A stretch of DNA of 64,000 nt from assembly GCF_010119545.1 (NCBI RefSeq), contig NZ_JAAEAA010000012.1, positions 1 through 64,000 of the forward strand. Direction: 5' to 3'. The position numbers were made by a program, and so were the translations under genes. Under the pieces are notes generated by a model. That model was not told the origin of the DNA and did no database searches. It was given only the letters and a program-made list of their open reading frames with translations. The stretch's first letter is position 1; each line of letters starts with the position of its first letter. Shown here one piece after another: positions 1 through 64,000 of this stretch. This DNA comes from Pontibacter fetidus. GTDB lineage: Bacteria; Bacteroidota; Bacteroidia; Cytophagales; Hymenobacteraceae.

Positions 1-206
1 TCATTTATATTATCAAGGAACTTATTAGAAAATCCTAACCTGTAGGCTACTTTATTTAAAATAGAAGTTCCTAAATATCTTCTAAATGGGGTCTGAATAT
101 CATATTTGAAAACTTGTATCCTCAATAATTTAAATGATTCGCTATAAAAGTTTTCAAGCGCTCCTTGTCCAAAAGAACCAATTATAAGAATTTTATCAAT
201 CTTCAT
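1..206 (-). CDS. Partial N-terminus of a CgeB/DUF3880-like glycosyltransferase
   Basis: The minus strand is open from an ATG at 206 to the window edge, giving 68 residues. The protein starts MKIDKILIIGSFGQGALENF. A hydrophobic first strand followed by a GSFGxGALENFY segment resembles the first Rossmann strand of CgeB/DUF3880-type glycosyltransferases, and the gene heads the next piece of a glycosyltransferase-rich locus. The rest lies outside the window, so catalytic residues cannot be checked. Family assignment is by resemblance only; the coding call rests on the open frame, low GC like its neighbours and the same strand. Confidence 0.55.
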   Translation of the reverse strand, partial: MKIDKILIIGSFGQGALENFYSESFKLLRIQVFKYDIQTPFRRYLGTSILNKVAYRLGFSNKFLDNIN

Positions 207-502
207 TAGGTGAATTTGCTAATCATAGATATTGTGGACAAAAATATTGTATATGGTGATAAACTATAAAAGCAATTATTACCATAAGGATTTTATATTA
301 AGTTTAGATTTCTTACTTCACTAATTCAATAACTAAAAGTAAAGCTTTTCTCTAACTACAATAGTGAGTAAAATCTTTTAAATCAAACATCACAAAAACC
401 TATGTTTGAGTGTGAAGCATATCATTTATTTTTCAGAAAAAGAGTAATCCCCCCTTGTTAAATCTAAGCTTTCTGATGACATGTAATTGATTTTTAAGAC
501 AA

Positions 503-1657
503 CTAATTCTTATTTAATACAACTCTACAAATTCTATCGAGCTGGTCTGTATAACGATTATGTAAAACAAACCCCACCCTTTGCTCTTGTAATTCAGCTT
601 TATTCCAAAAATCTAAACTTGTAATCACCTCCTCAAATTTAGCGCTAAAGCTTTCCTGAGTGTCTTCATCTGCAAAGGCTAATAAGTGTCTATAGTTTAA
701 GTAAGTATCTATCTTATAAGATACTATTACTTTACCAGTACTTAGATACTCCAGAATCTTATGCGAGTTTGACCTGTCAGATGTGCCATGAGCCAGGTTA
801 TATAGTAACAGAAAAACATCCATGTTGCTGATCTGCGTAGCCAGATCGCTGCCAGTAACTTTGCCATGGAGTATTACATTAGGCGCATTCTTCAGTTTAT
901 CAATAAATAAAACAGTATCGTTAGTATTAGCTCCTGCAAGGTTATTATTGTTAAAAGTATAAGGCCCCCAAAGGTTAAACTCTACATCTTTGTGTTTCTC
1001 AATTAAGTGTAAAAGCAAAGGCCTGTCAACCTCGGACCTGAGCAGGTTTCCAACATACCCTACCTTAATTGGCTGGTTTTGCTTTATCTTATAGTTTCCG
1101 CTTTGTAAAATAGTAAGGTTGTGTTTTGCCAATTTTGCAAAAACTTCGCTTACACCATGGTTAATAAAATACGCTGGCGTTGTTAGCCCTTTATAAGCAG
1201 AGAGTATTTTTTCAGAAACCGAGAAAATAATATCCGCAGAATTACCAGGTTTAACTTGATAATGATAAACAATTGGATCTACAGGGTGGAATATATTATA
1301 CTTAGCGCCAAACCAGTTAAGATCGCTATAGATATTAGGATCAAAACACCAGACTACATCAATAATGTGATCTAAAAAATTCATTACCTTATTCACCTGC
1401 CATCTCATAAGCAAATCAAAAACAGGTCTGAATTTAAAACGCCATGAGATATTGAAGAAGGGTCTGAAAGTAAGTACCTGAATATTTGCCGCAACATCTA
1501 ATAAGTTAAAAGACACAGGGGCATTCGCATTAGGGGGATTAAGAAATATCACCTTGTTGCCCCTGCTTGCAAGCTCAACTGCATAATGGTGTTTAGATAC
1601 GAATATATCGCCCCAGGGCTGAGGCGATATAAGCAGTATGGTTTTATTTCGCAGCAT
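503..1657 (-). CDS. Glycosyltransferase, GT-B fold (GT4-like)
   Basis: A 384-residue cytosolic sugar transferase of the polysaccharide locus. The start (LLISPQPWGD...SKHHYAVELASRGNKV) is the usual N-terminal Rossmann unit with a glycine-rich loop. A C-terminal nucleotide-sugar domain begins near residue 200 (KVGYVGNLL) and includes SHKILEYLSTGKVIVSY, which corresponds to the EX7E donor-binding region. No signal peptide or membrane span is seen. It overlaps the upstream aminotransferase gene by 14 bp, so the two are probably translationally coupled. Donor and acceptor cannot be read from the sequence. The upstream UDP-sugar cassette makes an amino-uronic acid a possible donor, but that is inference. 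Confidence 0.85.
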   Translation of the reverse strand: MLRNKTILLISPQPWGDIFVSKHHYAVELASRGNKVIFLNPPNANAPVSFNLLDVAANIQVLTFRPFFNISWRFKFRPVFDLLMRWQVNKVMNFLDHIIDVVWCFDPNIYSDLNWFGAKYNIFHPVDPIVYHYQVKPGNSADIIFSVSEKILSAYKGLTTPAYFINHGVSEVFAKLAKHNLTILQSGNYKIKQNQPIKVGYVGNLLRSEVDRPLLLHLIEKHKDVEFNLWGPYTFNNNNLAGANTNDTVLFIDKLKNAPNVILHGKVTGSDLATQISNMDVFLLLYNLAHGTSDRSNSHKILEYLSTGKVIVSYKIDTYLNYRHLLAFADEDTQESFSAKFEEVITSLDFWNKAELQEQRVGFVLHNRYTDQLDRICRVVLNKN

Positions 1658-2762
1658 TTGTAAGCATAAATTCCTTTACCGCATCTGTAACATACATTTG
1701 TTGCTCTTCTGTCAACTCCGGATACAAAGGCAACGATAAAAGCTCATGCTGGTAACAAGATGCAACCGGTATATCTTCAGGCTTGTACGCAAGGTGATCA
1801 TATGCAGGCAACAAAGGTAATGCTGTCGGGTAATGTATCGCTGTTTCAATACCTTTTTCCGCCAGGTATTCCTTTAGTTCATCACGGTAGTTTGTACGGA
1901 TAGCATATATATGAAAGCTGTGCTCTGTTTCCGGCCTTACTGTTGGAAGGTTAATGCCTGGCAAATCCTCTAAAAGTTTAGAATACAGGGAAGCTTTATC
2001 AATACGCTTGCGCGTCCAGGAATGTATATGCTTAAGTTTAGTTTCCAGTATGGCTGCCTGCATTCCATCCAGCCTGCTGTTAATACCTTCCATTAAATGA
2101 TGATGTTTTTTCAGGGCACCATGGTTGGCATACATACGACATTTTTCGGCAAGGGCATCATTATTGGTTAGTATACAACCGGCATCACCGTAAGCTCCCA
2201 GGTTCTTACCCGGGTAAAAGCTAAAAGTAGCAGCATCTCCGAAGGTGCCTGCATATTTACCCTCAAAAGCTGAAAAATGAGACTGTGCGCAATCTTCTAT
2301 CAAAAATAACCCGTATTCTTCACAAATAGCTTGTATAGCAATAATATCTGCCATCTGCCCGTGGAGGTGTACCGGAATTATTGCCTTGGTGCGCGCAGTA
2401 ATTTTATCTCTTATCAGGTCAGGGTTTATAGTATAATGTACCGGGTCAATGTCTATAAAAACAGGAGTAGCACCAGCCTGCGATATAGTTTCAGAAGTAG
2501 ATATCCAACTGTTAGCTACCGTAATTACTTCGTCGCCGGGTTCTACTCCAAGCATCCTCAAGGCTATGTAAATGGCATCTGTACCATTTGCCACGCTTAT
2601 ACAATTCTTTACGCCGTAAGCCTCTGCAAAGGCATTTTCAAACGACTTTACATATTTACCGCCAATAAAAGCTGTTTCGCGGATAACATTTTCAATAGCA
2701 AAATCAATTTCAGGTTTTATGGTCAGGTACTGCGCATGCAGATCTACAAAAGGTACATTCAT
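1644..2762 (-). CDS. DegT/DnrJ/EryC1/StrS sugar aminotransferase, WbpE/WlbC-like
   Basis: A PLP-dependent aminotransferase of 372 residues, full length for the family, that converts a keto-sugar nucleotide to an amino sugar. It shows the N-terminal PFVDLHAQY, the cofactor-binding SVANGTDAIYIALR, the acidic IEDCAQSH and the lysine motif FSFYPGKNLGAYGD, whose Lys should form the Schiff base. The acetyltransferase ends 2 bp upstream and the oxidoreductase lies beyond that. The trio dehydrogenase-acetyltransferase-aminotransferase matches the Wbp/Wlb route to UDP-2,3-diacetamido-2,3-dideoxy-glucuronate, in which this enzyme would aminate C3. Other 3-keto sugars are possible. Confidence 0.85.
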   Translation of the reverse strand: MNVPFVDLHAQYLTIKPEIDFAIENVIRETAFIGGKYVKSFENAFAEAYGVKNCISVANGTDAIYIALRMLGVEPGDEVITVANSWISTSETISQAGATPVFIDIDPVHYTINPDLIRDKITARTKAIIPVHLHGQMADIIAIQAICEEYGLFLIEDCAQSHFSAFEGKYAGTFGDAATFSFYPGKNLGAYGDAGCILTNNDALAEKCRMYANHGALKKHHHLMEGINSRLDGMQAAILETKLKHIHSWTRKRIDKASLYSKLLEDLPGINLPTVRPETEHSFHIYAIRTNYRDELKEYLAEKGIETAIHYPTALPLLPAYDHLAYKPEDIPVASCYQHELLSLPLYPELTEEQQMYVTDAVKEFMLTNAAK

Positions 2763-2764
2763 GT

Positions 2765-3226
2765 TTATAAAAGTTTAATTAAACGGGCAGGGTTTCCTGC
2801 ATATATACCAGGCTTTGTTATATCCTTTGTAACAACTGCACCGGCCCCGATCACTACATCGTCGCATATTGTTACTGGAAGTATGGTGGCATTTGTACCT
2901 ATAGATACATTATTACCAACTACAGTATTTTTCCATAAGGCTTTGTTCCCTCTTGCGGGACCGCCACCAGCAAACAAATCATTTATAAACATAGCCCCAT
3001 GGGATACAAAACAATCATTACCTACAGTAACAAGCTCACAGATAAAACTATGTGATTGAATGCGGCAATTATTTCCTATGGTTACATCCTTTTGTATCTC
3101 TACAAATGGTCCTATAAAAGTATTGTCTCCAATGGTGCAACCATAAATATTTACAGGCTCTACAATTGTAACATCTTTCCCGAAAGTTACATCTCTAACA
3201 CAAACTTCCTTTTTGATATAACTCAT
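2765..3226 (-). CDS. Left-handed beta-helix N-acetyltransferase, WbpD/WlbB-like
   Basis: A small acyltransferase of 153 residues built almost wholly of hexapeptide repeats (for example IYGCTIGDNTFIGPFVEIQ and VTIGNNCRI), which form a left-handed beta-helix trimer. The C-terminal VVTKDITKPGIYAGNPARLI is the usual cap of this class. A conserved FVSHGAMFINDLF segment fits WbpD/WlbB-type enzymes that acetylate the 3-amino group of a UDP-sugar with acetyl-CoA. Its start overlaps the oxidoreductase stop by 4 bp (ATGA), a sign of tight coupling. The substrate is inferred from the flanking aminotransferase and dehydrogenase. Confidence 0.85.
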   Translation of the reverse strand: MSYIKKEVCVRDVTFGKDVTIVEPVNIYGCTIGDNTFIGPFVEIQKDVTIGNNCRIQSHSFICELVTVGNDCFVSHGAMFINDLFAGGGPARGNKALWKNTVVGNNVSIGTNATILPVTICDDVVIGAGAVVTKDITKPGIYAGNPARLIKLL

Positions 3227-4236
3227 TTTAAGTTTATAGCCTGGGTATATATTTTATCAATTATCTCAACAGTTTTTAAGCCCTCAAAGCCGTTGGTGGC
3301 TATAATACCGCCATTAGAAAGCACATCTACCACATTGGCATAAACCTTATCATGGTTCGACATAGAGCCAAAATATTGTCCATAACTATTAGGAGGATTT
3401 CCGGCAGGCAGGTCTTTAATTTCGTAGTTTTCTATCTGCTGGTACTCCAGTTCATTCAGGTACTGGCCTCCAATTTTTACTGTACCTTTCTCCCCGAAAA
3501 TGGTAAGGGAACCTTCCATGTTTTTGCCATAGCTGTTTACCGAATAATTTATAGTTCCGATCACGCCATTGTAAAACTGTAAAGCTACTACCCCATTATC
3601 TTCAAACTCAATAATACCCTGATGTCCGAAATTGCCGGTAAAAGCTTGTACCTGTTTTACATCGCCTACCATCCAGTACAATAAGTCTATAAAATGACTG
3701 AACTGTGTATATAAAGTGCCGCCGTCAAGCTGATTAGTCCCCTTCCAGGAATTGGCGTAATAAGCCTCGTTCCGGTTCCAGAAACAGTTTAATTGTACGC
3801 TATAGATCCTGCCAAGGCGGCCTTCATCTATTACATGTTTTACAGCAGCTACAGGTGGGTTATACCTGTTCTGTTTAACAATGAAGAGCCGCTTATTTGC
3901 ACGTTCCGCCTCTTTAATCATCTCACCACAATCGTGTACGTTTATAGCCATTGGCTTTTCACACAACACATGGCATCCTGCCCGCAAAGCCTGTATGGTA
4001 TGTTGTGCATGTAAACCATTTGGGCTGCATACTGCTACTACATCAATATTATTTTGTTGAGCTTGTAACATTTCATCAGCCGAGCTATATGAAGCGGCCT
4101 GAAACTGAGCGCCTAACCCTTCCGATTTCGCATTATCTGTATCACAAACTGCTACAAGCTTTCCGTTATTTTGTATGTGTTCGGCATGACGCCGGGCAAT
4201 ACGACCACAACCAATTATGGCAAAGCGAATTTTCAT
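3223..4236 (-). CDS. Gfo/Idh/MocA oxidoreductase, WbpB/WlbA-like
   Basis: An NAD(P)-dependent sugar-nucleotide dehydrogenase of 337 residues. The N-terminal FAIIGCGRIARRHAEHI is the Rossmann fingerprint, and CEKPMAINVHDCGEMI carries the catalytic EKP motif of the Gfo/Idh/MocA family. The order oxidoreductase, acetyltransferase, aminotransferase in one tight minus-strand run is that of the UDP-GlcNAc(3NAc)A pathway, where this enzyme oxidises C3 of UDP-GlcNAcA. The preceding UDP-GlcNAc 6-dehydrogenase (WbpA) is not in the window. About 178 bp of AT-rich DNA separate it from the gene upstream, so a promoter may lie there. Confidence 0.85.
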   Translation of the reverse strand: MKIRFAIIGCGRIARRHAEHIQNNGKLVAVCDTDNAKSEGLGAQFQAASYSSADEMLQAQQNNIDVVAVCSPNGLHAQHTIQALRAGCHVLCEKPMAINVHDCGEMIKEAERANKRLFIVKQNRYNPPVAAVKHVIDEGRLGRIYSVQLNCFWNRNEAYYANSWKGTNQLDGGTLYTQFSHFIDLLYWMVGDVKQVQAFTGNFGHQGIIEFEDNGVVALQFYNGVIGTINYSVNSYGKNMEGSLTIFGEKGTVKIGGQYLNELEYQQIENYEIKDLPAGNPPNSYGQYFGSMSNHDKVYANVVDVLSNGGIIATNGFEGLKTVEIIDKIYTQAINLK

Positions 4237-4414
4237 TTTAATTAGTTATATTTATATAGAATAGCTTTATTATAATTGATAACCAATTATATCTATTAAA
4301 ATTTCAGTAGATAGAGCAATATAATATTTGACAAGTTGTAAAATATAAGATTAAATTAACCAAAAGTTTTCTAAATATAGGTTTGATTCAGTATAAGGAT
4401 AAAGCTATCAAAAT

Positions 4415-5179
4415 TTACTCCTGTTTATAATAATTTTCTTTAATACATTTTGCGGGAATCCCACCATATAAACTGCCATCTGGAATATCCTTTGTAACAA
4501 CAGAGCCTGCTGCAACAATTGCACGCTTTCCTATTTTGACACCAGGTAGTATAATCACCCTAGAACCAATCCAAGCACCATCTTCGATTAGTACTTTCCC
4601 TAATTTTAATGGGCCGTTCCAAGCTGCGTTAGATTCAGTTTTGTAATCATGATCATGGGTATAGATGATACAACTTGGACCTAGTGCAACTTCTTTTCCT
4701 ATAATTACATTGTCAGACACATCAATAGTAGAAGCATCTCCAATATTTGAGCCTTGCCCAATCACTAATTTACCTTTTGTATGCGGTTCACGAGCAAATA
4801 TTGAGCATGCTGAAGCGATTTTAGCATAAGAATGGACTTCCCAATCAGAATGTATATATAGTCTGCTATTTTGCCCTATTTGACAGAACTTTCCTATAAA
4901 AAAAGAAGAATTATCAGCTAAAGCTATGGCTACCCCATTTTCAACTGTAGTACTCTCACTAATTTCAAATTTACTTCCTTTCCCAATGCCAAATTTTACA
5001 TTACTACCAATCTTAGAATTATTTCCCAAACTTAGTTTTCCTTTACCTTCAATTATAAAGGGGAAACTAAGTTTTAGATTTTTACCCCGGATAGTCTTGT
5101 TTAATAAGAAAAGCCATTGTAAATTCTTTGCTATTTTCAAGACAAAATACTTTATTAATAAAGCTGCAATTTGAAACAT
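4415..5179 (-). CDS. Hexapeptide-repeat acyltransferase
   Basis: A 254-residue enzyme with an amphipathic N-terminus (about residues 1-28) followed by many imperfect hexapeptide turns. The C-terminal part has IYTHDHDY, LIEDGAWIGSRVIILPGVKIG and VVTKDIPDGSLYGGIPAK, as in maltose/xenobiotic O-acetyltransferases; the His of the HDHD segment is the usual catalytic base. It probably O-acetylates a sugar during polysaccharide assembly. Low GC (roughly one third by eye) matches the glycosyltransferases around it. The acceptor is unknown. Confidence 0.8.
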   Translation of the reverse strand: MFQIAALLIKYFVLKIAKNLQWLFLLNKTIRGKNLKLSFPFIIEGKGKLSLGNNSKIGSNVKFGIGKGSKFEISESTTVENGVAIALADNSSFFIGKFCQIGQNSRLYIHSDWEVHSYAKIASACSIFAREPHTKGKLVIGQGSNIGDASTIDVSDNVIIGKEVALGPSCIIYTHDHDYKTESNAAWNGPLKLGKVLIEDGAWIGSRVIILPGVKIGKRAIVAAGSVVTKDIPDGSLYGGIPAKCIKENYYKQE

Positions 5180-5267
5180 ATTAAAGTTTGTAACTAAGAA
5201 ACTTTTGTCCTGAATGAAAGATTAATATAATCGGTGTTTTCTAAATTGTCGTTCAACTCCTGTGTAA

Positions 5268-6137
5268 TTAAAAGGCTGAATTAATTTTCGCCTCAGTATT
5301 ATAATGTTCAATTAAATTAAATCCGGCAAAAAAACCATTCCGCAATGTTTTACTGATAATAAACTTCTTTTGCTGTTTATAATTGTTTTTTAAACAGGTT
5401 AACCTATCATACTCAGAAAGCGGGCAATAATTAGACTTTAAATAATATTCAGCAACTTTAAGGTATTCAAATTCCACTAAATAATTATCTCTTGTTTTCT
5501 GCATTTCCTGCTCTTCATGTGCTCTATACCATACAATACCCTCTGGCATCAAAACAACAGGATAATAGCAAGCAATGTGATTCCACATAGCAAAGTCTCC
5601 AGAAACTGCTTCGTGTGGAAAGCCACAGATATCAGTAAATGCTTTACGCCTGAATATGGAAGATAAAGGTGCTTTATTAAATATACCTCTACCCTGCAAA
5701 TAATGAGCTTTGTAAGATTGTTCCGGGGTTAATTGGTAAGGATATATTAGTTGATCATCCTGCTTTATAGAACATAATCCATAACCTGCTTCAGGAAACT
5801 GTTCCATATAGTAAACTAGCTGCTCTAAACCATAAGGATACAGTAAGTCATCAGAATCAAGGTATTTAAGATATTCTCCTTTCGAATACTTTACTATCTC
5901 ATTCCGGTTTCTAAATTGGCCTAGATTTACTTTGTTGCGGTAAGCTTTTATTCGAGAATCCTTAACTGAATATTCTAAAGCTATTTCAAAAGTCCGATCT
6001 TTAGAGAAATCATCCAGTATTATTAGTTCCCAGTTAGTATATGTTGAAGCAAATATACTTTCAATTGATTTAGCAATATATTTTTCACGATTATAAGATG
6101 TCATTAAAACACTTATCAACGGATCATTATTTTTCAT
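5268..6137 (-). CDS. Family 2 glycosyltransferase
   Basis: An inverting GT-A enzyme of 289 residues. SVLMTSYNREKYIAKSIESI is the typical GT2 start, LIILDDFSKDRT gives the first Asp pair, and YLKYLDSDDLL holds the DxDD metal/nucleotide motif near residue 95. No membrane span is seen, so it should act at the inner face of the cytoplasmic membrane on a lipid-linked glycan. It overlaps the upstream GT4 gene by 11 bp. Sugar specificity cannot be deduced. Confidence 0.87.
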   Translation of the reverse strand: MKNNDPLISVLMTSYNREKYIAKSIESIFASTYTNWELIILDDFSKDRTFEIALEYSVKDSRIKAYRNKVNLGQFRNRNEIVKYSKGEYLKYLDSDDLLYPYGLEQLVYYMEQFPEAGYGLCSIKQDDQLIYPYQLTPEQSYKAHYLQGRGIFNKAPLSSIFRRKAFTDICGFPHEAVSGDFAMWNHIACYYPVVLMPEGIVWYRAHEEQEMQKTRDNYLVEFEYLKVAEYYLKSNYCPLSEYDRLTCLKNNYKQQKKFIISKTLRNGFFAGFNLIEHYNTEAKINSAF

Positions 6138-7365
6138 TTGTTGCTAAGCTTTTTAAAAAGTGATTCATTTTATCTCCAATCTTGTTCCAGGAAAAACTAT
6201 CTTCTACAAACGCTCTTGCCAATTTTCTTTGTTTTTCAGCAAGTGATGCATCTTCCAACAATTTTAAAATAGCACCAGCAAACTTAATTGGCTCATCTGC
6301 TAGTAGTATAGTGCCTGTCGGGTAATCAACGCCTTCGGCACCTATGGTAGTTGATACTACAGGATTTCCCAATGACATTGCTTCTAAAATTTTAAGACGT
6401 GTACCACTACCTAATGTGAGTGGGGCAACTGCAACATTATTCTCATAATAATATGGCACTACACTATCTACACGCCCAGTAAAAACAATACCGTCCTTAC
6501 TTTTTAAGGTGTCAAATGCTTTGCTTTCGTTACCCTGTCCAACTACTGTTAAATATGCATCAGGTCTTTGTTCTATAACCAAAGGAAGAACGCTATTACA
6601 AAACCATAGTAAACCCTCGCGATTAGCCACAGTATCTAAGTGGCCACAAAAAATGATACCATTACCAAGCTTCTTAATATCAAGATAAGGTTTTAGATCT
6701 AAATCAACTCCATTAGGAACGACCGTACTCTTTAATGAACCCTTCATATTGATATTCTTCAATATTTGTTCATCTTTGCTACTGCAGGCAACAAAAGCAT
6801 GAATAAAATCATTAAGCGAACTTTCAATTTTCTTTGTTCTTCTAATAACACGTAACATTAGCTCACTCTGCTTTTTTGTTTCAGCTTCTTTTGCCAATAG
6901 TATATGGTCAACATTATGAGCATCTAATATAAGTTTAGCATGCGGGAACTTCTTTTTAATGTATTTGGCTGCCATCATACTTTGTAAATGCTCGAAAATT
7001 ATAACGTCATAATTCTTAGAATCTAATAATTGACTTAGGATGGAGTATATTTTTAGTAGCGTTTTATCAGCAGGCCCTTTTAAAGAACGTACTAAGTATC
7101 TGTAAACAATAGCATCAGCTATACGGTCAGGAATAAATCTATGAAGTAAACTGCTTGGCTCGTTATTAATGGGATTATAAATGGTTACATTTTCGGGTAA
7201 ATAAAATGGACCTGATTTAATAAACTCCACCTTTGGTTGAAATACTATTACATCAACTTCATGTTCTGCAGCTAAAGCTTTAAGCAAATTAAAACAACGC
7301 AAAGCCCCTCCATTTTGAGGCGGGTATAAGTTTCGATAAGGTATGATATGTAAAATTTTAGCCAC
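6127..7365 (-). CDS. Family 4 glycosyltransferase
   Basis: A retaining GT-B enzyme of 412 residues. The start ILHIIPYRNLYPPQNGGALR matches the glycine-rich GT4 N-terminus with its NGGALR acceptor loop. The C-terminal domain shows VVPNGVDL, IIFCGHLDT, LTVVGQG and GSGTRLKILEAMSLGNPVVST, the last being the EX7E donor-sugar motif. It sits 4 bp from the next upstream gene, in a run of five closely packed or overlapping transferases. The acceptor is presumably the growing lipid-linked repeat or chain. Confidence 0.9.
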   Translation of the reverse strand: MAKILHIIPYRNLYPPQNGGALRCFNLLKALAAEHEVDVIVFQPKVEFIKSGPFYLPENVTIYNPINNEPSSLLHRFIPDRIADAIVYRYLVRSLKGPADKTLLKIYSILSQLLDSKNYDVIIFEHLQSMMAAKYIKKKFPHAKLILDAHNVDHILLAKEAETKKQSELMLRVIRRTKKIESSLNDFIHAFVACSSKDEQILKNINMKGSLKSTVVPNGVDLDLKPYLDIKKLGNGIIFCGHLDTVANREGLLWFCNSVLPLVIEQRPDAYLTVVGQGNESKAFDTLKSKDGIVFTGRVDSVVPYYYENNVAVAPLTLGSGTRLKILEAMSLGNPVVSTTIGAEGVDYPTGTILLADEPIKFAGAILKLLEDASLAEKQRKLARAFVEDSFSWNKIGDKMNHFLKSLATNEK

Positions 7366-7369
7366 AGAC

Positions 7370-8398
7370 TTAATTGTTAAGAATGGCTTTTAATGATTTT
7401 GATAGTGCATCAAGATCCCCTTCGTAAAAATAAGGGTAATGATTATAGAACGTGTTAAAAACATTTTTTGGCGTTTCAACAGGATCGTAATTGTTTTTAA
7501 GACGAAAAAGTTGATTCTCAAGCCCATGTATATCTTTGTACACAATAAAGCAATCCGGCAACTCGCCTTCACCACCAGGTTGCAAATTCTCACCTTTTCG
7601 CCATGCCATGGGCCAAGCGCTTGTTGGTGTGGCTACCATACAGCCAGTGGCCAGACATTCTGCTATTGGCAATCCGAATGCCTCAGGAGATTGCAATAAT
7701 AATATTACACCTTGTTTATAAATCTCTCTTATTTCCTGGATTTCGTACCTACTCTCTAAAGAGATATATTTAATATTAAGTTTATGAAGTAAATCAAGTT
7801 GTGCTTGTCTTAATTTTTTGTACCCTGATTGCTCAAAATCTACGATTACAATAAATTCATTTTTAATAACGGGACTTAATCCTGTATATGTAATATCTAA
7901 CCCAATTTTGCTCCAAGAATTATCTGGATTACTTTTGATCTCTGTTACATCAGAAACTGCAAAGTGCCAGTCATACCTTTCAATACTATGGTCATTATTT
8001 TGTGTAAGTTTTACAATTTGTGTAGGAGCGTTTCCTAAATAATAAACCTCATAAAATGCTAACGGCATTTCAGGATATAGTTTTTTTAAATGCTCTATGT
8101 TATAATAATTCCTCCAAAAACCGTTTGGTGTACACTCACAAAAAACGATTAAATTATATTCCCCTAATTTTGAAAAATTGCGATAGTCCCTTAATAAATT
8201 AGAAACCTTTTCATAAAGTTTAAAGTGTAATTTAGCTTTATTCCTGGTTTCAGACAAAAGTGGAAAGGCTCTAGCAAACGTGTCAAAAATTTCTAAAATA
8301 TCGGCTGTTACATTCAGTTTTGAAAACATAAACTGAAGACTTAAAGCTAATACTTTCGGACTATTATTACCATTTCGTGTTACTATTGCAACTTTCAT
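7370..8398 (-). CDS. Divergent GT-B glycosyltransferase
   Basis: A 342-residue protein starting VAIVTRNGNNSPKVLALSLQ. Its N-terminal half is poorly conserved and I do not recognise a family there. The C-terminal half has SPEAFGLPIAECLATGCMVATP, a clear donor-binding segment of GT4/GT-B enzymes (E near the start and again before the loop). It overlaps the next gene by 4 bp and follows the GT4 enzyme by 4 bp, so the three are probably one transcript. Function beyond sugar transfer is not visible. Confidence 0.75.
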   Translation of the reverse strand: MKVAIVTRNGNNSPKVLALSLQFMFSKLNVTADILEIFDTFARAFPLLSETRNKAKLHFKLYEKVSNLLRDYRNFSKLGEYNLIVFCECTPNGFWRNYYNIEHLKKLYPEMPLAFYEVYYLGNAPTQIVKLTQNNDHSIERYDWHFAVSDVTEIKSNPDNSWSKIGLDITYTGLSPVIKNEFIVIVDFEQSGYKKLRQAQLDLLHKLNIKYISLESRYEIQEIREIYKQGVILLLQSPEAFGLPIAECLATGCMVATPTSAWPMAWRKGENLQPGGEGELPDCFIVYKDIHGLENQLFRLKNNYDPVETPKNVFNTFYNHYPYFYEGDLDALSKSLKAILNN

Positions 8399-9747
8399 TT
8401 AATTTCTTGCAACATAGTTTTAACATCACTTTCAATTTGCTTCCAGTTATAAGAAGTTTCTATAGTCTTACGACCTTCTGAACCTAATTTAACTTTTAAT
8501 TCTTTATCAGATAGAACTGCTAAACAAGCATTAATAAATTCTTCAGGAGTATCAGCCAAAGTGATGTTTGAAACATTAACATCCAAACCTTCAGCTCCTA
8601 TAGTAGTGCTCACAACCGCTTTGTTCATAGCCCAAGCTTCCAATATTTTAAGCCTAGTGCCGCTGCCATATCTTAGAGGTACAACACATAAATCAGCACT
8701 GTTGTAAACAGGTCTCATGTCTTCCGGAGAATCAATTATTTTTACAGGTAGATTTAAATTTATATACTTTGTAGTGCTTGCTGCATTTCTGCCTGCTATC
8801 ACAAAACAAATACTGGGTATTTGTAAAAGTAAATCTGGAAGTATTTGCCTAGCAAAATAAATAACAGCATCAATATTAGGCTTATAACCCATATCACCAG
8901 TAAATAGAATTATCTTATCAACAACATCATCTTTTGATAACGAAACTGCTTTGAAAAAATTAATATCAACTCCATTAGGGACTACTTTTATATTTGCATT
9001 GCTAGCTAATTCTAAAAACTTTTTTTTATCTATTAAAGAGCAAGTAAAAACTAAATCAGCATTGTTTATAGTTTCAATTTCTACCTGCTTCATTAAATCC
9101 AGATTAAGCTTATGCCTATATTTTTGTGAATGAATGTCACTTTCTGATAGCAGTTGCTTATAAAACTGGCTTTCAATATTATGTGTATTGACAATCTTAA
9201 AAGGAATATTTTTTATAACAGGAAATACAAGAGACCCTATGTAAGAGAAGTCTATAATTACTAAATCATAAGTTTTTGAATTAACTAACTTTTGAAGTTC
9301 AGGCTTGATAAGTTGAAAATTTAAATAGCGTTCATAGCTTCTGGCTGGCAAAACAGTATTAATTAAGCTAAGCTTAATTAATAATCGATACCAATTTATT
9401 AACCAAAAACTAATAGCTCTATGAGTAAGCTTCTCTTTTACAAATACATAATTTATAAGATAATTAAATTCATAATCGGACAAGATTAAGGGCAATAAGA
9501 TACCGACTAATGTTGCAATCTTTCTTAATATTGTTTTCTTAGTACCGTATTGGTTTTGCTTTACATGTAAAATATTACGTACAAAGTTATTTAAAAGTGA
9601 CTTCGCCTCAGAGGATAAACGCCACAAAACAACTAAGTCAACAATACCTGCCTTAGCAGCCGCTTTTAGAAGGTGATAAGATCTCCTGCCCCCCCCACTT
9701 GGTGGAACAGGTGGATCAGGAGTTATAAATAAAATTTCTTTAGGCAT
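8395..9747 (-). CDS. Family 4 glycosyltransferase
   Basis: A GT-B enzyme of 450 residues. The N-terminus ILFITPDPPVPPSGGGRRSY carries the glycine-rich loop, and the C-terminal half has KVVPNGVD, ILFTGDMGY, FVIAGRNA and GSGTRLKILEAWAMNKAVVST (EX7E). The C-terminal domain is very similar in layout to that of the enzyme at 6127-7365, suggesting an old duplication. An insertion of about 100 residues, partly hydrophobic, separates the two parts near residues 60-150, and may contact the membrane. It overlaps the GT2 gene upstream by 25 bp. Confidence 0.88.
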   Translation of the reverse strand: MPKEILFITPDPPVPPSGGGRRSYHLLKAAAKAGIVDLVVLWRLSSEAKSLLNNFVRNILHVKQNQYGTKKTILRKIATLVGILLPLILSDYEFNYLINYVFVKEKLTHRAISFWLINWYRLLIKLSLINTVLPARSYERYLNFQLIKPELQKLVNSKTYDLVIIDFSYIGSLVFPVIKNIPFKIVNTHNIESQFYKQLLSESDIHSQKYRHKLNLDLMKQVEIETINNADLVFTCSLIDKKKFLELASNANIKVVPNGVDINFFKAVSLSKDDVVDKIILFTGDMGYKPNIDAVIYFARQILPDLLLQIPSICFVIAGRNAASTTKYINLNLPVKIIDSPEDMRPVYNSADLCVVPLRYGSGTRLKILEAWAMNKAVVSTTIGAEGLDVNVSNITLADTPEEFINACLAVLSDKELKVKLGSEGRKTIETSYNWKQIESDVKTMLQEIK

Positions 9748-10700
9748 GTAGTCATAGAATTAGGGTATAAGATTTTATCAATTCTTAATCTAACTTTTAT
9801 ACCTATTGAATTCTTGAAAAAATAAGTGTAAAGGAATATAAGTAAAAGATTTTGTTTAAAACCTGTTGCAAGCTTAAATGAGTGAGTTAAAGATTTAATC
9901 AGCGATAATCTCATTTCTGATAATCTCAGTCTATTCAAATACCAATTCGTAACTTTAAAAGACAAAGAATATTTCTGTGAAATACTATTTAGCCATAATG
10001 CAAATAAATAATCAGCCTGAAATTTCTCATTTCTAAAAAAACCAGAATTAGATGAAATGTTTGTACCACTTAATCGCCAATAAATCTGACCATTTGGGAT
10101 TGTAACGATCTTGCTTTCTTTTGAAAAATTAATCCAAGAAGCTATATCACTTCCCCAAGCTGCCGGGAATTCTACAAAACCATTGCAGTTGTTATAAGTA
10201 GATTTTGAGAATATATATTCAACTACAGTTGAGAACCTTTTACCTGCAACATAAGCTGAGGCATATTCCCAACCTGTTTCATCAGTATAATGAATTAATT
10301 CCCCAATCTCTCTACCATCTTTATCTATCTTTCTCAGATTAAAACGGAATAAATTACTATCTGGATTTGTAACTAATGAATTATAAAAACTTTCAACGCA
10401 GTTTTTACTCATTAAGTCATCATCAGAAAATAACCATAGCCATTTCTCTCCGATTGTTAAACTTATAGATCTAGCCCAATGCTTTACTAAAGAATAACTT
10501 CCTAAATTTTCCTCGAACTTATAATATATTAAATCAATTCTATTATTAAAACCATCTACAATAGACTTTAAATTTTCCGGGCTATTATCATCACCTATAT
10601 AGACAGTAAAATTTTTACATGTTTGCTCTGATATAGAATTTAAACAATCATGCAAATACTTAGCTTTATAAGCTGGAATAACAATCGCAAGATCTTTCAA
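9723..10700 (-). CDS. Family 2 glycosyltransferase
   Basis: A 325-residue GT-A enzyme. LAIVIPAYKAKYLHDCLNSI is the N-terminal GT2 unit, VYIGDDNSPENL supplies the first Asp cluster, and WLWLFSDDDLMSKNC the DDD metal-binding motif. The C-terminal 80 residues are basic and hydrophobic, likely a peripheral membrane contact. Very AT-rich, like the methyltransferase and GT17-like genes upstream, in contrast to the respiratory genes of this window. The linkage formed is unknown. Confidence 0.85.
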   Translation of the reverse strand: MKDLAIVIPAYKAKYLHDCLNSISEQTCKNFTVYIGDDNSPENLKSIVDGFNNRIDLIYYKFEENLGSYSLVKHWARSISLTIGEKWLWLFSDDDLMSKNCVESFYNSLVTNPDSNLFRFNLRKIDKDGREIGELIHYTDETGWEYASAYVAGKRFSTVVEYIFSKSTYNNCNGFVEFPAAWGSDIASWINFSKESKIVTIPNGQIYWRLSGTNISSNSGFFRNEKFQADYLFALWLNSISQKYSLSFKVTNWYLNRLRLSEMRLSLIKSLTHSFKLATGFKQNLLLIFLYTYFFKNSIGIKVRLRIDKILYPNSMTTCLKKFYL

Positions 10701-10713
10701 AACCTTCTATTTT

Positions 10714-11376
10714 TTATATAATTGGTGTAGCCAAAATTGCAAATTGTAAATATTTCATCTCCTCATACCTATTCGCAGTTAGGAAATTTAAAATTCGTAA
10801 TTTAGAATTCATGTGAGGATTTATACCATTAATAGTTATGACTTTATACCCACATTCCTCAAACATTCTAATTATACTTTTTTTAGTAAAAAACCGGAGG
10901 TGGGTTTTATCTAATATACCCTCATTTTCATATTTCCAATCTTTATTTATCACTACAGAATATAATGTAGTAAAATGTAAAATATTTGGAATTGAACAAA
11001 AGATGAACCCGTCTTTTGTAATGTTTTCTTTTATCTTTTTTAAAATGCATTCTGGATCTATAAGATGTTCGAGCACATCATTAAAAAAAACACAGTCAAA
11101 ATAGCATTTTGGTAATTCATTTATCGCTTCTTCTATTCCTGAATTGATTACTTTAAATAGTTTACTCTTAGCTTCATTTGCTGAAAAATAATTTGGCTCA
11201 ACTCCCCATACTTCTTCAATATTAAATACATTCTTAATGTTATAACTAAAAGAACCATTAGAGCAGCCTATATCAACACTTCTGTTAATTCCTTCTGGTA
11301 TAAAAGGATATAATTCTACCCTTTTATGAGAATAATATGATTCTGGTTTATTTATATATTCCTCTTTTAATTCCAT
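10714..11376 (-). CDS. Class I SAM-dependent methyltransferase
   Basis: A 220-residue methyltransferase. SVDIGCSNGSFSYNI is the glycine-rich SAM-binding motif I, VFFNDVLEHLIDPE resembles motif II with the acidic and EH residues of this class, and GFIFCSIPNILHF is motif III. It may methylate a sugar or the chain end, and a chain-terminating methyl group is known to couple to Wzt-type export in some ABC-dependent O-antigens. Adjacency to wzt in the same operon fits that idea but does not prove it. It overlaps the gene upstream by 29 bp. Confidence 0.85.
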   Translation of the reverse strand: MELKEEYINKPESYYSHKRVELYPFIPEGINRSVDIGCSNGSFSYNIKNVFNIEEVWGVEPNYFSANEAKSKLFKVINSGIEEAINELPKCYFDCVFFNDVLEHLIDPECILKKIKENITKDGFIFCSIPNILHFTTLYSVVINKDWKYENEGILDKTHLRFFTKKSIIRMFEECGYKVITINGINPHMNSKLRILNFLTANRYEEMKYLQFAILATPII

Positions 11377-12301
11377 ATTTCATTTTATTTAAGTTTACTT
11401 TAAGTATGTTTAATAACATTTTATTTAAAGTATAAGGTATATTTCTAATGAGCGGTAATGTTTTTATCCTAAACCTGAAAATTATATTTATGGGATTAAA
11501 TCTAGTAAATAAACTTGGCCTAAATACCAAATTATTTAATTCAGAAGTTAGAATGAAAGGTTTTAATTCAGCGTAATCCTCACTGGATTTAAACGAATAA
11601 TTTATCTCATATCTTTCATATAAATCTATACCGTTTTGAATACACCTTAATATCCTTGATTTATCCAGATAATATAAATTATTAAATTCTTGATGTGAAA
11701 AAGATTCTATTTTTTCGATAAACTTATCTAAATTAAAACCAAACAAATAACTAAAATGCCAACCTGTTTTGCAATCAGAAGTACATAGAACAGTTTGAGT
11801 TATTGATTTGTAATAACTTTTGCGGTCGCCAATGGGTATATTTTTAATGTCTCTATAGTTTGCAGCTAAGTTAACTTTATAACTACAGTTTGATTTCAAA
11901 TTAATAAAATAATAATAAACAGGAAGCTCAATCAATATTGGTAATTTAAAACAAGCATCTCTTAAAATTGTAGGCAGGTTCAAAATTTCGTCAACATCAG
12001 ACAAAAATATTATATCATTAGGGTGACATTCTTTTAAACCTTCTTTTATATAATTTCTTTGAAAATATTCATATTCCCAGCTAGGTAAGTTGGGCATTAG
12101 AGGTGCTTCTAAATAAATTATCTTATCTTTAAACTTATTAAATCTACTTCTATTTTCATAAAAGAAAAGTGGTTTAGAATTGCCAGAAAGTGTTCTTTTG
12201 GATTCAACTAGAACAAAATAATCTACATGGTTTTCTAAGAAATTTAATCTCAATTCAAGAAGATCTAACTCAGAATTAAAAATAAAACAATCGTATATCA
12301 T
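11348..12301 (-). CDS. GT17-like glycosyltransferase
   Basis: A 317-residue protein resembling the GT17 family (beta-1,4-N-acetylglucosaminyltransferase type): it begins IYDCFIFNSELDLLELRL, then has YFVLVESKRTLSG and a central DIIFLSDVDEI segment whose DVDE is the likely metal site. The family is widespread in bacterial surface glycan loci. It overlaps wzt by 4 bp (ATGA) and the methyltransferase by 29 bp, so it is in the same transcript. GC is about 30 percent. The sugar transferred is not known. Confidence 0.8.
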   Translation of the reverse strand: MIYDCFIFNSELDLLELRLNFLENHVDYFVLVESKRTLSGNSKPLFFYENRSRFNKFKDKIIYLEAPLMPNLPSWEYEYFQRNYIKEGLKECHPNDIIFLSDVDEILNLPTILRDACFKLPILIELPVYYYFINLKSNCSYKVNLAANYRDIKNIPIGDRKSYYKSITQTVLCTSDCKTGWHFSYLFGFNLDKFIEKIESFSHQEFNNLYYLDKSRILRCIQNGIDLYERYEINYSFKSSEDYAELKPFILTSELNNLVFRPSLFTRFNPINIIFRFRIKTLPLIRNIPYTLNKMLLNILKVNLNKMKYGIKRGIYK

Positions 12302-13569
12302 GTTAAAGAAATTATATTCCAGTTTGCTTCAGTAAATAATTTAACATGTTGAGGAAAACCACCTGGCCTTTTAACCTTATTAGAGTTCAACACAGAAAAA
12401 GACAAAATATCATGTATTCCATGGAGAAGAATTCCATTATCCATTATAAATACATCAATCCAATAAAGTCCAGGGCTAAAATCAATACTTGTCAAATTAA
12501 ATACCATTTCTATAACCTCACCCTCATTTAAAGAAAATGTCCTACCTGAATCTAGGCTAGTGATATGACTTATTAGTTCTCCAAAATTATTCTTGAAGTT
12601 AATCCCTATCTCTATATTTTGAGCTGAATGATTTGCTTGGATTTTTAACTTAAATTCTGCGGGATATCCTATTAAAAATTCATTTGAAGATTTATTAGTA
12701 TAATTAGTATATAATTCAATATTTAATAATTCAATATTTAAATTACCCTTTATTTGGCTCTCCAAAACCATAGTACTTGTTAGAGTAGTATAATGATCTA
12801 AAACTTGTTCAATAGGACCTTCTGATATGGATTGACCGTTACTTAATAGTAAACCTTTATTGCATAATTGATAAATAGCGGCCATATTATGGCTAACAAA
12901 TAAAACAGTACGACCTTCTTTAGTACTTACATCCTGCATCTTACCAATAGCCTTTTTCTGAAACTCAGTATCACCTACAGCTAATACCTCATCAACAATC
13001 AAAATCTCAGGATCAAGATGTGCTGCTACTGCAAATGCAAGTCTTACTCGCATACCAGAAGAATAACGCTTTACAGGTGTGTCAATATACCGCTCTGTAC
13101 CAGAAAAAGCTACTATCTCATCAAACTTAGTGCGTATCTCAGATTTGGTCATACCCAAAATAGCTCCATTTAAAAATATGTTTTCACGTCCTGTCAGATC
13201 TTCATGAAAACCAGTACCTACCTCTAAAAGTGAAGCAATACGGCCTTTTGCTTTGATTGTTCCTGTAGTTGGTGCAGTAACTCTTGATAGTAGTTTAAGA
13301 AGTGTTGATTTACCAGCGCCATTTTTCCCTATTATACCTAATACCTCCCCCTGTTTAACTTCAAAGTTAATATCGCGAAGTGCCCAAGTATACTTACTTA
13401 TAGCTTTAGTAGATCTGTCGTTTACTTCACCAATTTTAAGGTATGGGTCTTCCTTACCACGCACTTTATGCCACCAACGGTTCAAATCATGAGAGATAGT
13501 ACCTGTACCTAACTCTCCTAACCTGTATTGCTTTGACAGGTTCTCTACTTTAATAACAGTATCGCTCAT
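12298..13569 (-). CDS. wzt: ABC polysaccharide exporter ATPase, Wzt-like, with C-terminal glycan-binding domain
   Basis: ATPase of an ABC-2 exporter that moves lipid-linked polysaccharide across the cytoplasmic membrane. Residues 1-260 form the nucleotide-binding domain: Walker A GKNGAGKST, signature YSSGMRVRLAFA, Walker B ILIVDEVLAVGD, H-loop FVSHN. An early insertion (HKVRGKEDPYLKIGEV) is typical of the TagH/Wzt type. Residues about 270-423 match a Wzt C-terminal beta-sandwich that binds the glycan's non-reducing end in characterised systems. Base composition falls sharply in the part encoding that domain (11 G/C in 12661-12720 against 24 in 13081-13140). The permease ends 4 bp upstream. 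Confidence 0.93.
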   Translation of the reverse strand: MSDTVIKVENLSKQYRLGELGTGTISHDLNRWWHKVRGKEDPYLKIGEVNDRSTKAISKYTWALRDINFEVKQGEVLGIIGKNGAGKSTLLKLLSRVTAPTTGTIKAKGRIASLLEVGTGFHEDLTGRENIFLNGAILGMTKSEIRTKFDEIVAFSGTERYIDTPVKRYSSGMRVRLAFAVAAHLDPEILIVDEVLAVGDTEFQKKAIGKMQDVSTKEGRTVLFVSHNMAAIYQLCNKGLLLSNGQSISEGPIEQVLDHYTTLTSTMVLESQIKGNLNIELLNIELYTNYTNKSSNEFLIGYPAEFKLKIQANHSAQNIEIGINFKNNFGELISHITSLDSGRTFSLNEGEVIEMVFNLTSIDFSPGLYWIDVFIMDNGILLHGIHDILSFSVLNSNKVKRPGGFPQHVKLFTEANWNIISLT

Positions 13570-13573
13570 AAGG

Positions 13574-14428
13574 TTAAACTGTATCCATAAATGATTTCTC
13601 TACTTTATTAAACACTACAATACCTAGTGCTAACACAACGAAAGCAAATAAAGTAGAATACCCTAAATACATCCAGTTAAAAGAACCCTCTCCAACAAAA
13701 GCATAACGGAAAGTTTCGATGATGCTTGTCATAGGGTTGGCTAAAATAAAAGGCTTATATTTTTCAGGAAGCGTTGAAAGCGGATAAATTACAGGAGAGG
13801 CATACATAGCCAACTGCACACCGAATGTTATCAGGAATTTGAGGTCGCGATACTTGGTGGTCATGGCGGAAATCAGCATGCCAAACCCTAAACCTAAAGC
13901 CGCCATAAGGATGATCAGGAAAGGCACCAGCACCATTGCCCAGGTTGGTTGCACATCTGCACCAGTAAACATGAAATAGGACAGCAATGCCAGGAACAAG
14001 ATAAACTGTACGCCAAACTTCAGCAGGTTAGATACTACTATAGATAAGGGTATGATCAGCCTTGGGAAATATACCTTACCAAAAATATTGGCATTCTGGA
14101 TGAATGTATTGGAAGTTGTAGTAAGACATTCAGAAAAGTAATTCCAGCCAACTATACCCGCCATATAAAACAATGGTCCGGGTATACCGTCGGTGGAGAT
14201 ACCAGCTATGTTACCAAAAACGATCGTGAAGGTAATTGTTGTAAAAAGCGGCTGCAGGAAAAACCAGATCGGCCCCAGAATGGTTTGCTTGTAAACCGCT
14301 ACAAAATCGCGACGTACAAACATCTGTAACAAATCCCGGTAGCGCCAGACTTCCTTTAGTTGTAAATCAAAAAGACCTGAGCTTGGCTTTATGACCAGGG
14401 TCCAGTCTTCGTCTTGTTCTTTCATCAA
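13574..14428 (-). CDS. wzm: ABC-2 polysaccharide export permease, Wzm-like
   Basis: Membrane half of the exporter, 284 residues. An N-terminal amphipathic stretch with YRDLLQMFVRRDF precedes six hydrophobic spans, for example IWFFLQPLFTTITFTIVFG, FILFLALLSYFMF and MVLVPFLIILMAALGLGFGM. MTTKYRDLKFLITFGVQL is the conserved cytoplasmic loop of ABC-2 exporters. Length is typical. It is the first gene of the AT-rich export operon; 264 bp lacking genes separate it from gmd. GC rises here towards the window average. Confidence 0.93.
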   Translation of the reverse strand: MMKEQDEDWTLVIKPSSGLFDLQLKEVWRYRDLLQMFVRRDFVAVYKQTILGPIWFFLQPLFTTITFTIVFGNIAGISTDGIPGPLFYMAGIVGWNYFSECLTTTSNTFIQNANIFGKVYFPRLIIPLSIVVSNLLKFGVQFILFLALLSYFMFTGADVQPTWAMVLVPFLIILMAALGLGFGMLISAMTTKYRDLKFLITFGVQLAMYASPVIYPLSTLPEKYKPFILANPMTSIIETFRYAFVGEGSFNWMYLGYSTLFAFVVLALGIVVFNKVEKSFMDTV

Positions 14429-14542
14429 AAAAGGTGGTATTCGGTTTCGTTAAAATTACCCTAAAATGAGTATAAATTTAATCATTCCTTTTGGGTAATT
14501 AGTAATGTAACGCACAAATCATTTGCGCTATTATAAGCAGAA

Positions 14543-14622
14543 AACCCACCCCTACCCCTCCCAGGAGGGGAATTGTACAGTTTAGCGTAACTCCCAACAG
14601 ATGGAAAGGTAAAGGTGGATTT
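14543..14622. repeat. Degenerate inverted-repeat element (MITE/REP-like)
   Basis: An 80-bp element in the wzm-gmd gap. The left arm runs AACCCACCCCTACCCCTCC and contains a tight CCCCTCC-CA-GGAGGGG hairpin at 14555-14570. The right arm (14603-14622, GGAAAGGTAAAGGTGGATT) matches the reverse complement of the left arm except at G-to-A differences. This suggests a decayed small mobile or REP-type repeat rather than a terminator. Only one copy was noticed in the window. Confidence 0.5.
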
Positions 14623-14692
14623 GTATAATTATATTAAATGCAAATTAAAACGCTTACAGGTCTTAAAGATGCAAAGAGGTGTATATACCTGA

Positions 14693-15805
14693 TTACTCGT
14701 GGTAGTTAAGCACGCGGTGGCCGCCTTCCATCAGGTACGTATCACGCTTAAAGAGCTCCATGTCGGCCTGCATCATGTCTTTTACCAGGGCAGCAAGGTC
14801 GTATTTTGGTTCCCAGCCCAGTTTGGTCTTAGACTTTGTTGCATCACCAATTAGAAGCTCCACTTCAGTTGGTCTGAAATAATTAGGGTCTACACAAACA
14901 ACTTCCTTACCAATCTCCAGTTGGTACTCTGGGTTATTGCAGGCAGCAACATAGCCTTTTTCGTCAATACCTTCGCCTTTATACTCAATTTCGATGCCAA
15001 CTTCAGCAAACGACATTTTCACGAAATCGCGTACGGTCGTTGTTACGCCTGTTGCAATAACAAAGTCCTCTGGTATGTCCTGCTGCAGAATGCGCCACAT
15101 GGCTTCCACATAATCTTTAGCATGGCCCCAGTCGCGTTTGGCATCCATGTTACCAAGGTATAGTTTGTCCTGTAGTTTAAGGGCAATACGGGATGCGGCT
15201 CTTGTTATTTTACGTGTTACAAAAGTCTCGCCTCTTAGCGGTGATTCGTGGTTGAACAGAATACCGTTGCAGGCAAACATATTATAAGCTTCTCTATAGT
15301 TTACAGTTATCCAGTAAGCATACAGTTTAGCTACGGCATATGGAGAACGCGGGTAGAAAGGCGTTGTCTCGGACTGAGGAACAGCCTGCACCAGGCCATA
15401 AAGTTCAGACGTAGATGCCTGGTAAATTCTCGTTTTCTCGGTTAAGCCTAATATCCTGATTGCTTCCAGGATTCTTAGTGTTCCTATTCCGTCAGCATTT
15501 GCAGTGTACTCAGGCGTATCGAAACTTACCTTCACATGACTCATGGCTGCAAGGTTATAGATCTCATCAGGCTGTGTTTCCTGAATAATGCGGATGATGT
15601 TGGTTGAATCGGTCAGGTCACCGTAATGCAGTTTAAAGTTTATATTCTTTTCGTGCGGGTCCTGGTACAAGTGATCGATACGATCAGTGTTAAACATAGA
15701 GCTACGACGTTTTAAGCCGTGAACTTTATATCCTTTGCTTAATAATAATTCGGCTAAATATGCTCCGTCTTGTCCGGTTACACCGGTTATAAGGGCTGTC
15801 TTCAT
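14693..15805 (-). CDS. gmd: GDP-mannose 4,6-dehydratase
   Basis: First enzyme of GDP-L-fucose synthesis: GDP-D-mannose to GDP-4-keto-6-deoxymannose. An extended SDR of 370 residues, the usual length. [19 protein letters not shown] is the NADP-binding fingerprint, ASTSELYG holds the Thr/Ser and Glu of the active site, and [12 protein letters not shown] the YxxxK pair. [15 protein letters not shown] is a Gmd-specific signature. Fcl lies 108 bp upstream, so the two genes supply GDP-fucose (or, with another reductase, GDP-rhamnose) to the transferases of this locus. Confidence 0.97.
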
Positions 15806-15913
15806 TATATTTGATTATGTAAAATAGGGATAAGTATATCTAAGATGCTCTATACTTATACTTAAGGTAAAGGTTTTATACTTAAATTATATTTAATACA
15901 ATACTTTATTGAA

Positions 15914-16858
15914 TTAAAGGATTTCGTGTGTTGCATGCTTTTCTTTAAAGTCCTGGTAAGCGAGTTGTACACCCTCATGCAGGTCAACTTTATGCTTAAA
16001 CCCTGTGTTATGTAACTTGCTTACGTCCATTAATTTACGGGGTGTGCCATCCGGCTTGGAGGTATCGAAAACCAGTTCACCCGCAAAACCGGTAACTTCT
16101 TTTACTAGTAGTGCCAGGTCTTTTATAGAGATATCCTCCCCTGTACCTATGTTAACTAACTCTTTTTCATTGTAGTGCTCCATCAGGTAAAGGCATGCTT
16201 CTGCTAGGTCATCTGCAAACAGAAACTCACGCTTAGGAGTGCCTGTTCCCCAGACAACTACTTCTTTCGCACCGCATTCTTTGGCATCATGGAACTTACG
16301 GATCAGGGCCGGTAACACATGAGAGTTATTCAGATCATAGTTATCATTGTAACCATATAAGTTAGTAGGCATTACACTTATAAAATTACAACCATATTGG
16401 TCACGGTAAGCCTCACACAGTTTTATGCCTGCAATCTTGGCTATGGCATAAGGTTCATTGGTTTGTTCCAGGGGACCGGTTAACAAATAGTCTTCTTTAA
16501 GAGGCTGCGGAGCTAACTTAGGATAAATGCAGGATGAACCCAGGAACATAAGCTTTTTAACCTGATTTATGTACGCTGAATGAATGATATTGGCTTCAAT
16601 CATCAGGTTATCATACAGGAAATCGGCACGGTAAGTATTATTTGCATGAATGCCTCCTACTTTTGCAGCGGCCAGAAAAACATAATCAGGTTTTTCGTCC
16701 GCAAAAAAAGAAGCTACTGCATTCTGGTCTCTTAAATCTAGTTCAGATGATGTTTTAGTTAACAGATTTGTATAGCCATTTGCCTGTAGTTTTCGGCAGA
16801 TAGCCGAACCTACCATGCCCCTGTGACCGGCTAGGTAGATCTTTGCGTTTTTTTCCAT
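15914..16858 (-). CDS. fcl: GDP-L-fucose synthase
   Basis: Epimerase/reductase converting GDP-4-keto-6-deoxymannose to GDP-L-fucose. 314 residues, full length. [17 protein letters not shown] binds NADP(H), [15 protein letters not shown] carries the active-site Ser and Cys, and [15 protein letters not shown] the YxxxK pair; [12 protein letters not shown] is characteristic of the family. It pairs with gmd downstream. About 125 bp of AT-rich DNA separate it from the autokinase gene. Confidence 0.97.
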
Positions 16859-16983
16859 ATTAAGGATGATAATGTTACTTGCTAAAGAAGTAAATTAAGA
16901 AATATTGAAAATTGTATGATACTTGCTCTTTTTGGTTTCTCCTTACGGTGAATAAGGCAAATTGGTGGTATCAAAAATATAAT

Positions 16984-19362
16984 TTAAAATCTAAACCGTT
17001 TCCACCAAGGCTGATGTTCCATATCATCAGCATAGTATCCATAACCGTAGCCATAGCCGTAGCCATACCCGTAATTTAATTTACGATAATCAACATCGTT
17101 AAACAGAATGGCTGTATTCTGGATCTTCCCTGACACGTATTGCTGCTGAATATTGGTTAAGAATGACTTTAACGTGTAATTCTGACGCACCATATAAATA
17201 TTAGCATCAGCCTGTTGCATTAACTCTAAGCCATCGGATAGTATACCAACGGGCGGCGTATCAATAATAATATAATCGAACTCTTGCCGGAGTTTTAGAA
17301 GCAGTTCATCCATTCGCTTATTCAATAGTAATTCTGATGGGTTCGGAGGTATATCTCCGGAAGGTAGAATAGATAAATGCTCCTGGATGGTCTGATGGAT
17401 TATTTCATCTAAACCAGCAAAGCCAGCTAAAAAATTACTTAAACCAACCCTGCTGGTAACACCATAATCCGTGTTATTATTTGGCTTACGCATATCTGCA
17501 TTAATGAGCAAAGTACGCTCCCCGGAGATTGCGAAAATATACGCCAAGTTTTTTGCTGAAAAAGTTTTGCCTTCACCACTGATAGAAGAAGTAATAACGA
17601 ATATCTTGCCGCTCTCATTATCCGCATTTAACATAAAGCGCAAATTGGACCTAACTGTACGGAAAGCTTCGGCTAATGCAGATTTAGGGCTTTGATCGAT
17701 CAGGCTGGAACTACCTTTTTTGTTATGTCCCACCATCCCGAGTACAGGGAGAGCAGTAAATTTTTTAATATCTTCAACAGTACTGATTTTATTATTAAAA
17801 AAGTCTTTTCCAAATATGAATGCCAGCGGAATAGCCAGGCCTAACAGCAACGCTGTAGTATAGTTTTTAGAACTTGTTGGAGCAATCTGAGCAGAAACCT
17901 GCGCTTCGGTTAAGATAGTAACATCAGACGTATTGGCAGCTTTAGCTATACCTGCTTCTGCACGTTTTTCCATTAGAAAAACATACAGGTTTTCGCTGAG
18001 GCTATATAAACGCTGGATGTTAATTAATTTTCTTTCAGCAGTTGGTAATTTTTGTAATTGCCCGGAAGCATCTGAAATACGCTTGTTTAATTCATTTAAA
18101 GCAATATTATTTGCTGATTCTATACTTCTTATATTTTCAAGAAGATTTGACCTCAGTTCTGCTAATTGCCGCTGTTTTAATTTTAATTCATTTGACAAAA
18201 TGGGATTGGCCTGGTTCTCATTCTTCCTTAAAACTTCAATATCAGACTGGATTTTAACAAATTCCCCGATCAGTTGGTTGAGAACGGGGTCATTTATTCC
18301 AAAGTTTGAAGGAACAACTATATTTTCTTCTTTTGAATCGTTCCTTAAATACCGTTTTAAGTAATTATAATATCTGTCATTAACCAGTAGAACTGCCTTT
18401 TCCTTTTCAAGATCCTGAATATTTCCGGCAATCTTACCTCCTTCACTACTTAGACTCAGCCTTGAGTTATCTTTTTTAAAGGTCTCCAGCCTGCTTTCAA
18501 TAAAGTAAAGGGAATCACTTATTTGTTGTAGTTGCTCATCAATAAAACTGAGCGTATTAATTGCATTTGTATTTTTAATATTAAGATTATGCTCAACATA
18601 CGTTTGCATGTGAGCATTAAGAAAATCTTTTTCCTTTTCAGGTGTAGTACCCGAAAGTTTTAAAACAAGAGCAGAAGCGCCGCCAGGCATTTCTGATACA
18701 TTTAATGCAGACGCATAATAATTAGCTAATTCTTCAGGCTGATTAATTCTGAATAATAACTCGTTTGGTTCCTCTGTTGGAATATTGTTCTTTATAATAG
18801 CTGTAAAGGTAAAACCATTTACAGTATATGTAGATCCGGATAGAAACTGTTTAGCACTAAACTGATTATTCCAGGCTAGATCCTCCGTCTGTAGCTCATA
18901 TTTATTATTATCTAATGGTATAAATCTAAAGAGAACACCATAGGGAATATTTATTGAAGAGGAATCAAAAGTTACGGAGAAAGGTGAAGCGCCCTTATAC
19001 GCTTCCGATAGTTTGATATTCCCTTGTTGGTAATGTGTTACATCAAAGTCTAACTTTTGAAGCGTTTGTTTTACCAAAGCCTTTGTTTTTATCAGGATTG
19101 ACTCATTGGAAAGCTCCTGTGAACCCTGAAATACGTCAGCTCCATACAATAATGCAGCTGCAGAAGCTCCCTGATCTACAGGTTTAACCACCATTACAGA
19201 GGATTTCACTTCATATAATGGAATGGTGTACCTATTTATCAAAAAAGCAATCGAAATTGCAATCAAAACAGATGCTAATATCCAATACCAATACTGCAAA
19301 GCTTTTGCAAGTAGCTTCTGAATATCAAAACCTGCATCCTGAGGATTTACTTTATTTTCCAA
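16984..19362 (-). CDS. Wzc-like polysaccharide co-polymerase and tyrosine autokinase
   Basis: An inner-membrane protein of 792 residues. TM1 is near residues 33-53 (WILASVLIAISIAFLI), followed by a large periplasmic Wzz-type region with coiled coil (about 270-480) and TM2 near 503-520. The cytosolic BY-kinase domain has Walker A SISGEGKT (about 595), Walker A' LLINADMRKP and Walker B YIIIDTPP. The C-terminus is a run of alternating Tyr-Gly (17045-17085 of DNA), the expected autophosphorylation cluster. In characterised systems phosphorylation cycles control chain length and export through Wza; the Wza-like gene is 32 bp upstream. Confidence 0.94.
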   Translation of the reverse strand: MENKVNPQDAGFDIQKLLAKALQYWYWILASVLIAISIAFLINRYTIPLYEVKSSVMVVKPVDQGASAAALLYGADVFQGSQELSNESILIKTKALVKQTLQKLDFDVTHYQQGNIKLSEAYKGASPFSVTFDSSSINIPYGVLFRFIPLDNNKYELQTEDLAWNNQFSAKQFLSGSTYTVNGFTFTAIIKNNIPTEEPNELLFRINQPEELANYYASALNVSEMPGGASALVLKLSGTTPEKEKDFLNAHMQTYVEHNLNIKNTNAINTLSFIDEQLQQISDSLYFIESRLETFKKDNSRLSLSSEGGKIAGNIQDLEKEKAVLLVNDRYYNYLKRYLRNDSKEENIVVPSNFGINDPVLNQLIGEFVKIQSDIEVLRKNENQANPILSNELKLKQRQLAELRSNLLENIRSIESANNIALNELNKRISDASGQLQKLPTAERKLINIQRLYSLSENLYVFLMEKRAEAGIAKAANTSDVTILTEAQVSAQIAPTSSKNYTTALLLGLAIPLAFIFGKDFFNNKISTVEDIKKFTALPVLGMVGHNKKGSSSLIDQSPKSALAEAFRTVRSNLRFMLNADNESGKIFVITSSISGEGKTFSAKNLAYIFAISGERTLLINADMRKPNNNTDYGVTSRVGLSNFLAGFAGLDEIIHQTIQEHLSILPSGDIPPNPSELLLNKRMDELLLKLRQEFDYIIIDTPPVGILSDGLELMQQADANIYMVRQNYTLKSFLTNIQQQYVSGKIQNTAILFNDVDYRKLNYGYGYGYGYGYGYYADDMEHQPWWKRFRF
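17045..17088. repeat. In-frame hexanucleotide repeat encoding the Tyr-Gly tail
   Basis: The DNA alternates CCGTAG and CCATAG-type hexamers, encoding repeated Tyr-Gly. Gain or loss of a unit would keep the frame, so the number of C-terminal tyrosines could change by slippage without inactivating the kinase. Confidence 0.7.
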
Positions 19363-19394
19363 GTGAAATAGTAGCTTAGGCTGCTTATAATATT

Positions 19395-20177
19395 TTATCT
19401 AACCAACTGATTAACAATGAGTACAATTGCCGAAACAACTGACAATGTCAAGCTTACATTGGCAATTAAATTCTCCCTGATGTTCTTAGCCGGTAGCGGG
19501 TCGACTACGATCATATCATTAGGTTGCAGGTAAAAATTGGCCTGTGCGATAGTTTTGTCATCCAATAAACTGAAGGTATATAGTTTTGCTTTACCTGCTT
19601 CGTAGCGCACTAATTTAATTTGCCCCCGATTAGCATAAGCAGTAAAACCACCGGCATTAGCAATAGCCTCCATCAAGTTTATGTCATCCTGGTAGGTCGT
19701 AAACTGGCCTTGCTTTGACACCTCCCCTATAACAGAAAAACGAAATGTCAGGAAACGCATATTTACGGTTGGGTCGGTGAGGTACGGCTTAAGGGCTTCT
19801 GTTACTTTAAGGCGCGCTTCAGCTAATGTTAGTCCTTGCAAGTTTACTTTTCCTACTGTCGGGATCAGTATATTTCCTTCTGTATCCAAAGTATAACCTT
19901 CTAATACGGGATCGGAAGTAGTGGTAGCTGTAGTTGCCTGGCCTAAAAAGTTATACTCGGTTGGTGTGGTGGTCTGTACCTTTAAAGAAAGCACATCGCC
20001 GGGCTTCAAGGTATAAACCGGGCGTTGCAGGTTAAATGTTTTCAAAAGCTCATCTGCTTTGGACTGATCTTTTGGATCGGGCTTATCCTGTAGCAGAACT
20101 AATCTTTTTTGGGGCACACAAGACGCGAACAGTAGTACGCCCAGCAGCACGAAAAGTATAGAAAGGGTGTTTCGCAT
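19395..20177 (-). CDS. Wza-like polysaccharide export lipoprotein (OPX family)
   Basis: A 260-residue outer-membrane export protein. The signal peptide ends in a lipobox (LLFASC, Cys about residue 20). YTLKPGDVLSLKVQTT begins the Poly_export domain, and GKVNLQGLTLAEARLKVTEAL plus FRFSVIGEVSKQGQFTTY form SLBB-type units. A C-terminal hydrophobic segment (VSLTLSVVSAIVLIVNQLV) would be the outer-membrane helix or anchor. It is much shorter than E. coli Wza but normal for Bacteroidota OPX proteins. It is coupled with the autokinase downstream; together they form the trans-envelope export path. Confidence 0.92.
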   Translation of the reverse strand: MRNTLSILFVLLGVLLFASCVPQKRLVLLQDKPDPKDQSKADELLKTFNLQRPVYTLKPGDVLSLKVQTTTPTEYNFLGQATTATTTSDPVLEGYTLDTEGNILIPTVGKVNLQGLTLAEARLKVTEALKPYLTDPTVNMRFLTFRFSVIGEVSKQGQFTTYQDDINLMEAIANAGGFTAYANRGQIKLVRYEAGKAKLYTFSLLDDKTIAQANFYLQPNDMIVVDPLPAKNIRENLIANVSLTLSVVSAIVLIVNQLVR

Positions 20178-20310
20178 TTTAAAGTGCTTCTACACTATAG
20201 GTTTAAGTTTGAGTTAGCGCTTTTATAGCTGCTTATAGTTATTCTAATTGGTGAAATTACTAAAAAATCTCTTCCAATTAATGTATCATAAAGGAATTAT
20301 ATAGCAAAAA

Positions 20311-21210
20311 CTAAAAATTAACCTGTATACCGTTGGTTATAGCATACACAAACCTGGTTACAGGTACTATTGGTTTATCCTCGAAAGTACAATTAAACCC
20401 AGTCCGGAAAGACAAAGTACTATTAAGTTTAAATAAAAGGTTCATGTCGCCGCTGACACGGTTACGAAAAGAATCAATTTTAGTATCATAACCTGTCTGG
20501 AAATAAACAATTGCCTCTGTTGTAACGTGGTCGTTTATAACTGCTTTGTTGCTGATATAGTTGGTAAGCTTAGGCAAACTCGATTCAATTATCCCTTCCG
20601 TTTCGTCCGGCGACTGCCATTTTTCATACTCGTGCATAACGCCGCTGCCAACGTATAGGTTGGTTTTGGGTTTACGAAGTATAGCATACCTCACTCCTGC
20701 TCCTGCCAGGGTACGCAATTCCAGGCCGCGGGCCCTGTCTGACTGGAGTTGGGTGAACAACTCATAAGATAGCCGGCGCTGGCGGTATAAGTTAACCCGA
20801 AAATGGGCATACCCATTACTGGCAATCGTATTGCGTTGCTCTTTGTTGTCGTAATTTATAAGCAGGTAATTATAGTAGTTTAACAGCAGGTAACTGTGTC
20901 TGGCAGAAATATACGCCACATCACTGTTAAATGTTAATTGCAGAAAGTTATTTGGGTTATTCTTACCGGCATTACGGTTAAACATCGAAAAATTGAGCCC
21001 TGCTTTTCCGGTCATGTAATTAGCTGAATCCTGTTCTATGCGGGCACGTTCTATGTTAAGTATTTGTGCATTGGCCTGAACTATAGTGAACAAACAGCTC
21101 ATAAAGTACGGCACCAACAGCATTAAACTAACCCTTATGCATCGGTGAAGTGTATCTGGGGCAGAAAACCTTATTACTTTGGGAATTGAATTGAGTGAAA
21201 TGGCAAACAT
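20311..21210 (-). CDS. Putative outer-membrane beta-barrel protein (DUF481-like)
   Basis: A 299-residue exported protein. A long signal peptide ends near residue 48 (IVQANAQ); an internal ATG at 21123 is an alternative start but would remove the positive n-region. The mature part shows alternating polar/aromatic strands (FLQLTFNSDVAYISARHSYLLLNYYNY, ELFTQLQSDRARGLELRTLAGAGVRY) and ends in NGIQVNF, with a terminal Phe typical of barrels. The layout resembles DUF481/YdiY proteins. Its location after the wza-like gene suggests a link to surface glycan, but it may be independent. Confidence 0.65.
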   Translation of the reverse strand: MFAISLNSIPKVIRFSAPDTLHRCIRVSLMLLVPYFMSCLFTIVQANAQILNIERARIEQDSANYMTGKAGLNFSMFNRNAGKNNPNNFLQLTFNSDVAYISARHSYLLLNYYNYLLINYDNKEQRNTIASNGYAHFRVNLYRQRRLSYELFTQLQSDRARGLELRTLAGAGVRYAILRKPKTNLYVGSGVMHEYEKWQSPDETEGIIESSLPKLTNYISNKAVINDHVTTEAIVYFQTGYDTKIDSFRNRVSGDMNLLFKLNSTLSFRTGFNCTFEDKPIVPVTRFVYAITNGIQVNF

Positions 21211-21393
21211 CCTTCAAGTCTACAGCATAAATCAGAAATCACCAAAAGCAACTATAAATTTTGCACTGGAATTGACAGCAGCAAAAATGTATCAGGCTGT
21301 AAATCATGCCACTCTAGAACCACCTTGTCTACGATATCACTAAAACTTGTAGGTTTATCTATAAATCAGCAGTTTTGGGTAAGATTATAAGCC

Positions 21394-22050
21394 ATGCTTA
21401 CACAGGAACAAATCATAACTCAAACAGCAGCCTACGTTCAGAAAATGCTTACCGGCGAAGGTTCAGGCCACGATTGGTGGCATATACTACGTGTTTGGAA
21501 CAATGCCAAAACGATTGCCGCCACTGAAACGGCACAGCTTTTTATAGTTGAACTGGCCGCTCTGTTACATGACATTGGCGACCACAAATTCCATAACGGA
21601 GACGAAACAGTTGGCCCGCGCATGGCTGCAGCATGGCTCCAATCACTGAAAGTACCCGATGAAACTATAGAAACTGTCTGTACTATAATTAAGGAGTTAT
21701 CTTTTAAAGGAGCCGGTACCACTTCAGAAATGAGCAGCATAGAAGGCGAGATTGTGCAGGATGCTGACCGCCTGGATGCCATTGGCGCGATAGGTATAGC
21801 CCGAACGTTTGCTTACGGAGGTCACAAAAACCGTGAGCTATATAACCCGGATATCAAGCCTGAATTACACGATACCTTTGAAGCTTACAAAAACAGCACT
21901 GCTCCAACTATAAATCATTTTTACGAGAAGCTTTTGCTTCTCAAAGACCGTATGCATACCCAAACAGCCAAAACAATGGCCGAACAACGACACGGGTACA
22001 TGGAGACTTACCTGGAACAATTTTTCGCAGAATGGGGTGGTGAAAGGTAA
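21394..22050 (+). CDS. HD-domain phosphohydrolase (YedJ-like)
   Basis: A cytosolic metal-dependent hydrolase of 218 residues. HDWWHILRVW supplies the first His, ALLHDIGDHKF the HD pair, and EIVQDADRLDAIGAIGIART the distal Asp of the HD superfamily. Length and the DADRLDA segment match YedJ-type proteins, for which no firm substrate is known. It is the first plus-strand gene after the polysaccharide locus and precedes the antiporter by 83 bp. Confidence 0.85.
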   Translation: MLTQEQIITQTAAYVQKMLTGEGSGHDWWHILRVWNNAKTIAATETAQLFIVELAALLHDIGDHKFHNGDETVGPRMAAAWLQSLKVPDETIETVCTIIKELSFKGAGTTSEMSSIEGEIVQDADRLDAIGAIGIARTFAYGGHKNRELYNPDIKPELHDTFEAYKNSTAPTINHFYEKLLLLKDRMHTQTAKTMAEQRHGYMETYLEQFFAEWGGER

Positions 22051-22133
22051 TGCCTGCTATGCTCCTGTTTAATTTGTTTTCTTTTTTCCCGTACACCAAC
22101 TAAACTATAACTCTGCTGTAACTATACACCACT

Positions 22134-24128
22134 ATGGAAATACCGGTACTTGATGATGTTGTGATCATACTCGGGTTGGCCGTGGTGGTAATTTTATCGT
22201 TTCAGCGGTTCAGGTTGCCCACTATACTCGGCTTTTTAATTACGGGAGTTATTGCCGGTCCGCATGGGTTAAGCCTGGTTGACAACATCCACAACATTGA
22301 GATACTGGCGGAGATCGGCGTTATCATGCTGCTTTTCATTATCGGTATGGAATTCTCGCTGCGCAAGCTGGCTCTCATAAAACGGACCATTTTTATTGGT
22401 GGCACCACCCAGGTGCTGGGCTCTATACTGCTGGCAACTGCAGTTATGCTCTTGCTCAATTATTCGCTGGGGCAATCTATCTTTATTGGCTTTCTGATTT
22501 CGCTCAGCAGCACTGCTATAGTGCTTAAACTCCTACAGGATAACGGGGAATTTAACAGTCCGCATGGTAAAATTGTGCTGGCTATACTTATTTTCCAGGA
22601 TATTGTGGTTGTGCCCATGATGCTGCTTACACCGCTACTAACCGGTAAAGCAGATAACATCGGTTTCCAGCTGCTGTTAATGTTTTTAAAAGGCTTGCTG
22701 GTTATAGTTGTGGTATTAATTAGTGCCCGATACCTGGTACCGCGGCTGCTATACTTAGTGGCTCAAACTAAAAGCAAAGAACTGTTTATACTTTCTATTG
22801 TAGCCATTTGCTTTATGGTGGCCTGGCTAACATCCAGTTTGGGGCTGTCGCTGGCGCTTGGCGCGTTTATGGCCGGGCTTATCATTTCAGAATCAGAATA
22901 TAGTCACCAGGCAACAAGTAATATTTTACCATTTCGCGAGATCTTTACCAGTTTTTTCTTTGTCTCGATCGGCATGTTACTCGATATGTCGTTTCTGCTC
23001 ACGCACCTGCCCCTGGTTTTGCTCTTTACCTTGGGTACCTTCCTGATCAATACACTGGTGGCTACGGTAGCAGCTCGCCTGTTGCAGTACCCGCTTCGCA
23101 CAGCTATACTTGCCGGTATCGCCCTGTTTCAGGTTGGTGAATTTGCCTTCATACTTTCCAAAACGGGGCTATCTTATGGGTTGCTCACTCCTGTTACTTA
23201 CCAGTACTTCCTGTCGGTTTCGTTACTCACGATGGCCTTAACGCCATTTGCTATACAGCACTCGCGCCGCATGGCTTCCTTTATCAGTCTTAAATTACTG
23301 GGCAAATCAGAACCTATACCTTTTGAGAACTATAGCCATACCCCATCCGAGGAACTACCCGAACTGGAAGACCATATTGTAATTATAGGGTTTGGCATAA
23401 ACGGCCGCAATGTGGCCAAAGCTGCACGCTTCGCAAAAATCCCCTATACAATTATAGAAATGAATGCCGTAACCGTTAAAAAAGAGCGGCACCGTGGCGA
23501 ACCTATACTTTTTGGGGATGCGGTACATACCATGATCCTGTCGCATGTAAATGTACACAAAGCGCGTGTGGTGGTTATTGCCATCTCAGACCCGGATGCG
23601 ACCAAGCGAATTATTGCAGCCGTGCGCCAGGTTAGTGCCAAAGTGCATATCATAGTCCGGACCCGTTTTGTTGAGGAAATGAATGAAAACTTCAGGATTG
23701 GCGCTGATGAAGTAATACCGGAAGAATTTGAAACGTCTATTGAAATATTTACCCGGGTGCTATCCAAGTACCTGATGCCGCGCGATGAAATTGAGCACTT
23801 CACACAACTGATACGCTCTGATAACTATGATATGCTGCGAAGCTTACCCGGCAGTGGCAACGCCATCACAAACCTGTCGCACGACTTGCCCGACATTGAA
23901 GTAGCTAGCCTACGCGTTTATACCTCCGATAGCTCTATAGTTGAAAAAGCACTGGCAGATGCTAACCTGCGCGGTCGGTTTAATATTACACTCGTCGCTA
24001 TAAAACGCGAAAGGCAAACTATACTGGATATAAATGCACACACGGTCATAAAAAAAGGTGACGTGATTTATGTAGTAGGTAAACCGGATGATGTGTACCG
24101 GTTTGGCAATTACCTGAAAGAAGAGTAA
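22134..24128 (+). CDS. CPA2 cation:proton antiporter with TrkA domains (Kef/YbaL type)
   Basis: A 664-residue membrane protein. About 12 hydrophobic spans occupy residues 5-380, beginning DVVIILGLAVVVILSFQRFRL-like. The conserved LLFIIGMEFSLRKL and the helix QVGEFAFILSKTGL fit monovalent cation/H+ antiporters. Residues 410-530 form a TrkA-N NAD-binding domain (IVIIGFGINGRNVAKAARF), and the last 85 residues a TrkA-C regulatory domain (VVGKPDDVYRF near the end). The likely role is K+ or Na+ efflux in exchange for H+. It is convergent with the DUF4136 gene across 24 bp containing an AACTATAGTT palindrome. Confidence 0.92.
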   Translation: MEIPVLDDVVIILGLAVVVILSFQRFRLPTILGFLITGVIAGPHGLSLVDNIHNIEILAEIGVIMLLFIIGMEFSLRKLALIKRTIFIGGTTQVLGSILLATAVMLLLNYSLGQSIFIGFLISLSSTAIVLKLLQDNGEFNSPHGKIVLAILIFQDIVVVPMMLLTPLLTGKADNIGFQLLLMFLKGLLVIVVVLISARYLVPRLLYLVAQTKSKELFILSIVAICFMVAWLTSSLGLSLALGAFMAGLIISESEYSHQATSNILPFREIFTSFFFVSIGMLLDMSFLLTHLPLVLLFTLGTFLINTLVATVAARLLQYPLRTAILAGIALFQVGEFAFILSKTGLSYGLLTPVTYQYFLSVSLLTMALTPFAIQHSRRMASFISLKLLGKSEPIPFENYSHTPSEELPELEDHIVIIGFGINGRNVAKAARFAKIPYTIIEMNAVTVKKERHRGEPILFGDAVHTMILSHVNVHKARVVVIAISDPDATKRIIAAVRQVSAKVHIIVRTRFVEEMNENFRIGADEVIPEEFETSIEIFTRVLSKYLMPRDEIEHFTQLIRSDNYDMLRSLPGSGNAITNLSHDLPDIEVASLRVYTSDSSIVEKALADANLRGRFNITLVAIKRERQTILDINAHTVIKKGDVIYVVGKPDDVYRFGNYLKEE

Positions 24129-24137
24129 AGCAGCCGC

Positions 24138-24147
24138 AACTATAGTT
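24138..24147. repeat. AACTATAGTT palindrome in a convergent 3' junction
   Basis: Exact copy of the iterated palindrome, centred in the 24-bp gap between the converging antiporter and DUF4136 genes. A second copy lies inside the DUF4136 gene at 24206-24215. Confidence 0.9.
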
Positions 24148-24152
24148 ATCGA

Positions 24153-24740
24153 TTATTTCCTGCTTTTTAACGGAGCTAATACTTTTGCTACCTCATTTTT
24201 AACAGAACTATAGTTGGCTTTAAAATTAGAGATCGCACCTTCAGCCCATCCTCTCCACACAATTTCGTCTGTCGCCGGTTTTATCAGGTCTATAATCAGG
24301 GTTCCGCTTTTATACAGGTCTACGGCCCGGTAACCAGGCAATGCTTCGTGCCCGTAAATATAGCGGTACCCCGACATGTAGGCGTAACTATAGCCAAAGC
24401 CATCACTAAAACTACCCGGTACATCTTTTTCTACTGGCACCGATACACTTACATCATAGGCCACTAAAACGTCAGGGTTACCATTGGTAGCTTTCGTAAA
24501 TCCTTTTGTCTGCATTTGTTCTTCTATCGCTTTGCGTAAGTGCTGGTTTAGCGCAGCGGTATAACCTTCGTCGTAGGCGATGGGGGCTTCAGGCTGGTCC
24601 TGGTACCAGGCATAGGTCTTAATGGCGGTGGTGTTCGCTCCTTCTGCCGATACGCTGTTTGGTTTAGACGATATAGAGCTTGTTACGCAACTGCTAAGCA
24701 ACAGCAAGCACAAAAAGAGCAGCGGGAAATATTTTTTCAT
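24153..24740 (-). CDS. DUF4136 lipoprotein
   Basis: A 195-residue envelope lipoprotein. The signal peptide ends at a lipobox LLSSC (Cys about residue 18). TYAWYQDQPEAP and the later GTLIIDLIKPATDEIVWRGWAEG are the hallmarks of DUF4136. Members are small periplasmic-facing lipoproteins of unknown function, common in Bacteroidota. Its promoter would lie in the 198-bp divergent gap shared with the CoA-transferase gene. Confidence 0.88.
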   Translation of the reverse strand: MKKYFPLLFLCLLLLSSCVTSSISSKPNSVSAEGANTTAIKTYAWYQDQPEAPIAYDEGYTAALNQHLRKAIEEQMQTKGFTKATNGNPDVLVAYDVSVSVPVEKDVPGSFSDGFGYSYAYMSGYRYIYGHEALPGYRAVDLYKSGTLIIDLIKPATDEIVWRGWAEGAISNFKANYSSVKNEVAKVLAPLKSRK

Positions 24741-24831
24741 AGGTGTATACTTTATGCCTGTTACGCAGATACGGGTAGCTATAGTTAATATCTGCGTAAA
24801 TCGGTGTCAATTTAACAATCAATTCGGATTG

Positions 24832-24875
24832 GTGATGATTATCATTTTAAAAATTAATGCAAGGGTATAGCTTGC
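24832..24875 (+). promoter_or_regulatory. Single Fnr-type box with a -7-like element
   Basis: GTGAT-GATT-ATCAT at 24832-24845 fits TGA-N6-TCA. A TAGCTTG string at 24868-24874 lies where a -7 element is expected (centre about 33 bp downstream) for the plus-strand CoA-transferase gene. No matching element is seen on the DUF4136 side. Only one box is present, unlike the cco promoters, and the -7 element lacks one T. Confidence 0.4.
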
Positions 24876-24938
24876 ACGCAATAAATAAAACTACAAACAT
24901 CACTATAAAGTATAGTTCTGGAAAGTAATCCCGAAAAT

Positions 24939-26228
24939 ATGGCACCAACTACACCTACATACACTACCGCCGAAGCAGCGTTATCGATTATTAAATCAGG
25001 CGACAGAGTTTTTTTACACGGCAGCGCAGCCACACCGCAATACATGATACGCAAACTGGCCGAACGCGCCGATGAACTACGCGATGTGGAACTGGTAAGC
25101 ATTAGCACCTTTGGAGAAATGCCCTGTGCCGAAGAAAAATACGCTGGCTCTTTTTATATAAACTCCCTGTTTGTTTCGGCCAATGTGCGTGATGCTGTAA
25201 ATAGCGGCCGCGGCGATTATGTGCCTATCTTTTTAAGTGAGATACCGCAGTTGTTCCGGTTGGGCATTATGCCGCTGGATGTAGCTATAGTTCATGTGTC
25301 GCCACCAGACAGGCATGGTTACTGCTCGCTGGGCGTATCCGTAGATATTGCCCGTGAAGCCGTAAAACGAGCCAAACATGTAATTGCCCAGGTAAACCCG
25401 CAAATGCCCCGTACCCACGGCGATGCACTTATCCATATCAGGAGGTTTGATGCGCTGGTAGAAGTAAATGAGGCATTGCCGGAAGTAGATTATAGTGGGC
25501 GCATTACCGCAACCGAAGAAGCCATAGGCCGCAACGTAGCAGAACTGGTAGAAGATAAAGCCACCCTGCAAATGGGTATCGGTGCTATACCAGATGCCGT
25601 GCTAAGGAGCCTTACAAACCACAAAGGCCTGGGCATCCATACCGAAATGTTCTCAAACGGCATTTTACCACTTATCGAGAACGGCGTTATCACAAACGAA
25701 CACAAAAAGTTTTTACCCGGTCGTATAGCCACAGCCTTTATAGCCGGTAACCGCTCGCTTTACAATTATGTGGATGATAACCCCCTGATTACCATGCTCA
25801 GTACAGATGTGGCAAATGACGTGTCCATCATTAAAACCAACAATAAAGTTACAGCCATCAACAGTGCTATCGAAATAGACCTTACCGGGCAGGTTGTTTC
25901 TGACTCTATTGGTACTTACCAGTTCTCAGGGGTTGGCGGGCAGATGGACTTTATACGGGGAGCGGCACTGTCAAAAGGCGGGAAACCAATTATTGCATTG
26001 CCATCTGTTACGCACAAGGGAGTTTCGCGCATTACGCCTTTCCTGAACCCGGGTGGTGGCGTAGTTACCACGCGAGCACACGTACATTATGTAGTTACCG
26101 AATATGGCGTAGCGTATTTGTATGGTAAAAACCTGCGTCAGCGGGCCAAAGCACTCATTGACATTGCGCACCCCGACCACCGCGAGCGCCTGACCCAGGA
26201 AGCCATGCTGCGCTTTAAAAACCTGTAA
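24939..26228 (+). CDS. Acetyl-CoA hydrolase/CoA-transferase family protein
   Basis: A 429-residue family I CoA-transferase of the acetyl-CoA hydrolase/4-hydroxybutyrate CoA-transferase group. Typical segments are VHVSPPDRHGYCSLGVSVD, MGIGAIPDAVL and LGIHTEMFSNGI; the Glu in HTEMF is the expected acyl-CoA-forming nucleophile. GVGGQMDFIRGA and TPFLNPGGGVVTTRAHVHYV are also conserved. It probably exchanges CoA between acetate and another short-chain acid, as at the end of fermentation or in acetate overflow. A possible Fnr-type box upstream would fit low-oxygen expression. Confidence 0.93.
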   Translation: MAPTTPTYTTAEAALSIIKSGDRVFLHGSAATPQYMIRKLAERADELRDVELVSISTFGEMPCAEEKYAGSFYINSLFVSANVRDAVNSGRGDYVPIFLSEIPQLFRLGIMPLDVAIVHVSPPDRHGYCSLGVSVDIAREAVKRAKHVIAQVNPQMPRTHGDALIHIRRFDALVEVNEALPEVDYSGRITATEEAIGRNVAELVEDKATLQMGIGAIPDAVLRSLTNHKGLGIHTEMFSNGILPLIENGVITNEHKKFLPGRIATAFIAGNRSLYNYVDDNPLITMLSTDVANDVSIIKTNNKVTAINSAIEIDLTGQVVSDSIGTYQFSGVGGQMDFIRGAALSKGGKPIIALPSVTHKGVSRITPFLNPGGGVVTTRAHVHYVVTEYGVAYLYGKNLRQRAKALIDIAHPDHRERLTQEAMLRFKNL

Positions 26229-26286
26229 GCAGCAAACATAAATTCCGGGTTTACGTGTATGCTAAAAAAATCAGAATATATACGCG

Positions 26287-27117
26287 ATGGATATAGCACA
26301 ACACGTTCCCACTCCCCCACCTGCGTGGGTAAAAAATATGGCCCGGTTCGGGCTAACAGCAAAAGGCATAGTCTACTGCTTAGTTGGCATTCTAGCCTTT
26401 ATGGCTGCTTTTGAATTAGGGGGCAAATCAGAGCAAAGCTCCGACAAGTCAGGTGTTTTTCAGTTTATACTGGAACAGAATTTTGGCAGAGTGCTGCTGG
26501 CTATAGTTGCCATCGGGTTGCTATGTTATACTGTGTGGCGCTTTCTGCAGGCTTTTAAAGATACCGAAAACAAAGGCGACAATCCTAAAGGAATCGGGGT
26601 ACGCATACGGTATGCCTTTAGTGGTTTTGTGTATGGTGCACTTGCCTTTTATGCCGCAAAGCTTGTGTTAGGAAATGGTGGCGGTGGTAATGGCGACTCC
26701 CGCGAAACAGTGGCTAAAGAACTGTTGCAGCAACCTTTCGGGCAGTGGCTGGTTGGTATAGTTGCAGTAGGTACGGCACTTGCAGGCTTGCACCAGATTT
26801 ACCTGGCCTTATCCGATAAGTATAAAAAGCATGTGCAAAGCGCCGGCCTAAAACACGAAGCAGAAGCCATGATGATCAGGGCAGGTAAAATTGGCTACAT
26901 TGCCCGCGGTATTGTATGGTTAATCATTGCCTACTTTTTCCTGAGAGCTGCGTTGCATGCAAACCCGAACGAAGCAGGCGGAAGCGGCAGTGCCTTTGCG
27001 TTTCTCGAGAGCTCGTCGTATGGATCGTACATGCTTGGTGCTGTGGCAATTGGGCTGTTATTTTACGGCATCTTTATGTTTATGCGTGCCCGTTACCAGG
27101 TTATCAATGTAGGTTAG
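26287..27117 (+). CDS. DUF1206 membrane protein
   Basis: A 276-residue inner-membrane protein with three repeated pairs of hydrophobic spans. Each pair begins with a R(F/Y)G-like segment: ARFGLTAKGIVYCLVGILAFMA-like, then IRYAFSGFVYGALAFYA and IGYIARGIVWLIIAYFFLRA. This triple repeat is the DUF1206 signature. Function is unknown; it is often found in stress-related neighbourhoods. It lies 58 bp after the CoA-transferase gene, so co-transcription is possible. Two AACTATAGTT copies follow its stop codon. Confidence 0.88.
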   Translation: MDIAQHVPTPPPAWVKNMARFGLTAKGIVYCLVGILAFMAAFELGGKSEQSSDKSGVFQFILEQNFGRVLLAIVAIGLLCYTVWRFLQAFKDTENKGDNPKGIGVRIRYAFSGFVYGALAFYAAKLVLGNGGGGNGDSRETVAKELLQQPFGQWLVGIVAVGTALAGLHQIYLALSDKYKKHVQSAGLKHEAEAMMIRAGKIGYIARGIVWLIIAYFFLRAALHANPNEAGGSGSAFAFLESSSYGSYMLGAVAIGLLFYGIFMFMRARYQVINVG

Positions 27118-27154
27118 CAACCAGCTTTAGTTTTCATACTTAACCGACATAGTA

Positions 27155-27183
27155 AACTATAGTTACGCAAGCCAACTATAGTT
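27155..27183. repeat. Two AACTATAGTT palindromes 3' of the DUF1206 gene
   Basis: Exact copies at 27155-27164 and 27174-27183, starting 19 bp apart, 38 and 57 bp beyond the stop codon. A partial copy (GCTATAGTTTG) follows about 50 bp later. Confidence 0.9.
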
Positions 27184-27313
27184 TACCCAGATATTGTTTT
27201 TTAAACAATTAAAGTATAACCTGCATGCTATAGTTTGCAATTCCTTGTTCAGCAATGTGTTATTCTTAAACCCTAAAACGATAGCTTAAAGCAAAGCAGT
27301 CTGCATAATAATT

Positions 27314-27343
27314 TTTGACGAATACTTTTGTGTAGTATCTTTG
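27314..27343 (+). promoter_or_regulatory. Candidate Bacteroidota-type promoter
   Basis: TTTG at 27314-27317 and TATCTTTG at 27336-27343 fit the -33/-7 consensus (TTTG and TAnnTTTG) with an 18-bp gap. The start codon of the response regulator is 32 bp downstream. A second -7 candidate, TACTTTTG, overlaps at 27323-27330. Confidence 0.55.
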
Positions 27344-27374
27344 GCTAGCAAGTATACCTGTGTGTAAATAATAC

Positions 27375-28733
27375 ATGAAGAACACCCCTTTCAAGATCTT
27401 CATTCTGGATGATGATGTGTGGTACAGCGAGTTGCTGGAGTATCATCTTTCGCTTAACCCGGATTATGACATCAGGAAATTCCATTCGGCAAAAGACTTT
27501 TTTGCCAGCCTGCACGAGAAGCCCGACGTGGTTACGGTAGATTATTCGCTACCCGATAAAAACGGCGCCGAGGTACTGAAACTGGTAAAAGAACGCAACC
27601 CGGATATACAGGTCATTATTATTTCGGGGCAGGAAGATATAGCCACCGCCGTGGCGTTGCTGAAACAGGGTGCTTACGATTACATTGTTAAAGACGAAGA
27701 AACCCCGGAACGACTCTGGAACACTATTAATAAAGTACGCGAAAACCTGTCGTTGCGCGAGGAAATAAACCACCTGCGCGAAGAAATAGGCCAGAAATAC
27801 GACTTTGGCAAAGTGATCATTGGTAACAGCGAGGCAATTAAAAAAGTGTTCTCGCTGATGGATAAAGCCACCAAAACCAATATCATCGTTTCTATAACCG
27901 GCGAAACCGGAACCGGAAAAGAACTGGTAGCCAAAGCCATCCACTATAATTCAACCCGTAAAAAACAACCGTATGTGGCCGTAAACGTGGCCGCCATCCC
28001 CAAAGAACTGATTGAAAGTGAGCTATTCGGACACGAAAAAGGAGCTTTTACAGGCGCCACTGCCCGCCGGATCGGAAAGTTTGAAGAAGCCAATAAAGGG
28101 ACCATTTTTCTGGATGAAATTGGCGAACTGGATATAAGCCTGCAGGCCAAATTATTACGCGTACTTCAGGAAAAAGAAATTACAAGAGTTGGCGGCAATT
28201 CTATAGTTCCGGTGGATGTACGGATTATAGTTGCTACCCATAAAAACCTGGCCGAAGAAGTAAAAAAAGGCCACTTCAGGGAGGATTTGTATTACCGCCT
28301 GTTAGGCTTACCAATTAATTTACCGCCTTTGCGCGAGCGCCGCAGCGATATACTGGTACTTGCGCGTCACTTTATGGATGCTTTTGCGAAAGAAAACGGC
28401 ATGCCGCGCAAAAACCTATCAGCCGGAGCACAGGAAAAACTACTCTCCTATTCGTTCCCGGGCAATGTGCGCGAACTTCGGGCGCTGGTGGAACTGGCTA
28501 TGGTACTGGCCGACGAAGAAATGATTCAGGAGCAGGACATTAATTTTTCGGCAAACAATACCGATAAAGATTTCCTGGCTAAAGAACAGACGCTGAAAAA
28601 CTATACAACCCGCATTATTCAGTATTTCCTGGATAAATATGACAGCAACGTCCTGCTGGTAGCCGATAAACTGGACATTGGTAAATCCACAATCTACCGC
28701 ATGATCCAGAGCAACGAGTTAAAAGTAAAATAG
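27375..28733 (+). CDS. Sigma-54-dependent response regulator, NtrC family
   Basis: A transcription activator of 452 residues in three domains. The receiver (1-120) has the acidic pair in ILDDDVW, phospho-acceptor Asp56 in VDYSLPD and the Lys of YDYIVKD. The AAA+ domain (about 140-380) has Walker A GETGTGKE, the sigma-54 contact loop GAFTGA, Walker B FLDEIGEL and an arginine finger region (LRERRSDI). The C-terminal 60 residues hold a helix-turn-helix (VADKLDIGKSTIYRMI). It should drive sigma-54 promoters after phosphorylation. The multi-PAS kinase 260 bp downstream is a plausible but unproven partner. Confidence 0.94.
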   Translation: MKNTPFKIFILDDDVWYSELLEYHLSLNPDYDIRKFHSAKDFFASLHEKPDVVTVDYSLPDKNGAEVLKLVKERNPDIQVIIISGQEDIATAVALLKQGAYDYIVKDEETPERLWNTINKVRENLSLREEINHLREEIGQKYDFGKVIIGNSEAIKKVFSLMDKATKTNIIVSITGETGTGKELVAKAIHYNSTRKKQPYVAVNVAAIPKELIESELFGHEKGAFTGATARRIGKFEEANKGTIFLDEIGELDISLQAKLLRVLQEKEITRVGGNSIVPVDVRIIVATHKNLAEEVKKGHFREDLYYRLLGLPINLPPLRERRSDILVLARHFMDAFAKENGMPRKNLSAGAQEKLLSYSFPGNVRELRALVELAMVLADEEMIQEQDINFSANNTDKDFLAKEQTLKNYTTRIIQYFLDKYDSNVLLVADKLDIGKSTIYRMIQSNELKVK

Positions 28734-28966
28734 CCTCTTTACCGCTGGGTCCTCATATAGCAATTTACCTATTTCTATACTTCAGCTATCGGCTTATTTA
28801 AATCTATAGTTTACCAGTAAGTTCCTGGTTATAGTTAGCAAGTTAAATACCTGACCATAAGCAACTATAGTCACTAACTTGCTTACTTCTTCTTAAAGGC
28901 AACACAACCCTAAAAATAAAACAGCAGCTATTTAAACAAATGTAAAGATTGGCAGTTTAAAATCCG

Positions 28967-28974
28967 TATTTTTG
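28967..28974 (+). promoter_or_regulatory. -7 element TATTTTTG of the hybrid kinase gene
   Basis: Matches TAnnTTTG 18 bp before the chosen ATG at 28993. No convincing -33 TTTG at the right distance was found. The element overlaps an in-frame TTG at 28972, which argues for the ATG as start. Confidence 0.4.
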
Positions 28975-28992
28975 TATCCAAATAGTGCGAAG

Positions 28993-31900
28993 ATGGAAGT
29001 TTTACAGGATGCGGCAACCCTGCTGAAGTTGTTGGAAAATGAGCGTATGGCGCGGCAGGAAGCGGAAAGTTTGGCCAAACAAAAAGACGCCGAAATAGAT
29101 GCCCTGAAGCAAAAGCTCATAACATTACATTTGCCCGGCACGGCTGCAACAACAACATCCCAACCCGAACTGCAGGCAGAATACCCAGATCCGATCATAC
29201 GGGTTGACCAGCAGGGCGATATATTATTTGTGAATGCTGCTGGCCGACAATTATTCGGCAAAATACCGGCTTCTCGAAAACTGGGCTTAAAACGCTTGTT
29301 CTTTAAAAAAGCTACTACCGCCTGGCGCGCTGGCAAACCTGTCACCCTGGAAACACACCTGCTTGGTAAATATTACCTTTTATTTATAGTGCCCCTCTCC
29401 GACAAAGGCTATGTAAATATTTACCTGAACGATATTACCGAACGCAAACAGGCCGAGCAGGCACTACAGGAAAGCCAGAACTTTGTTCGAAACATCGCGC
29501 ATACCATACCCAACATCATTTACATCTACGACCTGGAACAGGACCGTAGCATTTACCTGAACGAACAGATTGAGGCCGTACTGGGCTACACCAAACAGGA
29601 CATTGAAGCAATGGACGGCCATGTGTTTATGTCGCTGTTGCTGCCCGAAGAGTTGCCTAAAATGTACCATCACTTGTACAACATGCCGCAGGCACTGGAT
29701 GGTGAGATACGGCAAATTGAGTATCTGGTACGGAACAAGCACGGCGAAACAATAAACCTGCTCTGCCGCGAAAGTATTTTTAAGCGCAAGGATAACGGCC
29801 AGGTGGTGCAGGTAATTGGCTCTGCCGAAGATGTAACCCAGCTCCGGAATAAGAATAAGGCTTTAGTGGAGCAAAAGGAGTTTTACGAAGCTATACTTAA
29901 TCATATCCCTTCTGATATAGCCGTTTATAACAACCAGCTGCAATACATTTTTGTAAACCCGGTTGCTGTCTCGGACCCGGCGTTGCGCCAGTGGATTATC
30001 GGGAAAACAAATGAGGAATATTGTACCTACCGCAACGTACCTTTCGAGCGTATTGCAAACCGGTCGCATCACCTGCACCTGGCGCATACAAGCAAAAAGT
30101 TTGTTGCCTTTGAAGAGGAAATCATCAATAAGGAAGGCGAGGCATCGTACCATATCCGAAAACTAAACCCCGTAGTAGATGCGCAAGGTGATCTACAGAT
30201 GATCATCGGGCATGGCCTGAATATAACAGACCTGAAGCACGCCCAGCAGGAAATTGTTAAAAGCGAAGCCAAGAACCGTGCTATACTGGCAGCCATACCT
30301 GACCTCATGTTCATCATAAACGAGGACGGCATATACCTCGACATGAAAAACGTGGAGCAGGAACATTTACTGGTTCCTAAAGCCAGGGTTATTGGTGCCC
30401 ACATGCAAGACCTGCTGCCCAAAGAAATATGTGAAAACATTCTGACCCTCGTGCGCAAGGTGATAAGCACCGGTGAGCCTGAACGCACCGAATACGAACT
30501 GGAACTGGAAAGCGGAAAACACTATTATGAGGGCCGTATTATAAAGTATAGCTCAACCGAGGTGCTGGCTATTATACGGGATACTACAGAAGAACGCAAA
30601 GCCACACAGGCGGCTAAGGAACAAAACGAATTTATCCGGTCGGTGATGGATTCCAGCCCGAGTTTGATCTATGTAAAAAACCAGAATGGTGAATTTAAAC
30701 TGGTAAACCAGGAAGTAGCTAACCTTTATGGCAAGCCCATTGAGGAATTACTGAATGTAAGCCCGATTACTGTTGCAAATAATACCGAAGAGGTTGAGAC
30801 CTTTACCCATGACGACAGAATCGTGATTGAGCAACGTCGGGAGGTAGTGTCGGAACAGTGTTTTACAAAACCAAATGGCGAAGTGCTATGGTTTAAAACT
30901 ACCAAACGGCCTTTAATTACCAGCGACGGGCAGGTTAATGTGCTTGGCATCTCTACTGATATAACGGTACAGCGCCTGGCAAGCAAACAGTTAGAAGAAA
31001 GCGAAGAACTGTACCGCTTACTATCTGATAACTCTAAAGATGTGATCAGCCTGCATGAACTTAGCGGGCGCTATATTTTTATTTCAAAAGCCGCGGAAGA
31101 AATGCTAGGCTATGCGGTAACCGAAATTATTGGGAGTAAACCACAGCGCCTGATTCACCCTGATGATTATGAAAACCTGCGGAAAGGGTTTAAAGATGTG
31201 CTGGAATACAAGGCCAACACAAACGTAGAGCACCGCCTGGTTAAAAAAGACGGAAGTATAGTTTGGGCAGAAACGAACCTGAAGCCTGTTTTTGATAGCG
31301 ACGGAAATGTGATCAAGATACAGTCTTCGGCCCGTGATATAACCTTGCGCCGAAAAAATGCCGAGGCCCTGGCTCGCAGCGAAAAAAAATACAGAGACCT
31401 GATAAACTATAGCCAGGCCTACATTTGCGCCCACGACATGCAAGGCAAAGTGCTGTCGGTAAACCCGTATCTGGTTAATACACTTGGCTATACAGAGCAG
31501 GAAATGCTGGGCAAAGACCTTAAGACGTTCTTCCCGGAAGCCCACCGCGAAAACTTCAGTAGCTATATCAATAAATTTAAGGATTCGAACAATGTTGAGG
31601 GCGTGTTATGCATCCTGAACAAAGAACAACAGGAACGATACCTTTACTACCAGAACTATAAAGTGGAGGAGCCCGGATTGGAGCCCTACATTATAGGCCT
31701 GGCACAGGACATAACGGACCGATTGCAAACAGAAAAAGAGTTAAAAAATGCCAAAGAAGCTGCTGAAGAGTCTGCAAAGGTAAAAGAGAATTTTCTGGCT
31801 AACATGAGCCACGAGATACGCACCCCAATGAATGGTATTTTAGGGATGGCCGGCCTGCTCCAGAAAACCAACCTCGATGCATCGCAAAATAACTACCTTA

Positions 31901-33291
31901 AAATTATCAAGCAGTCAGCGGAGAACCTGCTGGTTGTGATAAACGACATACTGGATGTAGCCAAAATTGAAGCCGGAAAGCTTGACCTTGAGCAGATACC
32001 GTTTAACCTTGGCGATGCTGTTATAAACACGTTCAATACGCTGAACTATAAGGCCGAGGAAAAAGAGATCGCTTACCGGATGGAAAATGAGCACGTTAAC
32101 TGCCCGGTTGTTATCGGAGACCCCTACCGCCTGAACCAGGTATTGCTAAACCTGCTGAACAATGCTATTAAATTTACAGACGAAGGAAGTGTGCTGCTGC
32201 ATTGCCAGGTGCTGCATGAAGATGAGCAGGAACTGACCGTTGAGTTTGCTATATCTGATACGGGCATAGGTATACCGGAAGGTAAAAAGGACATTATATT
32301 TGAAGGCTTTACCCAGGCTTATTCCAGCATAACCCGTAAGTATGGCGGCTCCGGACTAGGGCTTAGCATCTGTAAAAACCTGGTAGAAATGCAGGGCGGC
32401 CGTATTTGGGCAGAAAGTGAAGAAGGAAAAGGCAGTACATTTAAATTTATACTTACTTACCCCAAAGCAGCTCAAAACCAACAATCAGAAACTACCAAAA
32501 CAGCGGTTGATTTTGACAGCCTGGAGCCATTGCATGTGCTTGTTGCCGAAGATAACGAGATTAATATCTTCCTGGCCAAATCGATACTGGAAGGCTGGCA
32601 GTTTAAGGTAGATGTAGCTCAGAATGGTCAGGAAGCTGTAACTATGGCAGAAACCGGTAAGTATGATATTATACTGATGGATATACAGATGCCTGAAATG
32701 AGCGGGATTGATGCCACCTTACATTTACGCGCTAACGCTAACCAGGAAATTGCCCGTGTACCTATCATAGCGCTTACAGCCAATGCCTTTAAAGGAGATG
32801 CAGAAAAGTACCTGAGCGTTGGCATGAATGACTATATCTCGAAACCGTTTGAGGAAGAAACCCTCTATATAAAGTTGGCTACGTTACTGCCACACAAAAT
32901 CAAACCTAAACAAAAGACAACTATAGCAGAAGATAAACCAGCGCAACCTGCAACACCACTTTACGACCTTGAAATGCTACAGAAGCTTGGACGCGGTAAC
33001 CAGGAATTTATAAACCGTACGATACACCTGTTCATTCAAACTGCACCTCAAACTATAGCTACCTTGCAAACTTGCGCCCAGGCCGAGGATTGGGAAGGCG
33101 TAAGTGCGGCAGCTCATAAGCTTAAATCTACGATAGATACCTTACGGATTACACAGCTAAAGCAGGTAGTGAGAGAACTGGAAGATCAGGAAGCTTGTGT
33201 TACCAACCCGACAAAAGCTAAGGAATTGGTCAACTTTACTTCGGATCATATAAACCAGGTAATTAAAGAGATAGCCGTTGATATTAAGTAA
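28993..33291 (+). CDS. Multi-PAS hybrid histidine kinase with receiver and Hpt domains
   Basis: A large cytosolic sensor of 1432 residues without clear membrane spans. A short coiled coil (about 5-45) leads into seven PAS units; starts visible include [46 protein letters not shown] and [15 protein letters not shown]. HisKA holds His940 ([14 protein letters not shown]), and the HATPase has [21 protein letters not shown] and [16 protein letters not shown] receiver follows with Asp1230 (LMDIQMPEM), then Hpt with His1375 (AAHKLKST). It is thus a complete phosphorelay module; the final acceptor is outside this protein. The soluble multi-PAS sensor suggests internal redox or metabolite sensing. Confidence 0.94.
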
Positions 33292-33320
33292 ATTACTTTA
33301 ACTAGAACTATAAGTATTTG

Positions 33321-34145
33321 TCAGGCAGATTCATTTAAGAGGTAGCCGCAATTGTAACAGTATTTAGCACCGGGCACATGCCCTACCAACTGGCAATTGG
33401 GACAAACCTCCGAATTGGTCAGTTGCTTTTCGGAGCGGGTCATTTCTACGGTAACGATACCGGTGGGCACTGCAATAATACCGTAGCCCATAATCATAAC
33501 GCAACTGGCTAGTATCTGGCCAAGCGGTGTTTGCGGGGCAATGTCTCCGTAGCCTACGGTAGTCAGGGTAACTATAGTCCAGTAAATACTTTTAGGTATA
33601 CTTGTAAATCCGCTTGCTGCCCCTTCAATTACAAACATCATAGACCCAATTATTACCACAAGTAGCAGAACTGTACCCAGAAAAACAGCTATTTTGGTAA
33701 AACTTGCCTGCAGTGCCCGGGTCAGCACTTTCCCTTCGTTTATAAAATGCGTGAGCTTAAAAATACGGGCTATCCTTAGCAGCCTTAACACTCTCACTAT
33801 CAGGAAATACTGGGCACCAATTACAAAAAGGCTTAAATAGGTCGGGATAATAGAAAACAGGTCTACGAGGCCGAAAAAGGAGAATATATACTTTAAAGGC
33901 CTGGGAGAACTATAGATCCGGAGCAGGTACTCTAAGGTAAACAGTATAGTAAAAGCCCATTCCAGTTTTTGAAAAAGCGGTAGATACGCTCTGCGGAGGT
34001 AGGTTACTGTTTCAAGCGATACGATGATGACACTAGCGAGGATAAGAATGAGCAGGATGATGTCGAATGTCTTTCCCGCGGTCGTTTCGGATTCAAAAAC
34101 GATGCTGTGCAACTTCCTTCTGTTCGACAGGATATCCTTTTTCAT
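33321..34145 (-). CDS. Voltage-gated-type potassium channel with C-terminal zinc ribbon
   Basis: A 274-residue inner-membrane channel of six-span layout. An S4-like helix (VLRLLRIARIFKL) carries regularly spaced arginines; the pore has the selectivity filter TVGYGD (TLTTVGYGDIAPQTPLG). After S6 (SCVMIMGYGIIAVPTGIV) the C-terminus holds a treble-clef or zinc-ribbon-type motif: CPNC, then about 16 residues, then CYNCG. The ribbon could be a ligand- or redox-sensitive gate or a tetramer clamp, but that is inference. It is convergent with the hybrid kinase gene. Confidence 0.9.
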   Translation of the reverse strand: MKKDILSNRRKLHSIVFESETTAGKTFDIILLILILASVIIVSLETVTYLRRAYLPLFQKLEWAFTILFTLEYLLRIYSSPRPLKYIFSFFGLVDLFSIIPTYLSLFVIGAQYFLIVRVLRLLRIARIFKLTHFINEGKVLTRALQASFTKIAVFLGTVLLLVVIIGSMMFVIEGAASGFTSIPKSIYWTIVTLTTVGYGDIAPQTPLGQILASCVMIMGYGIIAVPTGIVTVEMTRSEKQLTNSEVCPNCQLVGHVPGAKYCYNCGYLLNESA

Positions 34146-34194
34146 ATTGGGCTTATACGGGGCGAAGCAATGTTGTAGATGCAGATATCGCCAT

Positions 34195-34235
34195 ATAAAC
34201 GTATAGCCGCTGATGGGCAGCGGCTATACGTTTAT
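34195..34235. repeat. Perfect 18-bp inverted repeat (hairpin)
   Basis: ATAAACGTATAGCCGCTG is followed by a 5-nt loop (ATGGG) and its exact complement. It lies between the CNBD gene stop (34252) and the channel gene start (34145). No T-run follows on the minus strand; A-rich DNA lies on the other side. It is either a terminator lacking a U-tail or a regulatory palindrome for the channel gene. Confidence 0.75.
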
Positions 34236-34251
34236 ACTTAAAAAAAATTAC

Positions 34252-34617
34252 TTATTCGTAAGAGGCGGCAGTAAGCATGGCATGTTTGCTCATTTGCTGT
34301 ATCAGGTATAAACGTAAGGTGGCATCTACCTGCAACATTTGCTGTAACTCTTCCTTCGAAATACAGATAACCGTAGCCGGCTCTTTTACAACTACTGTCT
34401 GACTATAGGTTTCATGCATCAGGTCTGGTAAACCCAGCAGTGTACCGGCCTGTACGGTGCGTGGCAGCCCACCAACCGGGGTTACTTGTGCGCTACCACT
34501 TATCAGGTAATATAACTCCTGGTTAGGGTTGCCAGCTGCAAACAAACAGGTATCGGGCGCAACCAACGTATGGTTTCCTTTAACCTGTCCCTCCTCAATC
34601 ATCTTCCTGAATAACAT
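34252..34617 (-). CDS. Stand-alone cyclic-nucleotide-binding-like (cupin) protein
   Basis: A 121-residue protein consisting of one Crp-type beta-roll: LFAAGNPNQELYYLISGSAQV, then AGTLLGLPDLM and a C-terminal helix. No DNA-binding domain follows. The phosphate-binding cassette is not clearly canonical, so cyclic nucleotide binding is uncertain. I chose the ATG at 34617; the frame extends to a TTG at 34665. It follows the universal stress gene by 60 bp on the same strand and should share its Fnr-type promoter. A signalling or partner-binding role is inferred. Confidence 0.75.
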   Translation of the reverse strand: MLFRKMIEEGQVKGNHTLVAPDTCLFAAGNPNQELYYLISGSAQVTPVGGLPRTVQAGTLLGLPDLMHETYSQTVVVKEPATVICISKEELQQMLQVDATLRLYLIQQMSKHAMLTAASYE

Positions 34618-34677
34618 AATCGGGTTATAAAATGTCTGCAAAAATAACGTATATGGCCGAAGCAAAAATAATTGTTA

Positions 34678-35589
34678 CTAATTTACAAGGACTAATTCCT
34701 TGTTAAATTCCGGCTGAGCTGCTTGTTTGCTTCTGCAGTTATCGCAGCAACCAGAACAGGGTTTGCTTTTAACTTGCCTGAAAGTAACCAGCGGAATCTG
34801 GGTATGGTATGCCTGAGTTTTTACATATGTGTTACTGAAAAGCCGCTGCATCAGGTAATTGTCCTGGGTTGCCAGTATAAGTAAGTCGGCCTCCTGCTGC
34901 TCAGCAAAATCACTGATACCCTCCAGCATGTCCTCTTCTTCCAGTAATTTATAGGTTACATCGTACCCTTCCAGCAACAGCTGTACTTCGCGCATGGCCA
35001 TCTTTATTTTTGCACGTGCATTACGTTCAGCGGCACTATACAGCTGTACCATAGTTAGTTGCGCATTTACCTGCTTCACAAAATCTGCAATGCGCTTCAG
35101 CACACTTACATCTCGGTCGGTAAAATCTGTAGCAAAAACGAGGTGGTTTAATTTCTGAAATTGCACTTGCAGAGGCAAAGTCAGTACCGGGCAACTCAGC
35201 AGTTCCATTATAGCTGATGCGTGGTTGGCTAGCTGCTGCTCCCCTTCCGGCACCGGGCAGGCTTCCATCACCACCATATCCACGTAGTAATCCTGAACTA
35301 TAGTTTTTATACAGTTACGAAGCGTACCTGGCCTAACAAGACATTCAAACCGGGTAAAACCTGTCCCTGTCTCATGGTGCCGTAAAAGTACCCGCTCGCC
35401 AAATGTACGAAGTGCCTGAATCAGCCTGTTCTGTTGCGTAAATGTGAGATCGGTGGACTGGGTGGCATGTACCAATAACACTTCTGCGTCTAAAGCTTTT
35501 GCCAGATGACCTGCGTATTTCAGCAGTTTTTCGCTTACCTCATCAAAATTGATTGGTACCAGTATCCGCTTTACCTGATTTGTTTCCAT
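34678..35589 (-). CDS. Tandem universal stress protein with C-terminal cysteine cluster
   Basis: A 303-residue protein of two UspA domains: residues 8-145 (ILVPINFDEVSEKLLKYAGH...VMEACPVPEG) and 150-278 (LVFATDFTDRDVSVLKRIADF...LLILATQDN). Neither half shows a full GxxGx9GS ATP motif by eye. The last 25 residues contain CSGCCDNC, an unusual cysteine-rich tail that could bind metal or sense redox state. Two Fnr-type boxes with a -7-like element precede the gene, which places it with the cco promoters. UspA proteins are known to be induced by Fnr-type regulators in other bacteria. Confidence 0.88.
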   Translation of the reverse strand: METNQVKRILVPINFDEVSEKLLKYAGHLAKALDAEVLLVHATQSTDLTFTQQNRLIQALRTFGERVLLRHHETGTGFTRFECLVRPGTLRNCIKTIVQDYYVDMVVMEACPVPEGEQQLANHASAIMELLSCPVLTLPLQVQFQKLNHLVFATDFTDRDVSVLKRIADFVKQVNAQLTMVQLYSAAERNARAKIKMAMREVQLLLEGYDVTYKLLEEEDMLEGISDFAEQQEADLLILATQDNYLMQRLFSNTYVKTQAYHTQIPLVTFRQVKSKPCSGCCDNCRSKQAAQPEFNKELVLVN

Positions 35590-35612
35590 AGTTTCCCCTG
35601 TTTTGTATAGCG

Positions 35613-35678
35613 TAAAGTTATAGGTAAGGCTATGGCTATGCAGTGAGTATGGTCACTGACGGAAATGACTTATGTCAG
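35613..35678 (-). promoter_or_regulatory. Tandem Fnr-type promoter of usp
   Basis: Two TGA-N6-TCA boxes: 35643-35656 (GTGAG-TATG-GTCAC) and 35665-35678 (ATGAC-TTAT-GTCAG). Centres are 22 bp apart. A -7-like element (TAACTTTA on the minus strand, 35613-35620) is centred 33 bp from the proximal box. An activator would therefore sit at about -41 and -63. The proximal box is the least perfect of the set. The usp ATG is at 35589. Confidence 0.7.
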
Positions 35679-35708
35679 TTTAGAATAGGGTAAACTATAG
35701 TTACCTTC

Positions 35709-35744
35709 TAAAAAAAATAAGCTGTAAGGTTGGCTTACAGCTTA
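35709..35744 (-). terminator. Intrinsic terminator after the DsbD_2-like gene
   Basis: An 11-bp perfect stem (TAAGCTGTAAG and complement, 35718-35744), loop GTTGG, with a T-rich tract following on the minus strand. It lies 5 bp beyond the gene's stop codon. Confidence 0.8.
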
Positions 35745-35748
35745 TAGT

Positions 35749-36480
35749 TTATTTTGCTCTTGCTACGGCAGGTTTACTGCAGCAACTCATTTCGGTTTTA
35801 TGCGCCTGGGTTTCGATAACCTTTGGACTAAGATACGGTATGCCCAAACCAAGGCCACGAACTATAAATAGTATTGCCAGCGTCATGCCAATATAAGGCA
35901 CTGCCCTGTTAAACATACCACGCATTTTTAAGCTGATGAGTTTGCCGGATAAAGAAACTATAAACATCAGCGGGAATGTGCCTAAGCCAAATAAAGCCAT
36001 GTACAGCATGGCCCCTCCTACGCCCGGCGCGCTTATAGCTCCGGCAAGGGCAATGTATACAAAACCACAAGGAAGTAAGCCGTTTAGCAGGCCAACCATA
36101 AACAACGAACCCAACGAGTTTTTCTGGAAATAATATCCCAGTTTTCGTCTTACCCAGGCCATCAGTTTATCGGCACCTAAAACACTGGCAGACTTACCTT
36201 TAACAGCAGCCGGTAAAACCAACAATAGAAGTATAAGTATACCAGAAACGATAGATACTGTTTGCTGCAACCCAGCCATTTGCAATGACTCGCCGAATAC
36301 GCCAGCCAAAGCACCAAGCAAAGCGTAAGTAACTATACGCCCGCTATTGTACAGGAGCCGGCCGGCATAGTATCGCCAGCCGGTGCTCCCGACAAAGGGT
36401 AGCGCCATTGCTATAGGGCCGCACATCCCGACACAATGGAAACTACCTACTAACCCGAAAATAAAACCTGCCCAGATCAT
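35749..36480 (-). CDS. DsbD_2/TauE-type membrane protein of the cbb3 locus
   Basis: A polytopic inner-membrane protein of 243 residues (start at ATG 36480, 3 bp after the ccoH stop; an extension to 36555 overlaps ccoH and is unlikely). FGLVGSFHCVGMCGPIAMALPF holds a His and Cys in the first span, and later spans include SLFMVGLLNGLLPCGFVYIAL. These HxxxMCGP and LPCG motifs mark the DsbD_2/UreH-like family often called sulfite exporter in databases. In cbb3 loci such proteins are usually thought to serve copper supply or thiol redox during assembly. The C-terminus ends with a CC pair. Confidence 0.85.
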   Translation of the reverse strand: MIWAGFIFGLVGSFHCVGMCGPIAMALPFVGSTGWRYYAGRLLYNSGRIVTYALLGALAGVFGESLQMAGLQQTVSIVSGILILLLLVLPAAVKGKSASVLGADKLMAWVRRKLGYYFQKNSLGSLFMVGLLNGLLPCGFVYIALAGAISAPGVGGAMLYMALFGLGTFPLMFIVSLSGKLISLKMRGMFNRAVPYIGMTLAILFIVRGLGLGIPYLSPKVIETQAHKTEMSCCSKPAVARAK

Positions 36481-36482
36481 GG

Positions 36483-36953
36483 CTATTTTATTTGAATGGT
36501 TTTTTCTGAATAATATGCCTCTTTGCCATCGCTGAAGTCCACGCGCACTTTCCATACGCCGCTTTCCAGGTCTTGTACTTCCAGCAACTGGCTCTGGTCG
36601 CGGCCTAACTGCAACGGTAACTTCTTATCCATCGCATCGTCAGACGGCCGGAAAAGCGTAATGGTACCAGCCAGGCTTTTTTCTTTATAAGTAGCAGGCA
36701 GTTGCAGCAGTATAGATTTTGCTTCTTGGTTATAGTTCAGCATCACATCGCCTAAGGCCTGCGTGCGTTTTACCTTTTCAATCTGGTCCTGGTACTTAAT
36801 TTCCTGCTCGTAATAATCTTTGCTTACCAGGTCCACATCCTGGTTCATGGCTTTGTACACAAACATGGCAATGTAGGCCATAAAACACACCATCGCCACT
36901 ATAATCATGTAAGGCCAAAGTGTAAAGCTTTTATTTTTATCTGATGATCTCAT
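36483..36953 (-). CDS. ccoH: FixH/CcoH family protein
   Basis: A 156-residue membrane-anchored protein. One span near residues 12-32 (WPYMIIVAMVCFMAYIAMFVY) is followed by DLVSKDYYEQEIKYQDQI, the family signature, and a periplasmic beta-sandwich ending SDGKEAYYSEKTIQIK. FixH/CcoH is needed for assembly or stability of cbb3 oxidase. It lies 51 bp after ccoG and 2 bp before the DsbD_2-like gene, so the three form one operon from the ccoG promoter. Confidence 0.9.
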   Translation of the reverse strand: MRSSDKNKSFTLWPYMIIVAMVCFMAYIAMFVYKAMNQDVDLVSKDYYEQEIKYQDQIEKVKRTQALGDVMLNYNQEAKSILLQLPATYKEKSLAGTITLFRPSDDAMDKKLPLQLGRDQSQLLEVQDLESGVWKVRVDFSDGKEAYYSEKTIQIK

Positions 36954-37004
36954 CTGTATAATCTCTATAGTATGTCCGGTAAAGACACGTTTTAACTTAC
37001 TGAC

Positions 37005-38408
37005 TTAGTTGGCTGGCCCTAAAAACTTAGTATCGGTTTTCGTGATCAGCTCGTTGCCATTGTACACTCCTATCTCTATTTCGGAGTTCATGCCTGTCAG
37101 GTCCTGCTTCGCTATCTCTGCAAAGAAAACTGCTTCCACAATGCCTTGTGCCGGAAGTACAAGCTCGTTTCCTACTACTTTTATAGTTCCTTCCTTGTCC
37201 AGCAGCTTTAGGGTAAGCGGCATGTCGTGGTTGGTTTTATTGATAACAGAAATGTTGTACAGGTTCTTAATATGCCCCTGCTCTGTTTTCTGATAGAGTT
37301 GTCCCGGGGTGCGCAGTATAGTGGCTTCGGCCTCGTCGCGGGTTAGCAATAAGGTGGTAAGTGCGGTCAGCAATATAGCCAGCACCGCCGTGTAGCCCAT
37401 TACCCGGTTAGTGAAGAACGTCCATTTGGTTCCTTTCTCAATCGCTTCTTCAGACTCATAACGGATCAAACCTTCCGGCTTATCGATCATGCGCATGATG
37501 TCGTTGCAGGCATCAATACAGGCAGTACAGTTAATGCACTCTAATTGCTGCGCGCCGTTACGGATATCTATACCTGTCGGACATACCTGCACGCACTGGT
37601 TACAATCTATACAATCGCCTTCGGTGCGCTCCTGCCCTTTTCTGAGTTTGCCGCGCGGTTCGCCTCGACCATAGTCATAAGCCACTACCACGGTTTTTTT
37701 ATCCTGCATTACACCCTGCAAACGGCCATACGGACAAACTATAGTACAAACCTGCTCCCGGAAAGAAGCAAATACCCAGTAAAACACACCCGTAAATGCC
37801 AGCAACGACCCGAAACCGATCATGTGGTTAAAAGGCCCTTCGGTAACAACTTTCTGCAGTTCGTCTATGCCAATTACATAAGCCAGAAACAGGTTAGAGA
37901 TAACGAACGAGATTAGCAGGAAAATAGCAGTTTTAGAACCCTTTTTAAGGATCTTTTCTGCATTCCAGGGCATCTTATCCAGCGCTTTCTGTTTGGTATA
38001 GTCTCCTTCAATGGCATATTCTATTCTGCGGAATACCATCTCCAGGAAAATAGTTTGCGGGCAAACCCAGCCGCAGAAAATACGCCCGTACACCACCGTA
38101 AAAAGGATGATGAACACGACCAGCGTGAGGAATGCAATAACAAGTATAAAAAAGTCCTGGGGCCAGAACAGCACCCCGAAAATAACAAACTTTCGCTCTA
38201 TAATATTAAACATGAGCAGCGGCAAGCCATTTACCTTTATAAACGGACCAGCAAATAACAAGGCCAGCAGTAAATAGCTGACATATTTGCGATAGTTGTA
38301 TAGTTTACCTTTCGGCTTGCGCGGGTACACCCAAACGCGTTTACCCTGTTCATCTACTGTCGAGATGTGGTCCCGAAATTCATCGGTTGGTTTTATTTTA
38401 GTTGCCAT
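37005..38408 (-). CDS. ccoG: Cytochrome c oxidase accessory protein CcoG/FixG
   Basis: A 467-residue polyferredoxin. Five or so spans (for example YVSYLLLALLFAGPFIKV) surround FCGWVCPQTIF, and the cytosolic part has two [4Fe-4S] motifs: CIDCNQCVQVCP and CINCTACIDAC. A C-terminal immunoglobulin-like domain (FixG_C, about 365-467) ends the protein. CcoG reduces Cu(II) for delivery to the CuB site of cbb3 in characterised bacteria. It heads the ccoG-ccoH-DsbD_2 operon and has its own tandem Fnr-type promoter. Confidence 0.96.
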   Translation of the reverse strand: MATKIKPTDEFRDHISTVDEQGKRVWVYPRKPKGKLYNYRKYVSYLLLALLFAGPFIKVNGLPLLMFNIIERKFVIFGVLFWPQDFFILVIAFLTLVVFIILFTVVYGRIFCGWVCPQTIFLEMVFRRIEYAIEGDYTKQKALDKMPWNAEKILKKGSKTAIFLLISFVISNLFLAYVIGIDELQKVVTEGPFNHMIGFGSLLAFTGVFYWVFASFREQVCTIVCPYGRLQGVMQDKKTVVVAYDYGRGEPRGKLRKGQERTEGDCIDCNQCVQVCPTGIDIRNGAQQLECINCTACIDACNDIMRMIDKPEGLIRYESEEAIEKGTKWTFFTNRVMGYTAVLAILLTALTTLLLTRDEAEATILRTPGQLYQKTEQGHIKNLYNISVINKTNHDMPLTLKLLDKEGTIKVVGNELVLPAQGIVEAVFFAEIAKQDLTGMNSEIEIGVYNGNELITKTDTKFLGPAN

Positions 38409-38495
38409 GGCAGTGGTAATTTGTGCGGAGATTAGTCCTGCCTGATTAAATGAAAGTATAAAATCGGTACTCTGAAATCGTAAAATCTACTGTTG

Positions 38496-38561
38496 CAAAT
38501 TTCCTTAATTGGACCTCCCAAAAAGATGACCTACGTCATAGAATGAGGTGATTGTGGTCAG
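38496..38561 (-). promoter_or_regulatory. Tandem Fnr-type promoter of ccoG
   Basis: Boxes at 38526-38539 (ATGAC-CTAC-GTCAT, a perfect palindrome) and 38548-38561 (GTGAT-TGTG-GTCAG), with centres 22 bp apart. GAAATTTG on the minus strand at 38496-38503 is the -7-like element, centred 33 bp from the proximal box. The same GAAATTTG occurs at the same place before ccoNO. The ccoG ATG is at 38408. Confidence 0.8.
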
Positions 38562-38610
38562 TTATAGGTACTATAGTTGCCCACTGAAGAGCTATAGTTA
38601 GAGCAGGTAC

Positions 38611-38651
38611 AAAATAAAAGTTGCAGGCACTATAGTTTAGCACCTGCAACT
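38611..38651 (-). terminator. Terminator after ccoP with ACTATAGT in its loop
   Basis: A 9-bp stem AGTTGCAGG/CCTGCAACT (38619-38651) with a 15-nt loop, followed on the minus strand by a T-rich tract (TTTTATTTT). The loop contains ACTATAGT, the core of the iterated palindrome. Confidence 0.75.
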
Positions 38652-38677
38652 CTCATCTCGTTTTCAAAAATTATACG

Positions 38678-39886
38678 CTACTCTTTTTCGCCCTGCGGTT
38701 CTTTGGCATTAGCGGGGTTAGATCCTTTTAAGCTCAGGATGTAGCTGGATACCTCCAGGATCTGATCTTTGGTTAGTTTGCCCTGCCATGGTACCATGCC
38801 TTTGGCTGGCACGCCATACTTTACCGTCTTAAACACCTCATTCACATCACCACCGTGCAGCCAGTACTCATCCGTTAAATTAGGTCCCACTGTACCTTGT
38901 CCTTCCGGGCCGTGGCATGCAGCGCAGTTCGTACTGAAAATCTTTTTACCGGACTCCAGTGCTGTTGCATCTGTCAATGGTTTGTAGTCTGTTACGGCAT
39001 TCGGGTCGTCTGGGGTGGCAGCTGCAATTAAAGCGGCCTGTTCCATTTCCATTTCATACTCTTCAGCCTGTAACGATCCTGTCTTAAACACATGGTAGTG
39101 CAGCATATACCCGACAGCAAAAACAATACTTACATAGAACATCATCTTCCACCAAGGCGGTAGGTCATTATCATATTCCTGTATACCATCAAAGTCGTGG
39201 TGCGAATGGATCTCATTTTTATCTTTACCCGTTACAAGCGTTGCATCGCCACGCAGCAGGAAGTATACCCGACCAGCAAACGAATTACGAAACTCCTCCT
39301 CGTAAATGGTATCTCCCATCATCGGGATGAACAGACGGAACATTAGCACAACTACCAGCACCATTAGCAGTATGATGATTGCTGCCAGGGCAAATGTAAA
39401 GTGCAACACTGGCGGCAGGTCCATAAAGGCGACATCCTGTGTTTCGGCAGTAGCTGCTGTAGCTGTAGAGTCGGTGGCCGCTGTGGCTGGCGCTTCGGCT
39501 ACGGCAGCTGGTTTTTCACTTTCCTGTTGTATAAAGGCAATTACATTTTTGATATCATCATCAGACAAGGATGTACCAAAAGCCGGCATCGGCACTTTAT
39601 TAAATTTCTCGAACAGGGCCACGGCATCTTTGTCACCGGCTTGCACCAGTTCCTGCGAGTTTTTAATGAACTTCACCAGCCACTCTTCGCCGCGACGTTT
39701 GTGCGCATCTTTAAGAGCCGGGCCAACCACATCAGCATCTATACTATGGCAGGCAGTACAGTTACCTTCAAATATGGCTTTACCCGCTACAGCATCCTGC
39801 GCTTGTACCGCTGGCGTGCCGATCAGAAGCAAACCAGCCACCAGGGCTAAGCTGCTTTTACCTAGTATTTTCTTTACAGAGATCAT
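38678..39886 (-). CDS. ccoP: cbb3 oxidase subunit CcoP with one heme-c domain on each side of the anchor
   Basis: A 402-residue membrane cytochrome. A signal peptide (about 1-30, PAVQAQ) is followed by a first cytochrome c domain with CTACH at 43-47 and a distal Met region (KVPMPAFG). An Ala/Thr-rich linker leads to a span (about 160-185), a FixP-N segment with a second span (about 245-268), and a second cytochrome c domain with CAACH at 321-325 and axial GMVPW. Proteobacterial CcoP instead carries two heme-c domains after its anchor. It overlaps ccoQ by 4 bp. Electrons should pass from the periplasmic hemes to CcoNO. Confidence 0.93.
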   Translation of the reverse strand: MISVKKILGKSSLALVAGLLLIGTPAVQAQDAVAGKAIFEGNCTACHSIDADVVGPALKDAHKRRGEEWLVKFIKNSQELVQAGDKDAVALFEKFNKVPMPAFGTSLSDDDIKNVIAFIQQESEKPAAVAEAPATAATDSTATAATAETQDVAFMDLPPVLHFTFALAAIIILLMVLVVVLMFRLFIPMMGDTIYEEEFRNSFAGRVYFLLRGDATLVTGKDKNEIHSHHDFDGIQEYDNDLPPWWKMMFYVSIVFAVGYMLHYHVFKTGSLQAEEYEMEMEQAALIAAATPDDPNAVTDYKPLTDATALESGKKIFSTNCAACHGPEGQGTVGPNLTDEYWLHGGDVNEVFKTVKYGVPAKGMVPWQGKLTKDQILEVSSYILSLKGSNPANAKEPQGEKE

Positions 39887-40077
39887 TGTCTTACGCTATC
39901 AAAAGTGGTGTCTTGGCTTTCATCTTCGCATGCAATGGCGCTCATCGTTTGTGCATACTTTTTATCCATCAGGGCTACATACACTACCAGGCCCAGGAAA
40001 AACACAAAGAAGATGCTGAACGAGATAAGCGGATATATTTCGATGCCGTCTATGGCTTGCAAAACATTCTTATACAT
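39883..40077 (-). CDS. ccoQ: cbb3 oxidase subunit CcoQ-like
   Basis: A 64-residue protein with one span (about 16-36, ISFSIFFVFFLGLVVYVAL) followed by a short acidic tail. Size, single span and position between ccoNO and ccoP match CcoQ/FixQ, which stabilises the CcoNOP complex. Its stop overlaps the ccoP start by 4 bp. A gap of 100 bp separates it from ccoNO. Confidence 0.85.
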   Translation of the reverse strand: MYKNVLQAIDGIEIYPLISFSIFFVFFLGLVVYVALMDKKYAQTMSAIACEDESQDTTFDSVRQ

Positions 40078-40177
40078 TTTCTTATACTTTTATGACTTCA
40101 AGATTCCGTGACAAAGGACAAAAGACTTCTTATCTCCAGGACTTCTTTCTTTTGCCTTTTGCCACGGTGCCATTGGT

Positions 40178-42370
40178 CTATTTAACTTCCTCCGTTTTCA
40201 CTTTAATGTCTGTACCCAGACGTTGCAGGTAAGCGATCAGGGCTACAATTTCCTTCTCAGGCTTCACTTCTATTCCTTCTTTGGCAAGGTCAGCTGAGAT
40301 GCCTTTTGCCTGCTTCATCAACTCTTCGTTAGAATTAGCGATGTAGTCATCCTCGTAAGGCACGCCCAGTTGCTTCAGCACACGCAGTTTATCCTGTGTG
40401 GTGCTCTGGTTTATTTCCTGCTCAAACAGCCAAGGGTAAGATGGCATAATAGAGCCTGGCGACATAGATGTTGGGTCCATCATGTGGTGGTAGTGCCATG
40501 AGTTAGGATACTTACCCCCCACTCTGTGCAGATCCGGACCGGTACGTTTAGAACCCCACAGGAAGTTGTGATCATACACAAATTCACCAGCTTTAGAGTA
40601 TTCGCCGTAACGCTCTGTTTCTGATCTGAAAGGACGAACCATTTGTGTGTGGCAGTTAACGCAACCCTCTTTAATGTACAGGTCACGACCCTGCAGTTCC
40701 AGCGAAGTATAAGGTTTTACACTGGCTATAGTTGGCACATTAGACTTGATAACGAAGGCAGGTATAAACTCAACCAGACCACCGATAAGTATAGCTACTG
40801 TAGCGAAAATTGCCATTTGTGTAGGACGCTTCTCAATCCAGGAGTGCCAGTGACCTGCGTTGTTTGATACAGTTGGTACAATTACCGGCGCTTCAGTTCT
40901 TTCATTAGCCTCCAGCGTACCAGACTTAACTGTTTTAACCAGGTTGTACACCATCAGGAACACGCCACTCAGGTATAGCACACCACCAATACCACGCATG
41001 TAGTACATTGGCACAATTTGCAATACAGTCTCCAGGAAGTTAGAGTACTGTAGCGTACCTTCTGCTGTGAACTGTTTCCACATTAAGCCTTGGGTAAAGC
41101 CTGCCCAGTACATTGGTATCGCATAGAAAAGTATACCCAGCGTACCTAACCAGAAGTGTGCATTAGCAAGTTTCTTAGAGTATAGTTGAGTTTTGTAAAG
41201 ACGTGGGAACAACCAGTATAGCATGGCAAAAGTCAGAAAGCCGTTCCAGCCAAGGGCACCTACGTGTACGTGTGCTACAATCCAGTCAGTAAAGTGCGCA
41301 ATAGCATTTACGTTCTTTAAAGAAAGCATTGGGCCTTCGAAGGTAGCCATACCGTAAGCTGTGATGGCAACCACCATAAACTTCAGGATAGGCTCTTCGC
41401 GTACTTTATCCCAGGCGCCACGCAGTGTAAGCAAACCGTTGATCATACCACCCCAGCTCGGAGCAAGCAGCATTACAGAGAAAACCACACCCAGTGACTG
41501 TGCCCAGTCTGGCAGCGACGTATAAAGTAAGTGGTGCGGACCAGCCCAGATATAGATGAAGATCAGCGACCAGAAGTGGATAATGGATAATCTGTAAGAG
41601 TAAACCGGACGGTTAGCAGCTTTAGGCAGGAAGTAGTACATCAGGCCCAGGAACGGCGTTGTTAAGAAGAACGCAACCGCATTGTGGCCATACCACCACT
41701 GTACCAGCGCATCCTGCACACCTGCATAACCAGAGTAGCTCTTGAACAGGTTAACCGGCATTTCATAAGAGTTTACGATGTGTAGCACGGCTACTGTCAG
41801 GAAGGTGGCGATGTAGAACCAGATGGCAACGTACATGTGCTTTTCGCGACGCCTGGCAAGTGTACCAAACATGTTCCAGCCAAATACAACCCAGATCAGC
41901 GTAATTGCAATGTCAATCGGCCACTCCAGCTCGGCATACTCTTTTGAGGTTGTCATACCCAGCGGAAGCGTGATAACGGCAGAAACGATAATCAGCTGCC
42001 AGCCCCAGAAGTTGATCTTGCTGAGCAGATCGGAATACATACGGGTTTTGCAAAGGCGCTGCAGCGAGTAATAAACACCCATAAAGATGGCATTACCCAC
42101 AAAGGCAAAGATCACCGCATTGGTGTGCAACGGTCTTACGCGACCAAAAGTGGTATACTGTGTACCCATGTTCATGTCAGGGTTTGCCAGCTGGAAGGCG
42201 ATGATCACCCCGATCAGCATACCGGCAATGCCCCAGAACACGGTGGCTATACCAAAATCCCGAACGATCTTATTATCATAAAAGAACGTGTCGGTCACTC
42301 CCCGGTCCGTACCCTTTGGTACAACCCTGTCAGGCGCATTTTCTAAGACTTCAGCTACATTAGTTGACAT
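40178..42370 (-). CDS. ccoNO: Fused cbb3 oxidase catalytic subunit and monoheme subunit (CcoNO)
   Basis: A 730-residue fusion. Residues about 30-480 are CcoN, with 12 spans, heme/CuB histidines in spans (LHTNAVIFAFVGNAIF, WWYGHNAVAFFLTT, GPHHLLYTSLPDW, HVHVGALGWNGF). The C-terminal 230 residues are CcoO: a span, then the heme-c site CVNCHTQMVRPF and axial-Met segment (PSYPWLF). The ccoN-ccoO fusion is usual in Bacteroidota. It reduces O2 with high affinity and pumps protons. A tandem Fnr-type promoter lies upstream; ccoQ and ccoP follow. Confidence 0.97.
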   Translation of the reverse strand: MSTNVAEVLENAPDRVVPKGTDRGVTDTFFYDNKIVRDFGIATVFWGIAGMLIGVIIAFQLANPDMNMGTQYTTFGRVRPLHTNAVIFAFVGNAIFMGVYYSLQRLCKTRMYSDLLSKINFWGWQLIIVSAVITLPLGMTTSKEYAELEWPIDIAITLIWVVFGWNMFGTLARRREKHMYVAIWFYIATFLTVAVLHIVNSYEMPVNLFKSYSGYAGVQDALVQWWYGHNAVAFFLTTPFLGLMYYFLPKAANRPVYSYRLSIIHFWSLIFIYIWAGPHHLLYTSLPDWAQSLGVVFSVMLLAPSWGGMINGLLTLRGAWDKVREEPILKFMVVAITAYGMATFEGPMLSLKNVNAIAHFTDWIVAHVHVGALGWNGFLTFAMLYWLFPRLYKTQLYSKKLANAHFWLGTLGILFYAIPMYWAGFTQGLMWKQFTAEGTLQYSNFLETVLQIVPMYYMRGIGGVLYLSGVFLMVYNLVKTVKSGTLEANERTEAPVIVPTVSNNAGHWHSWIEKRPTQMAIFATVAILIGGLVEFIPAFVIKSNVPTIASVKPYTSLELQGRDLYIKEGCVNCHTQMVRPFRSETERYGEYSKAGEFVYDHNFLWGSKRTGPDLHRVGGKYPNSWHYHHMMDPTSMSPGSIMPSYPWLFEQEINQSTTQDKLRVLKQLGVPYEDDYIANSNEELMKQAKGISADLAKEGIEVKPEKEIVALIAYLQRLGTDIKVKTEEVK

Positions 42371-42438
42371 GTGCGGTGTCCTCCGTTTTGTTTAAGTGTT
42401 GTATTTGTTTTGATTTATAGTTTTATGAACTATGGCTA

Positions 42439-42504
42439 CAAATTTCCGGAAGTGAACCCCGGAAAAAGATGATTAATATCATTCCGGTTAATGATTGATA
42501 TCAG
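42439..42504 (-). promoter_or_regulatory. Tandem Fnr-type promoter of ccoNOQP
   Basis: Boxes at 42469-42482 (ATGAT-TAAT-ATCAT, perfect palindrome) and 42491-42504 (ATGAT-TGAT-ATCAG), centres 22 bp apart. The minus-strand -7-like element GAAATTTG is at 42439-42446, centred 33 bp from the proximal box. The ccoNO ATG is at 42370, so the leader would be about 65 nt. Confidence 0.82.
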
Positions 42505-42508
42505 CCAA

Positions 42509-42552
42509 GACAGTTAGAGAAGTAAGAGTTGAGGAGTTAGAGAGAATACAGA
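42509..42552. repeat. Purine-rich GAGTTAGA-type repeat
   Basis: Repeats of GTTAGAGA, GAGTTG and GAGTTAGAGAGA just upstream of the ccoNO promoter and downstream of ccoS. The same string recurs at 58280-58312 and 60196-60222. Confidence 0.6.
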
Positions 42553-42622
42553 ATTATTCTTCTCTGCTATATGTTGCAGTATTCATTAGCCTCAACCAGC
42601 TCTCTATTTTTAGAATAAATTG

Positions 42623-42808
42623 CTAAGCAGCGCTTTCTCCTTTCGGTTTCTTACTGCTCTTTGCAGGTACCTCGTTATCGAAGAGCATGCGTACTGCCGG
42701 CGTATAGTCGTCGTCGTACTGGCCTGAGCGCACTGCCCACAGGAAAGCTCCCAGAAAAGCCCCTGCCACCGTTACACTCACCGCGATCATTAAAAAGATG
42801 ATGTACAT
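42623..42808 (-). CDS. ccoS: cbb3 oxidase assembly protein CcoS
   Basis: A 61-residue protein with one N-terminal span (MYIIFLMIAVSVTVAGAFLG) and the conserved FLWAVRSGQYDD motif just after it, which is diagnostic for CcoS. CcoS is required for insertion of heme and copper into CcoN. It lies 42 bp after ccoI on the same strand and should be co-transcribed with it. Confidence 0.95.
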   Translation of the reverse strand: MYIIFLMIAVSVTVAGAFLGAFLWAVRSGQYDDDYTPAVRMLFDNEVPAKSSKKPKGESAA

Positions 42809-42850
42809 TTTATTTAATTATTAATTAATAATTATGAATTAGTAATTTGA

Positions 42851-45256
42851 TCAAAGGCCTGCCCGTTTCGCGGCAATGTTTACTGCTATAGTTGCAAACA
42901 CGATCACGCTGAGTGAGCTGATAGGCATAAGTATAGCCGAAACTATAGGTGAGAAAAGCCCCTGCACAGCCAGCGTTAACCCGATCACGTTATAAACCAG
43001 CGACACAGCGAAGGTGGCCAGTATAATTGTCATAGTGGTTTTGGAGAACTTCAGAAACTTGCTAAGCTTGTCGAAAGCTGTAGCATCCAGGATAGCATCG
43101 CAGGATGGTGAGAAGTTGGTAATGCTGTTTGTGAGCGCAATACCTGCATCGCTCTGTCGCAGGGCGCCGGCATCATTCAGGCCATCGCCCACCATCATTA
43201 CCTGGTGGTGCTGATTCTTAAGCTGCTGTATGTATTCCAGTTTCTGCACCGGGCTCTGGCTAAAATTCAGTTCGGCTTTCCTGCCCAATAGCTCTTTCAG
43301 CCTTGCTTCCTCGTGGTTATTGTCCCCGGACAGTACAGCCAGTTTTTTATCGCTCAGGTCTTTCAGTATGTCTTTCAGTCCCTGGCGGTAAACATTGTAA
43401 AACGTATAGTAGCCAAGTATCACACCGTTTACTGAGACATACACCGATGTTTTAAGTGTATCTTTAACTGCATTTACATTAACACCTATATATGAAGCAG
43501 ATCCGACCCGAACTATAGCCCCATTTACTTCACCAACCAGCCCTTTCCCAGTAAACTCCTGAAAGTTCTGCACAGCTATCGTTTCACCTTTAAGGCTCTG
43601 AAAAATGCGTTGGCTAAGCGGGTGTGTAGAGTGGCTGAGAACAGACCTGATGCTTTGCTCTTCTGCTGCCGTAAGTGCTTTACCACTATAGTTTAGCTCT
43701 GCGGCACTCGGCTCGGTCAGCGTACCGGTCTTATCAAAAACTACGGTATCTATTTTAGCCAGTGTTTCTACTACTGCTGTGTTTTTAAGGTAAAATTTGT
43801 TCTTGCCGAAAATGCGCAAGGTGTGGCCATGCACAAAAGGTGTAGCCAGCGACAGCGCACAAGGGCAGGCAATGATCAGCACTGATATAAAGGCTTTCAT
43901 GGCCATGTCCATATCACGCGGTACCCAGTATATGAGCGCGCCTGCAGCCACTATAAGCGTAATGATGATGAACCATTTGCCAGCAATGTTGGCATACGTA
44001 CTAACACTTTGCTCCTCGTTTTTAGAGAATACACTGTCGTTCCATAGTTGGGTCAAGTAGCCCTGCGATACTTCTTTTACTACTTCCAGTTCTATACTTT
44101 CGCCAACCTGGCGACCACCGGCATAGATCACTTCGCCCATTACCTTCTCAACAGGCTCCGATTCGCCACTCACAAAACTATAGTCGATCATGGCCTGGCC
44201 ACGTAGCAGGATGGCATCGGCAGGTATAAGCTCCTGGTTACGGATACGGATGCGGTCTCCCACTTTCAGGTTACGCACAGCTACAGCTTCTTCCTCACCA
44301 TTCTCTTTAAGCACGGTTACCGATACCGGGAAGTAAGAAGTATAATCCCTGTCGAAAGAAAGGGTATCGTAAGTCTTTTGCTGGAAATATTTACCGATCA
44401 GCATAAAGAACACCAGGCCGGTGAACGAATCGAAGTAGCCTGGGCCGGTACCGGTAGTAACCTGATAAATGCTCACTAAAAACAAAGCCAGCAAACCAGT
44501 AGCAATGGGCAGATCGATGTTAACCATGCGCTGCTTTATACCTTCTAGGGCTGATGTAAAGAAACCCCGTGCACTATAAACAAAAACCGGGATTGCCAGC
44601 AGAAAGCTCAGGTAACCAAAGAAAGATCCAAAAGTACGTTGCAACCCTTCGGTTACGGCCAGGTAATCCGGGAAGGCCAGCAGCATTACATTACCAAAAC
44701 TGAAGGCAGCGACTCCTAACTTATAGATGATGGCGCGGTTTGGCTTGCTTGTCTTTTTGCCGTCCGTATCGGCCAGCGTAATTTCAGGTTCGTAGCCGAT
44801 GCGGGCCAGTAGCGTAACCACCTCGCGCAGGTTCGTTTTCTGATGAAAATAGGTCAGCGATACTTCTTTGCGCAGGAAGTTTACTGTTGATTCTGAAATT
44901 CCCGGATTTAACTTAAACAGGTTCTCGAGCAACCAGATACAAGAGCTGCAGTGCATCTGCGGTGTATAAAACGTAATCTTGCAGATGTTATCATCCTTAA
45001 AACGAATGAGTTGAGCTTCTACACCGGCATCGTCTAGGTATGCAAAGCGAGCCTCTGAAACGGACTTTTTGCCAGATATACCCGGATTTTCTTCCAGGTT
45101 ATAGTAGTTGCAGAGGTTGTTCTCTTCTAAAAGTTCGTAAACAGTTTTGCAGCCGGTGCAGCAGAATGCTTTATCGTCAGCAATAATCAATTCGTCCACG
45201 CAGGAATCCCCGCAGTGGTAGCATGTCTGAACATTGGTTTGGAGTGCGGCTTCCAT
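42851..45256 (-). CDS. ccoI: Copper-translocating P1B ATPase CcoI
   Basis: An 801-residue heavy-metal ATPase. The N-terminus has a cysteine-rich domain (CYHCGDSC...CCTGCKTVYELL) and an HMA domain with MHCSSCIWLLENL. Eight spans follow; the metal site is IACPCALSLATPF, the phosphorylated Asp is in DKTGTLT, and VMMVGDGLNDAGAL is the hinge motif. CcoI supplies copper for the CuB site of cbb3. It is the first gene of the ccoI-ccoS operon with its own tandem Fnr-type promoter. Confidence 0.96.
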   Translation of the reverse strand: MEAALQTNVQTCYHCGDSCVDELIIADDKAFCCTGCKTVYELLEENNLCNYYNLEENPGISGKKSVSEARFAYLDDAGVEAQLIRFKDDNICKITFYTPQMHCSSCIWLLENLFKLNPGISESTVNFLRKEVSLTYFHQKTNLREVVTLLARIGYEPEITLADTDGKKTSKPNRAIIYKLGVAAFSFGNVMLLAFPDYLAVTEGLQRTFGSFFGYLSFLLAIPVFVYSARGFFTSALEGIKQRMVNIDLPIATGLLALFLVSIYQVTTGTGPGYFDSFTGLVFFMLIGKYFQQKTYDTLSFDRDYTSYFPVSVTVLKENGEEEAVAVRNLKVGDRIRIRNQELIPADAILLRGQAMIDYSFVSGESEPVEKVMGEVIYAGGRQVGESIELEVVKEVSQGYLTQLWNDSVFSKNEEQSVSTYANIAGKWFIIITLIVAAGALIYWVPRDMDMAMKAFISVLIIACPCALSLATPFVHGHTLRIFGKNKFYLKNTAVVETLAKIDTVVFDKTGTLTEPSAAELNYSGKALTAAEEQSIRSVLSHSTHPLSQRIFQSLKGETIAVQNFQEFTGKGLVGEVNGAIVRVGSASYIGVNVNAVKDTLKTSVYVSVNGVILGYYTFYNVYRQGLKDILKDLSDKKLAVLSGDNNHEEARLKELLGRKAELNFSQSPVQKLEYIQQLKNQHHQVMMVGDGLNDAGALRQSDAGIALTNSITNFSPSCDAILDATAFDKLSKFLKFSKTTMTIILATFAVSLVYNVIGLTLAVQGLFSPIVSAILMPISSLSVIVFATIAVNIAAKRAGL

Positions 45257-45281
45257 CTCAATTTCTATTTATGGTCTTTTG

Positions 45282-45347
45282 CAAAGGTAGAATGCCGCTC
45301 CTCCTTAAATGATGACGAGTGTCATTTTAAGGGGTGATTGATATCAC
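45282..45347 (-). promoter_or_regulatory. Tandem Fnr-type promoter of ccoIS
   Basis: Boxes at 45312-45325 (ATGAC-GAGT-GTCAT) and 45334-45347 (GTGAT-TGAT-ATCAC), both perfect palindromes with centres 22 bp apart. A full-consensus -7 element TACCTTTG on the minus strand (45282-45289) is centred 33 bp from the proximal box, placing it near -41. The ccoI ATG at 45256 is about 26 bp beyond the -7 element. The rest of the 350-bp gap shows only the fnr terminator. Confidence 0.85.
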
Positions 45348-45554
45348 TGATTAATACTATAAACTGATAGACATTTGTACTGTTAACGCTGCTGAAATAA
45401 GATAGCGAAGCAGCAGATTGGAACGATAGTTCTAAATAGTTAGCAGGCCGCTATAGTACAGGTTTATACTTAATGCAGGCCATTAGAGCAGAAAGGTGTT
45501 TTGTTTTAAATTTTAGTAAAGGTGAACAAGGTATGGTGAAACATACTGAAACAG

Positions 45555-45584
45555 AAAAGGCAGGCTTTATTGAGCCTGCCTTTT
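45555..45584 (-). terminator. Intrinsic terminator after the Crp/Fnr gene
   Basis: A perfect 12-bp stem AAAAGGCAGGCT/AGCCTGCCTTTT with loop TTATTG, 23 bp beyond the stop codon. T-rich on both sides, so it may act in both directions. Confidence 0.8.
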
Positions 45585-45606
45585 GTTTTTATGCCTGGAG
45601 CCATCC

Positions 45607-46314
45607 TTAATCGTAAAGGTGGCAGATCTTAAACAATCTTTCCGGGTCAAGTATGGTAATGCTGCTGCCTTTTGTGGTGATAATCTGCTCGTCTTTAAAG
45701 TCAGATAACAGGCGTATGGTTGTTTCTTTTGCTGTACCAACTATAGATGCCAGGTCCTCACGGGAAATTGAGATCGTAAAATTATCTTCTCCGTTCTGCT
45801 GCTGATACGTTTTTTGTAATAATAATAAGGCTTCAGCCAAGCGCTCACGAACCGGCTTATAGGCCATCTGCACCATGCGCTCCTCTGCTTCACCCAAAGC
45901 CCGCGAAAACAGTTTCATCAAGCCACTAGAGAACTCATTGTTCGTCGCTATCAGGTCCAGGAACTGAGATTTCGGAATAAAGCAAACTACAGCATCATCC
46001 AGGGCAACCGCCGAAGCCGAGTAATTGGTATCAGCCATAAGGGCCCTGTAACCTACCACATCGCCGGGTTTAGCCAAGCGAATAATCTGTTCTTTGCCAT
46101 CGCTGCCCATTTTGGTAACCTTTACTTTACCCGAATTTATGCAATGCAAACCTGAAGGGCGCGTACCTTCATGAAAGATAACCTGGCCTTTTTTAAAGGT
46201 AAAGCAAGATTTAGTAGCAGTTACATCTTCTAACTCATTGCCTTTACAGCAGCCCAGCAGCGAGTGCTTCCGGGAAGTGCAGTTCATACAGTCTGGCGCT
46301 GAGAATTTCATCAT
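45607..46314 (-). CDS. Crp/Fnr family regulator with N-terminal cysteine cluster
   Basis: A 235-residue transcription factor, likely the oxygen-responsive regulator of the cco genes. The N-terminus carries Cys9, Cys12, Cys22 and Cys23, a possible [4Fe-4S] site in place of the different spacing of E. coli Fnr. A cNMP-like beta-roll (QVIFHEGTRPSGLHCINSGKVKV) and dimer helix lead to a winged HTH whose recognition helix reads TAKETTIRLLSDF. It keeps the Glu and Arg that in Crp/Fnr proteins contact the TGA core, but has Ile where Fnr has Ser. No Fnr-type box was seen before its own gene. Confidence 0.92.
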   Translation of the reverse strand: MMKFSAPDCMNCTSRKHSLLGCCKGNELEDVTATKSCFTFKKGQVIFHEGTRPSGLHCINSGKVKVTKMGSDGKEQIIRLAKPGDVVGYRALMADTNYSASAVALDDAVVCFIPKSQFLDLIATNNEFSSGLMKLFSRALGEAEERMVQMAYKPVRERLAEALLLLQKTYQQQNGEDNFTISISREDLASIVGTAKETTIRLLSDFKDEQIITTKGSSITILDPERLFKICHLYD

Positions 46315-46446
46315 ATGATTTTGAATAGTGCTGTAAAAGTAAGCATTAGCACAATATATCCTAAGGGGAGGAACAGCCTTTTTTTTATAAATGTTCCGGC
46401 AGCCTAAACTAGTATTTAAAGTACAGCCTGTAATACAACCAACACG

Positions 46447-46456
46447 AACTATAGTT
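46447..46456. repeat. AACTATAGTT palindrome 3' of the XRE gene
   Basis: Exact copy, 24 bp beyond the XRE stop codon and upstream of the Crp/Fnr gene. Another exact copy lies inside the XRE gene at 46651-46660, encoding Thr-Ile-Val. Confidence 0.9.
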
Positions 46457-46479
46457 TGCTTCGGTAAAAGGACAGTTCA

Positions 46480-46914
46480 TCATGAACCGGGTTCGAAAAT
46501 GGAGAACGTATTATCGGTATAAAAAAATACGATCTGCTTTACTTGTTTTCCAGTTGGCATTGCTTCCAAACCATTGCTTTCAGACAACAATTCATTTTGC
46601 ACTTTTGCAATATCAGCGGCAATATTAGCTACCGGTTCCGGGTTTTTGGCAACTATAGTTTCCGTTGGGTTTGATGAGTCAGGTTGGGTTGTAACTGTTG
46701 CTACTTTTATTAGCATATCCCCTTCTCCGAGCAGCAACCAGTCCGGGTTAATATTTCTGTAGGCAGCTATTACTTTGAGCATCACATCCAGGCTGGGTTT
46801 ATTACGTCCTCCCAATATATGGCTCAGAATGGCGCGTGGCACATCAATACCATCAGCAAACTGAGAAACAGAAAGCCCTGTAAATTCTATCAATTGCCTG
46901 ATTCTGTCTACCAT
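46480..46914 (-). CDS. XRE-type HTH regulator
   Basis: A 144-residue DNA-binding protein. Residues 1-65 form a phage-repressor-like HTH (LSVSQFADGIDVPRAILSHILGGRNKPSLDVML, here split by two helices). NPDWLLLGEGDML is typical of Bacteroidota XRE proteins that follow this fold. The remainder is a low-complexity linker and a coiled segment (IAADIAKVQNELLS) ending in a short conserved VKQIVFFYTDNTFSIFEP piece. No target is known. A perfect short palindrome at 47008-47022 upstream could be its operator. Confidence 0.85.
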   Translation of the reverse strand: MVDRIRQLIEFTGLSVSQFADGIDVPRAILSHILGGRNKPSLDVMLKVIAAYRNINPDWLLLGEGDMLIKVATVTTQPDSSNPTETIVAKNPEPVANIAADIAKVQNELLSESNGLEAMPTGKQVKQIVFFYTDNTFSIFEPGS

Positions 46915-47007
46915 ATAAGCCTGTTTACACTTCTATCACAAATGTAACATACTGCTATTTCAATTGCAAAAACGTGTTTATAAATGCTGGACAATCAATT
47001 AAACGAA

Positions 47008-47022
47008 TAGTTATCATAACTA
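47008..47022. promoter_or_regulatory. Candidate operator TAGTTAT-C-ATAACTA
   Basis: A perfect palindrome with a single central base, about 95 bp upstream of the XRE start codon. Its size suits a dimeric HTH repressor; binding is inferred only from position and symmetry. Confidence 0.35.
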
Positions 47023-47230
47023 ACATAATTCACTAATTAACTGTGTATTATAAAACTCCTTCATCAACTTAACAACTATAGTTTACATTTGTATATACAT
47101 TTGTAAATTGACTTAATTCAGCTACCATAAAGCACTTCTATAGTTTCACATCTATTCAACTGCTATTTAACTAATTGAATGTGAGCTTATAGTTGCTATT
47201 AATGCTCTGCCACATTGTCATTTAGCAAAA

Positions 47231-47270
47231 TGCCCTATTGTGGATAAAACGAGTTATCCACAATAGGGCA
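47231..47270. repeat. 17-bp perfect inverted repeat containing two DnaA boxes
   Basis: TGCCCTATTGTGGATAA, loop AACGAG, and the exact complement. Each arm contains the consensus DnaA box: TGTGGATAA at 47239-47247 and TTATCCACA at 47254-47262, in opposite orientation. No T-run follows, so a terminator is unlikely. A DnaA-binding site or part of an origin is possible. Confidence 0.65.
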
Positions 47271-47440
47271 AATAACTTAATTATAACCAGTTACGCTGCC
47301 TTACCTAAACTGAGTTTCAACCATCAGATACTATCGTTTACAATTTTAATAAAGCTAACTTCAAGATCGTTTTAAATAACATCAATCCCTTATTGTTTGA
47401 TTTTGCATTATGGCAATAACCCTGTAAGATAAATGGTATA

Positions 47441-47486
47441 AAAAAACTTCACCGCTTAGTGGCTTTTACCACTAAGCGGTGAAGTT
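47441..47486 (-). terminator. Intrinsic terminator after the cupredoxin gene
   Basis: A perfect 18-bp stem (47445-47462 with 47469-47486), loop CTTTTA, followed on the minus strand by TTTTTT. It lies 20 bp beyond the stop codon. Confidence 0.88.
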
Positions 47487-47505
47487 AAATTTCAATAGTT
47501 ATACC

Positions 47506-48036
47506 TTACTTTACGATGAGCTTGCCATGCATGCGGGGCCAGTGCTCAGGATAGGTACAGACAAAATCGTAGGTGCCGGGTGGGGGCGCATTAAATTCCT
47601 GAATAACTGTTTGGCCCGGAAGTGCCAGAGGTGTAGATGCCACCACATAGTTACTCTTAGGAATATAGTTTTCAGTAGCCCCAAGGTTCTCCCCTGTTAT
47701 AGCTGCTTCTTTATACTTCCCTCCTGTTACCAGCACAAAATTATGGATCATGGTCATGCCGGTTCCTTCATTTACCAACGAAAGTTTTATAAAGGCATCT
47801 TTTTCTACTTCCAGTGTGTCCTGGTCAAATGCCATGTCTTCGGGTGTGTCGCCGGTTGCCCGTAGTATAAGCTCCACTACCGGCTGCAGGGTAGTATCCT
47901 GCTTCTGTTCCTGCTGGGCAACTGCCGTATCTGCTACACGAGCTTCCTCGCTGGCTACCTCTGGCTGCGCTGTATTGTTACAGGCAGCCAGCAGACATGC
48001 CAGTGCAATAGATGCTATAGATGCCGGTAGTTTCAT
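47506..48036 (-). CDS. Azurin-like type 1 copper lipoprotein
   Basis: A 176-residue envelope cupredoxin. The lipobox LLAAC gives Cys19. After an acidic, Gln-rich linker, the domain from about residue 55 has DTLEVEKDAFIKLSLVNEG, the first His ligand in MIHNFVL, and the Cys-His-Met cluster in YDFVCTYPEHWPRMHGKL. These are the four copper ligands of azurin. It probably shuttles electrons to a terminal oxidase or reductase; the cbb3 locus lies only a few kb away. It follows the L,D-transpeptidase by 21 bp. Confidence 0.92.
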   Translation of the reverse strand: MKLPASIASIALACLLAACNNTAQPEVASEEARVADTAVAQQEQKQDTTLQPVVELILRATGDTPEDMAFDQDTLEVEKDAFIKLSLVNEGTGMTMIHNFVLVTGGKYKEAAITGENLGATENYIPKSNYVVASTPLALPGQTVIQEFNAPPPGTYDFVCTYPEHWPRMHGKLIVK

Positions 48037-48057
48037 GTTATACTTTCATAGTATGGC

Positions 48058-49791
48058 TTAGCCAAAATACTCTCTGGCCAGTTTTTTATCGTGCCCGTAA
48101 ATATCATCCCTGAAATGGACATCGCCATTTTCGTCTACCCAACTGGTAAAGTATACCAGGTACACCTGTACTTTTTTAGGAAGCGTTATCCATTCTTCCT
48201 CACCGGTTGCTATCGTCTCCCGGATACGCTGATCGTCCCATTCCGGCATGTCTTTTAACAGCAATTTGGCAAGTTCTACAGGTTTTTCCAGTCGAACGCA
48301 ACCATGGCTGAAACCACGCTGTGTCTGGTTAAACAATGCATCCGCCGGGGTGTCGTGTAGGTATACGTTATACGAGTTTGGAAACAGGAACTTCAGCGAA
48401 CCAAGCGAATTTTTAGGCCCCGGCCGCTGACGTACCATGTACGGGAAGTTCTTCTCGGTTACGCTGCTCCAGTCTATACTTGAGGCGGAAATTGGTTTAG
48501 GATCTTTTTCTTTGGTTACAATCTCCATATCCTGGCTCTCGAGGTAGCCCATGTTGCGCAGCATGGCAGGCTTAATCTCTTTTTCTACAATACTGTTAGG
48601 CACATTCCAGTAAGGGGCCAGCACTATAAACTCCATCTTATCGCTGAAGATTGGCGTAGAGTTCAGTTCTTTACCAACTATAACCTTCATTTCGAAGGTC
48701 TTTTTATAAGCGCGTTCTGCCTCCGGGTCGTTTTCCGGGTCTTCGTAAATGTATAGTTTGTACTCCGGTATGTTTACCCAGATATATTTCTGATCCAGGC
48801 TTTTAGGCACCAATCGCTTTGGTATCCAGCGCCAGCGCTCCATGTTCATCATTATTTGCTGAATGCGGTCATCGACAGGCACGTTCATCATGCGCAGTGT
48901 GTTACCTCCTACTTTACCATCCTGGTCCAGGCCATGTAACCGCTGAAAATCTTTTACCTGGGCTACCAGAGCATCATCAAACAGGCGCATTTTAGGGTCA
49001 TTCACATTAATCGGTGCTTCCGGGTTAAGGCGTTTACGTAACTGTACCACGGCTGCAGCGGTGTCGCCTTTCTGCAGGGCTTTTGCTTTCCCGATGTCCA
49101 CTTTCACCCAGCCTCCTTTTTCCTGCAGGGCTCTGTATTTTTGCAGGGTGTTGCGTAGGTCTATATACCCTTTATGCAGAGCTTCAAATTCGTAGTACGG
49201 GTAAGTGCTTTCGCGTTCCTGCAGTATAGTCTCCAGCGCCTTATGCAGCTTTATCTTGTTCTTCTTAACGTTCCAGTCAATAGAGCCTACCTCGCCGGGG
49301 TTTACGCGGCCACGGTAAAAGTCAGAAGCATAGTTGAAGTAAGACGCCGTTAACCCTACATCTATTTGCTGCTGCAGTTCCAGTCGTGCCGAGTCCTGTC
49401 CATCCATGGCCTCGTACTTTTTAAAGAGGGAATTAAAATCTACCAGCTTATACTTTTTCGGGTCTAGGCCCTCTTTTGTAGCATTGTCTATAGTTGCCAG
49501 AAACTTCTTTGCTTCGGGCACCAGTTCATTGTCCCGGAACCAACCGAGCGCATAATCACGGTCACCGTAAAACAGGTACATCAGGTCGGCATGCTCTTTA
49601 AACTGCGGCACCTTGCTGATATAATTTTTAATGTATAAGCTATCTGTAGTAGCCTGCGGAAGATCTTTGATTCCGAGTAAATCGCCTACTTTTTTGCCAT
49701 TGCCACCGGATTTGTTGCAGGCCGTAAATGACATGAGCAAAAGCACTGCAAACAGGTATAGTATTTTTGATTTATAAGTATAAGGGTTCAT
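48058..49791 (-). CDS. L,D-transpeptidase, YcbB-like lipoprotein
   Basis: A 577-residue envelope enzyme that forms 3-3 crosslinks in peptidoglycan or attaches proteins. Signal peptide and lipobox (MSFTAC) are at the N-terminus. A scaffold domain (about 60-240) precedes a peptidoglycan-binding repeat (LQKGDTAAAVVQLRKRL...GLDQDGKVGGNTLRMMN) and the YkuD catalytic domain from about 340, with HDTPADALFNQ and the active-site SHGCVRLEKP. Order and length match LdtD/YcbB. The cupredoxin gene follows in the same direction. Confidence 0.95.
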   Translation of the reverse strand: MNPYTYKSKILYLFAVLLLMSFTACNKSGGNGKKVGDLLGIKDLPQATTDSLYIKNYISKVPQFKEHADLMYLFYGDRDYALGWFRDNELVPEAKKFLATIDNATKEGLDPKKYKLVDFNSLFKKYEAMDGQDSARLELQQQIDVGLTASYFNYASDFYRGRVNPGEVGSIDWNVKKNKIKLHKALETILQERESTYPYYEFEALHKGYIDLRNTLQKYRALQEKGGWVKVDIGKAKALQKGDTAAAVVQLRKRLNPEAPINVNDPKMRLFDDALVAQVKDFQRLHGLDQDGKVGGNTLRMMNVPVDDRIQQIMMNMERWRWIPKRLVPKSLDQKYIWVNIPEYKLYIYEDPENDPEAERAYKKTFEMKVIVGKELNSTPIFSDKMEFIVLAPYWNVPNSIVEKEIKPAMLRNMGYLESQDMEIVTKEKDPKPISASSIDWSSVTEKNFPYMVRQRPGPKNSLGSLKFLFPNSYNVYLHDTPADALFNQTQRGFSHGCVRLEKPVELAKLLLKDMPEWDDQRIRETIATGEEEWITLPKKVQVYLVYFTSWVDENGDVHFRDDIYGHDKKLAREYFG

Positions 49792-49961
49792 GTGCTGTTA
49801 ATTTGGTGCAGTATTAAGTCGCAGTTTATATAGTTCAACAACAATCTATGTTAAATACAATTAAATAGAATGTTTTAATTGAAAGGAGTATGATTTAGCT
49901 TTATGTACTCCAACTTTAAATAAAAAGTTATAAGCCTTATCCAGCATCATGGTCTGGCTCA

Positions 49962-49971
49962 AACTATAGTT
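49962..49971. repeat. AACTATAGTT palindrome in a divergent gap
   Basis: Exact copy in the 273-bp gap between the L,D-transpeptidase and M1 peptidase genes. A TACTATAGTTTT variant follows 15 bp on. No other element was recognised in this gap. Confidence 0.9.
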
Positions 49972-50064
49972 TATGACAGGCTATACTATAGTTTTACCCT
50001 TTTGGTACCGTTTTTATGGTATTCCTGAAATCATTAACTTACCCGATAAAGTAACCACCTACGT

Positions 50065-51966
50065 ATGAAGCCTTATCAGAAATATTTACTTGGGTTAGGT
50101 ATGGCCGGAAGCCTGCACTTAACCGCCTGTACAACACAAATCCCAACTAACTCCGAAACTATGACAACTGCACAAAAGGCCCAGGAACAGCTTTCAGAAG
50201 ACGTGCACAGCTATGCCGAACCTACCAAAGCTGTGGCCCGCCACCTGAACCTGGACATTGCCGTTAATTTTGACTCTAAAACGATAAGCGGTACCGCCAG
50301 TTACGACATCGAGAACCTGGCCAAAGGCAACGAAATAATATTTGACACGCGCGGCCTGCAAATAGAGAAAGTGTACCTCGGCGATGGCAAAGAAGAAACC
50401 GCTTTCCGTTTAGGCGAATCAGATAAATTTTTAGGCCAGCCGCTGTACGTAACTATAAAACCGGATACAAAGCGCGTAACGATACAGTATAAAACCTCCC
50501 CGGATGCCGCTGCCCTGCAATGGCTGAACCCACAGCAGACAGCCGGAAAAAAATACCCGTTCCTGTTTACACAGTCGCAGGCTATACTTGCCCGCACCTG
50601 GATCCCGATCCAGGACAGCCCGGGCATACGCATTACCTACAACGCCAACGTACAGGTGCCAAAAGAACTACTGGCCGTAATGAGCGCCGAAAACCCTGTC
50701 CAAAAGAACGGTTCAGGCATCTATACTTTCAGAATGGAGCAACGCATACCGTCTTACCTGATGGCGCTGTCAGTAGGTGACCTAACTTTTAGGGAAGTTG
50801 GGCCACATACCGGAATTTATGCTGAGCCTGCCACTATAGATGAAGCAGCCTACGAGTTTGCCGAAATGGATAAAATGCTGGTGGCTGCCGAAAAGATCTA
50901 TGGCAAGTATAGATGGGACCGCTACGACCTGCTGGTGCTACCTCCGTCGTTCCCGTTTGGTGGCATGGAAAACCCACGCTTGACCTTTGTAACGCCAACT
51001 GTACTGGCAAAAGACCGCTCGCTTACCAGTTTAATTGCCCACGAACTGGCCCATAGCTGGAGCGGTAACCTGGTAACCAATGCCACCTGGAACGATTTCT
51101 GGCTCAACGAAGGCTTTACCGTATACTTTGAGCGCCGCATTATGGAAGAGCTGTATGGTAAATCGTATGCTGATATGCTGGCCGTTTTAGGTTACCAGGA
51201 CCTGACCAATACCCTGGAAGAACTGGGAACAGAAAGTGAAGACACCCGCCTGAAGCTGGACCTGGAAGGTCGCGACCCGGACGAAGGACTGACCGATATT
51301 GCCTACGAAAAAGGAAACCTGTTTCTGCGCCACATCGAAATGGCTGTTGGCCGCGAAAAGTTTGATGCATTCGTGAATAAATACTTTAACACGTTTGCTT
51401 TCCAGAGCACTACAACCGATAAGTTCCTGGACTTTTTGCGAACAGAACTGATAAAAGGGGATGCTGAACTGGCCGAGAAAATTAATATTGAAGGATGGGT
51501 GTATACTGCCGGTTTACCGGAAGGCCATGTAAAACCAACATCGGAACGATTTGCGCAGGTAGAAGCAGCTTATAAGGCCTGGAAAAATGGAAAGCCTGCA
51601 GCCCAATTAACTACGAAGGACTGGTCGAGCCACGAATGGCTGCACTTTATACGCATGCTGCCTGATCAAATGACCGAAAAACAGATGCAGGACCTGGACA
51701 AAGCCTTTAACTTTACCAACTCTGGTAACTCCGAAGTGCTGGCCGCCTGGTTCATACATGCCATCAACAACAACTATATAACCGCCGACAAAGCTCTTGA
51801 AACCTTCCTGACCAATGTTGGACGGCGCAAGTTCCTGGTACCGATATATAAAGCGCTGGTAGCAACCCCGGAAGGTAAAAAGAAAGCGCTGGACATTTAT
51901 GCCAAAGCGCGACCTAACTACCATGCTGTATCTACTGTTACGTTAGACGAATTGCTGAAAAATTAA
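50065..51966 (+). CDS. M1 family aminopeptidase (leukotriene A4 hydrolase-like)
   Basis: A 633-residue zinc aminopeptidase. The N-terminal lipobox (HLTAC) suggests a lipoprotein. The all-beta N-domain (about 50-240) includes the exopeptidase loop FGGMENP near 295. The zinc site is HELAHSW followed 18 residues later by Glu in NEGFTVYFERRI. The C-terminal 150 residues form an armadillo-like helical domain, as in leukotriene A4 hydrolases. It removes N-terminal residues from peptides, probably in the periplasm. Confidence 0.95.
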   Translation: MKPYQKYLLGLGMAGSLHLTACTTQIPTNSETMTTAQKAQEQLSEDVHSYAEPTKAVARHLNLDIAVNFDSKTISGTASYDIENLAKGNEIIFDTRGLQIEKVYLGDGKEETAFRLGESDKFLGQPLYVTIKPDTKRVTIQYKTSPDAAALQWLNPQQTAGKKYPFLFTQSQAILARTWIPIQDSPGIRITYNANVQVPKELLAVMSAENPVQKNGSGIYTFRMEQRIPSYLMALSVGDLTFREVGPHTGIYAEPATIDEAAYEFAEMDKMLVAAEKIYGKYRWDRYDLLVLPPSFPFGGMENPRLTFVTPTVLAKDRSLTSLIAHELAHSWSGNLVTNATWNDFWLNEGFTVYFERRIMEELYGKSYADMLAVLGYQDLTNTLEELGTESEDTRLKLDLEGRDPDEGLTDIAYEKGNLFLRHIEMAVGREKFDAFVNKYFNTFAFQSTTTDKFLDFLRTELIKGDAELAEKINIEGWVYTAGLPEGHVKPTSERFAQVEAAYKAWKNGKPAAQLTTKDWSSHEWLHFIRMLPDQMTEKQMQDLDKAFNFTNSGNSEVLAAWFIHAINNNYITADKALETFLTNVGRRKFLVPIYKALVATPEGKKKALDIYAKARPNYHAVSTVTLDELLKN

Positions 51967-51986
51967 TTATAAACTATAGCTAAAAG

Positions 51987-52018
51987 AAGAAGCCCGACCA
52001 GTTACGGTCGGGCTTCTT
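51987..52018 (+). terminator. Intrinsic terminator between M1 peptidase and DUF892 genes
   Basis: A perfect 13-bp stem AAGAAGCCCGACC and complement, loop AGTTAC, 20 bp after the M1 peptidase stop. Symmetric A/T flanks suggest that it may serve both converging genes. Confidence 0.8.
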
Positions 52019-52083
52019 TATGAGTACTCTGTTGCATTCTGACCTGCTTGGGGAGCCCGGCGAAACTACAGAGTTTTATGTTT

Positions 52084-52587
52084 TTATCTGGTGCCTTTAT
52101 GTTCAGCTTTCAGGTTAATGCTTCTTTCAGCCACCATGGTCAGCATCTGGTCTGCTTTCTTTTCTTCATCCAGGGTAGCGCCCAGTTCGGCTTCCACATC
52201 TTTCATACCTAATTGCTTGGCATAGGTACAAACCGTGCCATAAGCTGCAATTTCGTAATGTTCTACGCGTTGTGCACTGGCAATCAGGGCTGCATCCATC
52301 ACGCTTTTATCAGCGCGTTCCTCCATCATCGATTCAGCTTCTTTTATAATGCCTTCCATTGCCTTGCAATGTTCCGAATCAGCTTTCTGCCCCATCATTT
52401 TAAAAACATTATCGAGGCGTTTTATCTGGTTTTTGGTTACTTCCAGGTGTTCTTCAAATGCAGCTACCAGATCTTTAGATGCAGCAGCTTTAATCATTTT
52501 TGGCAGTGCTTTGGTAATCTGGTGTTCAGCACTGTAAATGTCTTTCAATTCGTGGATCAGCAGATCCTCTAAGTTGTTAAGTTTCAT
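52084..52587 (-). CDS. DUF892 ferritin-like protein (YciE/YciF type)
   Basis: A 167-residue four-helix protein. LEDLLIHELKDIYSAEHQITKALPKM opens the family domain (here quoted in parts) and RVEHYEIAAYGTVCTYA carries the conserved Glu-His-Tyr-Glu metal residues. I chose the ATG at 52587, where homology begins; the frame extends nine codons further. These proteins are induced by stress in several bacteria and may bind di-iron, but their activity is unclear. Confidence 0.9.
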   Translation of the reverse strand: MKLNNLEDLLIHELKDIYSAEHQITKALPKMIKAAASKDLVAAFEEHLEVTKNQIKRLDNVFKMMGQKADSEHCKAMEGIIKEAESMMEERADKSVMDAALIASAQRVEHYEIAAYGTVCTYAKQLGMKDVEAELGATLDEEKKADQMLTMVAERSINLKAEHKGTR

Positions 52588-52923
52588 AGCTTGGAAAGGT
52601 TTAGCGTCATACAATACTCTTGCGAGCTTGTCGGAATACTATACGCGGGTCTGACCGGAGGGTTAGCGTAATTGTAATTTTATTTAGTGAAACAGCCCAA
52701 TTAACTACATTTAAGTATACAGCATATAACATTATATATATTATCATACGTGCGTATACTATAATCAGCTAGTCCTCAAAAGGCATACAATTTTTTAGCC
52801 CGCTTTTTGCAACGAAAAAGTATAGGAACGGTACTGTTTGATAGTTATCGGGCACTTTGCTGGTATAGAACAGGCAACCGGAACCCTAACATTGCAGTTA
52901 AAAAGATTAAAAGAATACAACGC

Positions 52924-53817
52924 GTGGAAAAACCTAAAGGAAAACTTATAGCAGTTGGTGGAAACGAGGACAAAGGCACTTACCCTAACCCTAAGTCTAA
53001 GAAAAAGTATTACCTTGATTTTTTTGAACTAGGCATTCTGAAGCGGTTTTTAAAAGAAATACCGGTAGAGCAACCACACATAGAAGTTATTACCACCGCC
53101 TCGCTTATTCCTGAAGAAGTAGGCGAACGCTACATGAGTGCTTTCGGTATTTTAGGTATAGAGAATGCACGCCTGATGCACATTAAAACCGATGAAGATG
53201 CCCTGCTACCGGAATACCTGGAGCGGATCCGGAGAGCTGATGGTATTATGATGAGCGGTGGCAACCAATCGCGGTTAACGCAAATTTTTGGAGGAACAGA
53301 ATTTTTAGAGATAATCCGGAAGCGTTACTACGAAGAACCTTTTGTAGTAGCCGGAACCAGTGCCGGGGCTATGGCCATGTCTAAGATCATGATCAAAGGC
53401 GGAAACATTTCAGATTCGCTGTTACGGGACTCTGTTAAAATCTCACATGGACTTGGGTTTATAGAGGGAGTTATCATAGACTCGCATTTTGTGATACGAG
53501 GGAGGTTTGGCCGATTGATAGAAGCTGTTGCCATGCACCCTAAAACGATAGGAATTGGCCTGGGCGAAGATACCGGCGTGCTGATTACAGAGGGCGACCT
53601 GATTGAAACAATTGGCTCTAACCTGGTCGTAATTATTGACGGGCACGATGTAGGGTATACCAACGTGCACCATGTGGCACCGGGCCGCCCCATCTCCATA
53701 GAGGGCTTACAGATGCACGTACTGGCCAAAGGCAATATTTATGATATCAGCACCCGGTCGTTTTACAAAGATGAAGAAGCGCTGCAGCAAAGCGTGCTGC
53801 AGGCTACCCAACGCTAA
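52924..53817 (+). CDS. cphB: Cyanophycinase (peptidase S51 family)
   Basis: A serine exopeptidase of 297 residues from a GTG at 52924. PKGKLIAVGGNEDKG is the expected N-terminus; the frame extends to a TTG at 52807 with a basic, unconserved leader. MMSGGNQSRLTQIF and the nucleophile motif VAGTSAGAMAMS identify the CphB branch of S51, and LGLGFIEGVIIDSHF-like and GIGLGEDTGVLI add to this. It cleaves cyanophycin into beta-Asp-Arg dipeptides. The neighbouring isoaspartyl peptidase could finish the job. The genes are convergent, so not one operon. No cyanophycin synthetase is in the window. Confidence 0.9.
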   Translation: MEKPKGKLIAVGGNEDKGTYPNPKSKKKYYLDFFELGILKRFLKEIPVEQPHIEVITTASLIPEEVGERYMSAFGILGIENARLMHIKTDEDALLPEYLERIRRADGIMMSGGNQSRLTQIFGGTEFLEIIRKRYYEEPFVVAGTSAGAMAMSKIMIKGGNISDSLLRDSVKISHGLGFIEGVIIDSHFVIRGRFGRLIEAVAMHPKTIGIGLGEDTGVLITEGDLIETIGSNLVVIIDGHDVGYTNVHHVAPGRPISIEGLQMHVLAKGNIYDISTRSFYKDEEALQQSVLQATQR

Positions 53818-53825
53818 CTATAGTT
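53816..53825. repeat. AACTATAGTT palindrome spanning two converging stop codons
   Basis: The palindrome contributes bases of the TAA stop of the cyanophycinase gene (53815-53817) and contains the TAG stop of the isoaspartyl peptidase gene (53818-53820, minus strand). The genes converge with no spacer. Confidence 0.92.
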
Positions 53826-54777
53826 GGTCTGAGTTGACGAGTTTGGTTTCCTCTTTATAGATGGCAACTATAGCTGGCTTATTACTAACCTTGCATGCCC
53901 GATACATGCCTTCGGAATTAAACGGCATGGCAATGTTCCCTGATCCGTCTACGGCTATAAGTCCGCCTTCCCCGCCAAACCGCACCAGTTTATCCATTAC
54001 TACCTTCTCACAGGCTTCCTGCAGCGTCAGTCCTTTATACTCCATCAAACACGAAACATCATAGGCTACCACAGCCCGCAGAAAAAACTCGCCATGGCCG
54101 GTGCAGGAAATTGCGCAGCTGTGGTTGTTGGCATATGTACCGGCCCCGATAACCGGGGTATCGCCAATACGGTTATAATTTTTATTGGTCATGCCGCCTG
54201 TGGAGGTAGCAGCAGCCAGGTTACCTTCCTGGTCCATGGCTACAGCTCCAACAGTCCCGAATTTATGGTCGCCGGCCGTGTGGTCCAGCATAAACACATC
54301 CGAGTCCCGCACTTCGCTCCATTGTTTGTAGCGCAGCGGATCAAAGAAATATTCTTCCGGGGCGAAAGCCAGGTTTTGTTTCCGGGCAAACTCTTCGGCA
54401 CCATATCCGCTCATAAACACATGGTCTGAATACTCCAGTATAGCTCTTGCCAGCCCTATGGGGTTACGTATACTGTAAACACCGGCTACCGCACCCGCCT
54501 GCAGTGTTTTGCCACACATAATGGCAGCATCCATCTCGTGCATGCCATGTTTTGTAAACACAGAGCCTTTGCCAGCATTAAATAATGGCGTATCCTCCAG
54601 GGCCTCTACGGTTTGCTGCACGGCATCCAGAGCCTTGCCGCCTGCCGCCAGTATTTTGGTACCTCGCTCCAATGCAAAATGAAGCGCTGATTTATACTTG
54701 TCTTCCAGCGCTGGGGTCATCGAAGCCGGCGTAATAGTACCAGCCCCACCATGGATGGCAATAGAAAAATTACCCAT
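53818..54777 (-). CDS. iaaA: Isoaspartyl peptidase/L-asparaginase (Ntn hydrolase)
   Basis: A 319-residue plant-type asparaginase from the ATG at 54777 (an upstream extension of 14 codons lacks similarity). FSIAIHGGAGTI is the family start. Autocleavage should occur before Thr175 in KFGTVGAVA, giving an N-terminal Thr nucleophile; ATSTGGMTNKNYNRIGDTP is the substrate and sodium-loop region. It hydrolyses beta-aspartyl dipeptides and asparagine, and thus could act on beta-Asp-Arg from cyanophycinase. Confidence 0.95.
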   Translation of the reverse strand: MGNFSIAIHGGAGTITPASMTPALEDKYKSALHFALERGTKILAAGGKALDAVQQTVEALEDTPLFNAGKGSVFTKHGMHEMDAAIMCGKTLQAGAVAGVYSIRNPIGLARAILEYSDHVFMSGYGAEEFARKQNLAFAPEEYFFDPLRYKQWSEVRDSDVFMLDHTAGDHKFGTVGAVAMDQEGNLAAATSTGGMTNKNYNRIGDTPVIGAGTYANNHSCAISCTGHGEFFLRAVVAYDVSCLMEYKGLTLQEACEKVVMDKLVRFGGEGGLIAVDGSGNIAMPFNSEGMYRACKVSNKPAIVAIYKEETKLVNSDQL

Positions 54778-54905
54778 TATAGTTTGTTTTAATTTAATTC
54801 TTCTTGGTTTACGGTGCAATCAGGTCACAGTTCGGGCAAGGCTATAGTTTGCAAAAAAAGTACATTTACTCACCAGAAAAACACTTAAATCACACCGGAA
54901 TTTAG

Positions 54906-54913
54906 TACCTTTG
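54906..54913 (+). promoter_or_regulatory. -7 element TACCTTTG of the DUF3127 gene
   Basis: Full match to TAnnTTTG, 32 bp before the ATG at 54946. No TTTG was found at the -33 distance. Confidence 0.5.
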
Positions 54914-54945
54914 TTTTTAGTTACTAAAATAAAAATACAGAAATT

Positions 54946-55323
54946 ATGTCATTTGATATCCAAGGCAAACTGCACGAAATTTTCGCGGAAAACCAGGTTA
55001 GCGATAAGTTCAGAAAGCGCGAGTTCGTACTCGAGATTCCGGATGGTTCTTATACCCAGTACGCTAAGTTCCAGCTAACGCAGGATAAATGCAGCCTGCT
55101 TGACCAGTTCCAGAAAGGACAGGAAGTAAAGGTTTCCTTTAACTTATCAGGCAAGCCTTTTGTGAAAAACGGTGAGACCTTATACTTTACAAACCTGCAG
55201 GCCTGGAGACTTGAAGCAGCGAACGGCGGTGGTAACTTTGGTGGCGCTCCTGCATCTGCACCAGCACAGGCGCAGGCTCCTACTTTCTACTCATCTGATG
55301 CAGATAACGATCTTCCTTTCTAA
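54946..55323 (+). CDS. DUF3127 protein with SSB-like C-terminal tip
   Basis: A 125-residue protein restricted mostly to Bacteroidota. VSDKFRKREFVLEIPDGS and YTQYAKFQLTQDKCSLLDQF are the DUF3127 signature, and the beta-rich core (VKVSFNLSGKPF...LYFTNLQAWRLE) suggests an OB fold. A Gly/Ala/Pro/Gln-rich linker ends in DADNDLPF, much like the acidic DDDIPF tail by which SSB recruits repair proteins. A single-strand DNA or DNA-repair role is therefore plausible, but is inference. A strong terminator follows. Confidence 0.9.
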   Translation: MSFDIQGKLHEIFAENQVSDKFRKREFVLEIPDGSYTQYAKFQLTQDKCSLLDQFQKGQEVKVSFNLSGKPFVKNGETLYFTNLQAWRLEAANGGGNFGGAPASAPAQAQAPTFYSSDADNDLPF

Positions 55324-55342
55324 GGGAACCAACTATAACAGG

Positions 55343-55369
55343 AAAGCGGGCCGAAAGCCCGCTTTTTTT
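55343..55369 (+). terminator. Intrinsic terminator after the DUF3127 gene
   Basis: A 9-bp stem AAAGCGGGC/GCCCGCTTT with loop CGAAA and a run of seven T, 20 bp after the stop codon. Confidence 0.92.
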
Positions 55370-55429
55370 ATGCTTACTGCTTTTTAACCTTTCGCGTAAG
55401 TATACAGTACACTACCCGCAACTATAGCT

Positions 55430-56077
55430 ATGCCAAAAACTCCCAAGTTTACACCCATGGATGAACTGCAGCGCCTGATATGGCAGGGCGAAAACGACCA
55501 GGTTGATTTTAAACAACGCGTTACCCAACCCGAAAAAATTGCACGTACCCTGGTGTCGTTTGCCAACACCCGCGGCGGGGTTATACTTATAGGTGTAAAA
55601 GACAACGGCTTTATTTGCGGCGTAGACCCTGAAGAAGAAAAACATACCCTGCACCTGGCTGCCACCTTTTACTGCGACCCACCGGTAACGCTAACCTACC
55701 AGGAACTGGAAGCAGACCACCATACGGTTTTAAAAGTAACTATACCGGAGAGCCCGCATAAACCCCATTTTGCCAAAGTAAAAGAAGACGACTGGCGCGG
55801 TTATGTACGCGTAAAAGACACCAGCGTGCAAACCAGCAAAATGGTAAACAAAGTGCTGCAACACGAACAACCCCAATACGAGCGCATCCCCCTGGACCGG
55901 CACGAAAACGCTGCTCTGGAATTATTGCAGACCCAACCCCGGCTAACACTTAAACAATACATGAAAGCCGCTAACCTATCTGAAAGGCGGGCTTACCGCA
56001 TACTGGTTAAGCTGGTGCTACACGGCTACCTGCGCCTGCACGATAAAGAAAAGGAGGATTATTATACCCTGAGCTAG
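55430..56077 (+). CDS. AlbA_2 (Schlafen-type) domain protein
   Basis: A 215-residue protein. Residues 10-130 form an AlbA_2 domain: ENDQVDFKQRV, LVSFANTRGGVILIGVKDNGFICGV and TVLKVTIPESPHKPHF. The C-terminal 60 residues look like a winged helix (LTLKQYMKAANLSERRAYRILVKL). Bacterial AlbA_2 proteins are annotated as putative regulators or ATP-binding proteins, with no clear activity. It converges with the YwqK-like gene, overlapping it by 4 bp. Confidence 0.85.
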   Translation: MPKTPKFTPMDELQRLIWQGENDQVDFKQRVTQPEKIARTLVSFANTRGGVILIGVKDNGFICGVDPEEEKHTLHLAATFYCDPPVTLTYQELEADHHTVLKVTIPESPHKPHFAKVKEDDWRGYVRVKDTSVQTSKMVNKVLQHEQPQYERIPLDRHENAALELLQTQPRLTLKQYMKAANLSERRAYRILVKLVLHGYLRLHDKEKEDYYTLS

Positions 56078-56553
56078 TCTTTGTACCTGAGTAAATTTCC
56101 TTTCAGATAAGTTTCGGTTTTGATAAAGTTGCCCTGCTCGTCGTATACCTGCCAGTCTCCGTCCCAGTAATAATGCGCCATAGTAGCATCGCGGTATAGT
56201 TTGGCTGAGCCGGATTTTGACAGGTTTCCGTTTTCGTGGTAGCGCCACACCTGTATTACCGGAGAGTTCCGGGTATACTTCTCTTTCATGTACAGGCCAC
56301 CACTTGGGTAATAATAGCGCCAGGTTCCTACTTCTTTGCCATGTCTAAAGCGTCCGTTCCGGATCAGGTCTTTGTCGTCATTTATATAGATCTTCCAGCG
56401 GCCATGGTACTCTTTATTCTTATCAAACTTATTTACCTGGAAAGGCAGATACCAGCGTTTTATTTTAAATGGCACTGCTACCTGCGAAAAGCCTGCCAGG
56501 GGCAATACCGACAGTGACAATACAAATAGCGCCCGACGTATATGTTTTCTCAT
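56074..56553 (-). CDS. Exported MORN-like (YwqK-type) repeat protein
   Basis: A 159-residue secreted protein. A signal peptide ends near residue 24 (LAGFSQ). The mature part consists of short beta-repeats of the MORN-variant kind: GRWKIYIND, GTWRYYYPSGGLYMKEKY, VWRYHENGNLSKSG and WQVYDEQGNFIKTETY. Such proteins are annotated as YwqK-like in Bacteroidota although few are proven antitoxins; no toxin gene is adjacent. Role unknown. Confidence 0.8.
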   Translation of the reverse strand: MRKHIRRALFVLSLSVLPLAGFSQVAVPFKIKRWYLPFQVNKFDKNKEYHGRWKIYINDDKDLIRNGRFRHGKEVGTWRYYYPSGGLYMKEKYTRNSPVIQVWRYHENGNLSKSGSAKLYRDATMAHYYWDGDWQVYDEQGNFIKTETYLKGNLLRYKD

Positions 56554-56842
56554 AGTTTTATAGTTGTATAGGATGCAGCAATTGTAAAAGGTATAAAATT
56601 TTACTTAACCACACAAGTATCTTCATTTGCTAACACCCTCATGGTCAATTACCTGTAAATCCAATTATAGTTACTGAAAAATTAAATGATCAAACTATAG
56701 CAAAAAGGCTATAAAAGGCATTACCTCCTGCCCTGCTTTAACGTACAACCAGCTAATAGCTCACCTTCAGCATCCCGGAGCTATACACTTGCTGCCAACG
56801 TGTGCAGCAATATTGGTTTTCACCCTTAACCAAGAGCAACCT

Positions 56843-58276
56843 ATGCCAAAAGCAAACGAAACGCCCTCGAAAAATAAAAACACCAAAACCGATACAAAAC
56901 CGAAAGTTACCAGCAGTGTACGTGTACCCAAACCTGCCACCAACGGTAAATTAAAAGACACTGAACGCAAGGTTTTTGTGCTCGATACCTCCGTTATCCT
57001 TTACGACCACAGCGCTATCCAGAATTTCCAGGAGCATGACGTGGCCATACCTATAACGGTGCTCGAAGAACTGGACAATTTTAAAAAAGGTAACGACATC
57101 AAGAACTTCGAGGCCAGGGAGTTTATCCGGTTTATAGATAAGCTGTCTGCCGAGCATAAGCTACAGGAGTGGCTACCGCTGAATGGTAAGACCAAAGGCA
57201 ATTTCAGGGTGATTATGAACGAGAGTACCACTCTGGATGCCGTAAAAGTATTTGGCGATAAAAACGACCACCGCATACTTAACTCGGCGCTGCAAATACA
57301 GCAGGAACAACCCGACCGCAAAGTGGTGCTTGTAACAAAGGATATTAACCTGCGCCTGAAAGCCAGGGCACTGAACCTGATATCGGAAGATTATGAAACC
57401 GGCAAGATACAGGATGTGGCAGGCCTTTATACCGGCAACGACACCCTGGAAAATGTACCGGCCAACATCATTAACGACCTGTATGAAAAAGGCGTGAGTG
57501 AAGTAGAAAAAGTAATGCCTTCCCCTCCTGCCGATAACCACTTTTTTATTTTAAAGAGCTTTAAAAACTCGATCCTTACCTATTATAACGCTTCAGAGAA
57601 ACTGCTGGAAAGAGTAGATAAGCAAAACGCTTTTGGCATTAAACCCCGCAACGCCGAACAAACCTTTGCCCTGCACGCCTTGCTTAACCCGAATATAAAA
57701 CTGGTTTCTATACAAGGTGTGGCTGGTACAGGTAAAACATTGCTGGCACTGGCAAGCGCCCTGGAGCAGCGCCGCGACTATAAACAGATCTACCTGGCAC
57801 GCCCCGTAGTGCCACTCAGCAACAAAGACATCGGATACCTGCCCGGCGACATAAAATCGAAACTGAACCCGTATATGGAGCCCCTTTGGGATAACCTGAA
57901 GTACATACAGAACCAGTTTGCGGAGAACAGCAAAGAGTTTCAGAAAATACGTGACATGGTGGAGCTGGAAAAACTTATGATCACGCCGCTGGCTTACATC
58001 CGGGGCCGTAGTTTATCAAACATTATTTTTATAGTGGATGAAGCCCAGAACCTGACTCCGCATGAGGTTAAAACGATCATCTCCAGAGCCGGCGAAAACA
58101 CTAAGATAATTTTTACCGGAGATATCTACCAGATAGACACTCCTTACCTCGACTCGCAAAGCAATGGTTTATCTTACCTGATTGATCGTGCTAAAAATCA
58201 CCCGCTTTATGCACACGTAACACTTATGAAAGGTGAAAGGTCTGAACTTGCAAACCTGGCAAATGAACTGTTATAG
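56843..58276 (+). CDS. PhoH family protein with N-terminal PIN domain
   Basis: A 477-residue protein from the ATG at 56843. After a Lys/Pro-rich tail comes a PIN nuclease domain (about 45-210) beginning VFVLDTSVILYDHSAI, with further acidic residues in DKNDHRILNSAL. The PhoH ATPase domain has Walker A GVAGTGKTLLAL and Walker B IIFIVDEAQNL. PIN-PhoH proteins (PhoH2 type) act as RNA helicase-nucleases in characterised cases. Homologues are widespread; the partner is unknown. Confidence 0.93.
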   Translation: MPKANETPSKNKNTKTDTKPKVTSSVRVPKPATNGKLKDTERKVFVLDTSVILYDHSAIQNFQEHDVAIPITVLEELDNFKKGNDIKNFEAREFIRFIDKLSAEHKLQEWLPLNGKTKGNFRVIMNESTTLDAVKVFGDKNDHRILNSALQIQQEQPDRKVVLVTKDINLRLKARALNLISEDYETGKIQDVAGLYTGNDTLENVPANIINDLYEKGVSEVEKVMPSPPADNHFFILKSFKNSILTYYNASEKLLERVDKQNAFGIKPRNAEQTFALHALLNPNIKLVSIQGVAGTGKTLLALASALEQRRDYKQIYLARPVVPLSNKDIGYLPGDIKSKLNPYMEPLWDNLKYIQNQFAENSKEFQKIRDMVELEKLMITPLAYIRGRSLSNIIFIVDEAQNLTPHEVKTIISRAGENTKIIFTGDIYQIDTPYLDSQSNGLSYLIDRAKNHPLYAHVTLMKGERSELANLANELL

Positions 58277-58279
58277 TTT

Positions 58280-58312
58280 AGGAGTTAGAGAGTTAGAGAG
58301 TTAGAGAGTTAG
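58280..58312. repeat. Tandem GAGTTAGA repeat
   Basis: Four near-perfect 9-bp units of GAGTTAGA(G) directly after the PhoH stop codon. Related purine-rich strings occur at 42509-42552 and 60196-60222, and the complementary pyrimidine-rich type at about 60288-60420. Confidence 0.8.
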
Positions 58313-58395
58313 AAATATAGAGAAGCAGTACATTCTGATTTCTTCTACAAATGACCTCACAGTGTCTTGTAGAGTTGATAGTATCTTTTCACTAA

Positions 58396-58427
58396 AAAAG
58401 CCGCAGCTATAGTTAGCTGCGGCTTTT
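58396..58427. terminator. Bidirectional terminator with CTATAGTT across its loop
   Basis: A perfect 14-bp stem AAAAGCCGCAGCTA and complement with loop TAGT. It lies between the converging PhoH and DinB genes. CTATAGTT (58407-58414) spans the loop and the two top base pairs on each side. Confidence 0.88.
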
Positions 58428-58454
58428 GTGTTATAGTTTCACTTATAGTTGTTC

Positions 58455-58985
58455 TTACTGTTTCAGGTAACGCTCCTTCAGGATGTTGAGGTGGTGGCGC
58501 TCGTGGCCGGCTATAACGTAAATTAGGCCACGAAGTGTGATGTGCTTGTTATTGGCTGTACCCACGTTGTCCAACACTGCTGTTTCAAAACTGCGGAACA
58601 AGCATAGGTTTGACTTTCTTACCAGTTCATACTCGTCCAAAATATCCTTTAACTGCCTGTCGTTAGCCATTGAGTTTTCGGCATATAGGTTCTCATCAAA
58701 ACCTGGCAGCGAGGCCTGTTCGCCGCGTGCAAAGCAAAGTGCCCGGTAAGCAAAAACACGTTCCGAATCGATCATGTGCTGTACCAGTTCTTTTATAGTC
58801 CATTTGCCTTCGGCGTAGGCCTCTTCGGCACGGGCATCATCTATAGTTGCCAACAACTGTTGTAGTTCGGTAACCTGCTGTTCTAAAATATCGAGCACTT
58901 CCTTGTTTTCGGGTACCTGGCTCACATAGGGCAGGTACGAAACCGGGAATTCGGTATCAGATGGTTTCTTAATGGTTAAAGCCAT
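58455..58985 (-). CDS. DinB family protein
   Basis: A 176-residue four-helix protein. EGKWTIKELVQHMIDSERVFAYRAL-type residues (His in VQHMID) and the C-terminal VIAGHERHHLNILKERY give the three-His metal site of DinB/YfiT proteins. The likely role is a metal-dependent thiol transferase or hydrolase. It is 4 bp from the SRPBCC gene and should share a transcript. Confidence 0.9.
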   Translation of the reverse strand: MALTIKKPSDTEFPVSYLPYVSQVPENKEVLDILEQQVTELQQLLATIDDARAEEAYAEGKWTIKELVQHMIDSERVFAYRALCFARGEQASLPGFDENLYAENSMANDRQLKDILDEYELVRKSNLCLFRSFETAVLDNVGTANNKHITLRGLIYVIAGHERHHLNILKERYLKQ

Positions 58986-58989
58986 AGTT

Positions 58990-59544
58990 TTATTTTTTTG
59001 CGGTCGTGTTTTTCGTGTCCTGAATAAGTGCCTGCAGGTTGGTTAAGCCTTCCCGTATCTGCTTTTCAGTTTTATAGTTTTGGTAAGCACCTTTGTATAG
59101 TTCCAGTATGTTGTCCTGCAGCGGGGTGGTTTGCTGCCAGGTAACCAATGTGCCGTTGTCTGCTTTTTCTAACGTAAAACTTCCGGTAGATTTTGTGGCC
59201 TGGTCAGCCTGTTTAAGTTCGTAAACAAGGCTGTTGTTATCGGTGCTTTCTGTAAAAACCATGTGCCAGTTTCCGGTTTTATCGCCGTTCCAGTTTTGCC
59301 TGGCCCCAACTCCGCTTACCGGGCCACCATACATATAAATCAGGCTTGGGTCGTAAGTTTTGTTCCAGGCGCACCAGCGTTTCCAGTTGGTGGGGTTGTT
59401 TATAAACGGGAAAACCTGTTCAGGCGATGCGTTAACTAGAATCGTTTGTTTTACGAATGCCTGTTTAGGCAGTAATGTAGCATATCCAAACAAACCGGCC
59501 GCCAGCACCACCAGCACCGCGGCTATACCATACAATAGCTTCAT
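58990..59544 (-). CDS. SRPBCC (START/Bet v 1-like) protein
   Basis: A 184-residue protein with an N-terminal membrane anchor (LYGIAAVLVVLAAGLFGYAT). ILVNASPEQVFPFINNPTNWKRW is the usual SRPBCC start and GTLVTWQQTTPL the C-terminal half. These proteins bind hydrophobic ligands in a deep cavity; no ligand is known here. It precedes the DinB gene. Confidence 0.9.
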   Translation of the reverse strand: MKLLYGIAAVLVVLAAGLFGYATLLPKQAFVKQTILVNASPEQVFPFINNPTNWKRWCAWNKTYDPSLIYMYGGPVSGVGARQNWNGDKTGNWHMVFTESTDNNSLVYELKQADQATKSTGSFTLEKADNGTLVTWQQTTPLQDNILELYKGAYQNYKTEKQIREGLTNLQALIQDTKNTTAKK

Positions 59545-59747
59545 AAAAAGGTCTTAGAAAGTAAGCGTTAGTTTGTTGTACTATTATCTGATTTTATTCT
59601 CTAAGTTAAACCAAGTAGCTAGTGCAAGTCAATAGCAAAGGCATATATATTTTACAGTTATTAAAGATACCTGCCAAAACCATTAAAAGCAGCTTTTAAA
59701 ACTATAAATCCGTACAGTAAGGCAACAAACACAAACTATAGAAAACA

Positions 59748-60197
59748 ATGTTACAGGATTTAATACAAAAAGGACTGCGTTTGTCGCAGCATGCCCTATT
59801 CCGAAAGTTTCTGGGGAAAGCTGGCGGCGTATTAGGCAAACCTGCCAAACTGGCCATGGTCCTATCTAATGCCTATACCAAATTAATAGACACCAACAGC
59901 TCTGAAAGCGGATTTACCCAGATAAAAGAGATCATGCAGACCTTTATCCGGTTAGTGAGAGCCTATGCCAATGGTAGCTACCGTGCTGTTTCGAACCGGT
60001 CGTTACTGGTTGGTGTTGGTGTACTGCTCTACTTTATTTCCCCTATCGACCTTATCCCTGATTTTATACCTATTTTAGGCTTAATGGACGACATTAGTTT
60101 AATGGCCTGGTTTATAGATGCTTTCCAGAAAGAGATCACCAATTTCAGGGCCTGGGAAGAAGGCCGTACCGCAGAGCCAACCTTAGGTAGTTTATGA
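59748..60197 (+). CDS. YkvA/DUF1232 family protein
   Basis: A 149-residue protein. The conserved core LLVGVGVLLYFISPIDLIPDFIPILGLMDD (here parts of one hydrophobic hairpin) is the DUF1232 signature. It likely inserts in the membrane by this hairpin. Function is unknown. An inverted repeat follows. Confidence 0.9.
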   Translation: MLQDLIQKGLRLSQHALFRKFLGKAGGVLGKPAKLAMVLSNAYTKLIDTNSSESGFTQIKEIMQTFIRLVRAYANGSYRAVSNRSLLVGVGVLLYFISPIDLIPDFIPILGLMDDISLMAWFIDAFQKEITNFRAWEEGRTAEPTLGSL

Positions 60198-60222
60198 GTT
60201 AGAGAGTTTGGGAGTTAGAGAA
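60196..60222. repeat. GAGTTAGA-type purine-rich repeat
   Basis: GAGTTAGAGAGTTTGGGAG and a further GTTAGAGAAG overlap the end of the YkvA gene and its 3' DNA. The following 130 bp (60288-60420) is pyrimidine-rich with complementary strings such as AACTCTTA and ACTCCCAAAC. Confidence 0.65.
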
Positions 60223-60223
60223 G

Positions 60224-60259
60224 TATAAAGGCCGGTACAAGAATGTAGTGGCCTTTATA
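60224..60259 (+). terminator. Probable terminator after the YkvA gene
   Basis: A 10-bp stem TATAAAGGCC/GGCCTTTATA with a 16-nt loop, followed by TTTATAG. T-run is weak. Confidence 0.6.
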
Positions 60260-60463
60260 TTTATAGTGTAATTAACTTCACCAACTCTTACCCACTAACG
60301 CTTTCTTACTACTCTTCCCTAGTACCAATTATCACTTTCTAACTTTCCCACCTCTTTCCTCTATAACTCTTAAACTCATACTTCTTTAACTCCCAAACTT
60401 CCATTCTTCCCAACTTTAGACTAATTTCAGGCAATCAAACTTTTCAAAACTATACATTCACTC

Positions 60464-62767
60464 ATGATCAGCAAACGCATTTTTGCATTTATAGCTGCTG
60501 CCTGGTTAAGTATAGGTATAAGCGCTGCCCGCCCCGACGAAGGCATGTGGCTACCTATGCTTTTAAAACAGCTAAACGAGTCTGATATGCAGAAGAAGGG
60601 CCTGAAGCTCTCTGCCGAAGACATTTATAGTGTAAACCAATCGAGCCTGAAAGATGCCATCGTATCGTTTGGTGGCTTCTGTACCGGCGAAATGATCTCA
60701 TCGGAAGGTCTTTTGCTAACTAACCACCACTGCGGTTACGGGCAGGTACAACAGCACAGCACCGTAGAAAACGACTACCTGACCAAAGGCTTCTGGGCCA
60801 TGGATAAAAAGCAGGAACTGCCAAACCCGGGCCTTACTGCCACTTTTATTGTGCGCATGGAAGACGTGACCAAACAGATCTTAGCCGGCGCTGATGCCGC
60901 TAAAACCGAAGCGGAACGTGAAGCCATCATCCAGAAAAATATCGCCAAGGTACGCCAGGCTTCTACGGCCGGCACGCATTACGATGCCGTTATAAAGCCA
61001 TATTTTTATGGCAACGAGTATTACATGTACATCACAGAAACGTATAAAGATGTGCGTTTAGTAGGTGCTCCGCCGTCATCGATCGGTAAGTTTGGTGGTG
61101 ATACGGATAACTGGATGTGGCCACGCCATACCGGCGACTTCTCGCTGTTCCGTATTTATGCCGGCCCTAACAACGAGCCCGCCGAATACTCGCCAAACAA
61201 CAAACCATACAAGCCAAAGCACCACCTGCCTATTTCATTAAGCGGCGTAAAAGAGAATGACTTTACGCTGGTGTTCGGCTTCCCGGGTCGTACCAACGAG
61301 TACCTGACGTCGCATGCCATTAAGGAAGTATACGAAGTATCTAACCCAGCCAAGATCAAGATACGCGATACCAAATTACAGATCCTGGATAAGGACATGA
61401 AAGCTTCGGATGCGGTGCGTATTCAGTATGCAGCCAAGTATGCCAGTATTGCTAACTACTGGAAGAAATGGATTGGTGAGAACCGCGGCCTGCGCAAGGC
61501 CAATGCCATCGAGAAAAAGCAGCAACTGGAAAGCCAGTTCGTAAACTGGGTAAATGCTGACCCAAATCGTAAGCAACACTATGGTAACCTGATGGCTGAG
61601 TTTGACAAGAACTATAAAGCACTGGATGGCATCACAATTTCGCGTGACTACATTATGGAAGCTGCTAACGGTATTGAGTTGATTCGCTATGCTACAGGTT
61701 ACGCTAAACTACAGCAACTAATAGACAGCAAAGCGCCACAGGCTGAAATTACAGCAGAAGCTGAAAAATTAGAGCGCGGTGCTGCCGGTTTCTTTAAAGA
61801 TTACAATGCGCCAACTGATAAAAAGGTGTTTGCTGCGCTGATGGGCCTTTATTACAACGACCTGGACAAAAAATTACTTCCGGAAGCAGTAAGAGCAGCA
61901 GGTAACAAGTATAAAGGCGACTTCACTAAAATGGCCGAAGAAGTATACAGCAAATCAAACCTGACCTCTGAAGCTGGTGCTAAAAAGCTGCTGGCTGATG
62001 TGAAAGCTGGTAAAACAAATGCGCTTAAAAACGACCCGGCCTTTGCACTTGCCAACGCAATTGACACGCACTATAAAACACAGGTATTGCCAACCTATAC
62101 TTCGGTAAACGACAACCTGAACCTGTTGTACAGAACGTACATGACAGGCCTGCGTGCCATGCAGCAGGACAAGAAGTTTTACCCGGATGCTAACTCTACC
62201 CTGCGTGTAGCTTATGGTAAAGTAGAGCCTTACGAGCCGCTGGATGGCGTAACTTACAACTACTACACTACCCTGGAAGGCATTATGGAAAAAGCAGCTA
62301 TGACCGGCGTAGAAGATTACGTGATACCGGAAAAACTGCGCGACCTATATGAGAAAAAAGACTACGGCCAGTATGGCCTAAACGGTGAAATGCCCGTTGC
62401 CTTCATCGCATCGAACCATACGACAGGTGGTAACTCCGGTTCGCCGGTTATAAACGCTAACGGCCAGCTGATAGGTACTAACTTTGACCGTAACTGGGAA
62501 GGCACCATGAGCGACATCGCTTATAACCCGGACCAAGTGCGCAACATTGCCGTTGATGCCCGTTATGTGCTGTTCATCATTGACAAATTTGCCGGTGCCG
62601 GTCACCTTGTAAAAGAGATGACGCTGGTAACCGATAACACATCTGGCCTGCCACAGGTAGATAGCCGTAAATCTGCTTCTTCTACAAAAGAGCTTTCTAA
62701 AAAAGAGAAACGCAAACTGGAGAAGGCTGCAAAAAAGAAGAAAAAAGAAGCTGCTGAAGTTAACTAA
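60464..62767 (+). CDS. S46 family dipeptidyl-peptidase, DPP11-like
   Basis: A 767-residue secreted serine peptidase. The signal peptide ends near residue 22 (GISAA). SEGLLLTNHHCGYG carries the catalytic His, the central helical domain covers about 270-560, and NHTTGGNSGSPVINANGQL has the catalytic Ser. FDRNWEG has Arg where DPP7 has Gly; in Porphyromonas this Arg is known to favour Asp/Glu at P1 (DPP11). The tail is Lys-rich. It removes dipeptides from the N-terminus during amino-acid uptake. Confidence 0.93.
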   Translation: MISKRIFAFIAAAWLSIGISAARPDEGMWLPMLLKQLNESDMQKKGLKLSAEDIYSVNQSSLKDAIVSFGGFCTGEMISSEGLLLTNHHCGYGQVQQHSTVENDYLTKGFWAMDKKQELPNPGLTATFIVRMEDVTKQILAGADAAKTEAEREAIIQKNIAKVRQASTAGTHYDAVIKPYFYGNEYYMYITETYKDVRLVGAPPSSIGKFGGDTDNWMWPRHTGDFSLFRIYAGPNNEPAEYSPNNKPYKPKHHLPISLSGVKENDFTLVFGFPGRTNEYLTSHAIKEVYEVSNPAKIKIRDTKLQILDKDMKASDAVRIQYAAKYASIANYWKKWIGENRGLRKANAIEKKQQLESQFVNWVNADPNRKQHYGNLMAEFDKNYKALDGITISRDYIMEAANGIELIRYATGYAKLQQLIDSKAPQAEITAEAEKLERGAAGFFKDYNAPTDKKVFAALMGLYYNDLDKKLLPEAVRAAGNKYKGDFTKMAEEVYSKSNLTSEAGAKKLLADVKAGKTNALKNDPAFALANAIDTHYKTQVLPTYTSVNDNLNLLYRTYMTGLRAMQQDKKFYPDANSTLRVAYGKVEPYEPLDGVTYNYYTTLEGIMEKAAMTGVEDYVIPEKLRDLYEKKDYGQYGLNGEMPVAFIASNHTTGGNSGSPVINANGQLIGTNFDRNWEGTMSDIAYNPDQVRNIAVDARYVLFIIDKFAGAGHLVKEMTLVTDNTSGLPQVDSRKSASSTKELSKKEKRKLEKAAKKKKKEAAEVN

Positions 62768-62771
62768 GCAC

Positions 62772-62781
62772 AACTATAGTT
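62772..62781. repeat. AACTATAGTT palindrome 3' of the S46 gene
   Basis: Exact copy starting 5 bp beyond the stop codon and 11 bp ahead of the terminator. A further exact copy lies inside the next gene at 63184-63193. Confidence 0.9.
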
Positions 62782-62791
62782 TATAGTTACT

Positions 62792-62828
62792 AAAAGCCCC
62801 GCCTAAAGTATAGGTGGGGCTTTTTTTG
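62792..62828 (+). terminator. Intrinsic terminator after the S46 peptidase gene
   Basis: AAAAGCCCCGCCTA pairs with TAGGTGGGGCTTTT (one G-T pair), loop of 5 nt, followed by a T-run. Confidence 0.9.
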
Positions 62829-62926
62829 TACAGTATTTAAATCTACTAGGATAAAAGAAAATCTATAGTTTATATTTATATTCGTAAAATGCTATACAAG
62901 ATCAAACCTTAGTGAAACACCTCCCC

Positions 62927-63895
62927 ATGAAATATGTCTATAGTTTCCTGATTCTTTTAGTGCTGCTGGCTTGTACAAAGCCACAAAGTAAAAGTACTGT
63001 AAAAGCTAATACTGCCAAATTACAGGACGGTGAGCACTACTATACTTTAAACGGCGTAAGGCATTGGGTTAAAATAGCCGGAAGCGAGCACCACACCACC
63101 CCACTTGTAATTGTGCATGGCGGCCCGGGTGGCAACAACTATACCTTTGAGCGAACAGCCGGACCGGAGCTTGAAAAAGCTGCAACTATAGTTTACTACG
63201 AACAGCGCGGTTGCGGCCGCAGCGATGCCCCGCAAGACCCCACTGACTATGCCATGCAAACCCTGATCAGCGACCTGGATGCGTTGAGAGACTCGCTGGG
63301 CACTGAGAAAATATCCCTGCTGGGTTACTCTTTTGGTGCTGAGCTTTCGCTGCGCTATGCAATTGCCCACCCCACCCATACCGAAAAACTAATTCTGTCC
63401 TCCCCTGCTGAGTTATCGCCGGCAAATATGCTGGTACAGATACAGGGCTTCTACGCTATCGGCGACAGCTCACTCAGGTCAGGTATCGAAAAGGTACTAA
63501 AGGACACCACTACCTTGCAGGTAAAGTATGGCAACGTCTGGAACCTGGCAAATACTGCTATAGTAGATAAATTTCTGTTTGTGAGCCAGGAGAAAGCCCG
63601 CCTAAACAGGCAACTATGGCAGGAAAGCAAACTAAAGAACACCGGCCTCATGGCGAAAGTATACATCCAGCACAACAAAGCCGACCTAGTACAAAAGGCT
63701 AACGGGTTACAGACGCCAACTTTACTGATAAGCGGTATTTACGATAAAAACGGCGGGCTACACACCGGTCTTGCCCTGAAACAGGTATTACCAAACAGCA
63801 GCCTTAACTTGTACCATAACAGCGCCCACTTCCCCGATATAGAAGAACCCCAGCGCTTTGCTTCCGATGTAAAAACCTTTGTATCAAGCAAATAA
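62927..63895 (+). CDS. Alpha/beta hydrolase, proline iminopeptidase-like lipoprotein
   Basis: A 322-residue hydrolase from the ATG at 62927; a GTG at 62912 is a poorer start. A lipobox (LLLAC, here VLLACTK) suggests envelope location. The oxyanion loop VHGGPGGNN and the nucleophile LLGYSFGAE are typical of the S33 family. The C-terminal His sits in LYHNSAHFPD. EQRGCGRSDAPQ is the conserved prolyl iminopeptidase-type segment. It probably releases N-terminal residues, such as proline, from short peptides. Confidence 0.9.
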   Translation: MKYVYSFLILLVLLACTKPQSKSTVKANTAKLQDGEHYYTLNGVRHWVKIAGSEHHTTPLVIVHGGPGGNNYTFERTAGPELEKAATIVYYEQRGCGRSDAPQDPTDYAMQTLISDLDALRDSLGTEKISLLGYSFGAELSLRYAIAHPTHTEKLILSSPAELSPANMLVQIQGFYAIGDSSLRSGIEKVLKDTTTLQVKYGNVWNLANTAIVDKFLFVSQEKARLNRQLWQESKLKNTGLMAKVYIQHNKADLVQKANGLQTPTLLISGIYDKNGGLHTGLALKQVLPNSSLNLYHNSAHFPDIEEPQRFASDVKTFVSSK

Positions 63896-63917
63896 CTATA
63901 TCAAAGCTTACTTAAAC

Positions 63918-64000
63918 TTACATCCCCTGCAAATCAAGTTCATCTGTCGGGAGTTTAGTTACCTGCTTACCCATTTTTTTCTGGATGATCTTGAAGTGAT
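63918..64000 (-). CDS. Partial C-terminus of an unidentified protein
   Basis: On the minus strand a frame enters from the window edge and ends at a TAA (63918-63920), giving about 27 residues ending LPTDELDLQGM. Length is too short to identify a family. It is called from the clean frame and its plausible codon pattern; an alternative is that it is not coding. Confidence 0.35.
   Translation of the reverse strand, partial: HFKIIQKKMGKQVTKLPTDELDLQGM

Follow-up and report, generated by a model that had tools for sequence, protein, structure and literature searches.

Respiratory enzymes of the cbb3 oxidase type have a high affinity and serve at low oxygen. Among the regulators with which those of the present locus can be compared, FNR carries three N-terminal cysteines plus one after the beta-roll, FixJ has an output domain of the LuxR type (GerE), and FixK is a stand-alone protein without a receiver.

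In the direct FNR regulon of E. coli, 89% of the FNR peaks have a single site; for the 23 activated promoters whose start is known, 19 sites are located at −41.5 ± 4 (PMC3688515). Denitrification is reported to be under FixK2 control (PMC6710368), and in Rhizobium leguminosarum the plasmid-borne fixNOQP and fixGHIS are described with a single anaerobox each (PMC7888657). For the Bacteroidota, the sigmaA −7 element (TAnnTTTG) has been mapped at −12 to −5 in F. psychrophilum (PMC9723704). A description of the transcriptional control of cbb3 oxidase in this phylum was not found among the best matches in the open-licence PMC literature.

Tandem boxes and promoter geometry at the cco locus

The locus considered here lies in a 64-kb stretch of DNA from Pontibacter fetidus (the window), and its features are listed in Table 1. 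The window contains 22 exact TGAN6TCA sites, and only four pairs of them are less than 40 bp apart, each spaced at exactly 22 bp. These are the pairs before usp, ccoG, ccoNO and ccoI that an earlier note on this DNA had described; all eight of its box centres were recovered, as was a distance of 33 bp between the centres of the −7 octamer and the proximal box at all four promoters.

Table 1. Genes and promoter elements of the cco locus, in window coordinates.
Feature	Positions	Strand	Remark
Universal stress protein (usp)	34678..35589	-	Pfam Usp
usp −7 element TAACTTTA	35613..35620	-	window sequence
usp promoter, proximal box TGACCATACTCA	35644..35655	-	exact TGAN6TCA match
usp promoter, distal box TGACATAAGTCA	35666..35677	-	exact TGAN6TCA match
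ccoH (FixH)	36483..36953	-	Pfam FixH
ccoG (FixG)	37005..38408	-	Pfam Fer4_18, FixG_C
ccoG −7 element GAAATTTG	38496..38503	-	offset identical in 33/33 tandem ccoG promoters
ccoG promoter, proximal box TGACGTAGGTCA	38527..38538	-	tandem in 33/37 congeneric loci
ccoG promoter, distal box TGACCACAATCA	38549..38560	-	tandem in 33/37 congeneric loci
ccoP, cytochrome c subunit of cbb3 oxidase	38678..39886	-	Pfam FixP_N, Cytochrome_CBB3
ccoNO, cbb3 oxidase subunits I + II fused	40178..42370	-	Pfam COX1 + FixO
ccoNO −7 element GAAATTTG	42439..42446	-	offset identical in 37/37 tandem ccoNO promoters
ccoNO promoter, proximal box TGATATTAATCA	42470..42481	-	tandem in 37/37 congeneric loci
ccoNO promoter, distal box TGATATCAATCA	42492..42503	-	tandem in 37/37 congeneric loci
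ccoI, copper-transporting P-type ATPase	42851..45256	-	Pfam E1-E2_ATPase, ATPase-cat_bd, HMA
ccoI −7 element TACCTTTG	45282..45289	-	offset identical in 35/35 tandem ccoI promoters
ccoI promoter, proximal box TGACACTCGTCA	45313..45324	-	predicted at −41.5
ccoI promoter, distal box TGATATCAATCA	45335..45346	-	predicted at −63.5
FNR-like regulator, 235 aa, secondary candidate	45607..46314	-	PF00027 + PF13545

Since the −7 octamer is assigned to −12 to −5 as in flavobacteria, the boxes would be centred at −41.5 and −63.5, by analogy with a position mapped in another genus. The arrangement originally proposed, with boxes near −41 and −63 as a class II position plus a second site, is supported as an architecture, while the transcription starts from which it is counted remain predicted ones. 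Like other Bacteroidota sigmaA promoters, those of the cco genes have an NAnnTTTG octamer that is placed at −12 to −5, but at ccoG and ccoNO its first letter is G or C, and there is an additional TCTTTT-like block at −35 to −30 after the proximal box. They resemble the class II promoters of E. coli FNR in the core palindrome and in the predicted activator box at −41.5, but in Pontibacter a second site is fixed at a predicted −63.5, on a −7-type promoter. They likewise differ from fixNOQP and fixGHIS of R. leguminosarum, with their one anaerobox, in having two boxes at 22 bp.

Excess over chance and conservation of the pair

A palindrome as short as TGA-N6-TCA, with this many occurrences in the window, could form pairs by chance, or the pairs could reflect the shared ancestry of duplicated promoters. 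The genome-wide search that had been suggested as a check finds 22-bp pairs far above chance frequency, with nine places in the 4.07-Mb Pontibacter genome and none for a reversed control pattern. When spacers of 0–30 were scanned (a pair being detected only if TGAC or TGAT is read first on one strand), the same nine places were recovered at 22 bp, against nine more over the other 30 spacings combined; reversed-pattern controls gave 0 + 1 and 5 + 2 matches. Next to single boxes in this genome, TAnnTTTG is located at a gap of 23 in 10 of 33 matches over 31 gaps, followed by a gap of 24 with five. Gap 23 alone stands out; overall, the 33 matches do not clearly exceed the 28 of the control. A search allowing up to three mismatches returned 24 matches versus four in the control; several of those with three mismatches look like chance, and only named ones are used here.

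The tandem is also conserved within the genus. The congeneric set comprises all 37 ccoNO loci outside the own genome, one of which (L032) has no ccoI match, and the exact tandem is present in 37/37 at ccoNO, 35/36 at ccoI and 33/37 at ccoG. In the resulting 105 tandem promoters (ccoNO, ccoI and ccoG, with usp left out), NAnnTTTG lies 23 nt past the proximal box in every case, and across 50 offsets it occurs only twice elsewhere, both times at 37. The paired arrangement is conserved far above chance and extends beyond the four promoters for which it was first noted. Of the congeneric loci, 31 have a usp match, and the tandem is kept at usp in 8 of these. Phylum-wide, 80 loci were chosen for genus spread among the matches listed (202 of 296 genomes matched); additional representatives of some genera and most of the low-scoring places were passed over. 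In these loci, box-to-box distances of up to 60 bp in the DNA upstream of the ccoI, ccoNO and ccoG genes are 22 in 25 cases and 23 in three, with each remaining value seen at most twice.

A chance origin of the tandem was rejected on the basis of the 22-bp excess, the gap-23 peak and the −7 offset fixed in 105/105 tandem cco promoters. Box interiors and the remaining promoter sequence differ from gene to gene, which speaks against duplicated promoters, and an explanation by chance or common ancestry is thus highly improbable.

Two candidate regulators

Directly upstream of ccoI is the gene of a 235-aa protein with a cNMP-binding fold and a Crp HTH. Its cysteines 9, 12, 23 and 111 are invariant in 22/22 aligned sequences, C111 aligning with the beta-roll cysteine of FNR (VCxIP), and an Fe-S cluster may be predicted from them; the N-terminal spacing, CX2CX10C, differs from that of the compared FNR. 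C58 is likewise invariant in the 22 aligned sequences. In an NCBIfam search every match fell under its cut-off, with NF008365 (Fnr) at 99 bits versus 228, and the protein is therefore referred to as FNR-like rather than Fnr sensu stricto.

Of the 41 genus genomes, 22 carry the gene, and among the 37 congeneric cco genomes it is missing from 16. In those 16, the tandem is still found at ccoNO (16/16), ccoI (14/15) and ccoG (12/16). The protein was accordingly rejected as a necessary partner, and a role as the key regulator is not supported for this protein, whose binding the earlier note had proposed to test.

The second candidate is a 353-aa fusion of a receiver (REC, residues 4–116) with cNMP_binding and HTH_Crp_2 domains, encoded beside hemA. 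In the own genome its gene is on a different contig from the cco cluster. The receiver residues E8, D9, D52, T82 and K104 (acidic pair, phospho-Asp, Thr and Lys) are present in 64/64 aligned sequences, comprising the own fusion and 63 from a set of 80 loci, those picked up by a frame filter. The own fusion has a single cysteine, C51, within the receiver, and no FNR cysteine cluster. Co-encoded in its operon is a FixL-like histidine kinase (HisKA + HATPase_c), whose PAS2 domain matches the FixL heme domain 1dp6 at 1e-36. The FixL-type segment MPEP..S.HD occurs in both PAS domains of the own kinase, and among 56 full kinases it is found in two copies in 48 and in one copy in eight; heme binding by these PAS domains is predicted from such resemblances. 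For a 630-aa protein adjoining the operon, no Pfam family was matched at 1e-5.

Full-length fusions occur in 39 of the 41 genomes of the genus, and every one of the 38 that have ccoNO is among these. The 38 take in G040, with one internal stop in its frame; seven weaker second matches were left out. G016 has neither fusion nor ccoNO, and in G022, also lacking ccoNO, the fusion is a 139-aa relic with a stop. G007, an assembly that is 87% complete, keeps the fusion and has no ccoNO match. Among the matches listed, the fusion lies within 25 kb of ccoNO in 16/38. In the own class, 43 fusion-positive genomes contain 158 pairs (0.80 per Mb; control 1) and 30 fusion-negative genomes 19 pairs (0.16 per Mb; control 10), an association with p 5e-6 over 73 genomes when kinship is ignored. 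The other 223 genomes, with no fusion listed, were left out of this comparison; their pair counts are mostly 0–3, with seven in G324. Since no more than seven candidates were scored in any genome when fusions were detected, a recorded absence may be false.

In a cross-table of the phylum sample (80 loci in 79 genomes, covering the 500 bp before ccoI and ccoNO only, with a −7 call at ≥4 of 6 matches to TAnnTTTG), no fusion was detected in the genomes of 4 of the 17 tandem loci (G326, G324, G204 and G071), two of which have a short FNR within the fetched cco stretch. Conversely, 16 of 29 fusion-bearing loci are without a 22-bp tandem at ccoI or ccoNO, and fusion-bearing members of family f20 mostly have a single box. 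Across the genus and the own class, the fusion tracks the tandem sites better than the neighbouring 235-aa protein does.

It could still be argued that the FNR-like protein is the main regulator and that the fusion serves other promoters. The position of its gene and its invariant cysteines are in keeping with such a role, as are G326 and G204, in which tandem boxes accompany a short FNR, and the genus-level losses of the tandem (four at ccoG, one at ccoI), all of which are in genomes without the 235-aa protein. This is nevertheless unlikely, given the 16 congeners that retain the ccoNO pair without it and five of 14 order-level outgroups (G027, G030, G032, G035 and G037) that have short FNR-like matches only and zero pairs. 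The 235-aa protein is thus probably not the main regulator.

Proposed regulon and comparison with the rhizobial cascade

Boxes, spacing, −7 geometry, conservation, co-occurrence, domain make-up and intact receiver residues are all computed directly, and a mechanism may be proposed on them. Two Crp/Fnr-type dimers would bind next to each other, at a distance of two helical turns, on a Bacteroidota sigmaA promoter, the proximal one in the class II position beside the −33 region and the distal one (−63.5) contributing either cooperativity in binding or another contact with the polymerase. The protein on the boxes would most likely be the fusion, activated through phosphorylation by its co-encoded, putatively heme-PAS, FixL-like kinase, and would thus unite FixJ and FixK in a single polypeptide. 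Where present, the FNR-like protein would act on these boxes as a second input close to anoxia. Further targets with sites, namely nirK-like, norC-like and ric-like genes and hemA, suggest a low-oxygen/denitrification regulon. A low-oxygen regulon run by paired dimers on tandem boxes, with fusion and kinase as the main input and FNR as the second, is considered fairly probable.

The two recognition helices, KETVIR in the own fusion and KETTIR in the 235-aa protein, are very similar, and the proteins might instead use the sites on an equal footing, with one box each or a hand-over as oxygen falls. A parallel is reported for FixK and FnrN of R. leguminosarum, which share one anaerobox motif and form a cascade (PMC7888657). 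Against this, the pair arrangement persists unbroken in genomes that lack the short FNR, and two proteins are therefore not needed to maintain two boxes; equal use is judged quite improbable.

The favored reading, in which the fusion is the main protein on the boxes, resembles the rhizobial FixL-FixJ-FixK system in several respects: a putative heme-PAS sensor kinase, a receiver, palindromic Crp/Fnr boxes, a Crp/Fnr-type output without the FNR-type cysteine set, and cbb3 oxidase and denitrification-type targets. In contrast, receiver and Crp/Fnr output form one 353-aa protein in Pontibacter, and therefore no separate FixJ-to-fixK transcription step is apparent. The fusion matches FixJ in its receiver residues but has cNMP_binding and HTH_Crp_2 domains instead of GerE as output, and it would only work like FixJ. 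With FixK it has in common a Crp/Fnr fold without the FNR cysteines, but the added receiver means that it is not FixK.

If this reading is true, a two-step rhizobial cascade has been collapsed into one protein, and a position rule (−41.5/−63.5, with the −7 element at 23 nt) would predict regulons in a phylum with unusual promoters. More tentatively, such a one-protein FixJ-FixK, phosphorylated by a heme-PAS kinase, may run the low-oxygen response in much of the Bacteroidia, with receivers coupling adjacent dimers on boxes at −41.5 and −63.5 and the spacing reading phosphorylation-dependent tetramer formation. With a fixed tandem geometry, candidates for both the regulator and the sensor kinase, and ~10 candidate promoters, the control of cbb3 oxidase transcription in this phylum becomes directly testable. 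At hemA, beside the fusion gene, a box with NAnnTTTG at 23 nt is found in 48/48 cases.

Geometry of the tandem promoters

The earlier note had placed two TGA-N6-TCA palindromes (boxes) with centers 22 bp apart before usp, ccoG, ccoNO, and ccoI, and its coordinates proved exact to the base: among the 22 exact boxes in the window, the only four pairs lying ≤40 bp apart are those reported, each at 22 bp. Read together with the −7 element, the boxes of these four promoters form a single 65-base module, box-N10-box-N23-octamer. Chance is very unlikely, since the P. fetidus genome (4.07 Mb, 49 contigs) holds such pairs at nine places and the reversed box pattern, counted likewise, at none. When spacers of 0–30 were scanned, with the first box taken as TGAC or TGAT, the same nine places were found at 22 bp vs. 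nine over the 30 other spacings combined (reversed controls, 0 + 1 and 5 + 2 matches), placing pairs at 22 bp at about thirty times the per-spacing background. For a single box followed by TAnnTTTG, a gap of 23 accounts for 10 of the 33 matches over 31 gaps, with gap 24 second (five); the total is nearly equal to the control (28), so the excess is limited to position.

The tandem is also kept in relatives. Forty-one Pontibacter genomes were searched, 38 of which possess ccoNO including that of P. fetidus, and the remaining 37 loci were fetched. Exact 22-bp tandems precede ccoNO in 37/37, ccoI in 35/36 (one fetched stretch has no ccoI match), and ccoG in 33/37. At usp, 8 of 31 loci have it, which makes usp the weakest member of the set. 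In all 105 tandem cco promoters NAnnTTTG occurs at offset 23, with two other occurrences over 50 offsets. Their alignment also reveals a third element beyond the two already described, a TCTTTT-like block that occupies −35 to −30, immediately past the proximal box (T-35 100%, C-34 97%, T-33 84%, T-32 100%, T-31 98%, T-30 94%). This block is missing from the window's usp promoter.

Positions relative to the start can be estimated from F. psychrophilum, where the sigmaA box TAnnTTTG is mapped at −12 to −5 (PMC9723704). Carried over from that other family, the mapping would place the centers of the octamer, proximal box, and distal box at −8.5, −41.5, and −63.5, respectively. The −7 elements of two tandem promoters, C19:44361 and C48:37700, read TACCTTGC and TACATTGC, and fit TAnnTTGY (SM5) of F. 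psychrophilum (PMC9723704) rather than TAnnTTTG.

Across the phylum, 80 cco loci were picked from 296 genomes. Among box-box distances ≤60 bp upstream of ccoI, ccoNO, or ccoG, 22 bp occurs 25 times, 23 bp three times, and any other distance at most twice. At ccoI or ccoNO, 17 loci have the tandem with a −7 element at 23 nt, 18 a single box with a −7 element at 23 nt, 28 a box alone, and 17 none; 500 bp were searched and at least 4/6 matches taken as a −7 element, so some single-box cases may be due to chance. Many single-box loci belong to one family of the sample (f20), apparently Flavobacteriaceae. Outside the genus, none of the 78 loci with a ccoG match has a tandem at ccoG. In one genome (G034, locus L083), the pairs at ccoI and ccoNO are spaced 23, not 22, bp apart, with the −7 element still 23 nt past the proximal box.

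Crp/Fnr-type proteins and the tandem sites

The protein encoded at 45607–46314, first proposed as the regulator, has Crp/Fnr domains and, judged by its sequence, is FNR-like: Cys 9, 12, 23, 58, and 111 are invariant in 22/22 aligned orthologues, and C111 aligns with the beta-roll Cys of FNR. Its gene was found in only 22 of 41 genus genomes. Where it is present (21 fetched loci), the tandem occurs in 21/21 at each of the three cco promoters; in the 16 fetched loci without it, tandems persist at ccoNO in 16/16, at ccoI in 14/15, and at ccoG in 12/16. The sites are thus kept without the protein, which is probably not the key regulator. It may still matter, because the few ccoG and ccoI tandem losses all fall in genomes without it.

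A second, more likely candidate is a receiver-Crp/Fnr fusion encoded beside hemA on another contig. Full-length copies occur in 39/41 genus genomes, namely all 38 with ccoNO plus G007, which is 87% complete and has no ccoNO match. G016 has no fusion, no ccoNO, and zero pairs. G022 has no ccoNO match, one pair, and a 139-aa fusion relic with one stop (L166, 5100–5516), which looks like decay of the fusion together with the oxidase. Among 14 order-level outgroups, five with a ~354-aa relative have 6, 4, 5, 3, and 2 pairs (G026, G028, G033, G034, and G038, respectively; full length was checked in G026, G033, and G034 and judged from frame length alone in G028 and G038, and the pairs of G028, with two in the control, and of G038 are doubtful), and the nine without it have none. 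Within the phylum sample, in the class to which P. fetidus belongs, 158 pairs are spread over the 197 Mb of 43 fusion-positive genomes (control 1), compared with 19 over the 119 Mb of 30 fusion-negative ones (control 10); the Mann-Whitney p is 5e-6, uncorrected for shared ancestry. Tandems at ccoI/ccoNO occur in 13 of 29 loci with the fusion vs. 4 of 51 without (p 3e-4, likewise uncorrected). By our count, 38 fusion-positive genomes have ccoNO, and in 16 of them the fusion lies ≤25 kb from it.

Four tandem loci in which no fusion was detected speak against this association. The fetched stretch of two (G326, G204) includes a short FNR, and that of the other two (G324, G071) includes neither protein; no more than seven candidates were scored per genome, so copies may have been overlooked in some. 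Family f20 has only 12 pairs in its 15 fusion-positive genomes and two in its 14 negative ones. Presence of the fusion does not by itself determine whether sites are tandem.

In P. fetidus, the gene order is a 513-aa kinase with two FixL-type PAS domains, a single receiver protein, a receiver-kinase, the fusion, and hemA, and it is the same in five further congeners examined (G001, G004, G008, G012, G024). The second PAS domain of the kinase matches the FixL heme domain (1dp6; 1e-36), and this match takes in the MPEP..S.HD segment. A full FixL-like kinase lies near the fusion in 56 of 80 named loci; the more distant fusion of G034 adjoins a PAS kinase of a different kind. Receiver residues E8, D9, D52, T82, and K104 are invariant in 64/64 aligned fusions, and the recognition helix of the P. 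fetidus fusion (KETVIR) is close to that of the FNR-like protein (KETTIR). The nearest matches of the fusion are from Pontibacter, with Rufibacter, Adhaeribacter, and others next. Among the best 60 of 70 matched solved chains, none spans the receiver and Crp/Fnr part together; each best stretch covers one part. The sole Cys of the P. fetidus fusion (L151:8018–9079), C51 in the receiver, adjoins the phospho-Asp and is invariant in all 64 copies, making a redox role conceivable.

A proposed mechanism and known systems

The proximal dimer would act as a class II activator, with the distal dimer, two turns upstream and on the same face of the helix, providing cooperative binding or a second contact. 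FNR, where present, would supply a second threshold. Our boldest suggestion is that the receiver domains may couple the two dimers.

The individual parts are of known kinds. In the E. coli direct regulon, 89% of FNR peaks contain a single site, and among 23 activated promoters 19 sites lie at −41.5 ± 4 (PMC3688515). The R. leguminosarum plasmid operons fixNOQP and fixGHIS carry one anaerobox each, and the FixL-type sensor and FnrN of this species work within a single cascade on a common motif (PMC7888657). Pontibacter would represent a variant of that cascade, in which the FixL-type signal reaches the Crp/Fnr output directly, via phosphorylation. A fixed tandem geometry paired with a FixL cluster that encodes a receiver-Crp/Fnr fusion was absent among the matches listed from open-licence literature; fusions of this kind may be covered in subscription papers and response-regulator surveys. 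Under oxygen limitation, F. psychrophilum strongly raises its cbb3 oxidase and also raises heme-synthesis enzymes; a term search of the main text of that report gave neither FNR nor Crp (PMC9723704).

Candidate targets and neighboring genes

Features of the P. fetidus genome (C, contigs; L, fetched stretches)
Feature	Location	Description
Fusion, 353 aa	C19:48017-49075	Receiver 4-116, cNMP-binding 161-247, HTH_Crp 279-350
Multicopper nitrite reductase-like gene with cytochrome c domain	C47:67947	Exact tandem pair upstream
ric-like gene (ScdA_N + hemerythrin)	C48:30577	Exact tandem pair upstream; also faces class II ribonucleotide reductase gene on other side
norC-like cytochrome c gene, then COX1-family gene (norB-like)	C48:37700	Exact tandem pair upstream
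630-aa protein, gene L151:2428-4320 (-), divergent from FixL-like cluster	C19:44361	Exact tandem pair upstream; no Pfam family at 1e-5
125-aa protein	C48:4623	Exact tandem pair upstream
hemA (Pfam)	C19:49327	Near-pair, distal box one base off
Nitric oxide reductase gene (NorB_cytochrome_c-like)	C48:15246	Near-pair, distal box two bases off
Cytochrome c gene	C48:47838	Near-pair, proximal box one base off per half-site
Second usp-like gene	C5:124963 (L157)	Single box + TACCTTTG at 23 nt
Cytochrome c assembly gene (Cytochrom_C_asm)	C13:65816 (L158)	Single box + TACCTTTG at 23 nt
Two TauE/SafE-like transporters and a metallo-beta-lactamase/rhodanese-like gene (names by our reading)	C47:40629-44072 (L152)	Three promoters, single box then CTGT (TGACnnnnnTCACTGT-like), TAnnTTTG at exactly 23 nt
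cNMP-binding-domain protein, 137 aa	window 34252-34665 (-)	Adjoins usp; no HTH detected
ORF, 1439 aa	window 28972-33291 (+)	Near usp end of cluster; by reading, resembles multi-PAS hybrid kinase

The target set is what an activator of low-oxygen and denitrification genes would control, with the names nirK, norC, and norB reflecting our reading of domains and sequence. Among the 80 named loci that surround the fusion, 48 contain hemA, preceded in 48/48 by an exact box that has NAnnTTTG 23 nt away. None of the 48 has an exact pair; the distal position matches 5/6 core bases in 35 and 4/6 in seven, i.e., a near-tandem. The promoters at C5:124963 and C13:65816 are likely single-box members with the same geometry. 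The L152 sulfur cluster, with the same geometry and a different flank, is perhaps served by another Crp/Fnr paralogue.
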